DNA of 64,000 bases. Origin: Meghimatium bilineatum (taxonomy: Eukaryota > Mollusca > Gastropoda > Stylommatophora > Philomycidae). The stretch spans positions 63,325,353-63,389,352 of the forward strand of contig CM067316.1 of assembly GCA_034231615.1 (NCBI GenBank), in the 5' to 3' direction. Shown here one piece after another: positions 1 through 64,000 of this stretch. The notes beneath the pieces are model-generated. The model searched no databases, was not told the DNA's origin, and saw nothing but the letters and a program-made list of their open reading frames with translations. The number at the start of each line of letters is the position of its first letter. Position 1 is the first letter of the stretch. Both the position numbers and the translations under genes were made by a program.

Positions 1-1412
1 GTGATTCGTTTCAGTTCATCCATAGAACCCCTCAGGTCTGGAAGCAGTGCCATCTCAGTAGGCCATATTTTCTCCCTTTCTTCTTGGTAGAGTTGACAGG
101 CATGAAGAATGTGTTCTGCAGTCTCTGGGCTCAGTCCACAGTTGCACAGGTCGTCTCGCCAATCTTCAGCTTTCGGAAATGTGACTTCTCAGTCTGTTGT
201 GGTCAGTTCGTAGTCTGAAGATGATGGTTTGTTCCTTGCGTGACATTTGATGGTAGGGGTTCATTTCATTCTGCAGTTGAGTGCATTTGCTTCCACTTTT
301 TCTTATATTCTGCTTTTAACATGGTCTTACATTCATGGTACGTATTATCACTTTCTATTTGTTCCAGTGATTCCCCCTTTCCTTGCCAGGAGATCAGCTT
401 TTTTATTTCCAGATATGCCACAGTGACCAGGGATCTACTGCAGTACTGTTTCTTTAGTAGTACTGTTGAGGTGTAGTAAGCAGGTCGAAAGTTCATTCAT
501 GCTCGTGTTCTTTGGATCTTTCAATGCCTGCAATACTGACTTTACATCAGTTAGAAAGACTAAATGTCTGTTGTGACTTGGCAAGCAATTTATGAGCATT
601 TTGGCTGCCTCTATTATGGCTTCCATTTCTGCTTTGAAATTTGTGGAATATTTGCCTGTGGGTATGGATTTTTCTATTTCTTTTCCATCTGGTGTTACTA
701 TATATATTCCCGATCCTCCATCTAATACTGCTTCTTTCGCTGATCCATCTGTATATACATGTGTCCTGTATGTTTTCTGTATGTAATTCTTAGTTGTCTC
801 TTTTAGTACTTGTATAGTAGTTTCTGTTTTTGAAATACTGCTTGGTATATTGTCCATAATTTTTGGGAAGTTGTTCCTGTCCCTGGTTGGATATGTATTA
901 AAGGTGTTTAGGTTTTGTAGGTCTGTATCTGTGAGTGATTTCTGGAGCTGTTTAGCGGAGTGTAGAAAGCTACCTCTTTTGAGTCGCTCTTTTGTAGGTC
1001 TGCTTAGTCTTTGGTTCATTTGATGACTCTCCAGACATTTTAACGTTGCATACTGTGTGAGGATTTTTTCATTTCTTCTTTCTTCCAGTGATGGCAAACC
1101 TGTGCATGTTTTCATTTCTGTGATTGGGGTAGTATTCATACCTCCTGTTATAAGTCTAAGATTTCGGTTTTGTAACTTTGAGATCTTGTGAGTGTTACTC
1201 TTGGCTGCAGTCCCCCATGCTGACATTCCATATTCCAAGGCTGGTCTTATGTAACCTGTATATGCTCTACTTAGAATTTTCCCATTTGCACCCCAATCTG
1301 TTCCAGCAAATTTTTTTAGGAATGCTGTCCTCATTGTACCTTTTGTTTGGCACTTGTCTATGTGCTGTTTCCATGTAAGTCTTGGATCAAAAGTGACTCC
1401 ATCAAATGTGGT
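1..1412 (-). pseudogene. RNase H-bearing LINE, 3' part (5' truncated, runs off left edge)
   Basis: Read on the minus strand from about 1412 down to 1. It starts inside the RT thumb (residues TFDGVTFDPRLTWKQHI) and runs through the linker to an RNase H domain with the metal-binding TDGSA, AEMEA and FLTD motifs, then the EKAD-type region and C-terminal arm. Broken: TGG of the WIPGH motif is TAG (near 435), there are further frame changes below 430, and the 3' end lies left of the window. The same family has a better copy at 53639-54582 and a short scrap at 16396-16480. RNase H after the RT is typical of I/R1/LOA-type LINEs. The long minus-strand open stretch 435-1334 is this element, not a host gene. 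Confidence 0.85.
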
Positions 1413-1542
1413 TTAGGGTTGGTGGCTCCTTATAGAAGAAATGAATAATATATATTTAAAAATTAATTTTGTAATTCTGTGATATATTTTGTAATATATT
1501 TTATGGTAGTGTTTTAATTATTACAATAAGATTCTTACTAAT

Positions 1543-1838
1543 GTAATGCAATCTCTTCTTCTTTGTTCGTTCTCAAACTCCTGCAGATTAACAGGATGTA
1601 CTCCGGAGAACGGAATGCGTTGTGTCATGGTTTACAGCATTGCTGTATATCTGCGCCTTTCGGCCTGACACATCCGACTTCAGAATGGCTTTGGGTCACT
1701 GACCCTATATGGGATGGGACAGCCAACTCCATCCCATAACCTCCTTAGTCGCCTTTTACGACATGCGTGGAAGGTAAACAGTGTTGCTATTCTTTGCTCC
1801 CCTTTCGGGCCCGACAACACACGGACGATGCAATCTCT
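1543..1838 (-). mobile_element. SINE family B, near full length, with TSD
   Basis: Minus-strand copy. The 3' tail (TCTTCTTC when read on +) is at 1553 and the 5' head (GGGCCCGACAACACACG on +) ends near 1826. The 12-bp repeat ATGCAATCTCTT flanks it at about 1545-1556 and 1828-1839, a plausible target-site duplication. The body holds the GTCGCCTTTTACGACATG segment and the palindromic GGGATGGGACAGCC/CCATCCCA stretch typical of the family in this window. No clear pol III B box is visible. Confidence 0.8.
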
Positions 1839-3185
1839 TAACTCTTTGAGAACAGAATTATTCCCGGGGTTTGGACATATTTAAGTTTACGCTAAATTGA
1901 ACTGCAACATGATTTAGATGCAATCTTCTTGTAGACAAAGTATTAGTTATGGAAGGCCATATGAAAAGAAAGATAATTGAATGTGGAATCTATATACAAT
2001 ATAAAAATATAAGAATTGTAACAACAAAATACAAAATTTCACCACCAACGTGGATGTTAGATGAACAGATATTTTTTGGACTTTCATTTTGCTCTACTCA
2101 CCCTCAATTTAGCTTGTCTTGAAATATTCATATTCAATCTTACTAAAGCAGATGCCTTGACTATCCATTTACTAATCATAATTAGTTTATTTGAAGTTAA
2201 TCTATAAATTACCTAGTGATTTATGCAATTTTTGTGTGTGCCATGTACAATTTCAGAACCAAACAAAATATTTTGAAAATTTAGGAAATATTCCCAAGTA
2301 GGCCCTATTCGATTTTCAAAATCGAACTGTATTCCACTCAATATTATCATTAGGTCTAACTCTATTTTCTGTATAACTTAATGCAAGATTATCATTGCTA
2401 TCTCTAGGCTTATCTTTTTCTTCAGAAACAATAGTAGTTGGAACAGTTTTATAATTTTTAACTTTTACCTGTTAGGTCTAGGCCTATTTCTTTTCCGATT
2501 TTCAACAAGTCAGTAATCTCCACTGTCAAAATCGAAAACACTGTTATTTACTGATACATCACTTGAAATAACATCTCCAATTATAAAATTCAAAGAATAA
2601 TAAAGCCAGATGTTTGCTAAATCTTTGAGCTCTCTTACTAGTGTAAGATGAAGCCATTTTGCTAATTTCAGAAAAGCTGAACCTACCTTGTTTGAATTTT
2701 AATTTGAAATAAATATGTCACACACATCTAATCACACAGTATCACAAGGGTTTCCTTTTGTTAGCCATATTTCTAAAGTTTAAACAGCTAAATAAGTTAA
2801 TACTAATTCATTTATGATCCAAACAAAAAAATTTAGATAGCATATCTGCAAGATCAATTCATCTTGGATATTTCTGGTATGGGGTTCTATCTGCAACAAT
2901 ATATCGTTTTTACGGACGGATTGAGTTAATATGTATTCCAAATTTTAATATGTAAACCATTGTATGAAACTGTGCATAATGTTATTCGAGCATACACTTG
3001 ACAATCTTGACATATGTGCTATGTTTCATAGTAATAACTATGTTCAAGATGAAGAACATAGTGATCACTACTTTTTCAAAACATTTAATGGCATAAGCAG
3101 TAATATATCATTAGTTGCTATTTACATCAGAAATATATGGCTCGAACATGGAAAACTGATATAATGGGGTAAGGAGGTGTTACAA
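1839..3185. other. Non-coding, AT-rich, no recognised feature
   Basis: About 1.3 kb of AT-rich sequence, upstream or intronic to the 4.1 gene. No exon fitting the start of the FERM F1 lobe was found here on either strand. Short open stretches (for example 2964-3164 +) have no recognisable composition or splice context. Confidence 0.5.
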
Positions 3186-3305
3186 TATTTTCTTCATCTT
3201 CTTCATCATTCATTCTCAAACTTCCGCTGGATCTCTCTTGTAGCAGGACAATGGTCCTACTATATTTCCAGCAGGATGTAGTCTAGAGAGTGGAAATGCA
3301 TTCAG
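3186..3305 (-). mobile_element. SINE family A (5' truncated)
   Basis: Minus-strand copy. On + it reads TCATTCTCAAACTTCCGCTG, then the body with GCAGGACAATGGTCCTAC and CCAGCAGGATGTAGTC. The head (GATGTGTCGGGCC block) is missing. A tRNA-like repeat abuts it. Confidence 0.75.
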
Positions 3306-3400
3306 CGTCTAGGAAGCATGAGAATAAATTAAAAATTCTTGAGTAATGGGAATTGAACCAGGTTCATTCTAGCGCCATCAAATTAATCCTCATGCATCTT
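3305..3400 (-). repeat. Fragment of a tRNA-like dispersed repeat
   Basis: On the minus strand this reads CGCTAGAATGAACCTGGTTC followed by ATTCCC, close to a pol III B box. The same sequence is on the plus strand at about 20736-20810. Related flanking sequence (GAGTACACAG, TTGAATGTCTTGACAA) occurs at 3590-3670 and at 20630-20700, so the repeat probably extends almost to the first recognised exon. Confidence 0.55.
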
Positions 3401-3751
3401 ACTTGAATTTACTTGTGCAACATTGTACTGCCTCTATATTCATTTATGTTTACAAGAAGACCTTTTGGCCCTTGTGGTACAAATATGAATGTTCTGTGTT
3501 TGCTGTTCTGAAGATACTTCAATACTTGTACAGGATGTTTATTGTTTTTGTAATAGTCCTTGTCTCGATTGTTCCATTCTCAATGGCTTGAGTACACAGT
3601 TTGAATGTCTTGACAAAATTGCATCTTTATTTGGAGATATGGTTAGTCAAGTATGACAAGATGTTTACACTACTTACATGCTGCACATTTCTCATCCAAT
3701 CAGAACATCACATTTATAAGTTGGCTAACGTTAATACTGACTTGTCCACAG

Positions 3752-3865
3752 AAACGTTCCGTTGGTCAGCTTCTGTACGAGAGAGTATGTGATTATGTAG
3801 ACTTGCTGGAGAGAGACTATTTTGGGCTATTGTACAAAGATGAGCATAATTCGGAACATGTCAAG
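3752..3865 (+). CDS. EPB41-like: 4.1 gene exon: FERM F1 lobe, C-terminal part
   Basis: 114 bp, 38 codons, phase 0 at both ends. Acceptor CTTGTCCACAG and donor AAG|GTATG. It encodes GQLLYERVCDYVDLLERDYF-type sequence, the highly conserved F1 signature of 4.1/ERM proteins (vertebrate 4.1 has [21 protein letters not shown]). The visible protein starts with K-R just before GQ, so a preceding exon should carry the first ~20-25 FERM residues. It was not found in the 3.7 kb to the left. Confidence 0.93.
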
Positions 3866-4639
3866 GTATGAAAATCATACTCAACTAGTGGCTTTTATTT
3901 TAGAAGCAGTGGCAACTATGATAATGTATTATTGTTACTGGGAACTAATATAACTAACAAATAAAACAATTATATTTGTTACCAGTAGCAATAGTACATT
4001 TAGTTTTGTTACTACGGCACTCTTTACCTTGTTGAATATCCTCTGACAATTTGTTACTATGACACTCTCCAGCATGTCGGATATCCTCTGACAGTTTGGT
4101 TATTTATACTTATTTTATTTGTTTGTTTTATTCTGCAATCATCTCTCACTTAAATTTGGGAATCCAGATTTTGTGATATAGTCTTTTGTCTGTTTCAAGG
4201 TTTCTGCTTTACTCCTCAGCTTCCCTTTGAAGCTGGTAGATAAGTGCTATGTCTTACTCCTCAGGTCTACATTTTGGAGACAGTCCTTTGAGACATGTTC
4301 CTGTGTCATATTTACCATTTTGCAGCTTGTACAGATTTTGTGAATTTTTTAGAGAAAATACTTGTTTCATTTCATATGTTGACCTTGAATGCTTGTTGCC
4401 TTTAGTGATGTATTTCTTACACTAAATATGGACAGAATTTTGGGTAAAAATACATAATGTTTATAGGGATTTTGGATTCAAATGCCAGATTTGTATGGGG
4501 ATTTTGGATTCAAATACAGAGTGATGGTTTTGTAAGTTAACCTTTAGCACATTGTAGTAAAATTGCATAATTTCCCCTGCCACTGCATCAGTTTTTTACT
4601 TTGCGCATTATTTATAGAGGGTATTTGGAAAGCATGTGC

Positions 4640-4745
4640 TGCGTGGCCAAGAAGTTAGATTGTTGGTCTCGCACCTGTGAGATCCAGGGTTTGAATCACT
4701 GTAATGACTGGGGTTTTTTTTCTGTCTGAGGGTAAATTAAAAAAA
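4640..4745 (+). mobile_element. tRNA-derived SINE head
   Basis: Contains a tRNA-like A-box region (GCGTGGCCAAGAAGTTAGA) and a B-box-like GGGTTTGAATCACTG spaced as in a tRNA, followed by TGACTGGG, a T run and TCTGTCTGAGGGTA. The same arrangement is at 20476-20600. It lacks a proper acceptor stem and is followed by the shared body, so it is a SINE rather than a tRNA gene. Confidence 0.7.
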
Positions 4746-5477
4746 CTTATCATGTGGCAACAGCAATGGCATGTGATCTATATCACACAAGTCACTTGCA
4801 AATCTCCTGCAGCATCCTTACAAGAAAAATGCAGTATTAGCAGATAGTTCTGTAGAAAACACCATGTATGTGTGGTATTTGAAAAAGTGATGAAGTTAAA
4901 GAATGGAAAAGAAACAAAACTTAAATGACTCACTTATTCGTAATCTATATATTCAGTGCAGGATATAGTGCCTATTTCATTTCTGATGTCATTTCATAAC
5001 ATAACTAATGTGTTCATAATATCATGGGTGAATAACAAATGAAACATGTCAACCTCACTCTTATCAGATAGGCCTAATGTCCTACAACTTCAGAAAATTT
5101 GTGAAGTCAAATTGTAACCTGAAGGGCACTATCAGCTAGATGCATGCTACTTTCTTTCCCAGGCACACTCAACAAAGAACTGCTGTCCCAATCTTCAGTT
5201 ATCTGAGGCTGGAAAACAATATCCGCATCTGTAAAACCAATGAATTCTTTGTCATCGAAATCAGAAACATAAAAATATTCCTCAAAAATGGTTGCCATTT
5301 TAACAATTTTGATGGATTGCAGAGACAGTGAAAAAATATTTTAGAAATTGAAACACAACCTCCTGTGTAGAAAACCAATGGAAGATGAAGTTAAATTATG
5401 TCTATTTCCAATTCCTGAATTACCCAGATGAATGACATTAGTTTACAATCTTGATTTGCTTGTTGAAAGAGATGCAT

Positions 5478-5671
5478 TCTTCTTCTTCAGCGTTCATTCT
5501 CACACTCCCACTTTTTATAATGTGACCAATAAAAGTGAACTGTTTTTGTATCATTTTTGTCACACTGTTCAAGATAATTCTTGAGCATGACCCTACCTTG
5601 TTCTTATCTGTTGTCTGCCAGGTAAGATATGCTCTAAAATAGCATCGACTAGAAGAAGAAGAAGAAGTAGA
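5478..5671. repeat. Scraps of (GAA)n-tailed retroelement ends
   Basis: At 5478-5511 the reverse complement of the SINE tail appears (TTCTTCTTCAGCGTTCATTC). At 5650-5670 there is a plus-strand AGAAGAAGAAGAAG tail. The ~140 bp between them is not recognised. Possibly two truncated inserts in opposite orientation. Confidence 0.5.
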
Positions 5672-5845
5672 AATATTCTCTTATAGTTGAATAGCAGTGT
5701 TATGTAATAGGATATATTTCATTTTCTACTTTTTACTGAGCAGATAACTTGAAATTTGTGTGTGCTTATAATTGTGCTTTTTATCAGAATATAATGTTTT
5801 TCTCCCTTGTTTGTTCCTGAAAAGAAAATGTTTTTGTTTTTCCAG

Positions 5846-5888
5846 TACTGGTTGGACTTGAACAAGAAAATCACCAAACAGAAAAGAA
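5846..5888 (+). CDS. EPB41-like: 4.1 gene exon: F1/F2 junction
   Basis: 43 bp, starts phase 0, leaves 1 nt. Acceptor TTTTTGTTTTTCCAG, donor AA|GTATGT. Encodes YWLDLNKKITKQKR, matching the WLD-x-x-K-x-I-x-K-Q motif that follows the F1 lobe in protein 4.1. The split codon A|GA completes in the exon at 8037. Confidence 0.92.
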
Positions 5889-5947
5889 GTATGTAGACAA
5901 ATTTGTATGTGATGTGAAATTTGAGCATATGATTATGATGTGGTTTT

Positions 5948-6225
5948 CTTCTTCAGTGTTCATTCTCAGACTCCTGCAGATTGACAGGATGTAGTCCGGA
6001 GAACAATGCATTGTGTCATAGCTTTCATCCAAGCTGCAATATCTCAGCCTTTTGGCCTGACATATTCAGCTTCAGGGTAGTTTTTGGATCACATTGACTC
6101 TGCATGGAATTTTATAGCCAACTCTACCCCAAAACTTCTTAGTTACCTCTTATGACATGTTGGTATATAAAATTGTTGTTATTCTTTGCTCCCCTTTTGG
6201 GCTCTGGCTACACAGGTAAACATTC
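5948..6225 (-). mobile_element. SINE family B, diverged
   Basis: Minus-strand copy. It begins on + with CTTCTTCAGTGTTCATTCTC and ends with CCCCTTTTGGGCTCTGGCTA. It has the GGATGTAGTCCGGAGAA, CTTTTGGCCTGACA and ATTCTTTGCTCCCC blocks of the family but is more diverged than the 1543 copy. Confidence 0.75.
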
Positions 6226-6334
6226 TGCTAACAATCAGTAGCTTAGACGAAGAAGATTATACAAATTAAGAATTAATCTGCTTACTGACACTATATTTAG
6301 ATCTAATGGTGATTGTATTTGTTTTACTGACAAA

Positions 6335-6490
6335 GATGGGTGTGTCGGGCCATTTTTGCAAATAAAACGGTGACACAATGCATTTCCATCCTCACGACTA
6401 CATCCTGCTGAAAATCTTGTAGGACCATTGTCTTCTACAAGAGAGATCCAGCAGGAGTTTGAGAATGAACACTGAAGAAAGAAGAATATT
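6335..6490 (+). mobile_element. SINE family A
   Basis: Plus-strand copy from GATGGGTGTGTCGGGCCATT through CATCCTGCTGAAAATC to the GAGTTTGAGAATGAACACTG tail with a short (GAA)n. About 150 bp, the usual size for family A here. Confidence 0.8.
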
Positions 6491-6726
6491 AGTTTATTGG
6501 GAGAATTTGGTGTTCAGTGTTATACGAGTAAGACTGGCCATCTGAGAGGCAGAGTGAGGAATATTTTCAACCAGTGAGCTTCAGGAACCATCAGCATGCA
6601 TAACTTTGATATTTGCTTGAGGAGACAAAGCATCTTTGGATTCGCCCTGATAGCAGTGATGTCTGCTCATAATCAATAATTGGTGATAACAAATCTCTTC
6701 TGCATTTGGGAGTGATATTAAAGTAC

Positions 6727-7290
6727 ATCTGTGACATGTTCTACTGTGACTTGAGACATGTTCTACTGTGACTTGAGACATGTTCTACTTGTGACATGTT
6801 CTACTGTGACTTGTGACATGTTCTACTGTGACTTGAGACATGTTCTACTGTGGCTTGAGACATGTTCTACTGTGACTTGAGACATGTTCTACTGTGGCTT
6901 GAGACATGTTCTACTGTCACTTGAGACATGTTCTACTGTGGCTTGTGACATGTTCTACTGTGACATGTTCTACTGTGGCTTGATACATGTTCTACTGTGG
7001 CTTGAGACATGTTATAATGTGACTAGAGACATGATCTACTATGTCCATCACATAATAGTCACCCATCACATTGCATACTAATCTCGAGACATGGTCTACT
7101 GTGACTTGTGACATGTTCTTCTGTCACTCGAGACATGATCTACTATGTCCATCACATAATAGTCACCCATCACATTGCATACTAAGCTCGAGACATGGTC
7201 TACTGTGACTTGAGACAGTATCTACTGGATCTATCACACAAATGCCACCCATCACATAGAGTACTAAACTTGAGACATGGCTTACTGTGA
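6727..7290 (+). repeat. Minisatellite, ~22 bp unit, passing into a ~100 bp higher-order repeat
   Basis: From about 6733 to 7035 the unit GACATGTTCTACTGTGACTT is repeated about 13 times with TGTGACTTGA/TGTGGCTTGA variants. From about 7030 to 7290 the unit is embedded in a longer repeat that includes CATCACATAATAGTCACCCA. The open stretch 6884-7081 is a by-product. Confidence 0.9.
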
Positions 7291-8036
7291 TGGCCTACTT
7301 TCATGAATTCTATTAATCATTTGTCATGTCTGTAGCGTGATGACTTTATATGCGATGTAAGCTTCTATAACTAAAAACTCATTACAGGATCATGTCTGGG
7401 ACATTTTTTTTACATTCTTTCCACTTCGGAAGTTATTTCAGAGTTAAGTTTTCTTGTTGAGATGTATTTACTCTTATATATTTCCTGTCATTCTACTATT
7501 CATTTTTTGTGTATTTTTTATGTGTCTCTTAATTTCTTTAGGAGTCAGTGGTTTTATTAATCCCATTGTTAATAGTGTCTCACCTATAGAGATAAATTAG
7601 TCACACTACTCTTGTCCACAGAATATAACTAGTAACACCACTCATATCCATAGGATCGCACTACCCATAAGATTGAATTTTGGCACCACTCATATCCACA
7701 GAGCATCGGTGACACCGCTCCTATTCATAGAATAGAACTGGTAGCTCCATTAGATTTCAAAGAAAGCCACTAGTTACTATCCACAAAATATCATTCGGGA
7801 GACTGATAGGAGGCACAAACCTTGCAATAAAGATATATGGAATAAAGAACTCCAGACAAAAGTAGATTTCATTCCAAAGACTTGCCTAACAGTGTAGATA
7901 TCTAGCGAACAAAATAAATCTATAATTACTTATTTGTGTGATTATTGTGTTATATTATCACTGAATTGTTATAGCACTTGTTTCTGTGAGTAAATCGTTT
8001 CTCTTCATTATTGGTTCATTTTGTTTTTGTACACAG
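7291..8036. other. Intron with a degenerate tandem repeat
   Basis: No gene seen. Between about 7590 and 7770 the motif CACCACTCATATCCA with ACAGAATA recurs four to five times at roughly 35-40 bp spacing, an old minisatellite. The rest is AT-rich intron. Confidence 0.5.
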
Positions 8037-8112
8037 GAGGCAAGATGAATTTTGAATTTGCTCTCAAATTTTATCCACCTGACCCAACTCAGTTGACAGA
8101 GAGCATTACCAG
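8037..8112 (+). CDS. EPB41-like: 4.1 gene exon: start of F2 lobe
   Basis: 76 bp. Acceptor TTTTTGTACACAG, donor CCAG|GTCTGT. With the incoming A it reads R-G-K-M-N-F-E-F-A-L-K-F-Y-P-P-D-P, then TQLTESIT. FYPPDP and the L-x-E-x-I-T-R run are hallmark residues of the 4.1 FERM. It ends with AG|, completed as Arg by the next exon. Confidence 0.94.
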
Positions 8113-8234
8113 GTCTGTACTCTACTGCCTTTACGTTTCTTTTTGATATATGTTTTGCTAATTTTGTCTACTTGTTTTTCTTGTCAGAAATCTGTCTTTT
8201 GTATGAGTCATTTTAAATTTGTGATGATCTTCAT

Positions 8235-8640
8235 ATGATGATGATGGCTTACACTGTTAAGGTGGCCAAAAGAAAATCTACAAGTACTTTTTAAAGGCTT
8301 CACTGAAAGCCTTTAACATAAACAAAGATACATGAGAAGATCATGCGAGAGATAGAGCAGCATGATGCTCTACATTAAAAAAAGACACAGAATCTTGTGA
8401 AAAGAGAAGTATGCATTAGCTCAATTGTGAAGAGTAGCTAGAAATTCATAGGTATATCAAACACCATCTATAGTGGTCATCCCATGTTCGAATCACCCAA
8501 GGCCTTTCATTGCCAGAATAGAGCTTATTAGCCATCTACAAACTCATAGTCAAGGAACATAACTCTAACTGAATTTCAACATACAGACAAAGATGAAAAT
8601 GGATGCAACAACTGGTCACCATTACTAGCGATGGACGAAC
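8235..8640 (+). pseudogene. LINE 3' tail (decayed)
   Basis: Plus strand. With frameshifts it reads K-V-A-K-R-K ... LKAFNI-like ... Arg-rich, and ends in an A-R-I-E-L-I-S-H-L-Q-T-H run. This matches the C-terminal end of CR1/RTE-type LINE proteins, which carry GGQ-K-R-Y-K-D, SLKAF and a final RIGL-SHLRTH. Close relatives are at 28040-28320 (-), 59750-60185 (+) and possibly 43230-43470 (+). Confidence 0.7.
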
Positions 8641-9334
8641 AACAACATTAACAACAATTTTCTCATAAAGTAATCTGTCTGTGCATTAGTCTAGTTATGA
8701 AAGAAGGAAGAAACACATAAAAACATTAACTATGACAACAGAACAAAGTATCCTCACTTCATTTTCCATGCTTGTTGGTATGAGCCATCATGGATCTCCA
8801 CAGCTCTCTCTCCTCCATATGTATAGATGAACTTCTTTTGTTCGTTAATAATGTCTATATCTGCAGTGTTGTTTCTTGTATAAAGAGGACAGTGTATTCC
8901 ATTTATTGTTTCGTACCACAGAGTTTAACATTTTAGGTGTATCCGAAGGTCAGTATGTGCACTTTATACATGAACATAGGTGTATATGAATATTAGAGGC
9001 CATATATGAACAATTTCATATAGAAACATCAATGATTTATTATTATAGAAGAAATCATACAGCAGCAAATGGAATTTTAACCAGGTCCATTTAGCTGGCA
9101 TCTATTTGCCTTGCAACTTGAGTTAACATGTTTTCCATATTCGACTACATCGCACTCCCTGTGTGAAAATTTCCTCTATATGATTTTCCTGTTCATCTGT
9201 CTGTATGTTGTCAAGACCCAAAGGGGGGGAGGGCGTAGAATAGTAACACTGACACCATGTCATGCATGATGTAGGAGTAAGGAGGTTGGATGTGGAGTTG
9301 GCTACACCACTCCATGATCTCCACTGTGAAAAAA

Positions 9335-10965
9335 TTATATTGATGCAGCAGAGATGTGAATTTATAGAACAATGTTAAGAACACCATGGACAGAGGAAGA
9401 TATCTTGAAAGAAGTTAGTTCAAAAATAGGATGCAAATATACCGCACTGCTCTCGGCAGACCCAGGGTTAGCAGATAACCAAGATCCCAAAAGTACCTCA
9501 TCGTGGTGCACCCTGGAAACACCAGAAATACAGCTGCTCATGCTGATTCTCGCTAAACGTTTTGGGGATCATGTCCGTAAATGTGGAAGCAGCAAATGGA
9601 AAGAGAACTGACTGCAAAAAGAAACACTCAATATCTCCTACACCACTGCATCAACACATGCAGTGGCACTGTCGACACTAGTGATGTGATGCTAGTAAGT
9701 CCGGTTTGAGCATTGGAGGGGTGGCTAATAAAAACAACAAAAAGGTAGATGCATGGCGAGAGATGAAAAGACAACATACTGAGTACACTGAAAGGGCAGC
9801 ACAGCACCAGAGGGCAATGCCAAATGTAAATAGAGAGGAAAAATATTCCAAGGAAATCGTAACTACAAGCTCTGTTAGCTCGAGACAAGCTTCAAGTTAC
9901 CGGTGCTCATTACGGGCAGAGACCCAGACCCAATCATGGACGCCCGACATAGAAGCAGCCCTGACCCAACTCTAATGTCGAGCTTTCCTATACCGGAAAC
10001 AAGCTTGCAGAGAGAAAGGGTTCCGTATCCGATGGGCTCAAGCACAAACGGGACAATGAAGGCAGCCCTGGCCCAACTCTACTGTCAAGCTTTCCTATAC
10101 TGGAAACATGCTTGCAGAGAGAAATGGTTCAGTACCCGATGGGTTCAGGCACAAATGGGATAAGTTCGTTCAGCAAGAGAACATGCTTTGTTCCCAAAAC
10201 TCTGACTTGAATGAAAGGTTTACGATGTCGGTGAACGCACCTCGACTAAGAAAGCAAAAAAACCCGGGTCTAACTCTTCTGTCAAGTTCTTCCTTGACCA
10301 GGCTCATGGATGAGAAAAGGTTCAGTACCCAATGGGCACAGAATGTCTAATTACACTAGGCACGTTCACTGATTGTGGAACACCTCATGCGAGATAGACG
10401 TGAACGACAATCATCTTGTAGAGGAGTCATTACACACTCGTGCACCCGTCAACAGATAGGAAGGCTGTCACAGGCTAGGAAAGTCCACCACCTGAATTAA
10501 AGGCATGACAACAATGGATGTGCTGGACCTCTGATGTCCGGGCCACAAAGTGAGCCAGCCGAGGTGCAAATAACACAGTTCAACTGTGGAACTAGCAGTA
10601 CAACATACTTCCTGCTCCCCTGTGGAAATCACATGATATATTCGTTGTGGTTATAAGAGAGTGACCGCAGAAGAAGAAGTTCAAAAATAGAACTGCGTAC
10701 CTGCATTAAGAAAGAGACAGTCCACATTTGTTGGATACATGAGAAGAGGAAAAGTGGAAAACATTGTAGCAACAGGCAAGTTGAAGAGCAAGAGGGGTAG
10801 GAGAAGACCAAGAGAGAAGATGCTTGACAACCTAGCATTGTTGCATGGGAGAACATTGGTATCATAAATGATTGACAGCACACAAACAGGAAGATTGTTG
10901 AAAGACATACTGGTAACCAAAGCCACATGGAATAGGCCATAAGTAAAAGAGGAAATAAATAAAAA
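9335..10965 (+). pseudogene. LINE C-terminal tail, interrupted by element E
   Basis: Left part (9335-9429) reads ...YRTMLRTPWTEEDILKEV. The right part (10691-10965) resumes with a VGYMRRGKVENIV-type segment and a GKLKSKRGRRRPREKMLDNL-type segment. Together these are the usual tail of an RTE-like LINE (RMLRIPWT..., GH-x-x-R...LE, GK-x-x-x-K-R-x-R-G-R). The two halves are separated by a 1.25-kb insertion bounded by a duplicated AGTTCAAAAATAG. Confidence 0.75.
9430..10677 (+). mobile_element. Element E copy 1: 1.25-kb non-autonomous retroelement with 13-bp TSD
   Basis: Bounded by AGTTCAAAAATAG at 9417-9429 and 10678-10690. The 5' end is GATGCAAATATACC, then CAGACCCAGGGTTAGCAGA. The 3' end is GCAGAAGAAGA. 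It aligns end to end with 32439-33824. Inside are two to three ~107-bp tandem units (CCCAACTCTA..., TACCGGAAAC..., GCAGAGAGAAA). The last ~150 bp resembles SINE family C. Open stretches (9706-9975, 9903-10163, 10108-10350) are not conserved as one frame in the second copy, so no protein is claimed. Confidence 0.8.
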
Positions 10966-11120
10966 ATTGTAAAATGATCAGACACTGAAAAATGACTTTG
11001 AATCTGGCGATATCAGATATCTACATTCCATATGTATGTTTCGATTTTTGTGTGGTATTTAATAATTTAAAGTAACATCCCCTGTATTATATTAATGTTG
11101 TTTTCATTTCTTGTCTGCAG

Positions 11121-11165
11121 ATACCTTGTGTGTTTACAAATAAGAAGGGATATCATTAGTGGAAA
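11121..11165 (+). CDS. EPB41-like: 4.1 gene exon: F2 lobe
   Basis: 45 bp. Acceptor TTCTTGTCTGCAG, donor GGAAA|GTAAGT. Encodes YLVCLQIRRDIISGK, the Y-x-x-CLQ-R-x-DI-x-SG segment of the 4.1 FERM. It enters with the last base of an Arg codon and leaves AA| to make Lys with the next exon. Confidence 0.94.
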
Positions 11166-12120
11166 GTAAGTATAAACCAATTTGTTTGGCACTTACTGTT
11201 TTTTAAATATTGATTAATTTTATTTATCTACCTGTATCTGTTATCTTTTCTCTGCTTTTGCTGTCAGGATTTAATGTTTTTCGGTCTATGGAACGTTTGG
11301 TTGCTTGATATGCAGTAATATTGTGAAGTCTCAGAACTCTGGTAACTCCATCAAACCACCTTATTCTTGGTCAGTCTCTTGCTGTTTTATTGATTTTATA
11401 ATTCACTAGAATATGCTGAGCAATGAATGTTTTGTTCATTTTATTGTGGCAGTACATCTTCCAAATATGAAGAATTGTTTTATAAGAATCACCCATAATC
11501 TTTGTTTAGTGGGAAGTTGTTGTGTCACTGTAGTTTATCAACAATTAGGTCTTGCTAAAAAAATGTTAGTTTAATGTCCAGTGCCTCTATATTATATATG
11601 AATAAGGATTTGTTCCTCCAAACCTTACGATTGTGTGAATACTGTGGCCTTGACTTTTAGTTCAGGGTGCTCAGAATAGGGCATGAATGTTGAAGGATAT
11701 AGCTGACAACCTGTGAAATAATCATCATTGTCACTGCATGTCTTCAGGTTCTTACTTTAGTCTTCTGTCAAATGGTGCCCATGGATGAGAAGTAGGCCAG
11801 CAGACATTGCACCTTTGTTCTTTTGTGACAGACTCCTAGGTGGTGGAAAATGCTAGGAGTGTCATCACTGCAGATTTAGTCAACATGTCTGGCAGAAGAA
11901 GGATGAACTAGTTGGCCAAGACATATATGCTGCACTTCTTGCAAGACATGATGATCTTGGGATACTGCCAAACTGGAATACCGCCCTTCAGGGACTAAAC
12001 ATGCATCCATAAACCACCTTAACACATCCATTCCTTTGAGACAGCAAAAACTTATGTGATTTGAGTGTCACCTCGGTTACTCAATTGAGGGCCTATGCTT
12101 GTGTCAGAAAGGCTATGGGC
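11166..12120. other. Intron with a faint LINE remnant
   Basis: At about 11310-11400 the minus strand reads RPRIRWFDGVTRVLRLHN with errors, like a LINE tail (PRIRW-x-D-x-V). The rest of the stretch is unrecognised. Confidence 0.35.
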
Positions 12121-12328
12121 TGTTAAGAACTACCTGCTCACAGATTAAAGTGAATATTTCATCATCATCATGTGTTAAGAACTACCTGCTCACAGATTAA
12201 AGTGAATATTTCATCATCATCATGTGTTAAGAACTACCTGCTCACAGATTAAAGTGAATATTTCATCATCATCATGTGTTAAGAACTACCTGCTCACAGA
12301 TTAAAGTGAATATTTCATCATCATCATC
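12121..12328 (+). repeat. Minisatellite, 52 bp x 4, essentially identical copies
   Basis: Copies start at 12121, 12173, 12225 and 12277 with TGTTAAGAACTACCTGCTCA and end in ATTTCATCATCATCATG. I see no differences between the copies apart from the end of the last, so it is a young expansion or a possible assembly artefact. Confidence 0.95.
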
Positions 12329-13663
12329 TCCATAGATTTGAGTAAACTAAAGTAGGTCAGTTCTATTAAACAAGTCAAAGATAAATATTAGTTATCAACC
12401 AGCATCATAGCACATAGTTTCCTGTAAGTGCTCAACTGCCTAGTCAGTGGTTCACCAGAAACCACCTGACTAATGTCACCTACAGCATGTGCTCGGTAGC
12501 GATGATGCCATTCTTCAACCTTCCTAGGGTATGAACCCCTGTATTCTACTTCTTGGTGGCTGGGTGAATATAAATAAATAAAATGTCTGAGGTTGTCTGA
12601 CAAAATGGAGAGTGCCACAGAAATCAAATAAATAAGTGATAAATACTGAATCAAGTATGGAGGTTACTATAAAATTCTAAGTATCAATGTTAAAAATAAA
12701 TAATTATCAATAAAACAAAGAACAATGACAATTTTCCACGTTACAGTCTAACAGGGACCTTTCTCAAGAAACACATAACAATTTTTAAAAAACACAAAAA
12801 ATCATAAAAATATTTATAACTTGGACATGTTTTTCTCACTAAAAAACATTACCAAGTGAAGCCGCGCCATGTATGTCTAGCAAATGACAAATTACATACG
12901 TTCAATATGTAAACATATGTTAATACAATATTAATATGTTAATAAACTGGATGAACCACTGGAGTAATCTTTATTTCCAACGATGAATAACGAGTGAATT
13001 CAAAGCCCAGGTTTACTTATCAGTGGACGAATTACTGCATTACACTACAACTGCTCCCATAAAAATGGTATTTTCTTGGTCTTATTTCTTGATCCTCTTG
13101 TGCTTTCTTGTATTAGTTATTTTTTTATCCTTTTGTGCTTTCTTGAATTGGTTATTTCTTGATTCTCTTGTACTTTCTTGTATTGTAAAATAATTGTTTC
13201 AAACTCTAACCATGTTTATTGAACAAGACCACTGATTGCCCTAGTTAAGTCAAAGGGGGATTCAAGATTTCCCATTTGTGACAGGAGACTGAGGACAGCT
13301 GACATTGCACTCAGCCAGAATGATTATACCACTCACCATGTCACATTGTTACAAAGAATTCAGTCTGATATGGGGAAAGGAGAAGTGCATGATGGAGCAT
13401 TCAGAATGTAGCATAGAATCAGAATCCTTGAAAATATTCTGTGTGTATTTTGCACCTATGACTATAGAAGATTGTGAAAGTAGCACACTGTCTTCCTCAA
13501 CTAGTCTAGACTGTATTATTTACACATTCCCTGGATGTCTAGCTCGATTAGATCTAAGTCCTATAGCTTCTTTAGGATGGTGGGCACAGCAGCCCACCCA
13601 AATTTCATGCCAGTTTAAGTCTATTATACCCAGTACAACATGTCCAATTTCACTGTACTCAAT
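12329..13663. other. Intron, no gene; degenerate repeat near 13075-13190
   Basis: AT-rich intron. At about 13075-13190 TTATTTCTTGAT(C/T)CTCTTG with TGCTTTCTTGTATT repeats about three times (~37 bp). The open stretch 13305-13667 (+) shows no recognisable family or splice context. Confidence 0.45.
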
Positions 13664-13985
13664 CTAGACAAGAACTTCTCCCACCATGTCTGTCTGTTTC
13701 AATATATACCACTAACAAGCTAGACAAGAACTTCTCCCACCATGTCTGTCTGTTTCAATATATACCACTAACAAGCTAAACAAGAACTTCTCCCACCATG
13801 TCTGCCTGTTTCAATATATACCACTAACAAGCTAGACAAGAACTTCTCCCACCATGTCTGTCTGTTTCAATATATACCACTAACAAGCTAAACAAGAACT
13901 TCTCCCACCATGTCTGTCTGTTTCAATATATACCACTAACAAGCTAAACAAGAACTTCTCCCACCATGTCTGTCTGTTTCAGTAT
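13664..13985 (+). repeat. Minisatellite, 56 bp x ~6
   Basis: Copies start at 13664, 13720, 13776, 13832, 13888 and 13944. Each begins CTAGACAAGAACTTCTCCCA (or CTAAACAAG) and includes TGTCTGTCTGTTTC and AATATATACCACTAACAAG. An outlying partial copy is at about 14184-14230. Confidence 0.95.
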
Positions 13986-14287
13986 GTGATGCTGATAATG
14001 AAATAATTCGCAGTGACAGTGACTTTTTTTTTACAGGTGACAGGTTGTCAACCCATATCCAAGTTTTCCTTAGTTGCCTCCAACAACATTTTTGGAAAGA
14101 TGACAATTTCCCTATGCTTTTCACTCTGAACTAGAAATCCAGACTGCCTCATGGAAGAATTTCAGTGTTTATGACTACATTAATCTAGACAAGAACTCCC
14201 TCCATCATGTCCATATACTCGAAACACTGTATGTAGAAATCTGTCACAACTTTGGAAAATATTTTACAAACTGGCATGGACTGCTTA

Positions 14288-14452
14288 AGAGTACAACTTG
14301 TGGCTATGTTGTACAACTTGCGGCTCTGTTATACAACTTGTGGCTCTGTTGTACAACTTGTGGCTCTGTTGTACAACTTGTGGCTCTGTTGTACAACTTG
14401 TGGCTCTGGTGTACAACTTGTGGCTCTGGTGTACAACTTGTGGCTCTGGTTA
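14288..14452 (+). repeat. Minisatellite, 20 bp x ~8
   Basis: Unit GTACAACTTGTGGCTCTGTT, with TGGT variants toward the right. The apparent Cys-rich open stretches on both strands are by-products of the repeat. Confidence 0.95.
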
Positions 14453-14484
14453 GAAGAGGAAGACCATGTTTATCATCATCACGT

Positions 14485-15085
14485 GACATATTCTTTCCAG
14501 AATGTGGTCTTCCTTATGGATCTCTTGAATTCTCCGCGGTCTTGAACAAGTTGTCCCACTTTTGAATTCTCCGCGGTCTTGAACAAGTTGTCCCACTTTT
14601 GAATTCTCCGATTCTCCGCGGTCTTGAACAAGTTGTCCCACTTTTGAATTCTCTGCGGTCTAGTGACATGTGCAGACATCCTTGAATATCTTTTGTCCAA
14701 TGGCGTCTCGGGCGGCCTATGCCCATGTTGCCTTCTATCAACCCCTCCAGTAACACTCTCCATGCTGTTGTGTCTCTTAATGTGACCACAAAAAATAGCT
14801 TTTTCTTTAATATGGTTTTCAGAAGCCATCCTTCCTGGACGTTAATTGTTCTTAACACCTCCTGGTTTGTTTTCCTTGCTGTCCATGGTACTCTCAGAAC
14901 TCTTCTATAACACTTTCTGTAGTTATTCTCTTGACCACTGTTTTATTTAGTATCCATATGTCGCCACAGGAAACACACATGTTCGTAGTAAACACAACTT
15001 AGTTCTTATGTGAGCATCATGCAATAGTTTCTTTAGCTGTTTTAATGTTGACAGCGCCATTGCTGTTGTTCTCTTACTCTCTCTG
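14485..15085 (-). pseudogene. LINE 3' half tail with an internal minisatellite
   Basis: Minus strand, downwards from 15085: ALSTLKQLKKLL..., CVFPVATYGY (the YG-CETW region), INVQEGWLLKTILKKK, and G-R-P-R-R-H-W-T-K-D-I. It ends with the family terminus GGAAGACCACATTCTGGAAA followed by GAATATGTCA. Between 14527 and 14662 a 37-bp piece (GAATTCTCCGCGGTCTTG on +) is repeated about four times inside the tail. Other copies with the same end are at 43915-44212, 60870-61095 and 61725-62475. Confidence 0.8.
14527..14662 (+). repeat. Minisatellite, 37 bp x ~4, inside a LINE tail
   Basis: GAATTCTCCGCGGTCTTGAA with CAAGTTGTCCCACTTTT repeats at 14527, 14564 and about 14607 (one copy with an added TCTCCGATTC), and a last partial copy at 14644. 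It was derived from LINE sequence after insertion. Confidence 0.9.
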
Positions 15086-15106
15086 CATTGTTTATCATCA
15101 TCATCA

Positions 15107-16395
15107 TCAAGTGCCGTCTCCGCAACGAAGGTTGGCTGCAACGTATCTCCAACATCTCCTGTCTCTTGTCTTGGTGGTGCACTCTGCTAGGCTGTAAACT
15201 GTCCATCGTGTAATGTTACTCTCCCACGTGTATCTCTGCCTACCTCTTGCTCGCTTCCCTTTGACTTTACTCTCAAGTAAGGTCTTCAATAAGGTGTCAT
15301 GTCTTTTAATGTGTCCAAAGTATTTTATTTGCCTGATCTTTATTTCTCTTAGTAGTTCTTTCTTCATATTAAGTGTCTTTAGCACCTCTTTATTTGTTTT
15401 CTTCTCTTTCCATGATGTTCTCCCTATTCTTCTATATACCCACATCTCAAAGGCATCAATTTTGTCTTCTAATTGTTTATTTAGTGTCCATGTTTCTGAG
15501 TCATACATTAATATGGAATAGATGTAGCATTTTATAATTCTCATTTTTAACTTGTTTGTAATTAATTATTAATAATTTCCTCATGCCATTGAAGGTACTT
15601 TTAGCCATTCCTATTCTCCTTTTAACTTCTGTTTCACATCTGCCATCATTTGTGACTATGTGTCCAAGATATTGATACTGTTTTACTTGTTGTAGTTTCT
15701 CTCCCTGTATGTTTATGTTTATCTCCTGTTCTTCTGTGTCTTTGCTGATTATCATGGTTTTTGTTTTTTGAATGTTTATATCCAGTCCATATTCATTACT
15801 TGATTTATTGACTTGATCTAGTAGTCTTTGTAGTTCATGTTCACTTTCTGCTAAAAGAACAGTGTCATCTGCATATCTAATGTTGTTTATTATTTTCCCA
15901 TTGATCTTGAGTCCTGGTGTTTCTTCTATATTTTTAAAGATATTCTCTGTGTAGATATTAAATAGGCTTGGTGATAAAATGCATCCTTGTCTTACACCTC
16001 TTCTTATTTCTATGTATGGAGAGTAGCTGTTTTCACACCTTATTGATGCAGTTTGTTCCCAATATATATTTCTAATCAGCCTGATGTCTTTTCCATCTAT
16101 GCCTATTTCTTGAAGACATTTGATTAATTTTCCATGTTGGACTCTGTCAAAGGCCTTGCTGTAGTCTATGAAGCAAATATAGATACTTTTTTGGACTTCT
16201 ATATATTTATCTATCACTAGCCGGATACTCAGTATAGCTTCTCTAGTTCCTTTGTTTTTCCTAAAACCGAATTGTTCTTCACCGCCCTCCATGTCTATCT
16301 TGTTCTTAATTCTTTCATGTATTATCTTGAGAAGTATTTTAGTTAGATGGCTCATTAGACTTATTGTTCTATATTCTGTACAGTCCACAGCCCTT
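15107..16395 (-). pseudogene. RTE-like LINE: reverse transcriptase plus C-terminal tail, one frameshift
   Basis: Minus strand. Open from 16395 to 15501: YRTISLMSHLTKILLKI (start of the RT fingers), EEQFGFRK, motif A CFIDYSKAFDRV, motif B RGVRQGCILSPSLFN, and catalytic motif C RYADDTVLL near 15865. A frame change near 15540 leads to a second frame (15544-15107) with SETWTLNKQLEDKIDAFEMW, WVYRRIGRTSW, KYFGHIKRHD and GKRARGRQRYTWESNI. All RT catalytic motifs are visible. The endonuclease domain is absent (5' truncated). The 5' end is fused at 16396 to a scrap of a different LINE. Confidence 0.88.
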
Positions 16396-16480
16396 GCTGT
16401 GCCCCAGTGACCTGGGATCCACTGCAGTACTGTTTCTTTGGTGGTACTGCTGAGGTGTAGTAATATAAACAGCATTGTTT
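16396..16480 (-). pseudogene. Short RNase H-LINE scrap joined to the RTE-like copy
   Basis: Minus strand reads LHLSSTTKETVLQWIPGHWG, the same residues as in the RNase H LINE copies at 53639 and at the left edge. It is only ~85 bp long and continues in frame into the RTE-like RT, so it forms part of the 975-bp open stretch 15501-16475. Confidence 0.75.
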
Positions 16481-16720
16481 ATATTAGTTCCTAAATAATC
16501 AAAATATGTCACTTCTTCTAAATTGCAGTTCTCAATATTAATTTTGGGTCTTGATTTAGTTTTGTCAGTTGTCATATTTCTGTCTTTTTCATATTTAAGA
16601 ACAAGTTTTGCTGTTTACTAAATTTTTTGGTTTACCTAATTATGTTCAGTAGGTTGTGTTAGTTTGTTGCTAATAGCACTGTGTCGTCTGCATATCTAAT
16701 ACCATGTTTGTACTTACTAT
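16481..16720 (-). pseudogene. RT fragment of a third LINE
   Basis: Minus strand: G-I-R-Y-A-D-D-T-V-L-L-A-T-N near 16675-16720, then, after a damaged section, T-K-S-R-P-K-I-N-I-E-N and CNLEEVTYFDYLGTNIN, the normal sequence downstream of motif C. It is broken exactly where the 16480 junction begins, as if the composite at 15107-16480 landed in it. Confidence 0.7.
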
Positions 16721-16819
16721 AATAATAATATCTTATAATATTTATTTTCATATTTGTGTTACTACTGGCCACAACTGATAATCAGATCCTCTCTAGGTTC
16801 CTGGTAATTATATATTTAT

Positions 16820-17095
16820 ACTTTTGACAAATCATCTGGCATGGTTTCGATATGTATGCCATCATGATTCCTTGTCAAAAACAATACTACAGGGAAATGT
16901 CAAAGGTTGAAAAAGCAGAGAGGGCAAATAAAATTATGGAAAGACAATATCAAGGACTGGACAAGATTTTTCTTCACTCGTCCACATTGTTGAAGATAAA
17001 AATTGCTAGAGTACTCTGTGTGTTGATGCATCTAATATGGTACCCTTACGACCCTGATGGATTACGGGTTTATAGTATTAATAATATATTTATAC
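16820..17095 (+). pseudogene. LINE C-terminal tail, decayed
   Basis: Plus strand with several stops: W-F-R-Y-V, H-D-S-L-S-K-T-I-L-Q-G-N, then ...K-T-I-S-R-T-G and M-V-P-L-R-P near 17040. This is the RHDSLSKTILQG...GRQRK tail of RTE-like LINEs. The open stretch 16852-17112 is a shadow of it, not an exon. Confidence 0.65.
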
Positions 17096-17235
17096 TCAAT
17101 ATAAACTTCTAGTTTTTTTGATACAGTTCAGTATTATCTCAGTTTTGTTTCTTTGCTGTCTCTTGTTTGTTTTAAATTGATATTTTATAATTACTCTCTG
17201 ATACTAACTGTGTTCATTGTGATTTTTCTTCTTAG

Positions 17236-17415
17236 ACTTCCTTGCTCTCAGGCCACACATGCCATGTTAGGTTCTTACGCAGTTCAGGCAGACATAGGAG
17301 ACTACGACCCGATTGATCATGGTACCGGCATAGATTATATTCGGGACATGCCGTTTGCTCCAGAACAGACAGATGATTTGTTGTATAAAATTGCAGCCCT
17401 TCATAAACAGCACAA
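17236..17415 (+). CDS. EPB41-like: 4.1 gene exon: F2 lobe core
   Basis: 180 bp, the largest FERM exon here. Acceptor TTTTTCTTCTTAG, donor CACAA|GTAAGA. Encodes LPCSQATHAMLGSYAVQADI, then G-D-Y-D-P, YIRDMPFAPEQTDDLLYKIA and LHKQHK. LPCS-x-x-T-x-x-LLGSY-x-VQ-x-x-GDYDP is diagnostic for 4.1-type FERM domains. A Gly-Thr-Gly insertion (DHGTGIDYI) is two to three residues longer than the vertebrate form as I recall it. Confidence 0.96.
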
Positions 17416-17621
17416 GTAAGAGGAGTGTTCGAATTTGTCATACTGAAGCTAATGTTTTATTATTCCTGTGTAAATGTGTCATTAATGTATAAACAAATCT
17501 GATAGAAGCATGATAAGATGGTTTGCCCAGAAGTGTGTGTGATGTTTTTAGTGTTTTGCGCTGTAGTTTTTCTAGTTAATACTTGCATTGTGTGTTTACT
17601 AATTTCTGAATATTTCTGCAG

Positions 17622-17709
17622 AGGTCAGACACCAGAGCAAGCAGAACTACATTATCTGGAATACAGCAAGAAGATAGCACTTTATGGTGTTGACCTTCAT
17701 AGGGCAAAG
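17622..17709 (+). CDS. EPB41-like: 4.1 gene exon: end of F2 lobe
   Basis: 88 bp. Acceptor TTTCTGCAG, donor AAAG|GTTAGA (weak at +4 to +6). Encodes [20 protein letters not shown] then YGVDLHRAK. The TP-x-x-AE-x-x-(Y/F)LE-x-x-KK-x-x-x-YGVDLH-x-AK pattern is standard. Ends in phase 0. The downstream intron contains the large decoy-acceptor array. Confidence 0.95.
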
Positions 17710-17984
17710 GTTAGACTAACTTAATCATTGTCTGTGTAGTGTATTTGTGACCTTTTGGAAAATGTGTTTATTTAATTACGTATGTTTTACTTGGAGACAA
17801 CAGTAATTACATCAGTATCAGGTGGCATGCCATCCATCATAGGAAGTTATGTCCAAGTCTAGTTGTTCTTGGTTTATGATAATACACTTTTTAACATAAT
17901 TATTACTTTATTTCTCTTTCTTTCTTACCATGTTTCTCGGTTTGTGAAGGAAAATATAAGCATCTTATTTCTTTCTACCACAAA

Positions 17985-18250
17985 GGCAGGTGATGCTCCC
18001 TCCACACCACAATGGTTGGTGACTTTCCCTCCATACCACAATGGTTGGTGACTTTCCCTCCACATCAAAATGGTTGGTGACTTTACCTCCACATCAAAAT
18101 GGTTGGTGACTTTCCCTCCACACCACAAAGGCTGGTGATGCTCCCTCCACAAAACATAACTGGTGACGCTCCTTCCTACCTCAAAGGTTGCTGACGCTCC
18201 GTCCACACCACAATGACTGGTGATGCTTCCTCCATTCCACAAAAGCTGGA
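17985..18250 (+). repeat. Minisatellite, ~31 bp x ~8-9
   Basis: Unit like CTCCCTCCACACCACAATGG followed by TTGGTGACTTT, diverging to GCTGGTGATGCTCC toward the right. Confidence 0.9.
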
Positions 18251-18634
18251 GAAGCTTCAATGTCAGTGGACGGATTGTTTTTGTTTGGGTATTCTATCAA
18301 TAGATAAATTGCTTTCCCGGGCTAGTGTTCTCATTCAGTTCCTCTTCTGCCAAGTTTGGCACATGGGACGAAAACTAGTGTTCTACTGATAGGTAAATTG
18401 GCTTCCTAGGCTAGTGGTCTGCCTATGCTTGACCTCCACCACAACCGAACCATCTGCTGTCGGATTCCCAGTTTCCACTTTTCATTTCTGTATCTACACC
18501 ATGGAGAGCCTGGAGGATGGCCCACTGGTTGACAATCTCCTCTGACTAGCTGTGGATGGTGTGTGTATGACAGCTGTTTAGTGGGCTCTGTTGGCCTCGT
18601 TAGTCATCCCTCTTGCATCAATATATTAAATGCC
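18251..18634. other. Intron; part of a dispersed repeat
   Basis: No gene. The segment GTGTGTATGACAGCTGTTTA (about 18573-18592) recurs inverted near 48950 (CCACTAAAGCTGTCATACAC), and CTTGACCTCCAC is also shared with that region. An unclassified dispersed repeat. Confidence 0.4.
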
Positions 18635-18838
18635 CGTGTGTTGCCATGGCCCAAAATAAGTATAAAGAATAGCAACACTGTTTATCTTTCATGCATGTTG
18701 TAAGAGGTGACTAAGAAAGTTTTGGGAGTGGCACATATATCATAGATAAGCTGTAAACCATAATACAATGCATTCCATTCAATGGACTACATCCTGCTAA
18801 TCTACAGAAGTTTGAGAATGAACGAAAGAGAAGAAAAT
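18635..18838 (+). mobile_element. SINE family B, internally deleted
   Basis: Plus-strand copy from GTGTTGCCATGGCCC through AAGAATAGCAACACTG, TGTTGTAAGAGGTGACTAAG and CTACATCCTGCTAATCTACA to GAATGAACGAAAGAGAAGAA. The middle (TCAGTGACCC / GGCCGAAAGG section) is missing. Confidence 0.8.
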
Positions 18839-19099
18839 ATTAAAAATTTCTGGATGTATTGACATCAAGAGGTTCAGCGATGGTCAACTCTGGCAATCAT
18901 GTTGTTAGAAAAAAGTGAAACCACACCGCCTTGATGACTTTTCTCAAACAAATTACAAACCCCCCTTTCCCCCCTACTTCCATATTCTGTGGGCTTGTTG
19001 TTAATGATAAGGGGCTGTCCATAACTCAAGCCATTATTTACCAATTTTAAACCCTCCCCCCCCCCCTCCTTTCTGCATAATGTGCCTGGAAAAAAATTA

Positions 19100-19370
19100 A
19101 CTTCTTCTTTCCTTCCACTTTTACCCTTTACGTGTGTCGAGAGAGATACAATGTTCTTGTTCTCACTTTTCTGGCAGCTTCAGATAATGTTATTTGGTGT
19201 TTGTGTAATGTCTCTTTGATGTTGTCGATCCAGCGTACTTTAGGTCTACCCTTGGCTCTTCTTTCTTCTTCTTCTCTCTTTGTATATGCTTTATAAACTA
19301 ATGAATCACACAGCATTCTTTCCAGATGACCAAACCATTGTATCTGTTGGTAAATTAACTTCACCACCTA
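19100..19370 (-). pseudogene. LINE C-terminal tail
   Basis: Minus strand 19367-19128 is open: IYQQIQWFGHLERM, then R-A-K-G-R-P-K-V-R-W-I-D-N-I and a SEAARKVRTRTLYLSRHT end. This is the QI-x-WFGH-x-x-R...GRP-x-x-RW-x-D-x-I LINE tail. A related copy is at 54780-55150 (-). Confidence 0.75.
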
Positions 19371-19706
19371 AAAAATGTTTGTTGCAGATAAAGCAAAAGA
19401 AAATCTGCAGATTTTTTGGCAGATTTTTCTATAAATATTTCAAACAGATCTAACTGTTGTATTTAAAAAAAAATTCTTTTGATGTCAACTATTGTTAAAC
19501 TTTTCCTTGTCAAACTTTTCCAGGAACACCCCCCCCCCCCATTTCTTGAGGTAATTTTATGGACTATTCCTAATAGATATCACTAAAAGACTGTTTTTCA
19601 GGGACATTCCCCCCCCCCCCTTCTCAACATTAAAGAACTACTGTATTTTTCCATGGTTCTCATTATAATATTTTTAAAAAAGATGAATATATATGATGAT
19701 ATGTCT

Positions 19707-20243
19707 AATATGTATGTGGTATTGTTTATATGTAGGATTCTGGCTAATATTTGGTATTGTTTATATGTAGGATTCTGACTAATATTTGGTATTGTTTTAT
19801 ATGTAGGATTCTGACTAATATTTGGTATTGTTTATATGTAGGATTCTGACTAATATTTGGTATTGTTTTATATGTAGGATTCTGACTAATATTTGGTATT
19901 GTTTATATGTAGGATTCTGACTAATATTTGGTATTGTTTTATATGTAGGATTCTGACTAATATTTGGTATTGTTTATATGTAGGATTCTGACTAATATTT
20001 GGTATTGTTTTATATGTAGGATTCTGACTAATATTTGGTATTGTTTATATGTAGGATTCTGACTAATATTTGGTATTGTTTTATATGTAGGATTCTGACT
20101 AATATTTGGTATTGTTTATATGTAGGATTCTGACTAATATTTGGTATTGTTTTATATGTAGGATTCTGACTAATATTTGGTATTGTTTTATATGTAGGAT
20201 TCTGACTAATATTTGGTATTGTTTATATGTAGGATTCTGACTA
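19707..20243 (+). repeat. Acceptor-derived minisatellite (35/36 bp x 14 plus authentic site)
   Basis: Fourteen copies of TGTAG|GATTCTGACTAATATT (the first has GATTCTGGCTAAT) precede the real acceptor TGTAG|GATTCTGACTATG at 20233. Exon-like starts run from 19736 at alternating 35- and 36-bp spacing (seven of each, total 497 bp). Each unit carries a branch-point-like CTAAT about 25 nt before the next TGTAG. Since the preceding exon ends in phase 0, every decoy reads D-S-D-stop (first copy D-S-G-stop). Confidence 0.95.
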
Positions 20244-20385
20244 TGTGGATATCCTGCTCGGCGTTGGTGCTACAGGAATATCCGTGTACAGAGATAATCT
20301 GAGAATCAACAGATTTGTGTGGCCTAAAATTCTCAAGATTTCCTACAGGAGAAATAAATTCCTTTTAAGAATTCGTCCTGCTGAG
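20233..20385 (+). CDS. EPB41-like: 4.1 gene exon: F3 (PH-like) lobe, first half
   Basis: 153 bp, 51 codons, phase 0 at both ends. Donor CTGAG|GTATGT. Encodes [20 protein letters not shown], then [19 protein letters not shown] and RIRPAE. LR-I-NRF-x-WPK-(I/V)LKISY-(K/R)R-N-x-F is the strongest signature of the family's F3 lobe. The first 11 bases of this exon form part of the unit amplified upstream. Confidence 0.97.
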
Positions 20386-20475
20386 GTATGTTGAATGAAA
20401 TATTGGATGTTTTCATGTATTAATTTGTGGGGTCAAATGTTCTATGACAGCAGTTATGCAAGCCAGGGAGTTGCT

Positions 20476-20600
20476 AGTGTGGCGTATAGCCAAAAGGTTA
20501 GAGTTTTGGACTCACACCCATGAGGTCCTGAGTTCGATCCCTGATAAGGACTGGGTTTTTTTCTGTCGGAGTGTACATTGAAAAATCCACCCTGAACATG
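20476..20600 (+). mobile_element. tRNA-derived SINE head
   Basis: TGTGGCGTATAGCCAAAAGG (A-box region) and GAGTTCGATCCCTG (perfect B box), spaced as in a tRNA, followed by ACTGGGTTTTTTTCTGTCGG. Same family as 4640-4745. Confidence 0.75.
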
Positions 20601-20629
20601 ACATGGAATTGGTCTGTTCTCAGTGACTT

Positions 20630-20835
20630 GAGTACATAGGTTGAAAGTCTTGAAAAGATTGTACCTTTTTTTGGAGGATGTAGTTGGTCAAGTGCGGAAA
20701 ACCTGTTTACCTGAGTTGTGAGGCGATTCGGTTTCGCTAGAACGAACCTGGTTCAAATCCGATCATCCTTAAGAATTTTTTTATTTATCCTAATGCTTCC
20801 TACTTGAATTTCTTTGTATAAACTAATGGAGAAAA
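20630..20835 (+). repeat. Dispersed tRNA-like repeat
   Basis: Contains GAACCTGGTTCAAATCCGAT (B-box-like), then TTATTTATCCTAATGCTTCC. The reverse complement lies at 3305-3400, and the preceding GAGTACATAGGTTGAAAGTC part also matches 3590-3670. Confidence 0.55.
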
Positions 20836-21057
20836 AAGAAGCTTACAGAAATTTTTGTGTTGATCTTTCTAAAATAGTCCCAAAAAAAAAATGTTGTCAG
20901 TTTTTGTTTATTTGGAAAGTGATAAATATTTGTGAAGAAAGGAATGTGAAGTTGTATGAAGGCACATATTTACCAACATAGTCACTTTGATTGGTTGGCA
21001 CACAAAAAAATAATAATGGAGTGCCACATTGGAGACATCAGCGCTAAATAGACATAT

Positions 21058-21222
21058 TCTGCGCTCGTTCTCAAACTCCTGCAAATTAACAGGATGTTGT
21101 CTGGACAATGGAATGCATTGTATCATGATTTACAGCTTTGCTGCTATATCTTCATCTTTCGGCCTGACAAATTCAATTTCAGCATGACTTCTGGGTCACT
21201 TTGACCCTTAATGAGATGGAAA
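21058..21222 (-). mobile_element. SINE family B, 3' half
   Basis: On + it reads CTCGTTCTCAAACTCCTGCA, then GGATGTTGTCTGGACAATGG and CTTTCGGCCTGACAAATTC, ending in TCACTTTGACCCTTAATGAG. The head is absent. Confidence 0.75.
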
Positions 21223-21607
21223 TCTTGCATCACATGAATCTATAATCTGTGAATAGAGGATGACCATGGAGGATATACTGAAGTTGCTTTGTGAACGCCC
21301 GCCAGATGTGGTGGACAGTGTAATAAATGACAATTCGATATGAAGAATTTGGTGTTACAAGTGAGGAATGAGAAATTTTGGGTAAGGAGAGAAGCGTGTT
21401 TAATCAGAGGGTCACAGAGACTATCAGCGTGCACACCCAGCAGTCTCTGCTGGGAGCGACTGAGCACCTGTGGGTTTGTCTGGAGGACAAGTAAGGCAGT
21501 TCATAATCAATAACTAATTTGTATGAGTGCTTGTGTGAAACTGAAAGTAAAAACAACAGGTTTTCTTTATTACTTCTCTCCTAATATTGAAAGAATGATA
21601 TCTACCA

Positions 21608-21765
21608 AAGACAGATTTCTTGGGCCATAGGTGCAAATAAAATTGCAACACAATGCATTTCCATTCTCTGGACTACATTCTGCTGGAAATCTAGTAGGAT
21701 CATTGTCCTGCTGCAAGAGAAATCCGTGGGAGTTTGAGAATTAACGCTGAATAAGAAGAAACAAT
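21608..21765 (+). mobile_element. SINE family A
   Basis: Plus strand from GACAGATTTCTTGGGCCATA through CTACATTCTGCTGGAAATCT to GAGTTTGAGAATTAACGCTG and AATAAGAAGAA. Confidence 0.8.
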
Positions 21766-21897
21766 AGCATAGAGAACTACAACAGTGGTCACAATATTAT
21801 GTAAGTAATGCTTCTAATGGAGAAAGAAAAACTTGGCCTAATGAAGTCAATCCTTTACATCTGTATACAGTGACATCTCTACAAGGAGGAGCTAAAG

Positions 21898-22045
21898 ATT
21901 TTCTTCAGCATTTATTCTCAGACTATATCTCTGGATCTCTCTCATAGCAGGACAATGGTCCAACTAGATTTACAGCAGGATGTAGTCCAGAGAACAGAAA
22001 TGCATTATGTCGTTGTTTTATTTTCTCCGTTGGCCTGACACATCT
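21898..22045 (-). mobile_element. SINE family A
   Basis: On + it begins TTCTTCAGCATTTATTCTCA and ends with CCGTTGGCCTGACACATCTG plus TCTTCAG. Full family length, diverged. Confidence 0.78.
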
Positions 22046-22383
22046 GTCTTCAGTAGTGGGGAAAAAAATCAAAGAACCATTTTCCAGGTCAGAACATGAC
22101 ATTAATTACCATCTGAACAGAATATCCAACTCACCGAGCTAACTAAGAATTGCATCAATACTTGAACTGCCTCAAGCTAGGCAGGAAGTTCTCCCACCAT
22201 GTTCATCTATCCAAATCACATTGTATGTAAATCTATCCCAACTACAGAAAACATTCAGATTTTATAGACTAGCATGTGATGCCTAAGAGTGAATACTTGC
22301 AACAGGATAGAAGAAAACAAGATATGATGTATTTGAAGATATGTGATCATTTATAGTTTTAATTTGTTTGTTCTGTCCTACAG

Positions 22384-22481
22384 TTTGAGACATTTGAAAG
22401 TTGGATTGCTTTTCGTCTACCAAATAACAAAATGGCCAAACGTTTGTGGAAAATTGCAGTGGAACATCATGCTTTTTTAAG
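22384..22481 (+). CDS. EPB41-like: 4.1 gene exon: F3 lobe, second half
   Basis: 98 bp. Acceptor TTCTGTCCTACAG, donor TTTTTTAAG|GTAAGA. Encodes FETFESWIAFRLPNNKMAKR then LWKIAVEHHAFLR. F-E-x-x-x-x-F-(K/R)-L-x-N-x-x-x-AK-(R/K)-LWK-x-x-VEHH-x-F-(F/L)-R is the conserved terminal helix of the FERM. It leaves AG|, completed as Arg at 27652. The donor and last exon bases are duplicated twice downstream. Confidence 0.96.
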
Positions 22482-22640
22482 GTAAGATAATATAATAATT
22501 AAATCATACCCGGTATAGAACATTGCTTTTTTAAGGTAAGATAATATAATAATTAAATCATACCCGGTATAGAACATTGCTTTTTTAAGGTAAGATAATA
22601 TAATAATTAAATCATACCCGGTATAGAACATTGCTTTTCA
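22470..22640 (+). repeat. Donor-derived tandem repeat, 54 bp x 3
   Basis: TTGCTTTTTTAAG|GTAAGATA occurs at the real donor (exon end 22481) and at exon-like ends 22535 and 22589, each followed by AATAATTAAATCATACCCGG. A fourth, truncated copy (AACATTGCTTTTCAGC) ends the array. The unit includes the last ~12 bases of the exon. Since the reading frame across the real donor is TTA-AGG-TAA, either downstream donor would add an immediate stop. Confidence 0.95.
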
Positions 22641-22680
22641 GCTTTTGTTGAATGATTAAGTGCCACTAATACATCCAACA

Positions 22681-22880
22681 CCACATTGCTAGTACAATAT
22701 GAATACCACATTGCTAGTACAATATGAATACCACATTGCTAGTACAATATGAATACCACATTGCTAGTACAATATGAATACCACATTGCTAGTACAATAT
22801 GAATACCACATTGCTAGTACAATATGAATACCACATTGCTAGTACAATATGAATACCACATTGCTAGTACAATATGAATG
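22681..22880 (+). repeat. Minisatellite, 25 bp x 8
   Basis: Unit CCACATTGCTAGTACAATAT followed by GAATA, eight near-perfect copies immediately after the donor array. Confidence 0.95.
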
Positions 22881-23089
22881 ATTTATCTGCTTGTTGAACT
22901 ACTGAAAGTTCAATATAGTTGTTTGTGAGACTAGGTCACTAATTTATCTACCACAGAATCTGACTTTTTTCCAAACTACTTACTTTATTTTGCTACAGAA
23001 TAGTTTAAATAATTTGTTTGCCGTAGTGGTGCAGTGCTGATGAAGGTCCTGAGTTCAGGTCATCTCTGTGTTGTTGTTTTTTTTGGGGG

Positions 23090-23242
23090 GGGGGAAATTT
23101 TTCTCAAACTCCCACCTTCTTTCTCATATAGCAGGATAATGGTGATAAATATTTACAGCAGAATAAGTAGTCCAGATAACAGAAGTGTGTTGTGTCACGG
23201 TTTAATTTGTGCCAATTGTCTGACACATCTGATTTTGGCTGG
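23090..23242 (-). mobile_element. SINE family A, diverged
   Basis: On + it runs from TTTTTCTCAAACTCCCACCT to TTGTCTGACACATCTGATTT. It has the family order, including GTGTTGTGTCACGGTTTAAT. A tRNA-like scrap (TGCCGTAGTGGTGCAGTG, GTCCTGAGTTCAGG) at 23020-23060 precedes it. Confidence 0.7.
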
Positions 23243-23559
23243 ATGACTCATTTTCTTGTAATAGTCCACTCACCTTGCTTGATTATTGTCTATCGAAGGC
23301 ACATAAAATTCAAATGAGCCCTGCTATTGCTTATAACTAAACATGATTGCACCTTTTTCTTCGAATACAATGAGATGTGACTGTAATGCCATCTCATTGT
23401 ATTCTTCTATTTGTTTATTTCTAGTTCATTTTTCTTTCTTGATGAAGATCCCAATTGGATCATAATGTGGAAAAAGTCATCGATTCTTTGTTTTTTGTTA
23501 TTTCTCACTGACGTTACATTTGGTATTTTTTGCTATTTATTACTTGTGTTAGTCACCAG

Positions 23560-23810
23560 TGAAAATAATTATTGGAACACATCAAAAGACAACAGATTAA
23601 GTGGTTTTCACATGCTTCCAGACTACCAACAGATAGTATGCCACAAATGGCCATGACACATAGACATAACGGCTATAAAGCCAGAGGCAGACCATGTAAA
23701 AGATGGATCACAGAAATCAAAGAAGCCACAGGAACAAGCTTACAAACAGCACACATGAAGGCCATCTCCAGAAAACTCTTCCGCCCCTGACTCTGCAAAG
23801 CAAACTAGAG
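23560..23810 (+). pseudogene. LINE C-terminal tail
   Basis: Plus strand 23572-23790 is open: HIKRQQIKWFSHASRLP, then G-Y-K-A-R-G-R-P-C-K-R-W-I-T-E-I-K and a final ISRKLFRP. It matches the QI-x-WFGH-x-x-R...GRP-x-x-RW-x-x-x-I tail of LINE ORF2 proteins. Confidence 0.75.
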
Positions 23811-23950
23811 CCACAGCGTTTATATAGATAGACAATAATACTTTATTATAATTGTTATCACTTCTTATTTTTATTACTGCAGCACTCTCCACCTTGTTGG
23901 ATATCCTCTGACAGTTTCATTATTATTAGCTACATAGTTACATGCTCTGA

Positions 23951-24332
23951 ACAATATTCTTGACTGACATCTTTATACAATATTCTTGACTGACATCTTT
24001 ATACAATATTCTTGACTAACATCTTTATACAATATTCTTGACTGACATCTTTATACAATTTTCTTGACTGACATCTTTATACAATATTCTTGACTGACAT
24101 CTTTATATAATATTCTTGACTGACATCTTTATACAATATTCTTGACTAACATCTTTATACAATTTTCTTGACTGACATCTTTATACAATATTCTTGACTA
24201 ACATCTTTATACAATATTCTTGACTGACATCTTTATACAATATTCTTGACTGACATCTTTATACAATATTCTTGACTGACATCTTTATACAATATTCTTG
24301 ACTGACATCTCTATACAATATTCTTGACTGAC
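23951..24332 (+). repeat. Minisatellite, 26 bp x ~14.6
   Basis: Unit ACAATATTCTTGACTGACAT followed by CTTTAT. Scattered single-base variants (GACTAACAT, ACAATTTTC) run through the array. Confidence 0.95.
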
Positions 24333-24606
24333 AGTTTGCTGCTGTCTTGAAATCAACAGAGTAGATATGGAAAAAACTCGAGCACAATGAAGTCAATCAG
24401 TTGAGCCTGTGAGGAATTACAAAATCCTCTTTGAAGTAAAGGAACTGGACAGCACTTGGTGGTGTACCTACTACAATTTAATCAATCTTCTGGAATATGG
24501 AAGAGAGCTCCAAAAGTATATGCTCTAATGTCTGACACCAGAAAAAAAAGTAGCAGACTTGTATTCATCTGCTAATAAAATTCCTCTTATTTATTATTTT
24601 TTCTGC

Positions 24607-24770
24607 AGAAGACGGATGTGTCGGGCCATTGGCACAAATAAAATGGCGACACAACGCATTTTCATTCTCTGGAATACATCCTGTAGGAAATCTAGTAGCA
24701 AATCTAGTCCTGCTACAAGGAAAATCCAGTGGGAGTTTGAGAACGAACGCTGAAGAAGAAGAAGACATTA
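24607..24770 (+). mobile_element. SINE family A, well preserved
   Basis: Plus strand from GAAGACGGATGTGTCGGGCC through GCGACACAACGCATTTTC and CATCCTGTAGGAAATCTAGT to GAGTTTGAGAACGAACGCTG and AAGAAGAAGAAG. ATTATTTT on both sides (24593-24600 and 24768-24775) may be a short TSD. An internal extra piece AGCAAATCTAGT is a local duplication. Confidence 0.85.
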
Positions 24771-24807
24771 TTTTTAACTTGTGGTCATCAGACCACATTT
24801 CTAATAG

Positions 24808-25195
24808 CTTCAAAAAACTGTGTGATCTTTTACAGTCCTTCCCCATAGATCATACAAAAAACTGTGTGATCTTTTACAGTCCTTCCATAGATCATACAAA
24901 AAACTGTGTGATCTTTTACAGTCCTTCCATAGATCATACAAAAAACTGTGTGATCTTTTACAGTCCATCCATAGATCATACAAAAAACTGTGTGATCTTT
25001 TACAGTCCTTCCATAGATCATACAAAAAACTGTGATCTTTTACAGTCCTTCCATAGATCATACAAAAAACTATGTGATCTTTTACAGTCCTTCCATAGAT
25101 CATACAAAAATCTGTGTGATCTTTACAGTCCTTCCATAGATCATACAAAAAACTGTGTGATCTTTTACAGTCCTTCCATAGATCATACAAAATTG
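24808..25195 (+). repeat. Minisatellite, ~42 bp x ~9
   Basis: Unit TGTGTGATCTTTTACAGTCC followed by TTCCATAGATCATACAAAAA and AC. Because 42 is divisible by 3 the array stays open on both strands (24629-25243 + and 24810-25190 -), giving false 14-residue protein repeats. Each unit also holds TCTTTTACAG, which resembles an acceptor. Confidence 0.93.
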
Positions 25196-25837
25196 ATCAT
25201 CTTTATATGCTATATTTTGTTTGTTTATTTAAGCGGCATCTGAGAAGGATGTGTTCTTCTGCAGTCAATTGTTAAACATCAAGTTCAATATTGGTCATGT
25301 ATAGACTGCATACCTGTCAATCAGTTCAGACTAAAAAGTGTATGATAACTTCAAATCGAAGATATGTCTCCTGCAAGTTTACACACAAAAATTGTGTTCA
25401 AAAAAAAAAGGTCTTCCGAGCGAAAAATTGCTGGGTGGGGGATTGTGTTTGCCTACCTTTTTTGGGCTAATTAGTCAAAATAGTAGTCTAATATTTTGTG
25501 TGTTTGTCTACCTTCAATAGTAGTCTAATATTTTTTGTGTTTGTCTACCTTCAATAGTAGTCTACTCAAATTCATGTTCTGCTTTGCTAAGGGGAAAGGG
25601 CATTGGCATCCCCCTCCTATCAGCAGCCTTGTCGGGGCATGCCATTGGGCTTAGAAAGTTTTTTGTTTTTTTAACTTTATTATTACATGTTTGTGGAATA
25701 TTTCCATGTTGTCTTTGGAAGATTTATGACTGAGCAGGTTTACCACTTGTTGCTCAGTGTTTGTCAGGATTTACATTGACCCCCCCATCTTTTTCTGCAG
25801 CAGCTTTTCTGTACCTCCATCTACTCTATGCCATAGT
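25196..25837. other. Intron; 37-bp repeat x ~2.5 at 25479-25563
   Basis: ATAGTAGTCTAATATTTT followed by a TGTGTTTGTCTACCTTCA piece is repeated about two and a half times. Nothing else recognised; no coding signal. Confidence 0.5.
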
Positions 25838-26005
25838 TAGTTAGTTAGTTGTCAGATCATCATCACTGCAAACTGGACGCGTCCATAGTTGCTCTATTCT
25901 CTCCTTGAGCGTATCCACCTTTAAACACTTCTGCTGACAGTACCGGTCTTCTGTTGGTTGACCATCATTCTTCTGCGCCCTCCAAAATGTTTCCTTTTAG
26001 CAACA
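25838..26005 (+). repeat. Dispersed repeat D, copy 1
   Basis: From TAGTTAGTTAGTTGTCAGAT through ACGCGTCCATAGTTGCTC, CTTCTGCTGACAGTACCGGT and TGCGCCCTCCAAAATGTT to AGCAACACCAC. The same ~170 bp is at 49350-49530 with about 80-85% identity by eye. The family is unclassified. Confidence 0.75.
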
Positions 26006-26744
26006 CCACATTACAAACCCTGATCTTTAATCCTGGCCATTGAAAAAGAATCATCATCCACAGTTCAAAATGTCATTGCCGGATAGTCCTGTACCACAAT
26101 CGTGCATGACACCAGTTGATATGCTCTTTCATTGCTTCGAACACCCTCGAATAAAGCATCATGCTTTATTTACTGCATATAGAAATATTAGATATGTGAT
26201 GAAATATACATTATCTTATATTAGGTCCAGCTCTATACCATAGGAATTATTATTAAAGTATTATGTATAGCAGCATAGGCCTAAACCTAAATTTTGGATT
26301 TAGGCTATACATATTTTATTATTTAACTTAAGGCCTACAGTACCTGCGAGGCAAACTAAAACTTACAATATAAATGACATATAGGCCTACACACAGATAC
26401 ATGTACTTACATTGTCAATGCACGTGAATAAAAAAATTCCTGAGTTTGGTATAAAGGAAAATTAACAATCACAGGGAATAATGAAAGTATAAAGAAATAA
26501 TGTGTTTAAAAGCATGTATTTAGTGTTGCCACTAAAATAAATGTTAAAACCTGCAAACGCCACTGTTGTCAAAAAAATAAATAAAAACGGCACAAATCAC
26601 TGTTGCCAATAAAATATATAAATACCATAAAAATCAATGTTGCTACTAAAAATAAATAAAACCAAAGAAAATCAGTGTCACCATTAAATTGAGTAAAAAA
26701 CCAAAAAATGCACAGAATTACAGAAATTCACACAAAAAAACATA
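26006..26744. other. Intron, AT-rich, nothing recognised
   Basis: Contains loose repeats of AATGTTGCCACTAAAATAAA type (26520-26690, about four degenerate ~60-bp units). No coding signal. Confidence 0.45.
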
Positions 26745-27150
26745 AAATGTATTCTTCTTCTGCATTCAGCATCTGTGGTCATGCTATACCGCCACGCCTG
26801 TCGTCAAGACGAAGTCCACTGTCTTCTCCAGGTCAGAGCGGCTGCCCCATAGCTTTTGCCTCAAGTCTGTATCCTCTGGCCAGGTCTGCTGTCTGCTCAT
26901 AAAATGTATTGTATGGGCATACAGAGTCAAACCTTGCAAAAACCATACAGAATATAGCTAATTACAGGTATTTGACAACTATGAGAGCGGTTTGGTTTTA
27001 GGTCATTGTGGGTTTCCCATAACTTGCTTTGCAGAGAAGCTCCTGTGGGCCAGATTGTTGTTCTGTGAACAATGAAACTGGGACAATTCTGTAATATGTG
27101 TTCTGGTGTCTGTGCTGCAGCTCCGCAAATGCAAGCCATATAGTCACTGG
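26745..27150 (-). pseudogene. Two truncated RNase H-LINE C-terminal ends in tandem
   Basis: Minus strand. 27139-26927 reads CICGAAAQTPEHILQNCPSF then HRTTIWPTGASLQSKLW, the CxCG-x-x-x-QT-x-EH-x-LQ-x-C zinc-binding-like end of these LINEs. 26900-26750 is a separate copy reading QTWPEDTDLRQKLWG in another frame, which finishes in a GATGCTGAATGCAGAAGAAG 3' end. That end resembles the SINE tails. Confidence 0.75.
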
Positions 27151-27651
27151 ATGCGTTCTATTGTTTCTGGACTCATGTCAAAATGTATCAACACTTGTAG
27201 TCTTTGAATAACATCTGAAAATGGCAAAAACATTTTTATAGCAAGAGCTGAATAATATACTAACAATGTTCCCTCTAATCTTCTTCATATGTGAGCAAAG
27301 CTGAATTTGTCTGAGTGGTGAATATTTCCATGTGGGTATCTGCTACCTAAATGTTTCAAAATGGCCTTTCACTAGTACTTTATGTTTGTAGGTGGTACAT
27401 TGGTGAGTGGTACCTTCTAGTGACATGCACAGCTTCGCACTGGGCACTTAAAAGGAAGCATTTATTATATGTGTGTTTAAGTGTATACCACCTGGCATAG
27501 AGATGAAAGAGTGAAATTTCGCAACCCTGGAGATCAGGTAAGTACCTGGTAAGTGTAATTGTATTTGTGGTCAGTTATTAGTTTAAATGTATTTGTGGTC
27601 AGTTAGCAATAACTATTCTCTAACTATTTATAAATATTTCTGTTTCAAAAG
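27151..27651. other. Intron, nothing recognised
   Basis: Unremarkable AT-rich intron up to the FA exon. The acceptor that follows (TTTCTGTTTCAAAAG) has purines next to the AG and is weak. Confidence 0.45.
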
Positions 27652-27854
27652 ACTGAGGTCATCAGATGATGCCAAGAAGAGGACAGGACTTCCCAGATTT
27701 GGTTCAAAGTACCGCTACTCAGGGAGAACCTTATATCAGACTCGGCTTAATGCATCAATGGCAGATCGTCCCTCGAAGCACTTTGAAAGGACCCATAGTC
27801 GGCAATCACTAAATTCAGTTTTAAATAACAACCGATCCAGAAGTCTGGACAATT
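27652..27854 (+). CDS. EPB41-like: 4.1 gene exon: FERM-adjacent (FA) domain
   Basis: 203 bp. Acceptor TTTCAAAAG (poor), donor AATT|GTGAGT. Encodes RLRSSDDAKKRTGLPRFGSK, then YRYSGRTLYQTR, ADRPSKHFERTHSRQS and RSRSLDN. GSK-(F/Y)-RYSGRT-x-x-QTR, the RP-x-x-x-FER block and RSLD identify FA, the segment that in vertebrate 4.1 proteins holds regulatory Ser/Thr. FA with RSLD argues for the 4.1R/G/N/B/Coracle branch over other FERM proteins. Ends with one base (T) of a split codon. Confidence 0.95.
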
Positions 27855-28039
27855 GTGAGTATTTAGGATAAAAATAACTGCTGGTTTGCCTTTTTTGCAG
27901 ATCCTCTTCTTCAGGTGACATATTCTTTCCAGAACATAGTATTTTTTATAGATCTGGCATATCAAAAGATAAAATGTTATGTTTTTCATTGATTGCAAGT
28001 AATGATACCCATTTGTTACATCCACTTTTTAAATTCAGT

Positions 28040-28320
28040 TAGAGTTATGTCCTTGATTATGAGTTTATATATGACCAATAAGCCCTATTCTGGTCACAAA
28101 TGTCCTTGAACAGTTTAGGCATGGGATGACCATTGTGGGTGTTTTTTGGTCTACCCGTAACTTTCCAGCTATTCTCCGCTGTTGAGCTGCTGCATTTCTC
28201 CTCTTTTCACAAGTTTCTGCACCTTTTTTTACCATAGAGCGCCATGTAGCTCTATTTCGTGTAACATCTTCCCATGTATCTTGATTTATTTCAAATGCTT
28301 TCAGTGAGGTCAAAAGATAT
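28040..28320 (-). pseudogene. LINE C-terminal tail with C2H2-like end
   Basis: Minus strand open 28313-28065: TSLKAFEINQDTWEDVTRNR, A-T-W-R-S-M-V, A-E-T-C-E-K-R-R, and finally CLNCSRTFVTRIGLIGHI. SLKAF-x-I-x-x-x-TWE-x-x-A-x-(D/N)-R-x-x-WR and the terminal C-x-x-C...RIGL-x-x-H are the standard end of a LINE family that recurs here. A scrap of another LINE end (GACATATTCTTTCCAGAACA) lies at 27917-27937. Confidence 0.8.
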
Positions 28321-28339
28321 CAATTAACCTTCACCAAGC

Positions 28340-28919
28340 CTATATCAATCCTGGCCGCCGAGAAACAAAATGGCGGCGCAAGCTTTTGGCGGCCCGACCC
28401 ACCCAGCGAGAATATCGTGAGATTTACACGTACCACAGTCCGTGCACATAGCTGGGGACATGCGCAATCGAAGCCGGTACATCCCCCACTTCCGAAATGA
28501 TCGTTTTTGAGAATGGCTAGCTATTCGTAAAAGTTTAAGAGCAATTAATCTGACCACATCTGCACACCGGTACGATGCAATGATGGTGGATCAGTTTTAT
28601 AGACCTTTATTTCATCGTATTTCGAATAAAATAACATTGAATCGTGGCTTGAATCATGAATTATTAGGTTATTTAGTTTCACAGCAGTGAATATACAGAA
28701 TGCCGTGTTGGTTTGGGGACTTGTACGTTTGATATTGAATATTTTGAAGTGGCAGAAAAAAAACTCTAGGCCTAAGCTCAAAAAACGATTTTACAGCAAA
28801 TCTACAAGTTTTATACAGTTCCCCCGGCTATATTTTGATAATTTCGCAGTGAAAGAACATAAATACAACAGATTTGCGTGATTTAGTTTACAGTGTTGCC
28901 AAGGAATTCGATATGTAAG
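28340..28919 (+). promoter_or_regulatory. CpG-rich candidate promoter and non-coding first exon
   Basis: Between 28350 and 28510 CpG density jumps against an AT-rich background (CTGGCCGCCGAG, GGCGGCGCAAGC, CATGCGCAATCGAAGCCGG). AAAATGGCGGC at 28367-28377 fits the YY1 consensus, and TGCGCAATC is NRF1-like. The ATG at 28370 opens only a 16-codon frame. A perfect donor AAG|GTAAGT follows at 28919/28920. An alternative promoter driving a first exon that splices to 30657 or 34294 is plausible but unproven; a decayed CpG-rich repeat is the alternative. Confidence 0.4.
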
Positions 28920-29429
28920 GTAAGTTATTTATTTACTTATTTTTTTCCTCTTTATTTGTTATAAAATATATGTTTTTTGTGAAAAACGTCTTTACCACTT
29001 TCTCATATGTCTGGTATCACACACACACACACACACGTACATAAATTACACCAATATATGCATAATTCAATTCTTTATTTATATGTGCAAATATTATTTA
29101 AATATCTCTAACAACCAAAAAATTATCACATTTTCAAAACAGTCACCATCAATAACGCAAATTTTCAAAAAAGAATCCAGTGGCAGGGAGACGTTTTGTA
29201 TTTTTTAATCTGGCTTGCTAAAGGTTTTAAGACAAGCTTGCAACAGAACTAGATAAAATAAACACAGACACAATTTGTAGCAGCATAGTTTATATCATAT
29301 GTCATCTGATATCAATCAGAGTTTTAAATGGTGCATTTATAATTTATCAAAATTTATTTTGTTTTGTTATTTTCTGCTGTAATTTTTACTAAAAAAGTTG
29401 GTAGCATATCTAATTCAAGTGGAGCAATC
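28920..29429. other. Intron; (CA)n microsatellite
   Basis: A (CA)~9 run lies at about 29017-29035. The rest is AT-rich with no recognised feature. Confidence 0.6.
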
Positions 29430-29765
29430 AACCCAGACTTTTTTAACTGTGGTGATTTTCTTAGACAATATAATTTGCTGAAATCAGATGTGCTGGGTTG
29501 AAAAGAGAAAATAATGCAGCTATAATTTAGAAAATAATGTAAACTAGCTGCACAACATACTTCATGCTTTCCGGTGGAAACCACATTTTTTTTTCTTGCT
29601 AGTTATCAAGAGCAAATGCAAAAGAATAAGAAGAAGTAGACAATATAAATATGTTCAGTAGGTTGCTATTGCTTTCTGAATGGCCAAGATGTACAGTTTC
29701 CTGTGATATAGTTTTAATCTGATACCCTAGTCACTTTTGTACCACTCCACCACAGAGTCAAATCG
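29430..29765 (-). mobile_element. tRNA-derived SINE (family T2), split by a SINE C insert
   Basis: Matches 42650-42865 on the same strand: TGTGGTGATTTTCTTAGACA at the left, then after the insert AATATAAATATGTTCAGTAG, and ACCACTCCACCACAGAGTC at the right. On the minus strand the right end reads GACTCTGTGGTGGAGTGGTA, a tRNA-like head with an A box. Confidence 0.65.
29474..29637 (+). mobile_element. SINE family C with 11-bp TSD
   Basis: Flanked by AGACAATATAA at 29463-29473 and 29638-29648. Contains CTGAAATCAGATGTGCTGGG, GCACAACATACTTCATGCTT, CCGGTGGAAACCACA and an AGAATAAGAAGAAG tail. The same sequence ends element E (10530-10677, 33660-33824). It interrupts the older tRNA-derived SINE. Confidence 0.8.
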
Positions 29766-29979
29766 ATTATCACTAAGAGATACATAAATTATCAACCAAC
29801 CCTGTCCACATAGTCCTACCGTCTATAATTCTCTCCAAAACTCTGACTGTTCTGTTTCCTGTTCTTCCGATATGTGCCTCAATATTACTTTTTCAGATTT
29901 TCCTACCTGCCAATTTGTTTTATAGACTGGAGATGCCATGATAATGTGAGATTACCAGGATTTTGTGTTTGTAATTTTT

Positions 29980-30122
29980 TTTCAGCATTCGTTCTCAAAC
30001 TCCCACTGGATCTCTCTTGTAGTAGCTCAATGGTTGTACTAGATTTCCAGCAGGATATAGTCCAGAGAACAGATATTAGTTGTGTTATGGTTATATTTGC
30101 AAAAATGGCTCGAAACATCTGA
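29980..30122 (-). mobile_element. SINE family A
   Basis: On + from TTTTTCAGCATTCGTTCTCA through GTAGTAGCTCAATGGTTGTA and TTTCCAGCAGGATATAGTCC to ATCTGACTTCAGCAG. Confidence 0.78.
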
Positions 30123-30374
30123 CTTCAGCAGTTGTATGTATACATTGTGTTTAACCAATTCCACAGAGCAGTGGACAACCGTAACTACATCTCTAGTAGG
30201 CCAACCTGTGCATTGTAATTTGTTTATCAGCATTGCTTGCACAGCACTCTAACCATTTTTAGTCACCCATATGAATATTGGCCATGGTCATTGTTGTTTT
30301 TAATTTTGTTGCTGTCTCAGTCGCTATCAGCTTGACCACAGATGCAGACTGTAATTCATTTTATCTGAGTAGTC

Positions 30375-30475
30375 ATGGGTCTATCATGCAGTAGCATTAC
30401 ATTCTCTGGACTAAATCCTGTTAATTTACAGGACAGGAATATGAGAATGAGTGCAAAATAAGAAGAAGAATGCAG
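30375..30475 (+). mobile_element. SINE family B, 3' fragment
   Basis: Plus strand ATTACATTCTCTGGACTAAA, TCCTGTTAATTTACAGGACA, ending GAGAATGAGTGCAAAATAAG and AAGAAGAATG. Confidence 0.65.
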
Positions 30476-30476
30476 T

Positions 30477-30625
30477 CTTGTTGTTGTCTATATACCTGGA
30501 AGTAATTTTGTTGTTGTCTACATGCCTGGAAGTAATTTTGTTGTTGTCTATATACCTGGAAGTCATTTTGTTGTTGTCTATATACCTGGAAGTAATTTTG
30601 TTGTTTATATACCTGGAAGTCATTT
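30477..30625 (+). repeat. Minisatellite, 30 bp x 5
   Basis: Unit TTGTTGTTGTCTATATACCT followed by GGAAGTAATT, last copy shortened. It ends only ~30 bp before the acceptor of the 30657 exon but carries no copy of that acceptor. Confidence 0.93.
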
Positions 30626-30656
30626 TTAATTCTGTGATGAATTAACTTTTATTTAG

Positions 30657-30848
30657 TGAACAGTCACAGAGAGCCATTCTACGAACATAACCTTGACATC
30701 CATAACACATCATATGACACAAGTAGACAAGAAAGAATTCACATTCCAGCAACAGCACACATTGATGAAGACAGAACGCCATTACAGTCACCTCTACCTC
30801 GGCAGGAATCTCCAAAGTTTATGTCAAGAGAAATTATTCGTCATAATA
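30657..30848 (+). CDS. EPB41-like: 4.1 gene exon: Ser/Thr/Pro-rich linker
   Basis: 192 bp. Acceptor ACTTTTATTTAG, donor CATAATA|GTATGT. With the incoming T it reads L-N-S-H-R-E-P-F-Y-E-H then ...SRQERIHIPATAHIDEDRTP, LPRQESPKF and SREIIRHN. Not a recognised domain; composition fits the low-complexity region after FA. SPLPRQESP contains proline-directed Ser sites. It supplies one base (A) to the next split codon. Assigned by phase and splice sites, so less certain than the FERM exons. Confidence 0.82.
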
Positions 30849-31067
30849 GTATGTAACTGTTTTAAATTATGTTAATAATGTCCTATATGTTTGTATTTCT
30901 GATGGTGGTTCCATTATCTACTACTTGTACCTCATTGGCTTTTTGTTTCTATCTACGAGAAAAAAATTTGAAAAGTAAAACAAATTTGACAGAAGAAATT
31001 ACCTTAATAGTCTGGGTTGTTGAATTTTAGTGTACCTTATTATTCTCTGCAAGTAATATTGTAGCTT

Positions 31068-31470
31068 CTTCTGTGTTCATTCTCAAAATCCTGCTAATTA
31101 GCAGAATGTAGTCCAAAGAACAGATTGTGTTGTGTCATCATTTTCTGCTTAGCTGTGATATCTGCGCTTCTACACGGCTTGTAGGCCATGGGATGGGACA
31201 GCCAATTCTATCTCCCAAATCTCCTTAGTCGTCTCATGCCTGACTCCCAAACCTCTTTAGTTGCCTCATGCCTGGCTCATAATATCATGGGATGGGACAG
31301 TCAACATTATCTCCCCAACCTCTTTAGTTGCCTCATGCATGGCTCCCAAACCTCCTTAGTTGCCTCATACCTGGCTCCCAAACTTCCTCACTTGCCTCAT
31401 GCCTGGCTCCCAAACTTCCTCACTTGCCTCATGCCTGGCTCCCAAACTTCCTTAGTTGCCTCAAGTCCTG
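31068..31470 (-). mobile_element. SINE family B fragment passing into a SINE-derived minisatellite
   Basis: 31068-31170 is the 3' half of a minus-strand SINE B (TTCATTCTCAAAATCCTGCT ... GTTGTGTCATCATTTTCTGC). From 31188 on, the SINE's own GGGATGGGACAGCC ... CTCCTTAGT(T/C)GCC part is reiterated about eight times (unit ~30 bp, GCCTCATGCCTGGCTCCC joined to AAACCTCCTTAGTT). The open stretch 31188-31601 is a by-product. Confidence 0.75.
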
Positions 31471-31499
31471 CTCTTAATAATATCGCATGTAACACTACT

Positions 31500-31930
31500 G
31501 GGTGTGGCTGGGAAAACCTGAGTAGAATTATTTTTGGAACACCTAGTCTCCACCTAGCAGCATTAGATGTGGTATTAAGAGAGGAACAGGCAGGATTTTG
31601 AGCAAATAGACCAAGTACTGATCAAATAGCAACACCTAGTCTCCACCTAGCAGCATTAGATGTGGTATTAAGAGAGGAACAGGCAGGATTTTGAGCAAAT
31701 AGACCAAGTACTGATCAAATAGCAACACCTAGAATTATTATAGAACCTTATGAATAACAGACACAATGGTATATACATTTTGTAGACTGAAAAATCTCTT
31801 GATAATATAGATCATACAATGATATGGAAAATGCAGAGTTATTATGGAGTACTGGAGAAATTTATAAAAATTATACAGGAATTCTATATGCAGGGTAGTC
31901 CACAAGGGCAAGCTGTTAGAGCTCTTTGAA
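31500..31930 (+). pseudogene. LINE RT fragment with a 93-bp internal tandem duplication
   Basis: Plus strand, broken frames: LREEQAGF, then P-S-T-D-Q-I, then F-V-D at motif A and ...W-K-M-Q-S-Y-Y-G-V-L-E-K-F-I-K-I-I-Q near 31830-31880. This is the EQAGFR...DQI...FVD-x-x-KAFD...YGIP-x-K-(F/I)-I LINE RT region. The segment starting CCTAGTCTCCACCTAGCAGC occurs at 31542 and 31635 with a period of 93. Confidence 0.72.
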
Positions 31931-31974
31931 ATTAAATAGTAGCTGGATATGGATGTTTACTGTCTCTGACAATC

Positions 31975-32112
31975 TTTCGCATGTTATAGATTTGGCGATG
32001 AGGCAAACAACTACAGTTATAGATTGGGTGATGAGACAAACAACTACGGTTATAGATTTGGTGATGAGGCAAACAACTACGGTTATAGATTGGTGATGAG
32101 GCAAACAACTAA
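31975..32112 (+). repeat. Minisatellite, ~29-30 bp x 4
   Basis: Unit TTATAGATTTGGTGATGAGG followed by CAAACAACTA, with variants GATTGGGTGATGAGAC and GATTGGTGATG. Confidence 0.92.
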
Positions 32113-32169
32113 GGTAGATGTTTGAAAAAAAGAGGAAAAGATAGATAGAACTAATTGACTATTATTTCA

Positions 32170-32392
32170 CATTTTATCTCTGATGGTTTGATGCAAACTC
32201 CGACAGATTAGCAGAATGTAGTCCTGAGTACAGAATATAATGTGCCATGGCTTACAGCTTTGCTGCGTTAACTGCGCCTTAAGGTCTGACACATCCAATT
32301 TCAGCATGATTTCTGGATATATTGTAAACAGTGATGCTATTCTTTGCTTCCCTTTCAGGCCCTGTCAACACACAGGCAATCTGTTGACTATT
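32170..32392 (-). mobile_element. SINE family B, internally deleted, in ~40-bp direct repeats
   Basis: On + from GCAAACTCCGACAGATTAGC to CCTGTCAACACACAGGCA. Flanking sequence TTGACTATTATTTCACATTT plus CATCTCTGATGG occurs on both sides (about 32155-32192 and 32393-32426). That is longer than a normal TSD and suggests a later duplication or template slip. Confidence 0.75.
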
Positions 32393-32438
32393 GACTATTA
32401 TTTCACATTTCATCTCTGATGGTTCAATGTCCAGTTAG

Positions 32439-33824
32439 GGGTGCAAAGGGAACGCATTGCTCTAGGCGGACCCAGGGTTAGCAGATAACCAAGATCCCAA
32501 ATGTACCTCCTCGCGGTGCACCCTGGTAACAGAAATACAGCAGCTCGAGCTGATTCTGGCCAAATCATTTGGGGATAGTGTCTGAGAAGGTGGAGGAAGC
32601 AGTTGGAATGAGATTTGACTGCATTGGAGACAGAAATATCTCAGACACCATTAGCATCACCACATACAGCGACACTGTCGACATACAGTGACGCCAGCTA
32701 GTCCAGTCAGAACATTGGAGGGGCGGCCAATGTAAAAGGCACGTAAAAGTTAATGCATTGCGAGAAACAAATGTATGTCATAATGAGTACAATGACACAA
32801 TGAAAGGGCAGAACAGCGCCAGAGGGCAGCGCGAACTGCAAATAGAAAGTGAAAGGTTAATAGGAAGGGGGAACTACAAGATCTGTTAGCTCGAAATGAG
32901 CTTCTAGTTACCTGTACTCCTCATAGGAAGAGACCCAGACCCAATCACGGGCATTTGGAAAAGCAAGAAGACCTAACTCAACTCTAATGTCAAGCCTTCC
33001 TAAACCAGAAATATGCTCATGAAGAGAAAGGGGTCGTACCTGATGGGCTTAGGCTAAAAAGAGACAACGATTGCAGTCCTGGCCCAACTGTACTGTCAAG
33101 ATTTCCTTTACCGGAAATACACTTGCAGAGAGAAAGGGTTCGGTACCTGATGGACTCAGGCACAAAAGGGACAACGATTTTAGCCCTGGTCCAACTCTAC
33201 TGTCAAGCTTCCTATACCGGAAACACACTTGCAGAGAGAAAGGGTTCAGTACCTGATGGGCTCAGGCGCTATTGGGACAAGGTCGCTCAGCTCGAGATCG
33301 CCTTGCTCTCAAATGCGTGGTGTGAGACTTGAACTTGGATGAGGAGTTCACGATGTCTGTAAACGACGCCTCGGGTAGGAGGGCAAACGAGCCAGGGTCC
33401 AACTCTTCTGGTGAGTTCTTCCTCATACGGAACCAGGCTCGCGGATGAGAAACGGTTCAGTGCCCGATGGACACAGGCACAGTTTGTCCAAATGCACGAG
33501 ATGAGCTCATACATGGTGGAACACCTCGTACCAGGCAGACGCGCTCGACAAGCGTCTTGGTGAAGAGGCACTACACACCAGCGGGCCCGGCGACAGATAG
33601 ACAGGCTGTCACGGACTAGGGACCAAACCCGAAATAAAGGAATGACGAAAACGGATGTGCTGGACCTCGGACGTCCTGACCACAAGTGGCCAACCGTGGT
33701 GCAAATAATCACAGTTCTACTGTGGAACTTGCAGCACAACGTACTTCACGCTCCCCGGCAGAAATCACACGAAATATTCGTTGTGGTTATATGAGAGCGA
33801 ACGCAGAAGAAGAAGAAGAAGAAG
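32439..33824 (+). mobile_element. Element E copy 2: 1.39-kb non-autonomous retroelement with 13-bp TSD
   Basis: Flanked by AATGTCCAGTTAG at 32426-32438 and 33825-33837. The 5' end is GGGTGCAAAGGGAACGC, then CGGACCCAGGGTTAGCAGAT as in copy 1. The 3' end is AGCGAACGCAGAAGAAGAAG (GAA)n. Three ~105-bp tandem units (CCTGGCCCAACTGTACTG..., ACCGGAAATACACTTGCAGA) lie between about 32970 and 33290. No continuous coding frame; 33287-33739 (-) is probably fortuitous. Both copies start at the same point, so this looks like the complete element. Confidence 0.82.
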
Positions 33825-33844
33825 AATGTCCAGTTAGAATGATC

Positions 33845-34293
33845 TGTTGATTAATTGATTGTTATTTCTGTCAACAGCAGTTGACTGATTGATTGTTGTT
33901 ATTTCTGTCAATAGAAGTTATGACAGCAGTTGGCTAGTTGATAGTTGTTGTTTCTGCTGACAGCAGTTGCCAAATTTTAAAAAAAACCTTTCATTACTGC
34001 ATGTTTTCCTGTGAAGGAGTGCAGGGAGGCTTTTATATGGACTGTGGAAATAAATGCCGCTTTGCCATAGTAGACGCCACGACATGTACAGGAAGAATTT
34101 TGATTGTACCTCTGAAAGAAAAAAAATCTTGTCCCAACCATAGATTTAACCTGCGACCACAATTGTCTGAGGATGGCATGCTAACCACACAGCCATGCGC
34201 TCCACCATGGAGCGCATATTTGATGACTAATTGATTGTTGTTATTTCTGTCAACAGCATTTGACTAATTGATTGTTGTTATTTCTTTTGACAG
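33845..34293 (+). repeat. Acceptor-derived tandem repeat, 37-bp period, split by a SINE-like insert
   Basis: TTGATTG(TTG)TTATTTCTGTCAACAG-type units end in AG at 33877, 33914, (33926), 33963 and 34256, with the authentic acceptor at 34293 (TTATTTCTTTTGACAG). Spacing is 37 bp (33877 to 33914, 34256 to 34293). Using the incoming A of the preceding exon, each decoy meets an in-frame stop within 2-8 codons, for example ACA-TTT-GAC-TAA for 34256. ~250 bp of unrelated SINE-like sequence sits between the third and fourth copies. Confidence 0.9.
34000..34232 (-). mobile_element. tRNA-derived SINE inserted in the acceptor array
   Basis: On the minus strand the head reads GCGCATGGCTGTGTGGTTAG (A-box region) and GGTCGCAGGTTAAATCTATG (B-box-like), followed by GTTGGGACAAGATTTTTTTT. 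The 3' body (TACAATCAAAATTCTTCC...) runs to about 34000. It cannot be a functional tRNA gene (degraded stem, no anticodon arm pairing checked). Confidence 0.6.
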
Positions 34294-34604
34294 TAGTTGA
34301 GGAAGAAGATGAAGAAGAATATGATGATCGTGACATGGATCTACCCGAAGTGCCTCAAGATTCACCTCAAGAGGAGAGAAGACTTGTTTCTAATCATCAC
34401 ATCATAAGAGGGGTAGCAACACCTATTGCTGCTGTGAGTCTACCCATTAGAAAACATGAAAGTGACACAGAGTCTGATAGAACTCCTCGAGGCAGCATGC
34501 ATTCTGTGGAATTGGTGGAATTGGAGGAAGAGCTACCAAAAGTAGCAGTTAAACCTGAAGTTGCACCAAAACCTGGTAAAGGAAAACCACCACCAGTTGC
34601 TAAG
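34294..34604 (+). CDS. EPB41-like: 4.1 gene exon: acidic and Lys/Pro-rich tail
   Basis: 311 bp. Donor GCTAAG|GTAAGG. With the incoming A: I-V-E-E-E-D-E-E-E-Y-D-D-R-D-M-D-L-P-E-V, then ...RRLVSNHHIIRGVATPIAAV, ESDTESDRTPRGSMHSVELV, and PKVAVKPEVAPKPGKGKPPP. An acidic stretch, then RTPRGS (basic residues just ahead of Ser/Thr) and a proline/lysine end. No named domain. Ends in phase 0, so it can join either 35362 or 63862. Intron retention would add ~16 residues and stop at 34650. Confidence 0.85.
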
Positions 34605-35361
34605 GTAAGGTATTCATATAGTATAATCACAGAGATTATGATAGCTTTCTAGATCGCTAAGAAGAAACATAGAAATAGTATTAGGTATTAGTAATATTAA
34701 CTATTGACATTAACAAATAAATATCAAGTTTTATCATCTGGAACTTGGCAAATTTATAAGTTCTTAACACTGAATTCTTGGTATGATGATGATTAAATAA
34801 TTCCTTTAGCTGTGAGCAATTAACACTTGACACATGATGATGATGAAATAATCCCTTTTGTTTATGTTACTCAGTGAATAAACGAACATTCCTATAATAT
34901 AATAACAATTAAAACACAAAAGCAATTGAAACATGTAGATATTAATTTCCATGATGATCACTCACCATGCCACGAGTAGCTACTTTTGATAGTAAAAAAT
35001 GGCATCGAAAATGGACAAAGTCGTTAAAGAAATTCGTTGACAAAATCATCCAGCTTTCTGGATGTATTTGACCTTTATGGTTTTGATGTATTCCTAGCTT
35101 CATGTTGTGAGAATTCTACGCATATGAGCTTAACTTTGTGTAATTCCATACTGATGAATCGGGGCATAGCAACGGAGTGAATAGAGACCCCTATCAATTT
35201 CAGTTACGTAATGAATCCATTGACTATAGATGCCTATAGATCCCATAAAGTTAAGCAAAGTGGTTCTTACTGTAGAAGTTATTTTATACTAAATACATTT
35301 ATTTCTTGTATTTAAGCTCATTGAACTATTTTTTAATGCTTATTACTCTTCAACCATTCAG

Positions 35362-35550
35362 AAACCAGAGAAGCCTCCTAAAGCAGAAAAGCCTCCTAAG
35401 GCAGATAAACCTTCAAAATCAGAAAAACCACCAAAAGCAGAGAAGCCCCCCAAAGCTGAAAAGCCACCAAAAGCAGAGAAGCCCCCAAAAGCTGAAAAAC
35501 CATCAAAGAAAGATAAAGGAAAAGAACCTGTTAGAGAAATGTTTATGTAA
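35362..35550 (+). CDS. EPB41-like: 4.1 gene alternative terminal exon: K-P-P-K-A-E repeat tail
   Basis: 62 codons plus TAA at 35548-35550. Acceptor ACTCTTCAACCATTCAG. After K-P-E it holds eight hexapeptides of the form K-P-(P/S)-K-(A/S/K)-(E/D), then KGKEPVREMFM and stop. The phase-0 join to 34604 is perfect and continues the Lys/Pro composition of that exon. The tail is very basic (histone H1-like in composition only). It is a terminal exon because no donor in the right phase precedes the stop. The first canonical AATAAA I see downstream is at 37129, past two SINEs, so the poly(A) site is unclear. Confidence 0.85.
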   Translation, partial: KPEKPPKAEKPPKADKPSKSEKPPKAEKPPKAEKPPKAEKPPKAEKPSKKDKGKEPVREMFM

Positions 35551-36330
35551 ATTTAAATTTCATTTCTGGAAGAAAGTTTTAGGTAAATATGCCATAAATG
35601 TGCTGAACAATTGTTAACAATTACTTCTTGTTTTCTTTTGTTGTTGTTTTTTTTCCTTGTCGTCTAGCTCTCACTTCTATTACAGATATACTTAGATATT
35701 GCATTTCAGGCCAGGCACATTATGTTGTCTGTGGAAGCTAGTAGGGACCTACAATCTTTGAGACACTTGTGATAACTGCCTCATGTATCTTCAGAAACCA
35801 GATTGTAGTTATGTAACAGAATATTAGCTTTTGTATGCTGACTGCCTGTGATGCACTCATTCATCCATTTGGTTTTAAGTTCTCATGCATTCATTTGGTT
35901 TGTTTTTGCAATCTGTCATCCATTCGTGTTTTTAGCTTCAAAAGCTTACTTATTCATTTGCTTTTTTAGTCCTATATGCTCATCTCTCCTGTTTATTTTT
36001 TAGTCCTATGTAAACATCAATCAATTGATTTTTAGTTGCAAGTTAGCATCCATTAATTTGGTTTGTAATTGCTATCTGTCATAATTTCATTTAGTTTTTA
36101 ATTGTAATCTGTCATCCATTAATTTGGTATTTGGATTTGGACCTACATGTTCATTTCTACATTTTGTATGTAAGTCTGTTTTGTAATCATTCACCTGTAT
36201 ATTAGTCATTGTACACTGCTTGATTGATTTGTGATCAAAGTAGTATTGATTGCTCCTCTGCTTTCAAAAATATGTTTATATTTGTGAAATTATAGTTGTC
36301 TACCTTGATACCAATTGTTATTATCTTCTG
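35551..36330 (+). other. Probable 3' UTR or intron; degenerate T-rich repeat
   Basis: Follows the TAA of the short isoform. From about 35850 to 36180 CATCCATTAATTTGGTTTG-like pieces recur irregularly at 35-70 bp. No AATAAA within this stretch. Confidence 0.45.
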
Positions 36331-36334
36331 TAGT

Positions 36335-36600
36335 CAACTATGTGTTGCCAGAACTCAATGGGTTCATAAGAGGTGACTAAGGAAAATTAGGGGGTTGGGC
36401 ACGATGTCCCACGGAAAGATCAAAACAACTCAAAAATGCTATGACAAAGTCAGACGTGTCAGATTGCCTGGTGTTACCAGGCCCGAAAGGGGTACAAAGG
36501 ATAACAATACTGTGAGCTATAAACTATTATACAAAGCATTACATTCTCCAGATTGAAACATAATCTGCTGGAGTTTGAGAATAGATCAAAAGGAAAAGGA
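36335..36600 (+). mobile_element. SINE family B, rearranged
   Basis: Plus strand: GTGTTGCCAGAACTCAATGG, TCATAAGAGGTGACTAAGG, GTCAGACGTGTCAGATTGCC, an out-of-order AGGCCCGAAAGGGGTACAAA and ATAACAATACTGTGAGC, then CATTACATTCTCCAGATTG and a GGAGTTTGAGAATAGATC tail. The order of the head pieces differs from the canonical copy. Confidence 0.65.
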
Positions 36601-36754
36601 TGTCTAAACAAAAAAAGCACAGAAATCACAACCTATTTGTAAATTATGAAACAAAACATTCTGTTCTCTTGACTATCTCCTGGTAACTGGCTGGATTTTG
36701 AGATTGAGAACAAATACAACCACAAAAGAAGAATACATATTTTGAGTGAAGTAT

Positions 36755-36912
36755 TCTTCTTCTGTGTTCATTCTCAAACTCCCGCTGGATCTTCCTTGTA
36801 GCACTACCATGGTCCTACTAGATTTCCAGCAGGATGTAGTCCAGAGAATGGAAATACGTTGTGTCGCCGTTTTATTTGCGCCAATGGCCCGACACATCCA
36901 TCTTCGGCGGGG
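36755..36912 (-). mobile_element. SINE family A with 10-bp TSD
   Basis: On + from TTCTTCTTCTGTGTTCATTC to CGACACATCCATCTTCGGCG. TGAAGTATTC at about 36749-36758 and 36914-36923 looks like a TSD. One of the best-preserved A copies. Confidence 0.83.
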
Positions 36913-37284
36913 ATTGAAGTATTCAATCAAGTAGACAGACATAATCCATGTGTCAAACATGTTACACAGTGTGTATAGAGTGTGTAACTGCAAGAAACAG
37001 CTTCATTATTATACATATAAACAGATCATCACACAATCGTGTCTATAGTATAAGCTTGTGTTTACTCATTTACCCATCATTATACAAATGTAAACATAAA
37101 TTTATAATATACTTTGCATTAATTTATGAATAAATTGTTCTCGAACATAAGGGTAATCGGCTGCTTCTTCTGTATTTTTACTGCCACATGATAGTGCTGT
37201 TTCTTTGTTTTATAAATTCAAGAGTTGTATTTGTGTACATTTTTTGGTTTTCTAATTTGAAGATTAGTAGATTACAGTGTTTGT

Positions 37285-37380
37285 GATGCTGAAATTAGAT
37301 GTTCCAGGCCTTCATGGCGCAAATCAAACTGTAGCACAGCATACTTCATGCTCCCTTGTAGAATCACATATAAATTTGGT
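37285..37380 (+). mobile_element. SINE family C fragment
   Basis: GCTGAAATTAGATGTTCCAG, TTCATGGCGCAAATCAAACT, AGCACAGCATACTTCATGCT and CCCTTGTAGAATCACA match the C core. The (GAA)n tail is missing. Confidence 0.65.
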
Positions 37381-37604
37381 AACTTTCCATTAATGCGTGC
37401 CTACCACATATTTTGCCCGTTTACGGGATGTGAACGAAGTTAGATATTATGCACATGTCCATTTCCAGTGTGTTATGTGCACTATTGATATGCTGTTAAT
37501 GAAAGTACGTCATTAGCAGATCATGTCGCCAGAGAAAACAAAATTGCTAATGTTAGCGGAAATTAAATTATGCCACAATTTAATGCAACAAATTTTCAAT
37601 GTAG

Positions 37605-37885
37605 AAGAGATGATGCCAGAGTTGGGGAGGGGGGTTAGGGATAGCCTTAGATCTAATTCTAACAATAAGGGAAACTTCCCCCCCCCTCCTAAACTCTATA
37701 CATCTGTATCTAAAAGGGAGGAACTGTGATTATGTCATGAATGCTCATCAGAAGTGATGTTCCTAGAATTCAGCAGGGGGGAGGGGTTAGGGATAGGGTT
37801 AGATCTAATTCTAGCCTTAGCACCACCCTATTCTCCCCTCCTCCTAACTCTATACATCTGTATCTCAAGGGAGACATAAGCTGTG
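37605..37885 (+). repeat. G-rich duplicated segment with telomere-like GGGTTAGGG
   Basis: Two ~110-bp copies (about 37620-37730 and 37775-37885). Each has GGGGAGGGG(GG)TTAGGGATAG, then AGATCTAATTCTA, a C/T-rich strand and CTAAACTCTATACATCTGTA-like ends. The second contains four G runs (37776-37798), a potential G-quadruplex. Confidence 0.8.
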
Positions 37886-38880
37886 TTACTTCCTTATAAT
37901 TCAAAGATATCGTACGGCAGCCATTGCTTTAAAAGAAATGATTCAACAGAGTGACGTCACAATCTACTAAAAAAATTACGACTGGGCAATTATTTAAAAA
38001 CTATGAGCATTGGTAGGCATGCATTCAGGGAAAGTTCCTAAATTTGCATTGGTTATCTGAGAGCGAAAGTAGAAGACCCTGTTTGTGTACACCAGTTGGT
38101 TTTTTTGTTTAGTTTGAAGATTGGTAGATCACCTAGCCAATTTGGATGAAGATTGGTAGATCAGCTAGCCAACTTGGTGTTGATGTCACATTTTCAAATT
38201 TTAGCAGTCTCAGCGATCAAATACATAGAAAATGTTTTCACAGATTTGTCAGAAAATTAAATATGTCAAAAGACTTTTCACAGTAGCATACAAACTAAAA
38301 TGCCTAAATATCTTCTTTATTTGCTCTTATAACTACCATATATTTCCATGTATAAGCCTAGAATTGTTGTATTTATTTCCACTAATGATGTATAGGAATC
38401 AGCTTATAAACAAGTACAACAAAGCCTTGAAAATATTAGAGGTAGGAACACAAAAGAAGAGAACACAGAATAACGTCAAATACTGGTAACATGAGAATAA
38501 AATCTTACCAGTATAAAAAAAAACACCCCAAAAACAACAGTGATCAGCATGTTCTTGTCCGATATATTCAAGCCAAGATAAAATGCCTAGGTCTATAATA
38601 CCAGTATATCTGATTTTATTTCATAACTGAACTAACGTGTACAAATATCATCTGTGAAAACAAATAAAATATTCAGATCTACCGGTAACTCATTGTCGCC
38701 TAGACCTAGAGTTTTGGTAAAAACTTCAATAATAAGAGACAAAAAGTAAAGTGGGTTTATCTTTCGTACAACAAAATTTGTAAGCAAAACTAGCCGTAGA
38801 AACACAAAATTCATAACACAGGATAAAATCAAATACATGTAACCGGAAAAAACTTACCAGTGCCAGAATAAACATTTATT
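37886..38880. other. Intron, nothing recognised
   Basis: AT-rich. A small direct repeat GAAGATTGGTAGATCA(C/G)CTA is at 38117 and 38149. No coding signal despite the open stretch 38232-38489. Confidence 0.45.
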
Positions 38881-38883
38881 GAA

Positions 38884-40090
38884 ATCCTTCAAAGTCAGAA
38901 TCACTGTGTGAAGTCTGAAATAATTCATGAATGTCATCCTCTGTCATGGAAACATCGATGTGAATATTGATTATCAGTTTCCAGTACATTGTCGTCATCA
39001 GCATCATCCTCAAGGATAGCATCTTTCTCACTTCCATCCATTGCATTTACTAATAGGGCACTTTTTGAAAGATCGGGTGAAATATCTGACCATGATTCTG
39101 TGACCCAGGTAGCAATTGTTGTGATGTACACTTTTTTGATGTTGCCATCCTTCACACAGCTAAATCAGATGGTGATGTCATCAAGTCATTCTATTTTACT
39201 TGGAGTCTGTCCTTAAATGGTTTGTTAAGGGAGACATCTAGCGGCTGCAAGATGGAGGTATGGACCTCAGGAATTACAGATACAGATAACCCCATGAAAC
39301 AATGTGCCAGAAATGAGTCCCAGACTAGCATGGATGGTTTTTTTAAGCTTTAAATCTGCCTCCTTCTCTGACCCCACACTTTATCCAGCCATTCCATAGT
39401 TCCTCTTTCACCCATCCAACCTTCCACGCACAAATTTTGTCACTTTGGAATTTCGCCCTTTTATGCAGAGTTTTGTGTTTAAAAATAATCATGGGCGGGG
39501 ACAGCGTGGCGCATATGTCAGTTTCCAAATTCTGACATCATAGGCATTTTGTAGCAAAATTCTACTGTAATTTAGTAGTTGACAAGGTCAACTTCAAAAG
39601 AAGTCCTCTCTCATGTTTATTACTGTAGACTACCTAAAAAGAAAAAATATGAAGGAAAACATATGGTAACGAAGTTCAAATTCTTCTGTATCCCATAAAA
39701 ACAAATGAAATTTAATGGTGCCCATTTGTCATATCATTTCTCGCTTAGACTTTGCTGTCTGCTGTAATTTCGTTCGAACCCTGAAGCAAGATAATTAGTA
39801 ATTACTATTCACTACCTGGTAGGTGAAATGCAGAGTTCCACATCAGAACATATGGACTTTCGCACAAGTTCAATTTTGTACAAGTTTAATGTCGGTCTAA
39901 AACATTTGTTTGCACCCACGGTAATGGTGGATAAGAATAGTGAAACTTTGAAAAATCAATTTTCATTTCTTGCTCTTTCAGCAGCTTCTGTGTGAGCTTA
40001 GTGCGTGTTTGTAGACACAAATGATGCGATAATACCACCATAGTCAAACTTCCTGAATGAATGAATATGATAGCTGGGAACAATGTTGGT
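38884..40090 (-). pseudogene. pogo/Tigger-like DDE transposase relic
   Basis: Minus strand. From 40083: ...TRTKLTQKLLKEQEMKIDFS, the linker before the catalytic core in JRK/Tigger proteins. From 39528: PPMIIFKHKTLHKR, then KVGWVKEELWNGWI. From about 39350: KPSMLVWDSF (second catalytic Asp), and ILQPLDVSLNKPFKDRL near 39220. From 39155: WVTESWSDISPDL, then NAMDGSEKDAIL and a final EEDDIHELF-type acidic end. Stops and frameshifts separate the blocks and the first catalytic region is wrecked. The CENP-B-like HTH and terminal inverted repeats were not found. Confidence 0.8.
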
Positions 40091-40299
40091 ACCTGGCAGT
40101 TATGGGTTTAATGACCGCTGGGAAGGTCGCTCTGTATTATCATTGATGTATTGTTCCAAGCTATCCTATTCATTCAGTGGGGCAAATTAAAGAAATGATC
40201 TTGCCTCTCAGTTGCTACAGTTTGTATTAATTTCCTTATGGCATGATTTTGCTTGTCCCTTCATTCTTAAAATAATGGGATTTGGCGTCATTATTATAG

Positions 40300-40620
40300 G
40301 TGTTTTTTTTCTACTTGAGAGTGGTAGCCTAGTTGATAGTGAGCTTACTTGCTATTGCCTGGTTACAGCGTGCCAGGTTCAAAACCACGTCCTGACAAAA
40401 ATATCCAGGTTATGATTTCTCACTTGACACGACCACTCCTCTAGTCGACTCAGCTGTAAATGAGTACCTGACGCATGAGTTAGAAAAGGTTAAAAAAAAC
40501 AGCAAGGAAGAGAACTGGCCACCGCACCTAATAGTTGCTGCGGCTTAGTACATGAAGTTATCTTCATCCCCGACGTCAGGTGCCATGGGATCGTCCTTTA
40601 CCTACCGTAACACAATGTAC
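40300..40620 (+). mobile_element. tRNA-derived SINE (family T1), near full length
   Basis: Head GTGGTAGCCTAGTTGATAGT (A box) and GCCAGGTTCAAAACCACGTC (B box), then body CGACTCAGCTGTAAATGAGT and ACCTGACGCATGAGTTAG, CCGCACCTAATAGTTGCTGC, and end GTCAGGTGCCATGGGATCG. The same element, inverted, is at 58645-58925. The CTCAGCTGTAAATGAGTACC block reminds me of mollusc SINEs. Confidence 0.8.
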
Positions 40621-40627
40621 CCTATTT

Positions 40628-40748
40628 CTTTTTCTTCTGCTTTTGTTCTCTAGCTCCTGCTCTTTAGCACAGTGTACTCAGGAGAACTAACTGCATGGTT
40701 TACAGCTTGTCTGTGATATCTATGCCTTTTAACCTGACACATTTACTC
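40628..40748 (-). mobile_element. SINE family B fragment
   Basis: On + TTTTCTTCTGCTTTTGTTCT, GCACAGTGTACTCAGGAGAA, ATATCTATGCCTTTTAACCT, GACACATTTACTCAG. Confidence 0.65.
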
Positions 40749-41789
40749 AGCGTCTACAATGAATCTTAGCCCAACAGAAATTGATGGAAAACCTGTCAGT
40801 ACTTGTGGTTGTAGATGGCTAATGTAATCCTGTAGGTCATGGTGACTGGATAACCAGAACAGAGACTTCCACTATTTTGTTATGGTTGTAAAGGTCCAAA
40901 ATCCGTATTAATATGAAAAATCTGTATTAATTGACACCAATTGTTAAAATTCAGTATATAAATGAAATAATCATATGGATCCTCTGCTACAAAAGCCTAA
41001 CATGTACAATGAGACATAAAAGAGTACTGCATGAGATTTTGGTGACCCTTGACTGTTTGTGCATTGATGCTGTTTTCTTAACATCAATGTTCCAGTTCTA
41101 ACTTGGTTGATAACTCTTCTTGATTTCTATATGTCACTTGTTTCTAGCAACTCACCTGTCATTCCCAGATCATGCATTATAATAATAGACACCACAGATA
41201 CTATAACACTTCAAACAAGTCACAAATTTTGTGTATATGAAATCTGATTTGAGGATATTTTGTGTATGCGAAATCTGATTTGAGGATATTTTGTGATTGA
41301 TATGTTAAATTGTTTTTAACCAGGGCAGCTGATTTTTAGTTTATTCTTATCAATTTCTCTGTCAGTTCTTTTAGCGTGTGTTTGAATATGTGTGTGTGCT
41401 ACATACACGCTAGACCTCCACACAGTTGATGGGAATTATATTTCATCTCTGTTGTTAAGTTTTTAGTGAACAAAAATTATTTAACTATTTCACTGAATGT
41501 AGCTATTGTTTGTCAGTATTTCTAAACTGACAGTGGAATGTGAAGTGTGAAGGATTCCTTTAATGATTGTATGCATACCGTTTTGTTTCATATTTGCAGG
41601 TGTATTTACATACTATCTGTGGGTTGATAGGTTAAAGCCTCTTTTTGCTACAGGCTTTCAACCTTGGATATGAGTGGACATTGGTTATGAATTATGACTG
41701 CAAGGTTATTATCAGCACACCCCAGACAAGTGCAACGGTGCTTGATTCCCATCTCAATAAATCCATCCGAGTGTAGCAGCTCATTATAA
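40749..41789. other. Intron, nothing recognised
   Basis: No coding or element signature. One tandem pair TTTTGTGTATATGAAATCTG / TTTTGTGTATGCGAAATCTG followed by ATTTGAGGATA at 41227-41290. Confidence 0.45.
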
Positions 41790-42125
41790 ATGAAATATTA
41801 TAGAGAGGTCCTAAGAATATTATGGACAGAAAGATGAATCAACACAGACGTCTGGAAAAACCTGAACATAGAAGAAAATGGCTGCTCAAATCTTTCAAAA
41901 AATGCTAGCTAATATATTATTGATATATAAAAAGATAAAATGGTTTAAAAAGAATAATCATGAAGGGAAAAGTTCCAGGAAAATAACAAGAGATATACCA
42001 AGACAATGACGGACACAGGATATCATAGACCTTCTGAACATGATGCTGGAAGAGACTGAAAATCCTCAGAATCGAGAAGCTTGCAGTGAGGCCAATATTC
42101 TGTAGAGACTCGTCACCTCAATCAA
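41790..42125 (+). pseudogene. LINE C-terminal tail, heavily decayed
   Basis: E-V-L-R-I-L-W-T-E-R at 41800-41835, then ...T-D-V-W-K-N-L-N-I-E-E-N, and far downstream ...R-Y-T-K-T-M-T-D. Frameshifts throughout. Confidence 0.55.
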
Positions 42126-42354
42126 TAGACTACCTTGTGTTTCGGTCTTCCACTTTTAGTATATAATGCTATTATAATGAAAACTGTTACTTATGTAACT
42201 TCCAACATTCCATTTCATGTATGTGTGTATTTAATTGATATGTCATAGTGTGTTACTGAAGTTAACTTATGCTAACAGTTTTAGTTACTCCATTTGTATA
42301 ACATATTATTACTATACTTGCAAATATTAATACGTCTGGTAACATAACCATACA

Positions 42355-42545
42355 GACTCTGAATTGGAACCCACAGGGAAAGAGGAGAGTTGGAAAATTG
42401 AGGAACACCTGGAGAAGAACAGTGGAGGAAGCAACCAAATCAACTAGGAACTTGTAAGCACAGATGAAGAGGACAGCGCAGCACACAAATTATTGGAGCA
42501 TGACATTTGCAAGCCTATGTTCCACAGGAACTTAAAGGAAATAGA
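42355..42545 (+). pseudogene. LINE C-terminal tail fragment
   Basis: Reads ALNWNPQGKRRVGKLRNTW then RRTVEEATKSTRNL, stop, ...NYWSMTFASLCSTG. GKR-x-x-G-x-x-x-x-TWRRTVE-E and A-LCS-x-G are the typical end of a widespread LINE tail. Confidence 0.7.
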
Positions 42546-42649
42546 TATAGCAAGAGTTAATAATGCATCAACTTTTTAATCACGTGATTACATTGCACAT
42601 GTTAAAATTGAAATTTCATTAATAAATCTATTTACATGTATGATCCAAT

Positions 42650-42865
42650 TGGTAGTATATCCTATTGAAGACATAGCCATCAACCCAGCATTTATTGGCT
42701 GTAGTGATTTTCTAGGCAATATAAATATGCTCATTAGGTTGCCATTGCTTTCAGATCGTTCCGGATGTACAATTGCCGGTGCTGGAATTCAAACTCTGTA
42801 CCTTAGCTTTCACAGACATGCTTTGTACCATGCTGCCACAGAGCTGATTAAAATGTACAGGTATT
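42650..42865 (-). mobile_element. tRNA-derived SINE (family T2)
   Basis: On the minus strand the head reads CTCTGTGGCAGCATGGTACA and CAGAGTTTGAATTCCAGCAC (B-box-like), then CGGCAATTGTACATCCGGA. A second copy, interrupted, is at 29430-29765. The open stretch 42640-42876 (+) is its shadow. Confidence 0.65.
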
Positions 42866-43229
42866 GTTACACATGAAACAATTCAGAAACAGATGTTAAA
42901 GTATTTATCAAAACAAGATTTGATACAGAATTCCCAACCATTGTCATCAAGTCATGACCATTATTAGCATTGTGTTTGGCTAATATGAAACAACTGCATC
43001 AATATAAGCTTGGCATCAGTATTTTAAGCTATTGCAGAGTAAAAAATACCCAAAATTTGTTGGGTTTAGGTGTTCCATTCAGCAATGAATCCTTGCTCAA
43101 GATAATTCACATTGTTAATGTTATAGTGATGGACCTTCTGTTCAATTTGTTCCAGGCAAATTTAATAAAGATCATGTCAACCTTGAGTTTTCAGGCCAAT
43201 CCAGCACAAGAAAAGCTTGTGGAGTTCTA

Positions 43230-43470
43230 GTGTTATGCTAGTCCAAGTATTGCAGCATCAATCCTAGCTTCTGGAAACTACATCCATTGATCGCTCAGCT
43301 TGGCACACCCAGATCACTGCTGGCATCACCAAATTTTTAAAAAGAAAGAACACTGTGGGAAATTTACAAGTAATGGAAGCGGAAGGACAAATCTGAAAAC
43401 TCTCCTACACCGGACCCTCAGCATGCACACCATTGGGCATCTACGAACTCACAAACCAAATTAGACAATC
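43230..43470 (+). pseudogene. Possible LINE tail scrap
   Basis: Ends ...H-T-I-G-H-L-R-T-H-K-P-N near 43430-43460, similar to the RIGL-x-SHLRTH LINE end at 8500 and 28070. The rest is too diverged to call. Confidence 0.4.
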
Positions 43471-43914
43471 ACACATGTTTTGTTTTTTTCTGCTTGTTCA
43501 TCAAATTTATTGTTTTTCATGCCATGCTCATCTTCGCTTGTGAAGGAGGAACAGCATAATCAGTGTTATCATGCTAAAAAATGTTCAGATACTGTGTCAT
43601 CTAATAACTAAAAGACCACTGTTAGAACTTCTGTTTTATCTGCCTGAGAAATGAAACCTCTGTCACACAGTCCATGCACTAAAAACCGGGGTGTCATGTA
43701 TGAGGTGCTGTTAGAGGTACTATTTGCAAACAGTTACACATACGCATCAGTGAAATTTAATGATCTTAAACTAGTGTTGTTACACGGTTGATGAGGTCTT
43801 TCACGGATATTAATAATATATGTCACCAGCAAACTCTGAAGCATCTTTATTATAGTAGACTGGTCACAATTGAAGCTTCTAGTAATTTCTCTGCATTAGA
43901 AATGAGATTTTACA

Positions 43915-44212
43915 TATACCATGGACAGCTAAAAAATACAAATCAAGAAGTGTTAAAATCAATAAACGTCGCAGAGAGCTGGCTGCTTAACAACATTCTA
44001 ACAAGAAAGCTGTGATTTTTTTTTGTCATACAGAGTTAACGACAACAGGGGAAGAGGGTGCCCAAGACGACAATGGTGCAGTGATATATCAGATTGCTTA
44101 AACATGTCTCTATCTGTGGCATGTCAACTTGCCCAGAATCACAGTGCTCAGAGAATTCATAAGGAAGACCACCACGTTCTGGAAAGAATATGTCATATGA
44201 GAGAGTAGTTTC
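43915..44212 (+). pseudogene. LINE C-terminal tail
   Basis: YHGQLKNTNQEVLKSINVAE, then SWLLNNILTRKL, then in other frames G-K-R-V-P-K-T-T and H-V-S-I-C-G-M. It ends in the family terminus GGAAGACCACCACGTTCTGG followed by AAAGAATATGTCATA. Same family as 14485-15085. Confidence 0.75.
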
Positions 44213-45050
44213 TCGGTTGACTGATAAGCAAGCCAATGGCTTCCATTGCTATTGTTTCGGCAATTGAGGCACACAAAAAAGACACTAGTTGACCTTCATC
44301 AATAAGAACTAGATACCGCATTATGACTAAATTTGATTGTGTGTGTTTCACATTTCAACATGATTGGACTTAAAGTAAAGTGAGAATTTATACATTTGTT
44401 TATTTACACACAATGCACATAAAAATTTGAAGTAAATGTCAAAACTACAGATTTTGGGATTTTACAAACTTCATCACTTACACACATTTTAGGTTTTATT
44501 AATACATGCACTTGTGAACACAGCCTGACTTCTCAGGTGTGTAAAACAGAAGTTCTAGAATTGGTTCTTTAATTTTTAGATGACACTGTATCTGAAAATC
44601 TTTCAGCACAATAACACTAGATCTCCACACCAACCTCTTCTTTTACTGGATTGGCCAGAAAACTTTCAGGACATGAACTTTATTAAACATCTCTCGCAAG
44701 CAAATTTGTATACATTTCAAGCATGAAACAGGTTTTGGATGTGTTTTTAATTATTACTAGTATATATATTTGTAGTGTATCACACGTGAAACTGTTTTTA
44801 TACGATGTAATATGGCAAATGTGTATGTTGTTGATCAATAATTTGTTGTATTTATGTTATTAGAAAAGAGAATCTGGATATATAAATGTTATATGCATAC
44901 TCCATGAAAATAACTTGTAAATAGTTTTATTCTATTCATTGAAAATTCATAAAAAATGTTATTTAATTGTGTGAATCAACCTGTACTGTCATTGTACATT
45001 AGAGAGTATAAGTTTATCTATCTCAGAAATGTAGATTTGTGTATGTTTCC
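44213..45050. other. Intron, nothing recognised
   Basis: AT-rich, no coding signature and no repeat seen. Confidence 0.45.
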
Positions 45051-45109
45051 ATGATAAGAAAGACATCATTACCCCATTTTCAATTATCACTGTCAAATTA
45101 CAGTTTTGA

Positions 45110-45500
45110 TGTAGAGTAGTTTTTGCATATCTATCAATTGCTATCTTCACTTGTGTCATTAAGCATTGTGGTTGAAAATTGGGGTTGTCTGTCTTTGGTC
45201 ATTTGGGTTGCATTGGCCATGGTCAGCCCATGTCTCTTTAATGTTTCTTTGATTGTCTCCACCCATCTAGTTCTTGGTCTTCCTCGTGACTTGTGGCCCG
45301 ATCTTCTGCTGTTGTATGCATGAAGGCCTGGTTTGTGTTGGTTCCATTATCATAATGTGGCCAACTATCTGGTTTGCTGTCTTTCAATGTAGTCTTGACT
45401 TGAGATGGTCAGTATTTCATTCCTGATATTTTCATTTCTTCGTCAGTCTCTTTTGGTAACATTTATAGCTTTCCTCAAACATCTCATTTCACACACTAAG
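45110..45500 (-). pseudogene. LINE C-terminal tail
   Basis: Minus strand: S-R-G-R-P-R-T-R-W-V-E-T-I-K-E-T-L-K-R-H then LTMANATQMTKDRQPQFSTT. GRP-x-x-RW-x-x-x-IKE-L and A-x-x-x-x-x-DR. The end GCTTAATGACACAAGTG also closes the related copy at 59400-59560. Confidence 0.75.
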
Positions 45501-45764
45501 TTTTTTGATAGTTTCTTTGATAGATGTAAACTTATTTTTTCATAAGTCCATATTTTTAACAATTTATTTCTGTATTTCAATAAAAATGTCCATATTTAGC
45601 ACCAAAAGACTATTATTGGTGTTTTTTGGGGTGCATCGATATGTTTGAATATGTGCGTGAGATAAAAACATCCACATTAGTACTATTTACTGACATTTTA
45701 CACCAAATTGCCTTTTTTTAAACAAAAATTTGAATTTGAAAAAAAAGTTTACTTTTTTAACATT

Positions 45765-45822
45765 GGGGGGGGGTGTGGGGGGGGGGAGGGAGGTGAGGGG
45801 GGGATGGAGAGAGAGAGAGATC
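45765..45822 (+). repeat. G-rich tract and (GA)n
   Basis: Nine-G and ten-G runs separated by TGTG/AGGGAGGTGA, then GATGGAGAGAGAGAGAGA. G-quadruplex-forming potential on +. Compare the opposite-sense C run at 59509. Confidence 0.85.
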
Positions 45823-46091
45823 TGTATCAATATGAAAAATCTGAAATCTGTGCTCATTGTCAACCTATTCAAAGGTTGACAATGATAACACAGAGTTGGT
45901 AGTACCATTTTATATTGATGGGTGTTTGAGTATTGGCAATTGTTTGAATGATCAATTGTTTGAATTCTTTTCTTCTTTTTTGCTTTATACCCCTTTATGC
46001 CTTGCAGAGTCAGAGGTAGAAGAGTTCTCTGGAGATGGATTTTGTGTGTGCTTGCTTCATTTATGTTTGTTTTTGTTGACTCTTTTTATTT

Positions 46092-46225
46092 CTTCTTCTT
46101 CTGCATTCGTTCTCAAACTCCTGCAGATTAGCAGAATGTAGTCCGGAAAAAAGGAATGCGTTGTGTCATGGTTTACAGCATTGCTGCGATATCTGCGCCT
46201 TTCGGCCTGACACATCTGACTTCAG
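46092..46225 (-). mobile_element. SINE family B, 3' half with possible TSD
   Basis: On + from TTCTTCTTCTGCATTCGTTC to CTGACACATCTGACTTCAGC. TTTTATTTCT on both sides (about 46082 and 46228) suggests this half-length form inserted as a unit rather than being truncated later. Confidence 0.75.
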
Positions 46226-46714
46226 CAATTTTATTTCTGTAATCCATCATTTGCAATGTCTGCCCCTGGCTTTGTATTCATCGTGTCCTGTATAGTAATG
46301 CTATTTGAGGGACACTAATCAGTGTTTGAATTATATCATTTATATATTCCATAAATCATAGATTTATCATCAGGGTAAGTTTTTATGTTGACTATCATAT
46401 TTATGTTAATATTTGCAGTGCTACACTCTGTTATTTCATTACACATGTCATTGACATGTAATCTCGATCACTTGTAAGGGATTTTGTGTTCTTAATTCTT
46501 TTTTTTTAAACTTCTCTGCTTGCATAAACATGATATAATATTTCATTTATTCATTGGACAAATGTGTCAACCTTGTGAGTTATATTCCAATACAGTGTGT
46601 ACAATACAGAAAACATTCCAGTATATCCATGTTAACTGCCCCTGCATCATTAAAGAGCACATTTATAACAGATATATCAATATGGAAAGTTTTCTGTTCA
46701 TTATTATGTACAGA

Positions 46715-46985
46715 TGGTAGAGATTGTGGATAATGATAGTTGATGATGGTGGGGATAATGATAGTTGATGATTGTGGTGAAAAATTAAGATGATGGAGAT
46801 AATGATAATGGTGATGATAGATAATGATGGTGATAATGATATATGATGATATTGGGGATAATGATGAATGATGATATTGGGGATAATGATGATATTGGGG
46901 ATAATGATGGATGATGATATTGGGGATAATGATGGAGGTAATGATAGATGATGATGGCGGGGATAGTGATAGAGACAGTTGATAA
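46715..46985 (+). repeat. Degenerate GATAATGATG minisatellite
   Basis: Irregular 15-30 bp units of GGGGATAATGATGAT(G)ATATT type with GGTGGGGATAATGATAGTT variants. The apparent Ser/Ile/His-rich minus-strand frames are by-products. Confidence 0.9.
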
Positions 46986-47007
46986 TGGTGGGGATTAGTA
47001 TAGATGA

Positions 47008-47282
47008 TCGCGCGTGTGTTGCCGGGGCCCGAAAGGGGAGCAAAGAATAGCAACACTGTTTACCTTCAACACATGTCGTAAAAGGCGACTAAGGAGGTTA
47101 TGGGATGGAGTTGGCTGTCCCATCCCATATAGTGTCAGTGACCCAAAGCCATGCTGAAGACAGATGTGTCAGGCCGAAAGGTGCAGATATCGCAGCAATG
47201 CTGTAAACCATGACAACACATTCCGTTCTCCGGACTACATCCTGCTAATCTGCAGGAGTTTGAGAAAGAATGCAGAAGAAAT
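47008..47282 (+). mobile_element. SINE family B, reference copy
   Basis: Complete plus-strand copy: GTGTGTTGCCGGGGCCCGAA, AGGGGAGCAAAGAATAGCAA, CATGTCGTAAAAGGCGACTA, GGGATGGAGTTGGCTGTCCC, GACAGATGTGTCAGGCCGAA, ATATCGCAGCAATGCTG, ACATCCTGCTAATCTGCAGG, ending GAATGCAGAAGAA. About 275 bp. It sits directly after the GATAATGATG array. Confidence 0.9.
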
Positions 47283-48004
47283 ATAGATGATGAAGGTATT
47301 ATGGTGTGATGATAGATGAGAATTATGGGAATAACACTAATGGGAATAATTCTTCTTCTTGTGGCTGTTAGAACCATCGCTAGCCACTACATGAAATGCA
47401 GATGGTATCAGTAACAGAGATTCATTATTTGATATGAATTCTGAACTTCAGCCGAACGAAATGTTTAATGGCAACAGGTAATACAAAGGGGCGGACACGC
47501 ACAAATTGTACCCCGCGGTCACCGAAGGCTGACCAGTAAAATACAAAAGACAGTAGAGATCGCCGGATTAGATTCAGACACGTTTAAGTACATATCAAGA
47601 TGGATAGTGTGACTGTTATGTTGAATGAACACATAGATTGGTTGAAAGAGGAGAGTTGGTGGGAATCAGTTTTAGTTGAGAGTTTTGAGCTTGGAAGTCG
47701 ACCTGGACGGACGTGTCGAGGAAAGTTAGTTTTCGGACCAAAAATGGTTCGGTTAAGAGAATAGTTTTCAGACTTGAGAGTCTGGACACTGAGTTGATGT
47801 CTGAATATTGGATATGCAATTTATGAAATTCATGTTATAAGTGGATGTCGTACCTTTCTGGACTTTGAACCAATGTGTAATAAAGTCCGAGATACATGTA
47901 AAAGCTGAAGTTGCAGCCTTTTATTATACTTTATGTATCACACATTGAACGTGACAACGTATATGACAACTTTAAGAAGCAACCCTATTACTGTCATATT
48001 CTTT
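47283..48004. other. Intron, nothing recognised
   Basis: No coding signal. TCTTCTTCTTGTGGCTGTTA at 47350 is a short retroelement-tail scrap. Confidence 0.4.
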
Positions 48005-48262
48005 CGTTCACTGGAAACATGTCTATATCTGTAATTCTGTCTCCTGAATAAAACTCACTGTCTTTTGTAGTTCATACAGTGGCCCATGAAGCTTTGATTC
48101 CAGTGTTGTTTCCTCTGGCCAATATGTCTGCCTCAGTGTTTCATACTCAGAACACTCTTGAAGTATATGCTTGGTACTATGTGATGCCTGTCCACATGTG
48201 CACATGTGGATGATGAGGTGTTCAAAATGGCGATGAACGAAATCTAGGCTAAAAGAGCGCAC
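48005..48262 (-). pseudogene. RNase H-LINE C-terminal end (second subfamily)
   Basis: Minus strand open 48265-48023: HMCTCGQASHSTKHILQECS, then E-Y-E-T-L-R-Q-T-Y-W-P-E, LESKLHGPLYELQKTVSFI and ETELQI. It has the C-x-CG...HILQ-x-C arrangement. Its 3' end (GTGAACGAAAGAAT) matches that of the copy at 51795-52072. Confidence 0.75.
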
Positions 48263-49349
48263 CAATTCTAGTCCAACTCTACTACCAAGTGTTTCCTATG
48301 CCGGAAATGCTCACAAATTAACATAAGTTCAGTACCCGATGACACAGCTGGCAGTGGACCATCTAGTAACACGAGATATGTTCACTGTCAGCGTAACATC
48401 TCTCTCAAGATAGATGTAATCGACCCGTCTAAATTCCTGCGTACCACTTCCTCAGGAAACTGCCACACAGGGACATATTGTTTTGATCTGTCAAATCCAG
48501 GGTGATAAACCTTCATGTCCAAGTAACGCGTTTGCATACGTGATGATCCCGCGGGCACAATGAGGTTATGTTAGGTATGTTGATTATCCTCTTCGCACAC
48601 CGAGCTAGTCCATAGGTGCTCATATTTCCGCTTCAGTAAATCTCTCATGGTATAATGGCTGATTGTTCCGGTTCTATCTTGTTTCATTGCTCTTTTTGTA
48701 AATTTTTGTTTGGCCACTCCTATCCTCACTTTCAATTTGCACATTTTCCATATTGACTCATGTTCATTTATTTCAAAATCCCTTGATTGTGCGAACTCCC
48801 GAAGAGAAATGAATATGTATGCTCGGTCCTTAATCTGATCATCTGTTATGGTTGCGAGGTTAGCTAATTGCTTGCTTCGGAAAACGCTTCAATCGTTAGA
48901 CTGTTAATTGTGTAGGCCTAATATATAGGAGGTAATATGGCCCACTAAAGCTGTCATACACAGCAGGTGGCAGGGATTGGCTACCGGTGTGGATACACGG
49001 ATAAAGGCTGCTAGCCCTGCACACTTGGATGGCAGACGGTTCATGTAGTGGAGGTCAAGTGTAGAAAGTACACTCCAACCCAAACATCAAATGCCGACTG
49101 GCATAGGAAATCACTCATCTCCACAACTATATTTCCAGTATCTCGTAACACGATATCAAACCATTAAAAAATTTTTTTTTACTTTTTTTTTACTTTTATA
49201 TATATTAACTCTATACTACACGGTATAGTTTTGTTCATACAAGCCGATAATATATCTTGGGTCATTGCATATTGTATTAACAATTTTAACGGTTGTTTCC
49301 CTTTAAGGCAAGATTTTGTTTCTGTAGATCCTTAAAACTTTCAGAACAA
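48263..49349. other. Intron with unclassified dispersed repeats
   Basis: 48285-48340 contains CCAACTCTACTACCAAGTGT and ATGCCGGAAATGCTCAC, a remnant of the element E tandem unit. 48940-49100 shares CCACTAAAGCTGTCATACAC with 18573. No host exon recognised. Confidence 0.45.
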
Positions 49350-49530
49350 TACATAGTTAGTTAGTCGTCGGATCATCATATTAGTCACTGTAAAATGGAC
49401 ACGTCCATAGTTGCTCCGATCTCTTCCTGAATGTATCCGCCATTACACTTCTGCTAACAGTAGCGGTCCTACGCCGGCTGATCATCACTCCTCCGCGCCC
49501 TCCAAAATGTTCACCCCTAGCAACTCTACT
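49350..49530 (+). repeat. Dispersed repeat D, copy 2
   Basis: TAGTTAGTTAGTCGTCGGAT, ACACGTCCATAGTTGCTCC, CTTCTGCTAACAGTAGCGGT, TCCGCGCCCTCCAAAATGTT, AGCAACTCTAC. See 25838-26005. Confidence 0.75.
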
Positions 49531-50160
49531 AAAGCAACTATCATTATACTTTAATCAAATTAATTAGGTGAACCACAACATCCATTAATTATTATGGTGA
49601 CCGCTCAGATTACTAAGGATTAAAGTCACCGGACGAAAGAATCGTTGATAACCATAGAAAATACACTTTTAATGTTAATTTGAAAGGTAGATTCTTGAAA
49701 ATGGGATGAGCATAAACTATGCGACATTCAGAGACTTTATAATATTACTGCATCAATCAATCAATAAACCCATAACCCTTCAGGGTCGTAGGGGTACCAC
49801 ATTGGATGCTTCAGCACACATTACTGCATATCAAGCGACCAAATGTGCTATAGCCAGAAAAACGATCGTCATTCAATCCTGCGGCAAACTAGACAAACCA
49901 CACATGCAACGGGAAACCTTAGTAGATGACATGTCATTATATTGAGGCACTCTTATGGAAGCTTTGTAAGTAGCATGTCATATGTACAATTATAGCTCCC
50001 CCACTCCCTCTGAATAGAAGGCTCCTTCACTAGGCATTGCACTAAGCCGAAATCTCCTGGGTAGAAAGAAATCTCAGAAAAACCACCCCAATGTACATAA
50101 GAAGTAAGAGCTAATCGCTCGCAATTCATGGGGTTCTTAAACTAACAAACAAACATGGGA
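49531..50160. other. Intron; short repeat shared with 63650-63720
   Basis: GCATATCAAGCGACCAAATG followed by ...GATCGTCATTCAATC at 49826-49880 recurs as GCATATCAAGCGACCATGCG ...GATCACCATCCAATC at 63660-63715. No coding signal. Confidence 0.45.
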
Positions 50161-50164
50161 TCTT

Positions 50165-50290
50165 TACCGCCAAAGTCTGATGTGTCTGGCCATTGACACA
50201 AATGAAATATCCCATTATAGATATCAAATATGACCATTGTTCTACTTCAATATGGGCTCAGTGAGAGTTTGTGAAGGAACGCAAAAAAAA
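50165..50290 (+). mobile_element. SINE family A, diverged
   Basis: AAGTCTGATGTGTCTGGCCA, TTGACACAAATGAAATAT, then GACCATTGTTCTACTTC and GTGAGAGTTTGTGAAGGAAC plus GCAAAAAAA. Confidence 0.7.
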
Positions 50291-50319
50291 AAATAATTAA
50301 AATAGGCCTATTGTGGTTT

Positions 50320-50832
50320 CTGCAGTCCATATGTTGTCCTTAAATACTGTCCATGTCACCCAGAACACCACGACCTCCAGATGAATGTCCATGTGGATCG
50401 GGAACCCATACTCCTGAACATATACTTCAGGACTACCGAATATACAAAGAGCAGAGACAGCAGATCTGGCCAGATGATACATTCCTTTTTCATTCATTCA
50501 TTTTCCTTTAACGCTGAAGTTAGCGCGGAGGTCGGATCTCTCTAATTTTATCTGTTCAAAGCTATTCTGTGCAGTTCTTGAATAGTGTGTATATTGATTG
50601 TTTTACTCTCTCTCTAAGTATTGTTCTTCTGAGTGTTTCTTTTGGTCTACCTATGGCTCTTTTGCCTGTAAGTATCCATTCAAGAGATTGGTGGTGTATA
50701 GATGATACATATTTGAGGCAAAAGCTATGTGACCGCCGCTCTGACCTCCTGGAGAAGACAGTGGACATCGCCCTGATGACAGTCCTGACAATATAACATG
50801 ACCGCAGATGCTGAACGCAGAAGAAGAAGACT
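50320..50832 (+). pseudogene. RNase H-LINE 3' end, with a nested LINE-tail insert
   Basis: 50360-50480 reads RPPDECPCGSGTHTPEHILQ, then ...R-I-Y-K-E-Q-R-Q-Q-I-W-P-D-D. After the insert (50483-50699) the same protein resumes as D-T-Y-L-R-Q-K-L in another frame. It runs to the 3' end GCAGATGCTGAACGCAGAAG plus AAGAAG at about 50810-50832. This 3' end is the same as the tail of SINE families A, B and C. Confidence 0.78.
50483..50699 (-). mobile_element. 5'-truncated LINE tail with 11-bp TSD, nested
   Basis: 217 bp between two copies of AGATGATACAT (50472-50482, 50700-50710). Minus strand: LEWILTGKRAIGRPKETLRR, T-I-L-R-E-R, then FKNCTE stop, followed by a (GAAT)n-like tail on the minus strand. 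A clear late insertion into the RNase H LINE. Confidence 0.8.
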
Positions 50833-51790
50833 ACGACCTCCAGAACATAACATTTCAAAGGGCGTGGTGCCTCGTCAAGAGAAAAGCGTACTTCTCCCCA
50901 CCTCCCAGCATGACTACATTGATCATCAAACATAACGGAAACTCATCATGCGGACATCACAACCAGAACGAGGCTCATTACCATAATCAACCCAACGATT
51001 CGTGGGCACTGGGCAGAAATTCGATCTGGAAAAATTACCTCGTACATTGTATTTTGGCGTTAAAACACGGGTTTGTGGATGGACTAGTAGAAAATTAAGG
51101 TAGGAAGAACTCTGATCGATGTTGTGTGTGTGTGTGTAATTACTGTATTCTCATAGATACATGGTCTGCGTTTGTAGTCAAACCCGTACTCACGACCGAC
51201 ATGTCTCAACAGTCCTCTCTGGAATCGAAATATTTCTTTGTTTCTTGGCATTTCTTGTGCTGGTCACTCATCAGTCATACTATTCATAGAGTCATAATTA
51301 ATAGACTTCACTTTAATGCAATCACTTAATCAAGACCTATACAGACTGTCGCTGTACATTTAATATATAATATAATAAAAACTGCTTAGTACTCGCATTA
51401 TTACAGATTTACTAATTTAAATTAGGCAGGCTAAGCTAGGCTAATAATAGTCAGTAATTCATTGAATGATTGTGCCCAAGACAATACTTAATTCTTCTCT
51501 ACTGTTGCAGGCATACAATCATCGGTAACGTTAACTATGCTATTAGACCCTACTTCTGCTGTTGCAGACTCAACTCAAGACACAATCATAATGAAATGGT
51601 ACTGCAACTAGGCCTCACACAGTACACACATCTACTCACTACTGTTGCAAACACTATGGTACTAAGATTCGCACATCACTACGTCTAAGTTGCAGATAGT
51701 GAGACACACAATGGTACTGTAACTTAGTCAATAAGAAAGCCACCAACACAAGATGACTATCACATTTATGAACAGATCAGAACAAGTTGT
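50833..51790. other. Intron; loose repeats at 51500-51740
   Basis: (GT)~8 at 51123-51138. From about 51500 ACTGTTGCAGGC, CTACTTCTGCTGTTGCAGAC and ACACAATGGTACTGTAACTTA resemble the 64-bp array at 52081. No exon assigned, though several CAG acceptor-like motifs occur. Confidence 0.4.
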
Positions 51791-51794
51791 AATT

Positions 51795-52072
51795 CTATGC
51801 CTCAGAACGGGACACAATCGACTCCGCAGTCACATGCAAACAAAGTTCAAGATTGGCAACACAGCCATGTGGGCAGGCAGGACAGAGTGCCAACCATATA
51901 CTTCAAGAGTGTTCTGAGTATGAAATGCTTTGACAGAAGTATTGTCCAGAAGAAACAACACTGGAATCAAAGCTCTATGGGCCACTGTATGAACTACAAA
52001 AGTGTTTTATTAAGGAGACATAATTACAGATATAGACATGTTTCAAGTGAATGAAAGAAGAAGAAGAAGAAC
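51795..52072 (+). pseudogene. RNase H-LINE C-terminal end, second subfamily
   Basis: Counterpart of 48005-48262 with frameshifts: ...CKQSSRLATQPCGQAGQS (damaged CTCGQ region), then CFEYEMLxQ, E-T-T-L-E-S-K-L-Y-G-P-L-Y-E-L in scattered frames. It ends GTGAATGAAAGAAGAAGAAG. Confidence 0.65.
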
Positions 52073-52080
52073 TGTAGCTT

Positions 52081-52270
52081 ACTGTAACTAAGCTTCACAC
52101 ATTACATCTACTGTTGGAGACAGTGAGACACTACACACAATGGTACTGTAACTAAGTTTCACACATTACATCTACTGTTGGAGACAGTGAGGCACTACAC
52201 ACAATGGTACTGTAACTAAGTTTCACACATTACTACTTCTACTGTTCTAAACACACTATGGTACTTGATC
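52081..52270 (+). repeat. Minisatellite, 64 bp x 3
   Basis: Copies start ACTGTAACTAAG(C/T)TTCACA at 52081, 52145 and 52209 and include CTACTGTTGGAGACAGTGAG and ACTACACACAATGGT. The third copy is diverged. Confidence 0.9.
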
Positions 52271-52916
52271 GTTTCTATAATTCTTACATTACAAATTTCA
52301 TTTTCATAGACAACAATACAATGGTGAGTGATAGACACATTTGATAGAAGCAATTGAGATACAAATTATTTTAGAATAATTAATAGGCTACCCTATATAA
52401 ATATATTAACCCATTCAATCCCCGTAGCCCGTAAGTGCTTGCTATATAGTCATTGCTGAATAAACTGTTGCTGCCTGATTTACACACTATCATTTAGATT
52501 GATGTCTGTTACCCGTTCCATGCGAATAGACATATGATAAATTTACCCCTGATGTGATTACCGGTAATGGCGGCTTCCAGTGTTGTCTTCAGATCATTTC
52601 CAACAGCTGTTGTTCTGAACTGCGAATGGTTTATTATGACCGTCAATTTTCGTCAAAACTGAGTAAAAATTGACTTACTTATGACTCAGATGATGATGAT
52701 ACGCAATGTAATTTCAGAGAATGAGGCAGACATTGATGGGGATTTAGTTTAGAATTTAAAGTAGCAACGATCGTCAATCTATAATGTAGGTCTAATTGAT
52801 AATGTGCATGTCCCCCCACTGATCTATATCAATTTTATGAGAAATCAGGTTCTGCAAACTACAGTGGTTGAAATACTCTGCTTTTTATCAAAACTAGGCC
52901 TAGTTTTCACTATTTC
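52271..52916. other. Intron, nothing recognised
   Basis: AT-rich. No coding or repeat signature beyond scattered AGGCCTA motifs. Confidence 0.4.
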
Positions 52917-53045
52917 TACTGCCGAAATCGGATGTGCTAGGCCTACAAGGCGCATAACGGTGGCACAACGTAATCACGCTCCCGGCGGAAATCGCACAGA
53001 TATCCGTGATGGTTACAATGGAGCGAACGCAAAACAAACAAACAA
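52917..53045 (+). mobile_element. SINE family C
   Basis: CTGCCGAAATCGGATGTGCT, AGGCCTACAAGGCGCATAAC, GGTGGCACAACGTAATCACG, CTCCCGGCGGAAATCGCACA, ATGGAGCGAACGCAAAACAA. It resembles element E's 3' end but with (AAAC)n in place of (GAA)n. Confidence 0.75.
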
Positions 53046-53638
53046 ACTATTTCTACAAGTCATTTTTTGGGGGCATGTGCAGAACGTTGTACATGCCGGT
53101 ATCAAAATTTTCATAAAAACAAGATCTATTTTGGAAACCTCTTTCACCAGATATCTATGGCTTCTTTATGTGAACTAAACCTATATGTTTGGAGTAGTTA
53201 ACAGTTACAGAATGTTGTTGTCATGCTGAGTAAGGGAGACTGCTTATAGCTTTCAGCTTTCATTTGAACATTTATCAACAAATTTACACAAGTAAATAAA
53301 GCTTACATGAAACTGGTGCCCATTTTGTTTTTTCCTCTTGCATGTTACATGACAAGTAAACTTGTCTTACATGACATTCACAAAGATATGCTCAATCAGT
53401 ACCTCTTCCATTTATCTGTTAATTGGACTTCGAATCATAAAAATTGTACTTTATATTAATTTTCTTGCACAATCACTTCTGATTTGTGCAGAGTTATTCC
53501 CCTTGCCCTGGGAATGAAGCCTGAAGTTTTTCCTGAACGGCTGTGATTTAAATAGTTAATAATCTATTCTTATTATGCACTCCTGATATGGTCTCTTGTC
53601 CGACTTCAATTAATTAGACCTAATCATGACATACCTAT
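53046..53638. other. Intron, nothing recognised
   Basis: AT-rich, no gene or repeat seen. The last 13 bases are the left TSD of the following LINE. Confidence 0.4.
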
Positions 53639-54582
53639 AACTTCCCAAGTATTATGGACAATATACCAAGCATTATTTCGAAAACAGAAACTACTATACA
53701 AGTACTAAAGGAGACAACTAAGAATCACATACAGAAAGCATACCCAAAGGATATATGGACACATGTAATACAGATGGATCAGCGAAAGAGGCAGTATTAG
53801 ATGGAGGTTTAGGAATATTAATAGTAACATCAGATGGAAAAGAAATAGAGAAATCCATACCCACAGGCAAACATTCCACTAATTTCAAAGCAGAAATGGA
53901 AGCCATAATAGAGGCAGCCAAAATGCTCATGAATTGCTTGTCGAGTCACAACAGACATGTAGTATTTCTAACGGATGCAAAATCAGTATTGCAGGCATTG
54001 AAAGATCCAAAGAACACGAGCATGAATGAACTTACGGCCTGCTTACTACACATCAGCAGTACCACCAAAGAAACAGTACTGCAGTGGATCCCAGGTCACT
54101 GTGGCATACCTGGAAATGAAAAAGCTGATCTCCTGGCAAGGAAAGGGGGATCACTGGAACAAATAGAAAATGATAATACGTACTATGAAAGTAAGACCAT
54201 GTTAAAAGCAGAATATAAGAAAAAGTGGAAGCAAATGCACCCAACTGCAGAACCAAATGACCCCTACCACCAAATGTCACGCAAGGAACAAACCATCATT
54301 TTCAGACTACGAACTGGTCACAACAGACTGAGAAGTTACATGTTCCGAAAGCTGAAGATTGGTGAGACAGACCTGTGCAACTGTGGACTGAACCCAGAGA
54401 CTGCAGAACACATTCTTCATGCCTGTCAACTCTACCAAGAAGAGAGGGAGAAAATATGGCCTACTGAGACTGCACTGCTTCCAGACTTGAGGGGTTCCAT
54501 GGATGACCTGAAGCGAATCACACAATTCATTGAAGCTATTGGTGCTGTAACCTGATATCTGACTGAAGAACGATGAAGAAAA
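53639..54582 (+). mobile_element. RNase H LINE, 5'-truncated copy with 13-bp TSD
   Basis: Flanked by ATGACATACCTAT at 53626-53638 and 54583-54595. It begins in the RT-RNase H linker (FPSIMDNIPSIISKTETTIQ). A one-base deletion near 53765 shifts frame just before TDGSA; from there 53755-54555 is open for 266 codons. RNase H residues are all present: D in TDGSA, E in AEMEA, D in FLTDA and D in EKADLLA, plus WIPGHCGIPG. The C-terminal arm has CNCGLNPETAEHILHAC (C-x-C...H-x-x-x-x-C), a zinc-knuckle-like end seen in I-type LINEs. Its 3' end GACTGAAGAACGATGAAGAA resembles the SINE tails. The copy is dead on arrival (no RT), yet the frame is clean, so it is young. Confidence 0.88.
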
Positions 54583-54779
54583 ATGACATACCTATTAGTA
54601 TTAGTGGGGCTTATTCCATTTAATTTTGTTCTCTCATTTGTGCTATTACATTGTATGACTATTCATTGTTAGTATTTCATTACAGTTAGGCCTACTAATT
54701 TAATAGGTCCAGACACACCCAACAAAAGATCTGAGTTTGATTATATTAAGGTTTCTTGTCTATTATCTTTCTATCTATC

Positions 54780-55150
54780 TTTCCTTCTTCTTTTACCCTT
54801 TACAAGTGTCGAGAGAGATACAATGTTCTTGTTCTCGCTTTTCTGACAGCTTCAGATAATGTCATTTGGCGATGTCTCTTTGATGTTGTCGATCCAGCGT
54901 ACTCAAGGTCTACCACTGATTCTTCTTTCTGCTTCTCCTCTCTTCATATATTATTTATAAAGTAATGAACCACATTGCATTCTTTCCAGATGACCAAACA
55001 ATTGCATTTGTTGATTTTGTATGTATTGTGGAATTGATATGACACTCACTCTTTCTCTTATGACCTTGTTTCTAATTCTGTGTCTTCTGGTCACTCCTGT
55101 GGCTTTTCTCAGACATCTCATCTCATCTATTATCTTTGCATGACCTTATA
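54780..55150 (-). pseudogene. LINE C-terminal tail
   Basis: Minus-strand relative of 19100-19370: shares GTGTCGAGAGAGATACAATG, TGATGTTGTCGATCCAGCGT and TCCAGATGACCAAAC on +. Frames are broken. Confidence 0.7.
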
Positions 55151-55197
55151 TGGGATTAACCCCCAAAAAGATTGTTTTGTGTCTGAGTTTGTTGTTG

Positions 55198-55348
55198 TTC
55201 TTCAGCCTTCATTCTCAAACTCCCACTGGATCTCTCTTATAGCAAGACAGTGGTCTTACTAGATTTCCAGCAAAATGTAGTATAGAGGATGGAAATAAGC
55301 TATGTTGTCATTATAATTATGCCAATAGCCCGACACATTTGTCTTTGA
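55198..55348 (-). mobile_element. SINE family A
   Basis: On + TTCTTCAGCCTTCATTCTCA, CTCTCTTATAGCAAGACAGT, TTTCCAGCAAAATGTAGTAT, AGCCCGACACATTTGTCTTT. Confidence 0.78.
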
Positions 55349-55989
55349 CGGACCTTATGCGATACTTTAGTTTTATTTTTAGTTTCAGAATGGTATTTCT
55401 GTTTTGTTTTTTTAATTGGGAAGTTTTCAAGCGCTTTTGAAAGTTTCAGCTGGTTGTTTTACTCTATGTTACTGTTGGGAGCAAAACCACAAGCTGGGCA
55501 GTATTCTTTTTCCAGAGAGAGATTGCTGGGACTTTTTTGAAGTCTTGAGGCATGACTGGACTCCAGTAAAGATCTGTGTACAGAAAGTAAACATGACCTG
55601 AAAGGCTGATTATTTTCATGCATTTTGTTAATCAACATTGGCTATATTTGTCATACGACTCCAAGTATATATATAAATAGTGAAAAAAGAAAATCACAAC
55701 AATAATAAAATATGTAACAAATTAAGTCTTGTTTACTTTCTGTATAGAGGTTTTTACTGAAGACGACCTTGCTTGATGTATGCTGGAGTTTGATTCCCTC
55801 TCTGCAGTTATACTTAGAGTTATACTTAGCCTTCAAAATACGAGGTATCAATGCTTTTGATGTGACAGGAAATATAAGAGGAAAGGAAGCACATTAACAC
55901 TGATCAAGAATAACATCAATGCCACAGAAACTGAAACACACAAGGAAGGTGCTGAATACCAGATAATTCACATAAAAAAATAACTCCCT
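55349..55989. other. Intron, nothing recognised
   Basis: AT-rich. The open stretches here show no family signature. Confidence 0.4.
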
Positions 55990-57300
55990 TGCAACTCCAC
56001 ATGCTAAACAACTTCTGCCCAAATGACATCCCATTAAACATAATCAGTATTAAAATCCCTAACAAACACTTCTTGACAGCGGGAGACTTTAACAGCCTCT
56101 CCCAAAGATGAGAATACAACAATTTAGACAGAAGGGGAGAAAAAAACTGAAAATTGGCAAGATTATAACAACCTAATGCTTCTGAATAATCCACAGGATC
56201 CACCACCTTTTTACTCAAGAAGATGGCATAGCATCTCCACTCTAGACCTGGCATTCTGCACCTCAGAACTGACTGGAATAGTGTAAAGAACAATAGGTTA
56301 ACAACTTGGTGGCAGTGATCATCATTCAGTCATTATCCAAGTGAACACAATAATTACAATACCACTAAGCCAAGATGGAACTGCAAGAAAGTAAACTGGC
56401 ACATAGCAAACCTACTCACGAAAGACATATAAGTAAAAAGCAGAGGGATCAACACAATTGTAATGGAGTTTAATAAAGGAATACTTCAGGCAATTAATGA
56501 GACAATAAGAGAAGTGAGGAAGAATTATCTACCATATTGAACCAACACACTCCAAAAACTACAAGAAGAACTGCCTGAAGCACGTAATATGGCAGAGACG
56601 CAACCATCCCAACAGAACCACATCGCTCTACAAAAGAAACATAGAGAAGAAGCTGGAGGGAAAAACTCAAAAATTAATTTTTGAAAAGGATTGGAGAAAA
56701 CTATGGAAACTAACCAAGCAAATAAATGATGATAGCAACTCCCAGTGGCAAACAATTACACTGGAAGATTCAGGTAAACTCTACACTGGCAAACAAGCAG
56801 CAGACATGCTTGCAGAATCATACAGAAAAGAAAGTACCATTACCATCAATGCATGTAAACAACAAAATATTCTTCAAGAAATAATGATAAGAACAGTACA
56901 AACTGTCCAAATATCATGTCCAAACTTTTAAAGTATCTATAAGGAAGTTGAAGTATAGAAAATACCCAAGACTGGATGGCATCACCAATGAAATGCTTAA
57001 GAACCTGTGACATGCAGCTATGTATAAATTACTACAGATATACAACTACAGTTGGAATACAAGCAATATAACACAGTCATGGAGAGAAATACTCATGTGT
57101 CCTATTAGAAGAAAAGCAAGGACAAACAAAGCCTGACAGCTACAGACCAGTTAGTCTAACCAGTTGTGTCTGCAAGACAATGGCAAGAATAATCAGCAGC
57201 AAACTGAAATGGTACCTAGAATCAGAGAAGCTATTGATGCCAGAACAAGTTGGATTTAGAGAGTAAAATAACAGCACAGAAGACCAAATAACATTCCTGA
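55990..57300 (+). pseudogene. LINE endonuclease/RT relic
   Basis: Plus strand, many stops. 56085-56110 reads L-T-A-G-D-F-N-S (AP-endonuclease GDFN), with a W-H-S-I-S-T-L-D-L-A-F region near 56220-56260. 57125-57260 reads K-P-D-S-Y-R-P-V-S-L-T-S-C, MARIISSKLKWYLESEKLL, PEQVGFRE (SYRP-(I/V)-SLTS...Q-x-GFR, RT fingers). It is the N-terminal part of an endonuclease-bearing LINE, interrupted at 57300 by a SINE B. Possibly the same family as 53639-54582, but there is no overlap to test this. Confidence 0.75.
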
Positions 57301-57302
57301 AA

Positions 57303-57395
57303 TAAAAGCTGTAAACCATGGCATAAGGCATTCCATTCTCCTGACTGCATCCTGAAAATCTGTAGAAGTTTAAGAGCGGAAGAGGGAGAATAATA
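57303..57395 (+). mobile_element. SINE family B fragment inside the RT relic
   Basis: AAGCTGTAAACCATGGCATA, AGGCATTCCATTCTCCTGAC, ATCCTGAAAATCTGTAGAAG, GAGCGGAAGAGGGAGAA. Head missing. Confidence 0.65.
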
Positions 57396-57814
57396 AGTAG
57401 TGAACATGCAGCAAAATATCTTGTCTTCACAAAATGTGACAGCTATAGCTGGGGTTCCATCATAGCTACCACACACTTAGAAATCATAGAAAATATACCA
57501 ATCATTGATACCTTAAAGCAGTTCAGATAAAAATGACCACTAATAAACAATATGTTAATTAAAAAAACATATTTGTAGACATATGAAGTTTCTGTCTGAT
57601 GATCTTGTTTATCTCAATATCATTGTTCTATGTGATAGGCTGCTTGTAGGGTGTGTTGTAGCGAGACAACCATTTAGCCTCTGCTTCTTGAGGAAATCCA
57701 TCATTTCTATGCTGTACACTTGCTAATATGGAAACCAGCACGAAAATCCTACAAAGTGAAAAAAAACAAAAAAAACTTCACAATAAATAAATATGTTATG
57801 TATATAATTAATTT

Positions 57815-58454
57815 ATAAAATTCCATGAAGTTTATTTGCAATAAAGTAATAACTTGACTAAACAGGAACCATCGGCAGCTACACCCTGAGAGATTTACTG
57901 AATCATTCATTTGTATGAATGACGATAATTAAATATATTTAACACATTGACTACTGAATTGAATTTTAAAAAAACAGCAAGATGTACAAGAAGTAGCGTA
58001 ATTAATGTCTGTTCTATTTTCTTCCCTGATGGTCAATGAAGAAACTGAGGTGTAGTTTTCGTACTTTATAACGGATGTTGACGAATGATGCATCATTATG
58101 AAGAGCAATGAAGGTATTATTCTTATTAGTAAATAGAATGATATATTTTATAGCCATTTAAAAAAAAAAATAATATATATATATATATACACATACACAC
58201 ACCCAAAGGGCCAACTTACAAATTCTGAATTAAAAAAATATCCCTTTACCGTATTTCCAGTTTTGACTGAAGCACATCGTATAAAGTAACCAATATTTAT
58301 GTTGTCAAACTTGTAATCATAATTACATCCGTTCATACAAAATTATATAAAGTTTAAAAATATATAACAAATTCCATGAAGTTTATTTGCAATAAAGTAA
58401 TAACTTGACTAAACAGGAACCATCAGCAGCTACACCCTGAGAGATTTACTGAAA
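57815..58454 (+). repeat. Direct repeat pair, ~85 bp, 551 bp apart
   Basis: AAATTCCATGAAGTTTATTT through GCAATAAAGTAATAACTTGA and CAGGAACCATC(G/A)GCAGCTA to GAGAGATTTACTGA occurs at about 57818-57902 and 58369-58453 with one or two differences. In between are a (TA)n(CA)n microsatellite (58168-58202) and unrecognised sequence. A SINE A starts immediately after the second copy. Confidence 0.85.
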
Positions 58455-58585
58455 AGGACTTGTGGATTTCTCTTGTAACTGGACAATGGTCCTACAAGAT
58501 TTCCAGTTGAATGTAGTCCGGAGAATGGAAATCTGTTGTGTTGCCGTTTTATTTGTGCCAATGACCCAATACATCCGTCTTCTGC
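58455..58585 (-). mobile_element. SINE family A, tail missing
   Basis: On + TGGATTTCTCTTGTAACTGG, ACAATGGTCCTACAAGATTT, GAATGTAGTCCGGAGAATGG, CAATACATCCGTCTTCTGCA. Confidence 0.78.
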
Positions 58586-58644
58586 AGTTTACAATATTTT
58601 ATTGGGAAAGGGATTGGAAAATTTCACAATCTACCACTATCATT

Positions 58645-58925
58645 CATGTGTTAAGGTAAAGAAAGGTCCCATCGCGTTTTCCTGCTTTTGGGGATGAAGA
58701 TAACTCTTCATGTACTAAGCCGCAGCAACTATTAGGTGGGGTGGCCCGTTCCCTTCTTTGCTTCCCTAACTCATGTGTCAGGTACCCATTTACAGCTGGA
58801 GCAACTGAAGAAGCAGTGCTGCAAGGCGATAAATCAAGACCTGGTTTTTTTGTCCGAACGTGGTTTTGAACACTAACCCAGCAATAGTAAACAAGCTCAC
58901 TATCAACTAGGCTACCACAATCCTC
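58645..58925 (-). mobile_element. tRNA-derived SINE (family T1)
   Basis: Inverse of 40300-40620. On + GGTCCCATCGCGTTTTCC, GCCGCAGCAACTATTAGGTG, GTCAGGTACCCATTTACAGC, and at the far end CTATCAACTAGGCTACCAC, the reverse complement of the A-box region. Confidence 0.8.
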
Positions 58926-59057
58926 TGTATTGGAATGCTTCAAATATGTATTTTTGTTCAAACTTTGAACAATTTTCTTTTAAATTTTGTACATGTAGAT
59001 AGTTATATATGCCACTGATAGTATAAACATTAACAATTTGTACTTTAAAAATTTGTA

Positions 59058-59200
59058 CATTCTCAAACTCACACTGGATCTCTCTTGTAGCAGGACAATG
59101 ATCCTACTAGATTTCCAGCAGGGTGTAGTCTAGAGAATGGAAATATGTCATGTCGCCGTTTTATTTGCGCCAATGACCCAACACATCCATCTTTGGTGAT
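59058..59200 (-). mobile_element. SINE family A
   Basis: On + ACATTCTCAAACTCACACTG, CTCTCTTGTAGCAGGACAAT, TTTCCAGCAGGGTGTAGTCT, CCAACACATCCATCTTTGG. The (TTC)n end is missing. Confidence 0.8.
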
Positions 59201-59399
59201 AACTCCACCCAAACTACATTTTTTGGGGTCTATTTAAGTCTATTCTCAATCAACAAATGATTATTCCTTGCAGTGTAACCCAAAAGTCGGTTCAATACAG
59301 GGATCAGTGGCCAAATAATGTGACATCAGTCCAACTTTTAAATATCATGTTATTGTTACTTGGAGATTTAAAAAGTTGTAACTAAGGATACTGATCTAG

Positions 59400-59580
59400 C
59401 GATTTGCATGCAACGCACTTGACATCCACTTAAACCTTACAGAGACATGGGCTGACAGTGGCCAATGCAACTTAAATGGCCAAAGACAGACAACCCTAAC
59501 TCTCTTCTCCCCCCCCCCCCCCCCCCCCCCCCAATGCTTAATGGCACAGGTGGAAATGACAATAGATAGATATAGAGTTT
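59400..59580 (+). pseudogene. LINE tail scrap carrying a long C run
   Basis: CCTTACAGAGACATGGGCTG, GGCCAATGCAACTTAAATGG, AAAGACAGACAACCCTAACT match the inverse of 45110-45500. A run of ~25 C at 59509-59533 then replaces a few bases, followed by AATGCTTAATGGCACAGGTG. Confidence 0.7.
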
Positions 59581-59749
59581 AGTTGAGATATTATAAGTCA
59601 TTCATATGTAGGTTCCGGTTCTGGAGAGCTTGAAAAGTAGATTTGGCATCGGTTAGGATCAATATTCTTTCTTTCTCCAGGTGGGATGATCCCAGTAAAA
59701 GAGTTTCCTCTTTGATTGCTTTTCTAACTTTTACACTAATCTTATGCAA

Positions 59750-60185
59750 TCACATATTCAGTAGGCAGGTCACATGTTTCGTATGCCAGATAATTACCTA
59801 CCAAAGTTGCAGGTGGATATACTTTCTCAAGGTGGCCAAAGAAAGTGCTACATGGATTTGTTAAAGACCTCACTGAAAGCCTTTGGCATAAATCATGATA
59901 CATGGGAAGATTCTGCATGAAATATAGCTACCGTACATGGTGCACTACAGTTGAACAAAAGGACATCATCTTGTGAAAAAATGGAGAAGTGAAGCAGCTT
60001 GATAGCAGAGAGTAGTTAGAATGTCATGGGCAGATAAAACACTATCTACAGTGATCATACAATGCCAACTTGTTCACTGACATTTGTTGCCAGCATAGAC
60101 CTTATTAGCATTCTGCATACTCGTAATCAAGGACACAACTATATAATGGGAAAGTAACAAATGGTCATTATTACCTGTGATGGAT
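59750..60185 (+). pseudogene. LINE C-terminal tail
   Basis: R-M-P-D-N-Y-L-P-K-L then Q-G-G-Q-R-K-C-Y-M-D-L-L-K-T-S-L-K-A-F-G-I, H-D-T-W-E-D-S-A, and a final D-L-I-S-I-L-H-T-R. GGQ-(K/R)-K-x-Y-x-D-x-LK-x-SLKAF...TWE. Same family as 8235-8640 and 28040-28320. Confidence 0.78.
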
Positions 60186-60534
60186 GAACAATGTAACAAG
60201 ACTGTTACCAAAATCAATGCCCATGCACATTCAGTATTTTCTACTCACTTGAAATGTCAGAGGACTGTATTAACAAATGTATAGCCTATTTTAGTGTTAT
60301 TATTACTATAGCTGTGACAAAGTAGTAATAGTGATAGTAAAATAATACTTTTTAAGATCATGTGTTTTCCCAGTACAGCTGCAAGACTTGAACTTTAAAC
60401 AAGACAATATTAAGAAGGATAAGTTCATTTGAAATGAAGTGCTACAGAAAGATTCTAGAATATCATCATCAGGTGCCATGCCGGCTGGCGTAGGCGGTCA
60501 TGGCTCTCCACAGCTCTCTGTCCACAGTATTATT

Positions 60535-60695
60535 TATCTTCTTCTTCAGCGTTCATTCTCAAACTCCCACTGGATATCTCTTGTAGCAGGACCATGGTCC
60601 TATTAGATTTCCAGAAGGATGTAGTCCAGAAAATGGAAATGCGTTGTGTCGCCGTTTTATTTGCGCCAATGACCCAACACATCCGTCTTCGACTG
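60535..60695 (-). mobile_element. SINE family A, well preserved, with TSD
   Basis: On + from CTTCTTCTTCAGCGTTCATT to CCAACACATCCGTCTTCGAC. AGTATTAT(T/G)TATC flanks it at about 60525 and 60696. One of the youngest-looking A copies. Confidence 0.83.
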
Positions 60696-60869
60696 AGTAT
60701 TATGTATCAAAGTTGTTGTTTCCTTGCTGTGCCAGGTTGTCAAACTGTCTAATATTTTCTCACATTGTCGCCCTCTGTCTCTGTTGCCTTCAATTTTGCC
60801 ATATCTAGAATATCATGGACAGAGAAAAAGAATATTGAAGTTTTTAAAATACTCCAGTTAAAATGAAGT

Positions 60870-61095
60870 ATGGCTTCTAAATAAGAAGGTAGCTACAGTT
60901 TTTTGGACACTCAAAGAGACATGAAGGCAAGCAAAGGCTGATTCTTGAGGCCAGAGCTCTATGAAGGAGGAGAAGAAGAAGACGATATAGAAGAATGTGA
61001 ACATGTCCCTGCCCAATGCAGATCTGCTCGCCCAGAACAGAGAAGTGTTCAGAGTGTCCACAATGACGACAACGTTCTAGAAAGTATATGCCAAT
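60870..61095 (+). pseudogene. LINE 3' end
   Basis: F-F-G-H-S-K-R-H-E-G-K-Q-R-L-I-L-E at 60898-60950, then Arg-rich sequence, ending ACAACGTTCTAGAAAGTATA as in the 14485 and 43915 copies. Confidence 0.65.
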
Positions 61096-61724
61096 TGATA
61101 TATAATCTAATCAGTATTTAGGCTTGCTGTACATGATCTTTTCATGACCCTATCAATGGTTGCCATGGCAAACAAACTTCCACCATTTTGAAACAAATTA
61201 AAAAAGTGCAAAACAAGTAATTATATGTTAATCTATCGTTGGCTGCAACACACACTATTGTTGGAAGATTCTTCTGATGATTACTGAAAATGTTCAGCTA
61301 TTTTAAAATGTTATATTATGCATTCTTCATTATCAGTACTACTGTTAGATGCAGAGGTTGGTTTGACATATTTAATTGAACCACAAGCTACATGGACCAT
61401 CTTGTAGTAGTCATTGTATTAATATCCTTATTGCAAACATTACATAAGATATGTAGATCTGGCCTTTCAATGCTCATACATTGCCAGGAATAGCTTCCAT
61501 TATTATATTGTAAACAGTTTTACAGCAGTGTTGAAGATGCCATATTATCATGTGTAGCTAAAAGTGTTACACTGTAAGGGAAACCTGACATGTTTCTTCT
61601 TTCTTTGTTCATTGTAATGTGCCTGTTTATACAAATTTGTCTCTTGCGTGAATTATACTGTCTCTTTTAGCTCACACTAAAGATGAATTTTAGTTTTGTT
61701 TCTCTAGGTCACATCTATACTCGC

Positions 61725-62475
61725 TTGTGTTATGCGACATATTCTCTCCAGAACGTTGTCTTCTGAATGAATTCCCTGAACCTATCTCTGTTTTGGGCCA
61801 TGCGGTTTGCATTTTCCAACAACATATTTATGTTATCCTTAATTTCGTCAGTCCATCTTCTTGGTGATCTGCCCTGCATTATTGGTCTTACGGAACAGTT
61901 GTGTTTCTTTATATGCCCAAACAGGTGTAGTTTTCATTTTGCTATTGTATTTAGTAACCAACACTGTCATCTTCAATGTGTTCATCATTTCTGAGTTTCT
62001 CCTTTTTTTTATTCTATGAGATTCTAAGTATCCTTCTGTAGTATTTGATCTCAGGCATTGATCTTCTTTGCCACTGTTTTACTTAGGGTGCATGTTTCAC
62101 ATCTGTATGTTTCAAACGAAAAAATAAATGTTCTTGACTTTGCAGTTTCATTTCTATTTGGCTGTTTTCCTATATGTTTTTCAATCGCGTTATTTTATAA
62201 TATACCATTGCCAATCTCTTTCTTATCTCTGCCATGCAGCCACCTTCACCGTTGATATTTGCTCCTAAGTATTCAAATTTATCCACACATTCTATCTCAG
62301 TATTATCTATTATGATTTTTGTTATATATGTTGACATGATTTTTGTTTTTTGCGCGTTTAAATATGTTTTGTGGTTCACTGTTATTTTGTGTTGTTGATT
62401 AGTTGTTCCAGTCTCTTTGTTTCATTTGAAATAAGCACTGTGTCATCTGCGTAGCGTAGTTCAGGGATTTCAAAA
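61725..62475 (-). pseudogene. LINE RT C-terminal half and 3' end
   Basis: Minus strand: L-R-Y-A-D-D-T-V-L-I-S-N-E-T-K-R-L-E-Q-L near 62440, then open 62379-62170: KTYLNAQKTKIMSTYITK, ECVDKFEYLGANINGEGGC, EIRKRLAMVYYKITRLKNI. Then ...H-P-K-Q (61890 region) and the end AGAAGACAACGTTCTGGAGA followed by GAATATGTC (61740-61765). Catalytic YADD present. Confidence 0.8.
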
Positions 62476-62584
62476 CCACAGATGTTTAAAGCAGTGTAGT
62501 CAGTATTATTTAAATACACTTATGTTTTAACCAATATTGAATTTGAACATGAATAGCAGTGAATCATACCTCTTGTAATAAGGG

Positions 62585-63130
62585 AAAGTATGGTCTGCAT
62601 AGAGAGGTGATGAAGAAAGTTCTTATAGAGCTACATAACACAACATGAATGTGAGCCTTGGACAATAAACAAATAGGGTAGTGGAAAATTAGAGGCAACA
62701 GATATGTGATTCTATAGAAGAATGCTGAGGGTATCATGAACAACAGATACATGGTTCTATAGAAGAATGCTGAGGGTATCATGAACAACAGATACGTGGT
62801 TCTATAGAAGAATGTTGAGCAATATTGAACAGCTAGAAAGAATAACAAAGAGGTGCTGAAGAGTCAAATGCGAGAAGGTTGTTATTAATAATATTTGAAA
62901 ATAGTCAAATAACAATTTTTTATTTTTTGGACACATGAAACAAGGAGGTCTGGAAAACATAATTACAACAGGCAATATAGAAAGCAAGCGAGATTGAGGA
63001 CGACAGCACACAAAAATATTAGATAGTTAAATCTTGGCTTGTTGAAGAGTCAACAATGATCTTGATAAAAGACACTTGAAATTGAGAATTGTGGAGATCC
63101 ACGATAGCCTACGTCAGCTGATGATGATGA
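62585..63130 (+). pseudogene. LINE C-terminal tail with an internal 46-bp triplication
   Basis: Y-G-L-H-R-E-V and later N-E-C-E-P-W-T-I-N-K (62640-62670), F-Y-R-R-M-L-R-V-S repeated three times, then (62925-63000) F-F-G-H-M-K-Q-G-G-L-E-N-I-I-T-T-G-N. The 3' end GGAGATCCACGATAGCCTAC resembles the sequence at 8790-8850 and 60480-60530 (inverted). Confidence 0.7.
62697..62822 (+). repeat. Tandem repeat, 45-46 bp x ~2.7
   Basis: ACAGATACATGGTTCTATAG followed by AAGAATGCTGAGGGTATC and ATGAACA. It lies within the LINE tail and triplicates its FYRRMLR codons. Confidence 0.9.
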
Positions 63131-63861
63131 CGGCCAGTATATAATTTGTAGATGTGAACAATTCACTAGGTTATTCATGGATAATTATCTGTTCCGGGTC
63201 ATATAACTGATGTGACCATCTGACAATTACATAGAGATCAAGGCAAGAATTTTAAATGCCAACTACGTAAATTATGAACGTTCTCCAATCTTGAGACACA
63301 CATCTATCCCAATGTAAATCAAAAGGCAAATCATAAATCTAATCATCATACCAAAACATTGTGTTATCAATATCAGACATGGACACTAATTAAAGAAAAA
63401 GAGAAATCCTACTATGTGTGAAATTAGATGTATAAGAAAAACAGCAAACAAAACAAGAAATCATGCAAGGAATGAAGATTATAAGAAATTCTGAAATATT
63501 GTGTTCAAATATATTGAAAAATGGAGACTGGAATTTGTATGCCACTTAATAATGAACCCATACTGACTAGCAACAAGAGCAAACAGCATGAGGCAGAGGA
63601 AGACCAAGAAGAAGGTGAATTGAAGTAGGTATCGATGTTCTGAGACATCACAATGTTACAGCATATCAAGCGACCATGCGTGTCATTGCCCCCAAATCGA
63701 TCACCATCCAATCATCTGACGTCTAAGAGCACAAGCAGAAAAAAAGACGATAGATATAATAGAAATTTGACAGATTTGAATTTTTATCTATCAATTAAAA
63801 AAAATATTTTTAAATATATTTTCTGCTTGTTTGCTTACTACTATTTTTGTTTGTCCTGCAG
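63131..63861. other. Intron before the last visible exon
   Basis: No element clearly assigned. 63590-63650 (AGGAAGACCAAGAAGAAGGT, GACATCACAATG) may be a LINE-tail scrap. The final part is T-rich and leads into a good acceptor. Confidence 0.4.
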
Positions 63862-63923
63862 TCTGTGAGTGATAGAGTGAGAACAAGTGTAACAGCTATA
63901 CTAAGTGATTACAAGAAACCAAG
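63862..63923 (+). CDS. EPB41-like: Probable further 4.1 gene exon (long isoform)
   Basis: 62 bp. Acceptor TTTTTGTTTGTCCTGCAG (strong), donor CCAAG|GTAAAA. Only one frame is open: SVSDRVRTSVTAILSDYKKP with a split Arg. That frame is phase 0, which fits a direct join from the exon ending at 34604, skipping the terminal exon 35362-35550. No domain match is recognised. It could belong to another gene, but the splice sites, phase and strand all fit. The gene would then continue beyond the right edge. Confidence 0.6.
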
Positions 63924-64000
63924 GTAAAATATAATGAGCGTCATCCCACTTTTATTTCACTCCACTCCATCAAAAACTAAATTGCTTGCGCACTACATGT

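Follow-up and report, generated by a model that had tools for sequence, protein, structure and literature searches.

A minisatellite repeating the acceptor of a band 4.1-type FERM exon in the gastropod Meghimatium bilineatum: a probable mirage

Tandem repeats that span intron-exon boundaries have been described in amphioxus under the name of mirages, where they involve acceptors as well as donors (PMC3087553). The genes concerned are globin and Adh genes, to which troponin C and PGBD5 have been added (PMC3087553, PMC3902484), and the units vary in size and number: those of 150-160 bp occur 6 and 3 times in the two BflGb6 haplotypes, and those of Adh3 measure 10-72 bp (PMC3087553). RT-PCR in amphioxus suggests that regular splicing is undisturbed, with possible cryptic use allowed for by the authors, who also proposed such boundary arrays as raw material for new introns (PMC3087553). 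In humans, several splice donors come from the minisatellite of IFI6 (6-16) (Turri et al. 1995, via PMC4526556), and tandem repeats at exon-intron boundaries, described together with segmental duplications, may form new introns and often go along with alternative transcripts (PMC2812944). Among the matches listed in the open-licence PMC literature, "mirage" in the boundary-array sense was found in two lancelet papers only, and no gastropod boundary minisatellite was recognised; an earthworm paper (PMC12783039) and PMC3039753 mention minisatellites, with no repeated boundary in the excerpts covered.

Here, we describe an array that repeats an acceptor together with the beginning of its exon in a 64,000-nucleotide stretch of the genome of Meghimatium bilineatum (GCA_034231615.1, contig CM067316.1, positions 63,325,353 to 63,389,352 of the forward strand), referred to as the window throughout.

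The host gene and its exons

The array lies in a band 4.1-type FERM gene for the cytoskeletal protein 4.1, whose exons were placed by tblastn with six homologues from among the nine best matches as queries. Upon joining through the acceptor at 20233, the 12 exons placed yield a single frame of 563 residues with one final stop and consistent phases. The small exon at 5846-5888 was placed on weak tblastn matches (E 0.005-0.08) together with the frame, and the first coding exon or exons of the gene were not found by tblastn within the window. Matches of the joined exons are to band 4.1-type FERM domains, the best being Band 4.1-like protein 3 (E 1.8e-52), and the Pfam domains FERM_M and FERM_C are present. 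Eight of the best nine among the 120 homologues listed belong to species that we take to be heterobranch gastropods. A tree of 15 proteins puts the window protein inside the heterobranch set (98/99), where it is joined to those of the land snails Bradybaena and Candidula with 86/87, which is not a firm value. The features around the array are listed below, numbered from the first letter of the window.

3752..35550, + strand: band 4.1-type FERM gene, 12 exons placed; open frame of 1692 nt, ending REMFM-stop
17622..17709, + strand: exon preceding the array, final part of FERM F2 (...YGVDLHRAK); phase 0 end, donor GTTAGA
17710..20232, + strand: array-bearing intron, 2523 nt; 96 AG dinucleotides, counting the 14 decoys and that of the true site
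19705..19735, + strand: left edge, diverged intronic copy CTAATATGTATGTGGTATTGTTTATATGTAG ahead of the first decoy
19713..20243, + strand: minisatellite of 35/36-bp units (71-bp dimers), holding 14 decoys, the true acceptor and the 11 bases that open the exon
19736, 19771, 19807, 19842, 19878, 19913, 19949, + strand: exon-like starts of the first seven decoys
19984, 20020, 20055, 20091, 20126, 20162, 20198, + strand: exon-like starts of the last seven decoys; true start at 20233
20233..20385, + strand: true exon, start of the F3 lobe (...RPAE); both ends in phase 0; FERM_M and FERM_C

The exon ahead of the array had been predicted to end in phase 0, and the frame of the joined exons bears this out. 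The true exon measures 153 nt, has its donor at 20386 and is flanked by introns of 2523 and 1998 nt. Across the junction of the two exons, the residues AKDSDYVDI are found in ten of 14 relatives hand-picked from the 120 homologues listed, AKDSEGVDI is found in three, and the pattern has no match in Haliotis. Since AKDSDYVDI is coded in ten of these 14 relatives, the exon part is old and the array copies derived. Judged from this comparison, the exon bases of the array are old coding sequence, and copying ran from the exon into the intron, not the other way round.

Two other features of the gene were observed. Five C-runs of 6-12 lie at 18960-19620, upstream of the array within the same intron (17710..20232). 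In addition, a PPKAEK coding repeat (35362-35507) starts precisely where the last exon has its acceptor, and the C-terminal tails of the relatives are related, lysine/proline-rich and of varying length.

Array structure, in-frame stops and the duplication joint

The motif TGTAG/GATTCTG (the slash marks the splice boundary) occurs 15 times in the window, namely at the 14 decoys and at the true site. The decoys read GATTCTGACTAAT in 13 of 14 cases and GATTCTGGCTAAT in the first copy, compared to GATTCTGACTATG at the true exon; all of the first 11 exon bases are present in 13 of the 14 decoys, and 10 of the 11 in the first. TRF reports the array at 19713-20243 with a period of 71, 7.5 copies, 98% matches and a score of 1025, the highest among the 56 TRF rows in the window, which places it far beyond chance. 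Motif positions and TRF thus confirm that the acceptor at 20233 and the first 11 exon bases were amplified 14 times as a 35/36-bp array. The spacing of the copies alternates between 35 and 36 and departs from this alternation once (36, 36 ahead of the final 35); the proposed growth as 71-bp dimers therefore fits most of the unit pattern, but not this one break.

The branch-like motif, tract and AG are retained in every unit of the array. Units 2-14 are identical apart from one added T in the 36-bp form, and the first unit has diverged, carrying CTAATATGTATGTGG upstream where the other copies have CTAATATTTGG. The original prediction had assigned a layout of CTAAT, U-rich stretch, TGTAG and exon-like bases to each copy, which holds except for this upstream part of the first. 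CTAAT has its second A 24 or 25 nt upstream of the exon-like start, or 28 nt upstream in the first copy.

Translating all 14 decoys gives D-S-D-stop, with D-S-G-stop in the first, exactly as expected from phase 0, and supports the view that use of a decoy would truncate the protein. The decoy exons would measure 188-650 nt, compared to 153 nt for the true one. Moreover, the stop codon TAA was confirmed to be the TAA of the CTAAT branch-like motif. At the joint of the array, exonic ...GACTA meets intronic CTAAT... with CTA shared. This joint is seen directly, and the coincidence of stop and branch site follows from the position of the duplication breakpoint. If units are built from random intron tails of this gene plus the 11 exon bases, 46% of them have an in-frame stop inside a single 35-nt unit. 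The exon continues with TATGTGG, and this 7-base match with the first intronic copy CTAATATGTATGTGG, which is seen directly in the sequence, may have seeded the slip.

GT dinucleotides are present in each unit, including TTG/GTATTG, and pairing of a decoy acceptor with a donor from the array itself would in principle yield a small, stop-bearing cassette exon. These GTs, however, appear to be weak donors by the GTRAGT consensus, and we regard such a cassette poison exon as extremely improbable.

Arrays elsewhere in the gene and the window

Two further boundary arrays accompany the array at 20233 within this gene; one sits at a donor, the other at a different acceptor.

22384..22481, + strand: next FERM exon (FETFESWIAFRLP...EHHAFLR)
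22470..22638, + strand: second boundary array, donor side; 54-bp unit, 3.1 copies, 100% matching
33853..34301, + strand: third boundary array, degenerate, with four acceptor-like copies upstream of exon 34294-34604 and its true acceptor

The donor-side array repeats the exon end together with the donor AAG/GTAAGAT and so presents three identical donors, with the decoy donors beginning at 22536 and 22590; read-through of the true donor of exon 22384-22481 leads to an immediate stop (FLR-stop). The exon-like starts of the degenerate array (33878, 33915, 33964 and 34257) show 24-28 matches out of 35, and the array is interrupted by ~260 bp that do not belong to it. Scanning the window with a 33-base consensus for this acceptor family gave six sites with at least 22 matches, five of them in the 33853..34301 region and the sixth, with a bare 22 matches, at 62313; no site with at least 22 matches was found on the opposite strand of the window.

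Tandem arrays are dense in this region. After merging, the window holds 33 arrays covering 9.4% of its bases, and the gene region holds 25 covering 16.6%. Several of them, among others those at 12121-12327, 22680-22879 and 31538-31732, have 100% matching units in TRF, which suggests very recent growth or strong homogenisation. When the gene's own arrays were placed randomly, 3.35 boundaries were expected to be straddled, with at least 5-6 bases on either side, compared to 2 of 23 observed (P(>=2) 0.83). Boundaries with repeat copies nearby number 3 of 23 (2 of 12 acceptors and 1 of 11 donors), and a repeat copy within 1.5 kb is thus found at 13% of boundaries as against 17% of random gene positions (258 of 1500), with a match threshold of 24 of 35 that was chosen after the degenerate array had been noticed. 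Both chance tests concern one gene and ignore selection against arrays inside exons; over its 23 boundaries, neither straddling nor nearby repeats gave a sign that arrays target splice sites.

The number of arrays also bears on whether the copy number was inflated or otherwise altered during assembly, which would be compatible with any of the other readings. Near-identical units are hard to assemble, and one amphioxus mirage was apparently misassembled in the draft, according to the authors (PMC3087553). The present array, by contrast, measures 531 bp and has non-repeat flanks, and with 33 merged arrays in the window, arrays as such are unlikely to stem from one local error. We assign a very low probability to such an alteration.

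The original prediction had raised the idea of a splicing governor or poison-exon device. Under selection as a governor, the number of decoys would tune the share of productive transcripts, as might be read from the identical in-frame stop in every decoy and from the branch-like motif, tract and AG kept in each unit; in C. elegans, an intronic minisatellite is enriched beside exons with multiple splicing decisions (PMC4039745). The near-identity of the units, however, can be explained by recent homogenisation without selection, and a stop would arise by chance in about 46% of cases. Because further boundary arrays exist at a donor and another acceptor of the same gene, arrays are dense, boundary hits stay at chance level (2 of 23 versus 3.35) and the odds of a stop are near even, the device finds no support, and we judge a selected governor to be very unlikely. 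A copy-number rheostat, in which every additional 35/36-bp unit would bring in one more stop-bearing acceptor of equal strength and the length of the array would set the share of protein 4.1 mRNA that is decayed, is quite unlikely as well. If it did operate, heritable or somatic changes in length would tune the dosage of protein 4.1, and the donor array of the next exon would add a second setting.

Elsewhere in the window, long open frames were observed at 435-1412 (-), 15501-16478 (-) and 53722-54555 (+), which we presume to resemble pieces of non-LTR retroelements. ARAGORN found no tRNA gene. We also considered an RNA structure specific to the array. Its folding gave a z of -3.8 with 0 of 100 shuffles as good, and with 25 shuffles a z of -4.7 on the + strand and of +4.1 on the - strand; eight other arrays, hand-picked from the 32 others in the window, range from -10.5 to +6.9. 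As several other arrays also fold better than shuffles while others fold worse, this candidate was rejected.

Choice among fifteen acceptors and relation to known systems

With 15 acceptors competing within 500 nt, the locus is a natural experiment on 3' splice-site choice, and an unusually clean one. The acceptors are alike or nearly alike in branch-like motif, tract, AG and 11 exon bases, so that position and downstream exon content are left to decide. In a crude acceptor matrix, built from 11 sites and therefore too small to rank sites and poor in discrimination, one decoy scores below the true site, six score equal and seven above (decoys -1.7, -1.0 and 0.3; true site -1.0), and ten other AGs of the intron outscore the decoys and the true site alike.

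Exon definition prefers the sites nearest across the exon (Carranza et al., PMC9225289). The same study reports that competing 3' sites lean overall to the upstream site, and that this lean is significantly reduced, although in the excerpt covered it is not said to be reversed, for equal-strength sites with long flanking introns (PMC9225289). Some use of the decoys is plausible given this upstream lean. The alternative transcripts reported for human boundary repeats (PMC2812944) likewise count against a tolerated array. In its strongest form, this would make the array an accident that is leaky and mildly harmful: a sizeable share of transcripts would be spliced to decoys and lost to nonsense-mediated decay (NMD), and the length of the array would lower the output of protein 4.1 without being selected for doing so. 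Decoys and true site indeed agree in 10-11 exon bases and in almost all of the upstream unit, 13 of 14 decoys score no lower in the crude matrix, and upstream 3' sites are favoured overall (PMC9225289). Amphioxus mirages, however, are reported without disturbed regular splicing in the text covered (PMC3087553, PMC3902484), and the upstream lean is weaker between long introns (PMC9225289) such as the two that flank this exon. We consider substantial leakage unlikely, albeit with an appreciable chance of being right.

Our preferred explanation, which we hold to be probable, is that the array is a young, non-adaptive mirage, i.e., a boundary-spanning tandem duplication that is tolerated and does not serve as a device. 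A short slip would have joined exonic GACTA to intronic CTAAT via the shared CTA, yielding a 35-bp unit with a branch-like site, U-rich tract, TGTAG and 11 exon bases. This unit would then have expanded mainly as 71-bp dimers, the unit pattern being visible in the array and the order of events reconstructed from it. As the decoys are nearly indistinguishable locally from the true site, downstream exon content would mostly have to decide, and the choice would rest mostly on sequence beyond exon base 11, namely the rest of the exon with its own signals and the donor that follows it (20386). Exon definition between long introns (2523 and 1998 nt) would favour the AG nearest the exon body, at 20233. 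mRNA spliced to a decoy would stop after three codons and would presumably be removed by NMD, and with decoy products lost to decay, the array could be tolerated, possibly at the cost of some transcript. We thus infer that 20233 is mainly used, with some use of decoys being plausible. Tolerance through a favoured last AG, the other option in the original prediction, would explain the array better than the governor or poison-exon reading, preferential use of that AG being predicted.

Of the six features of mirages, four can be read from a single DNA sequence, and all four are found in the array: tandem, minisatellite-like units; a unit that spans the boundary and carries a splice signal; an authentic copy at the exon that is required by the frame; and homogenised inner units with a diverged edge. 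The other two concern undisturbed splicing in cDNA and variation in copy number between haplotypes or cells. By structure, we therefore file it as a putative mirage. Boundary minisatellites, which as mirages are reported only in lancelets among the literature covered, would thereby be extended to gastropods, and the locus suggests that mirages can arise wherever tandem arrays are dense, with no special lancelet process needed.

Poison exons and other forms of alternative splicing coupled to NMD bring in a premature stop when used. The premature stop is common to both, but the array consists of alternative acceptors and is not a cassette exon. With IFI6 it has in common that minisatellite units bear a splice site; the units of IFI6 are donors used in real transcripts, whereas those of the snail are predicted acceptors. 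Like the human repeats in segmental duplications, it is a minisatellite at an exon-intron boundary; changes in gene structure and new introns are a feature of the human repeats (PMC2812944), the snail array being known from DNA alone. From amphioxus mirages it differs in its heterobranch gastropod host, its band 4.1 gene and its 14 decoys of 35/36 bp, as described here at the level of DNA. Like them, it belongs to a set of boundary-spanning tandem units with acceptor and donor versions, its authentic copy adjoins the exon, and its inner units are homogenised while its edge has diverged.
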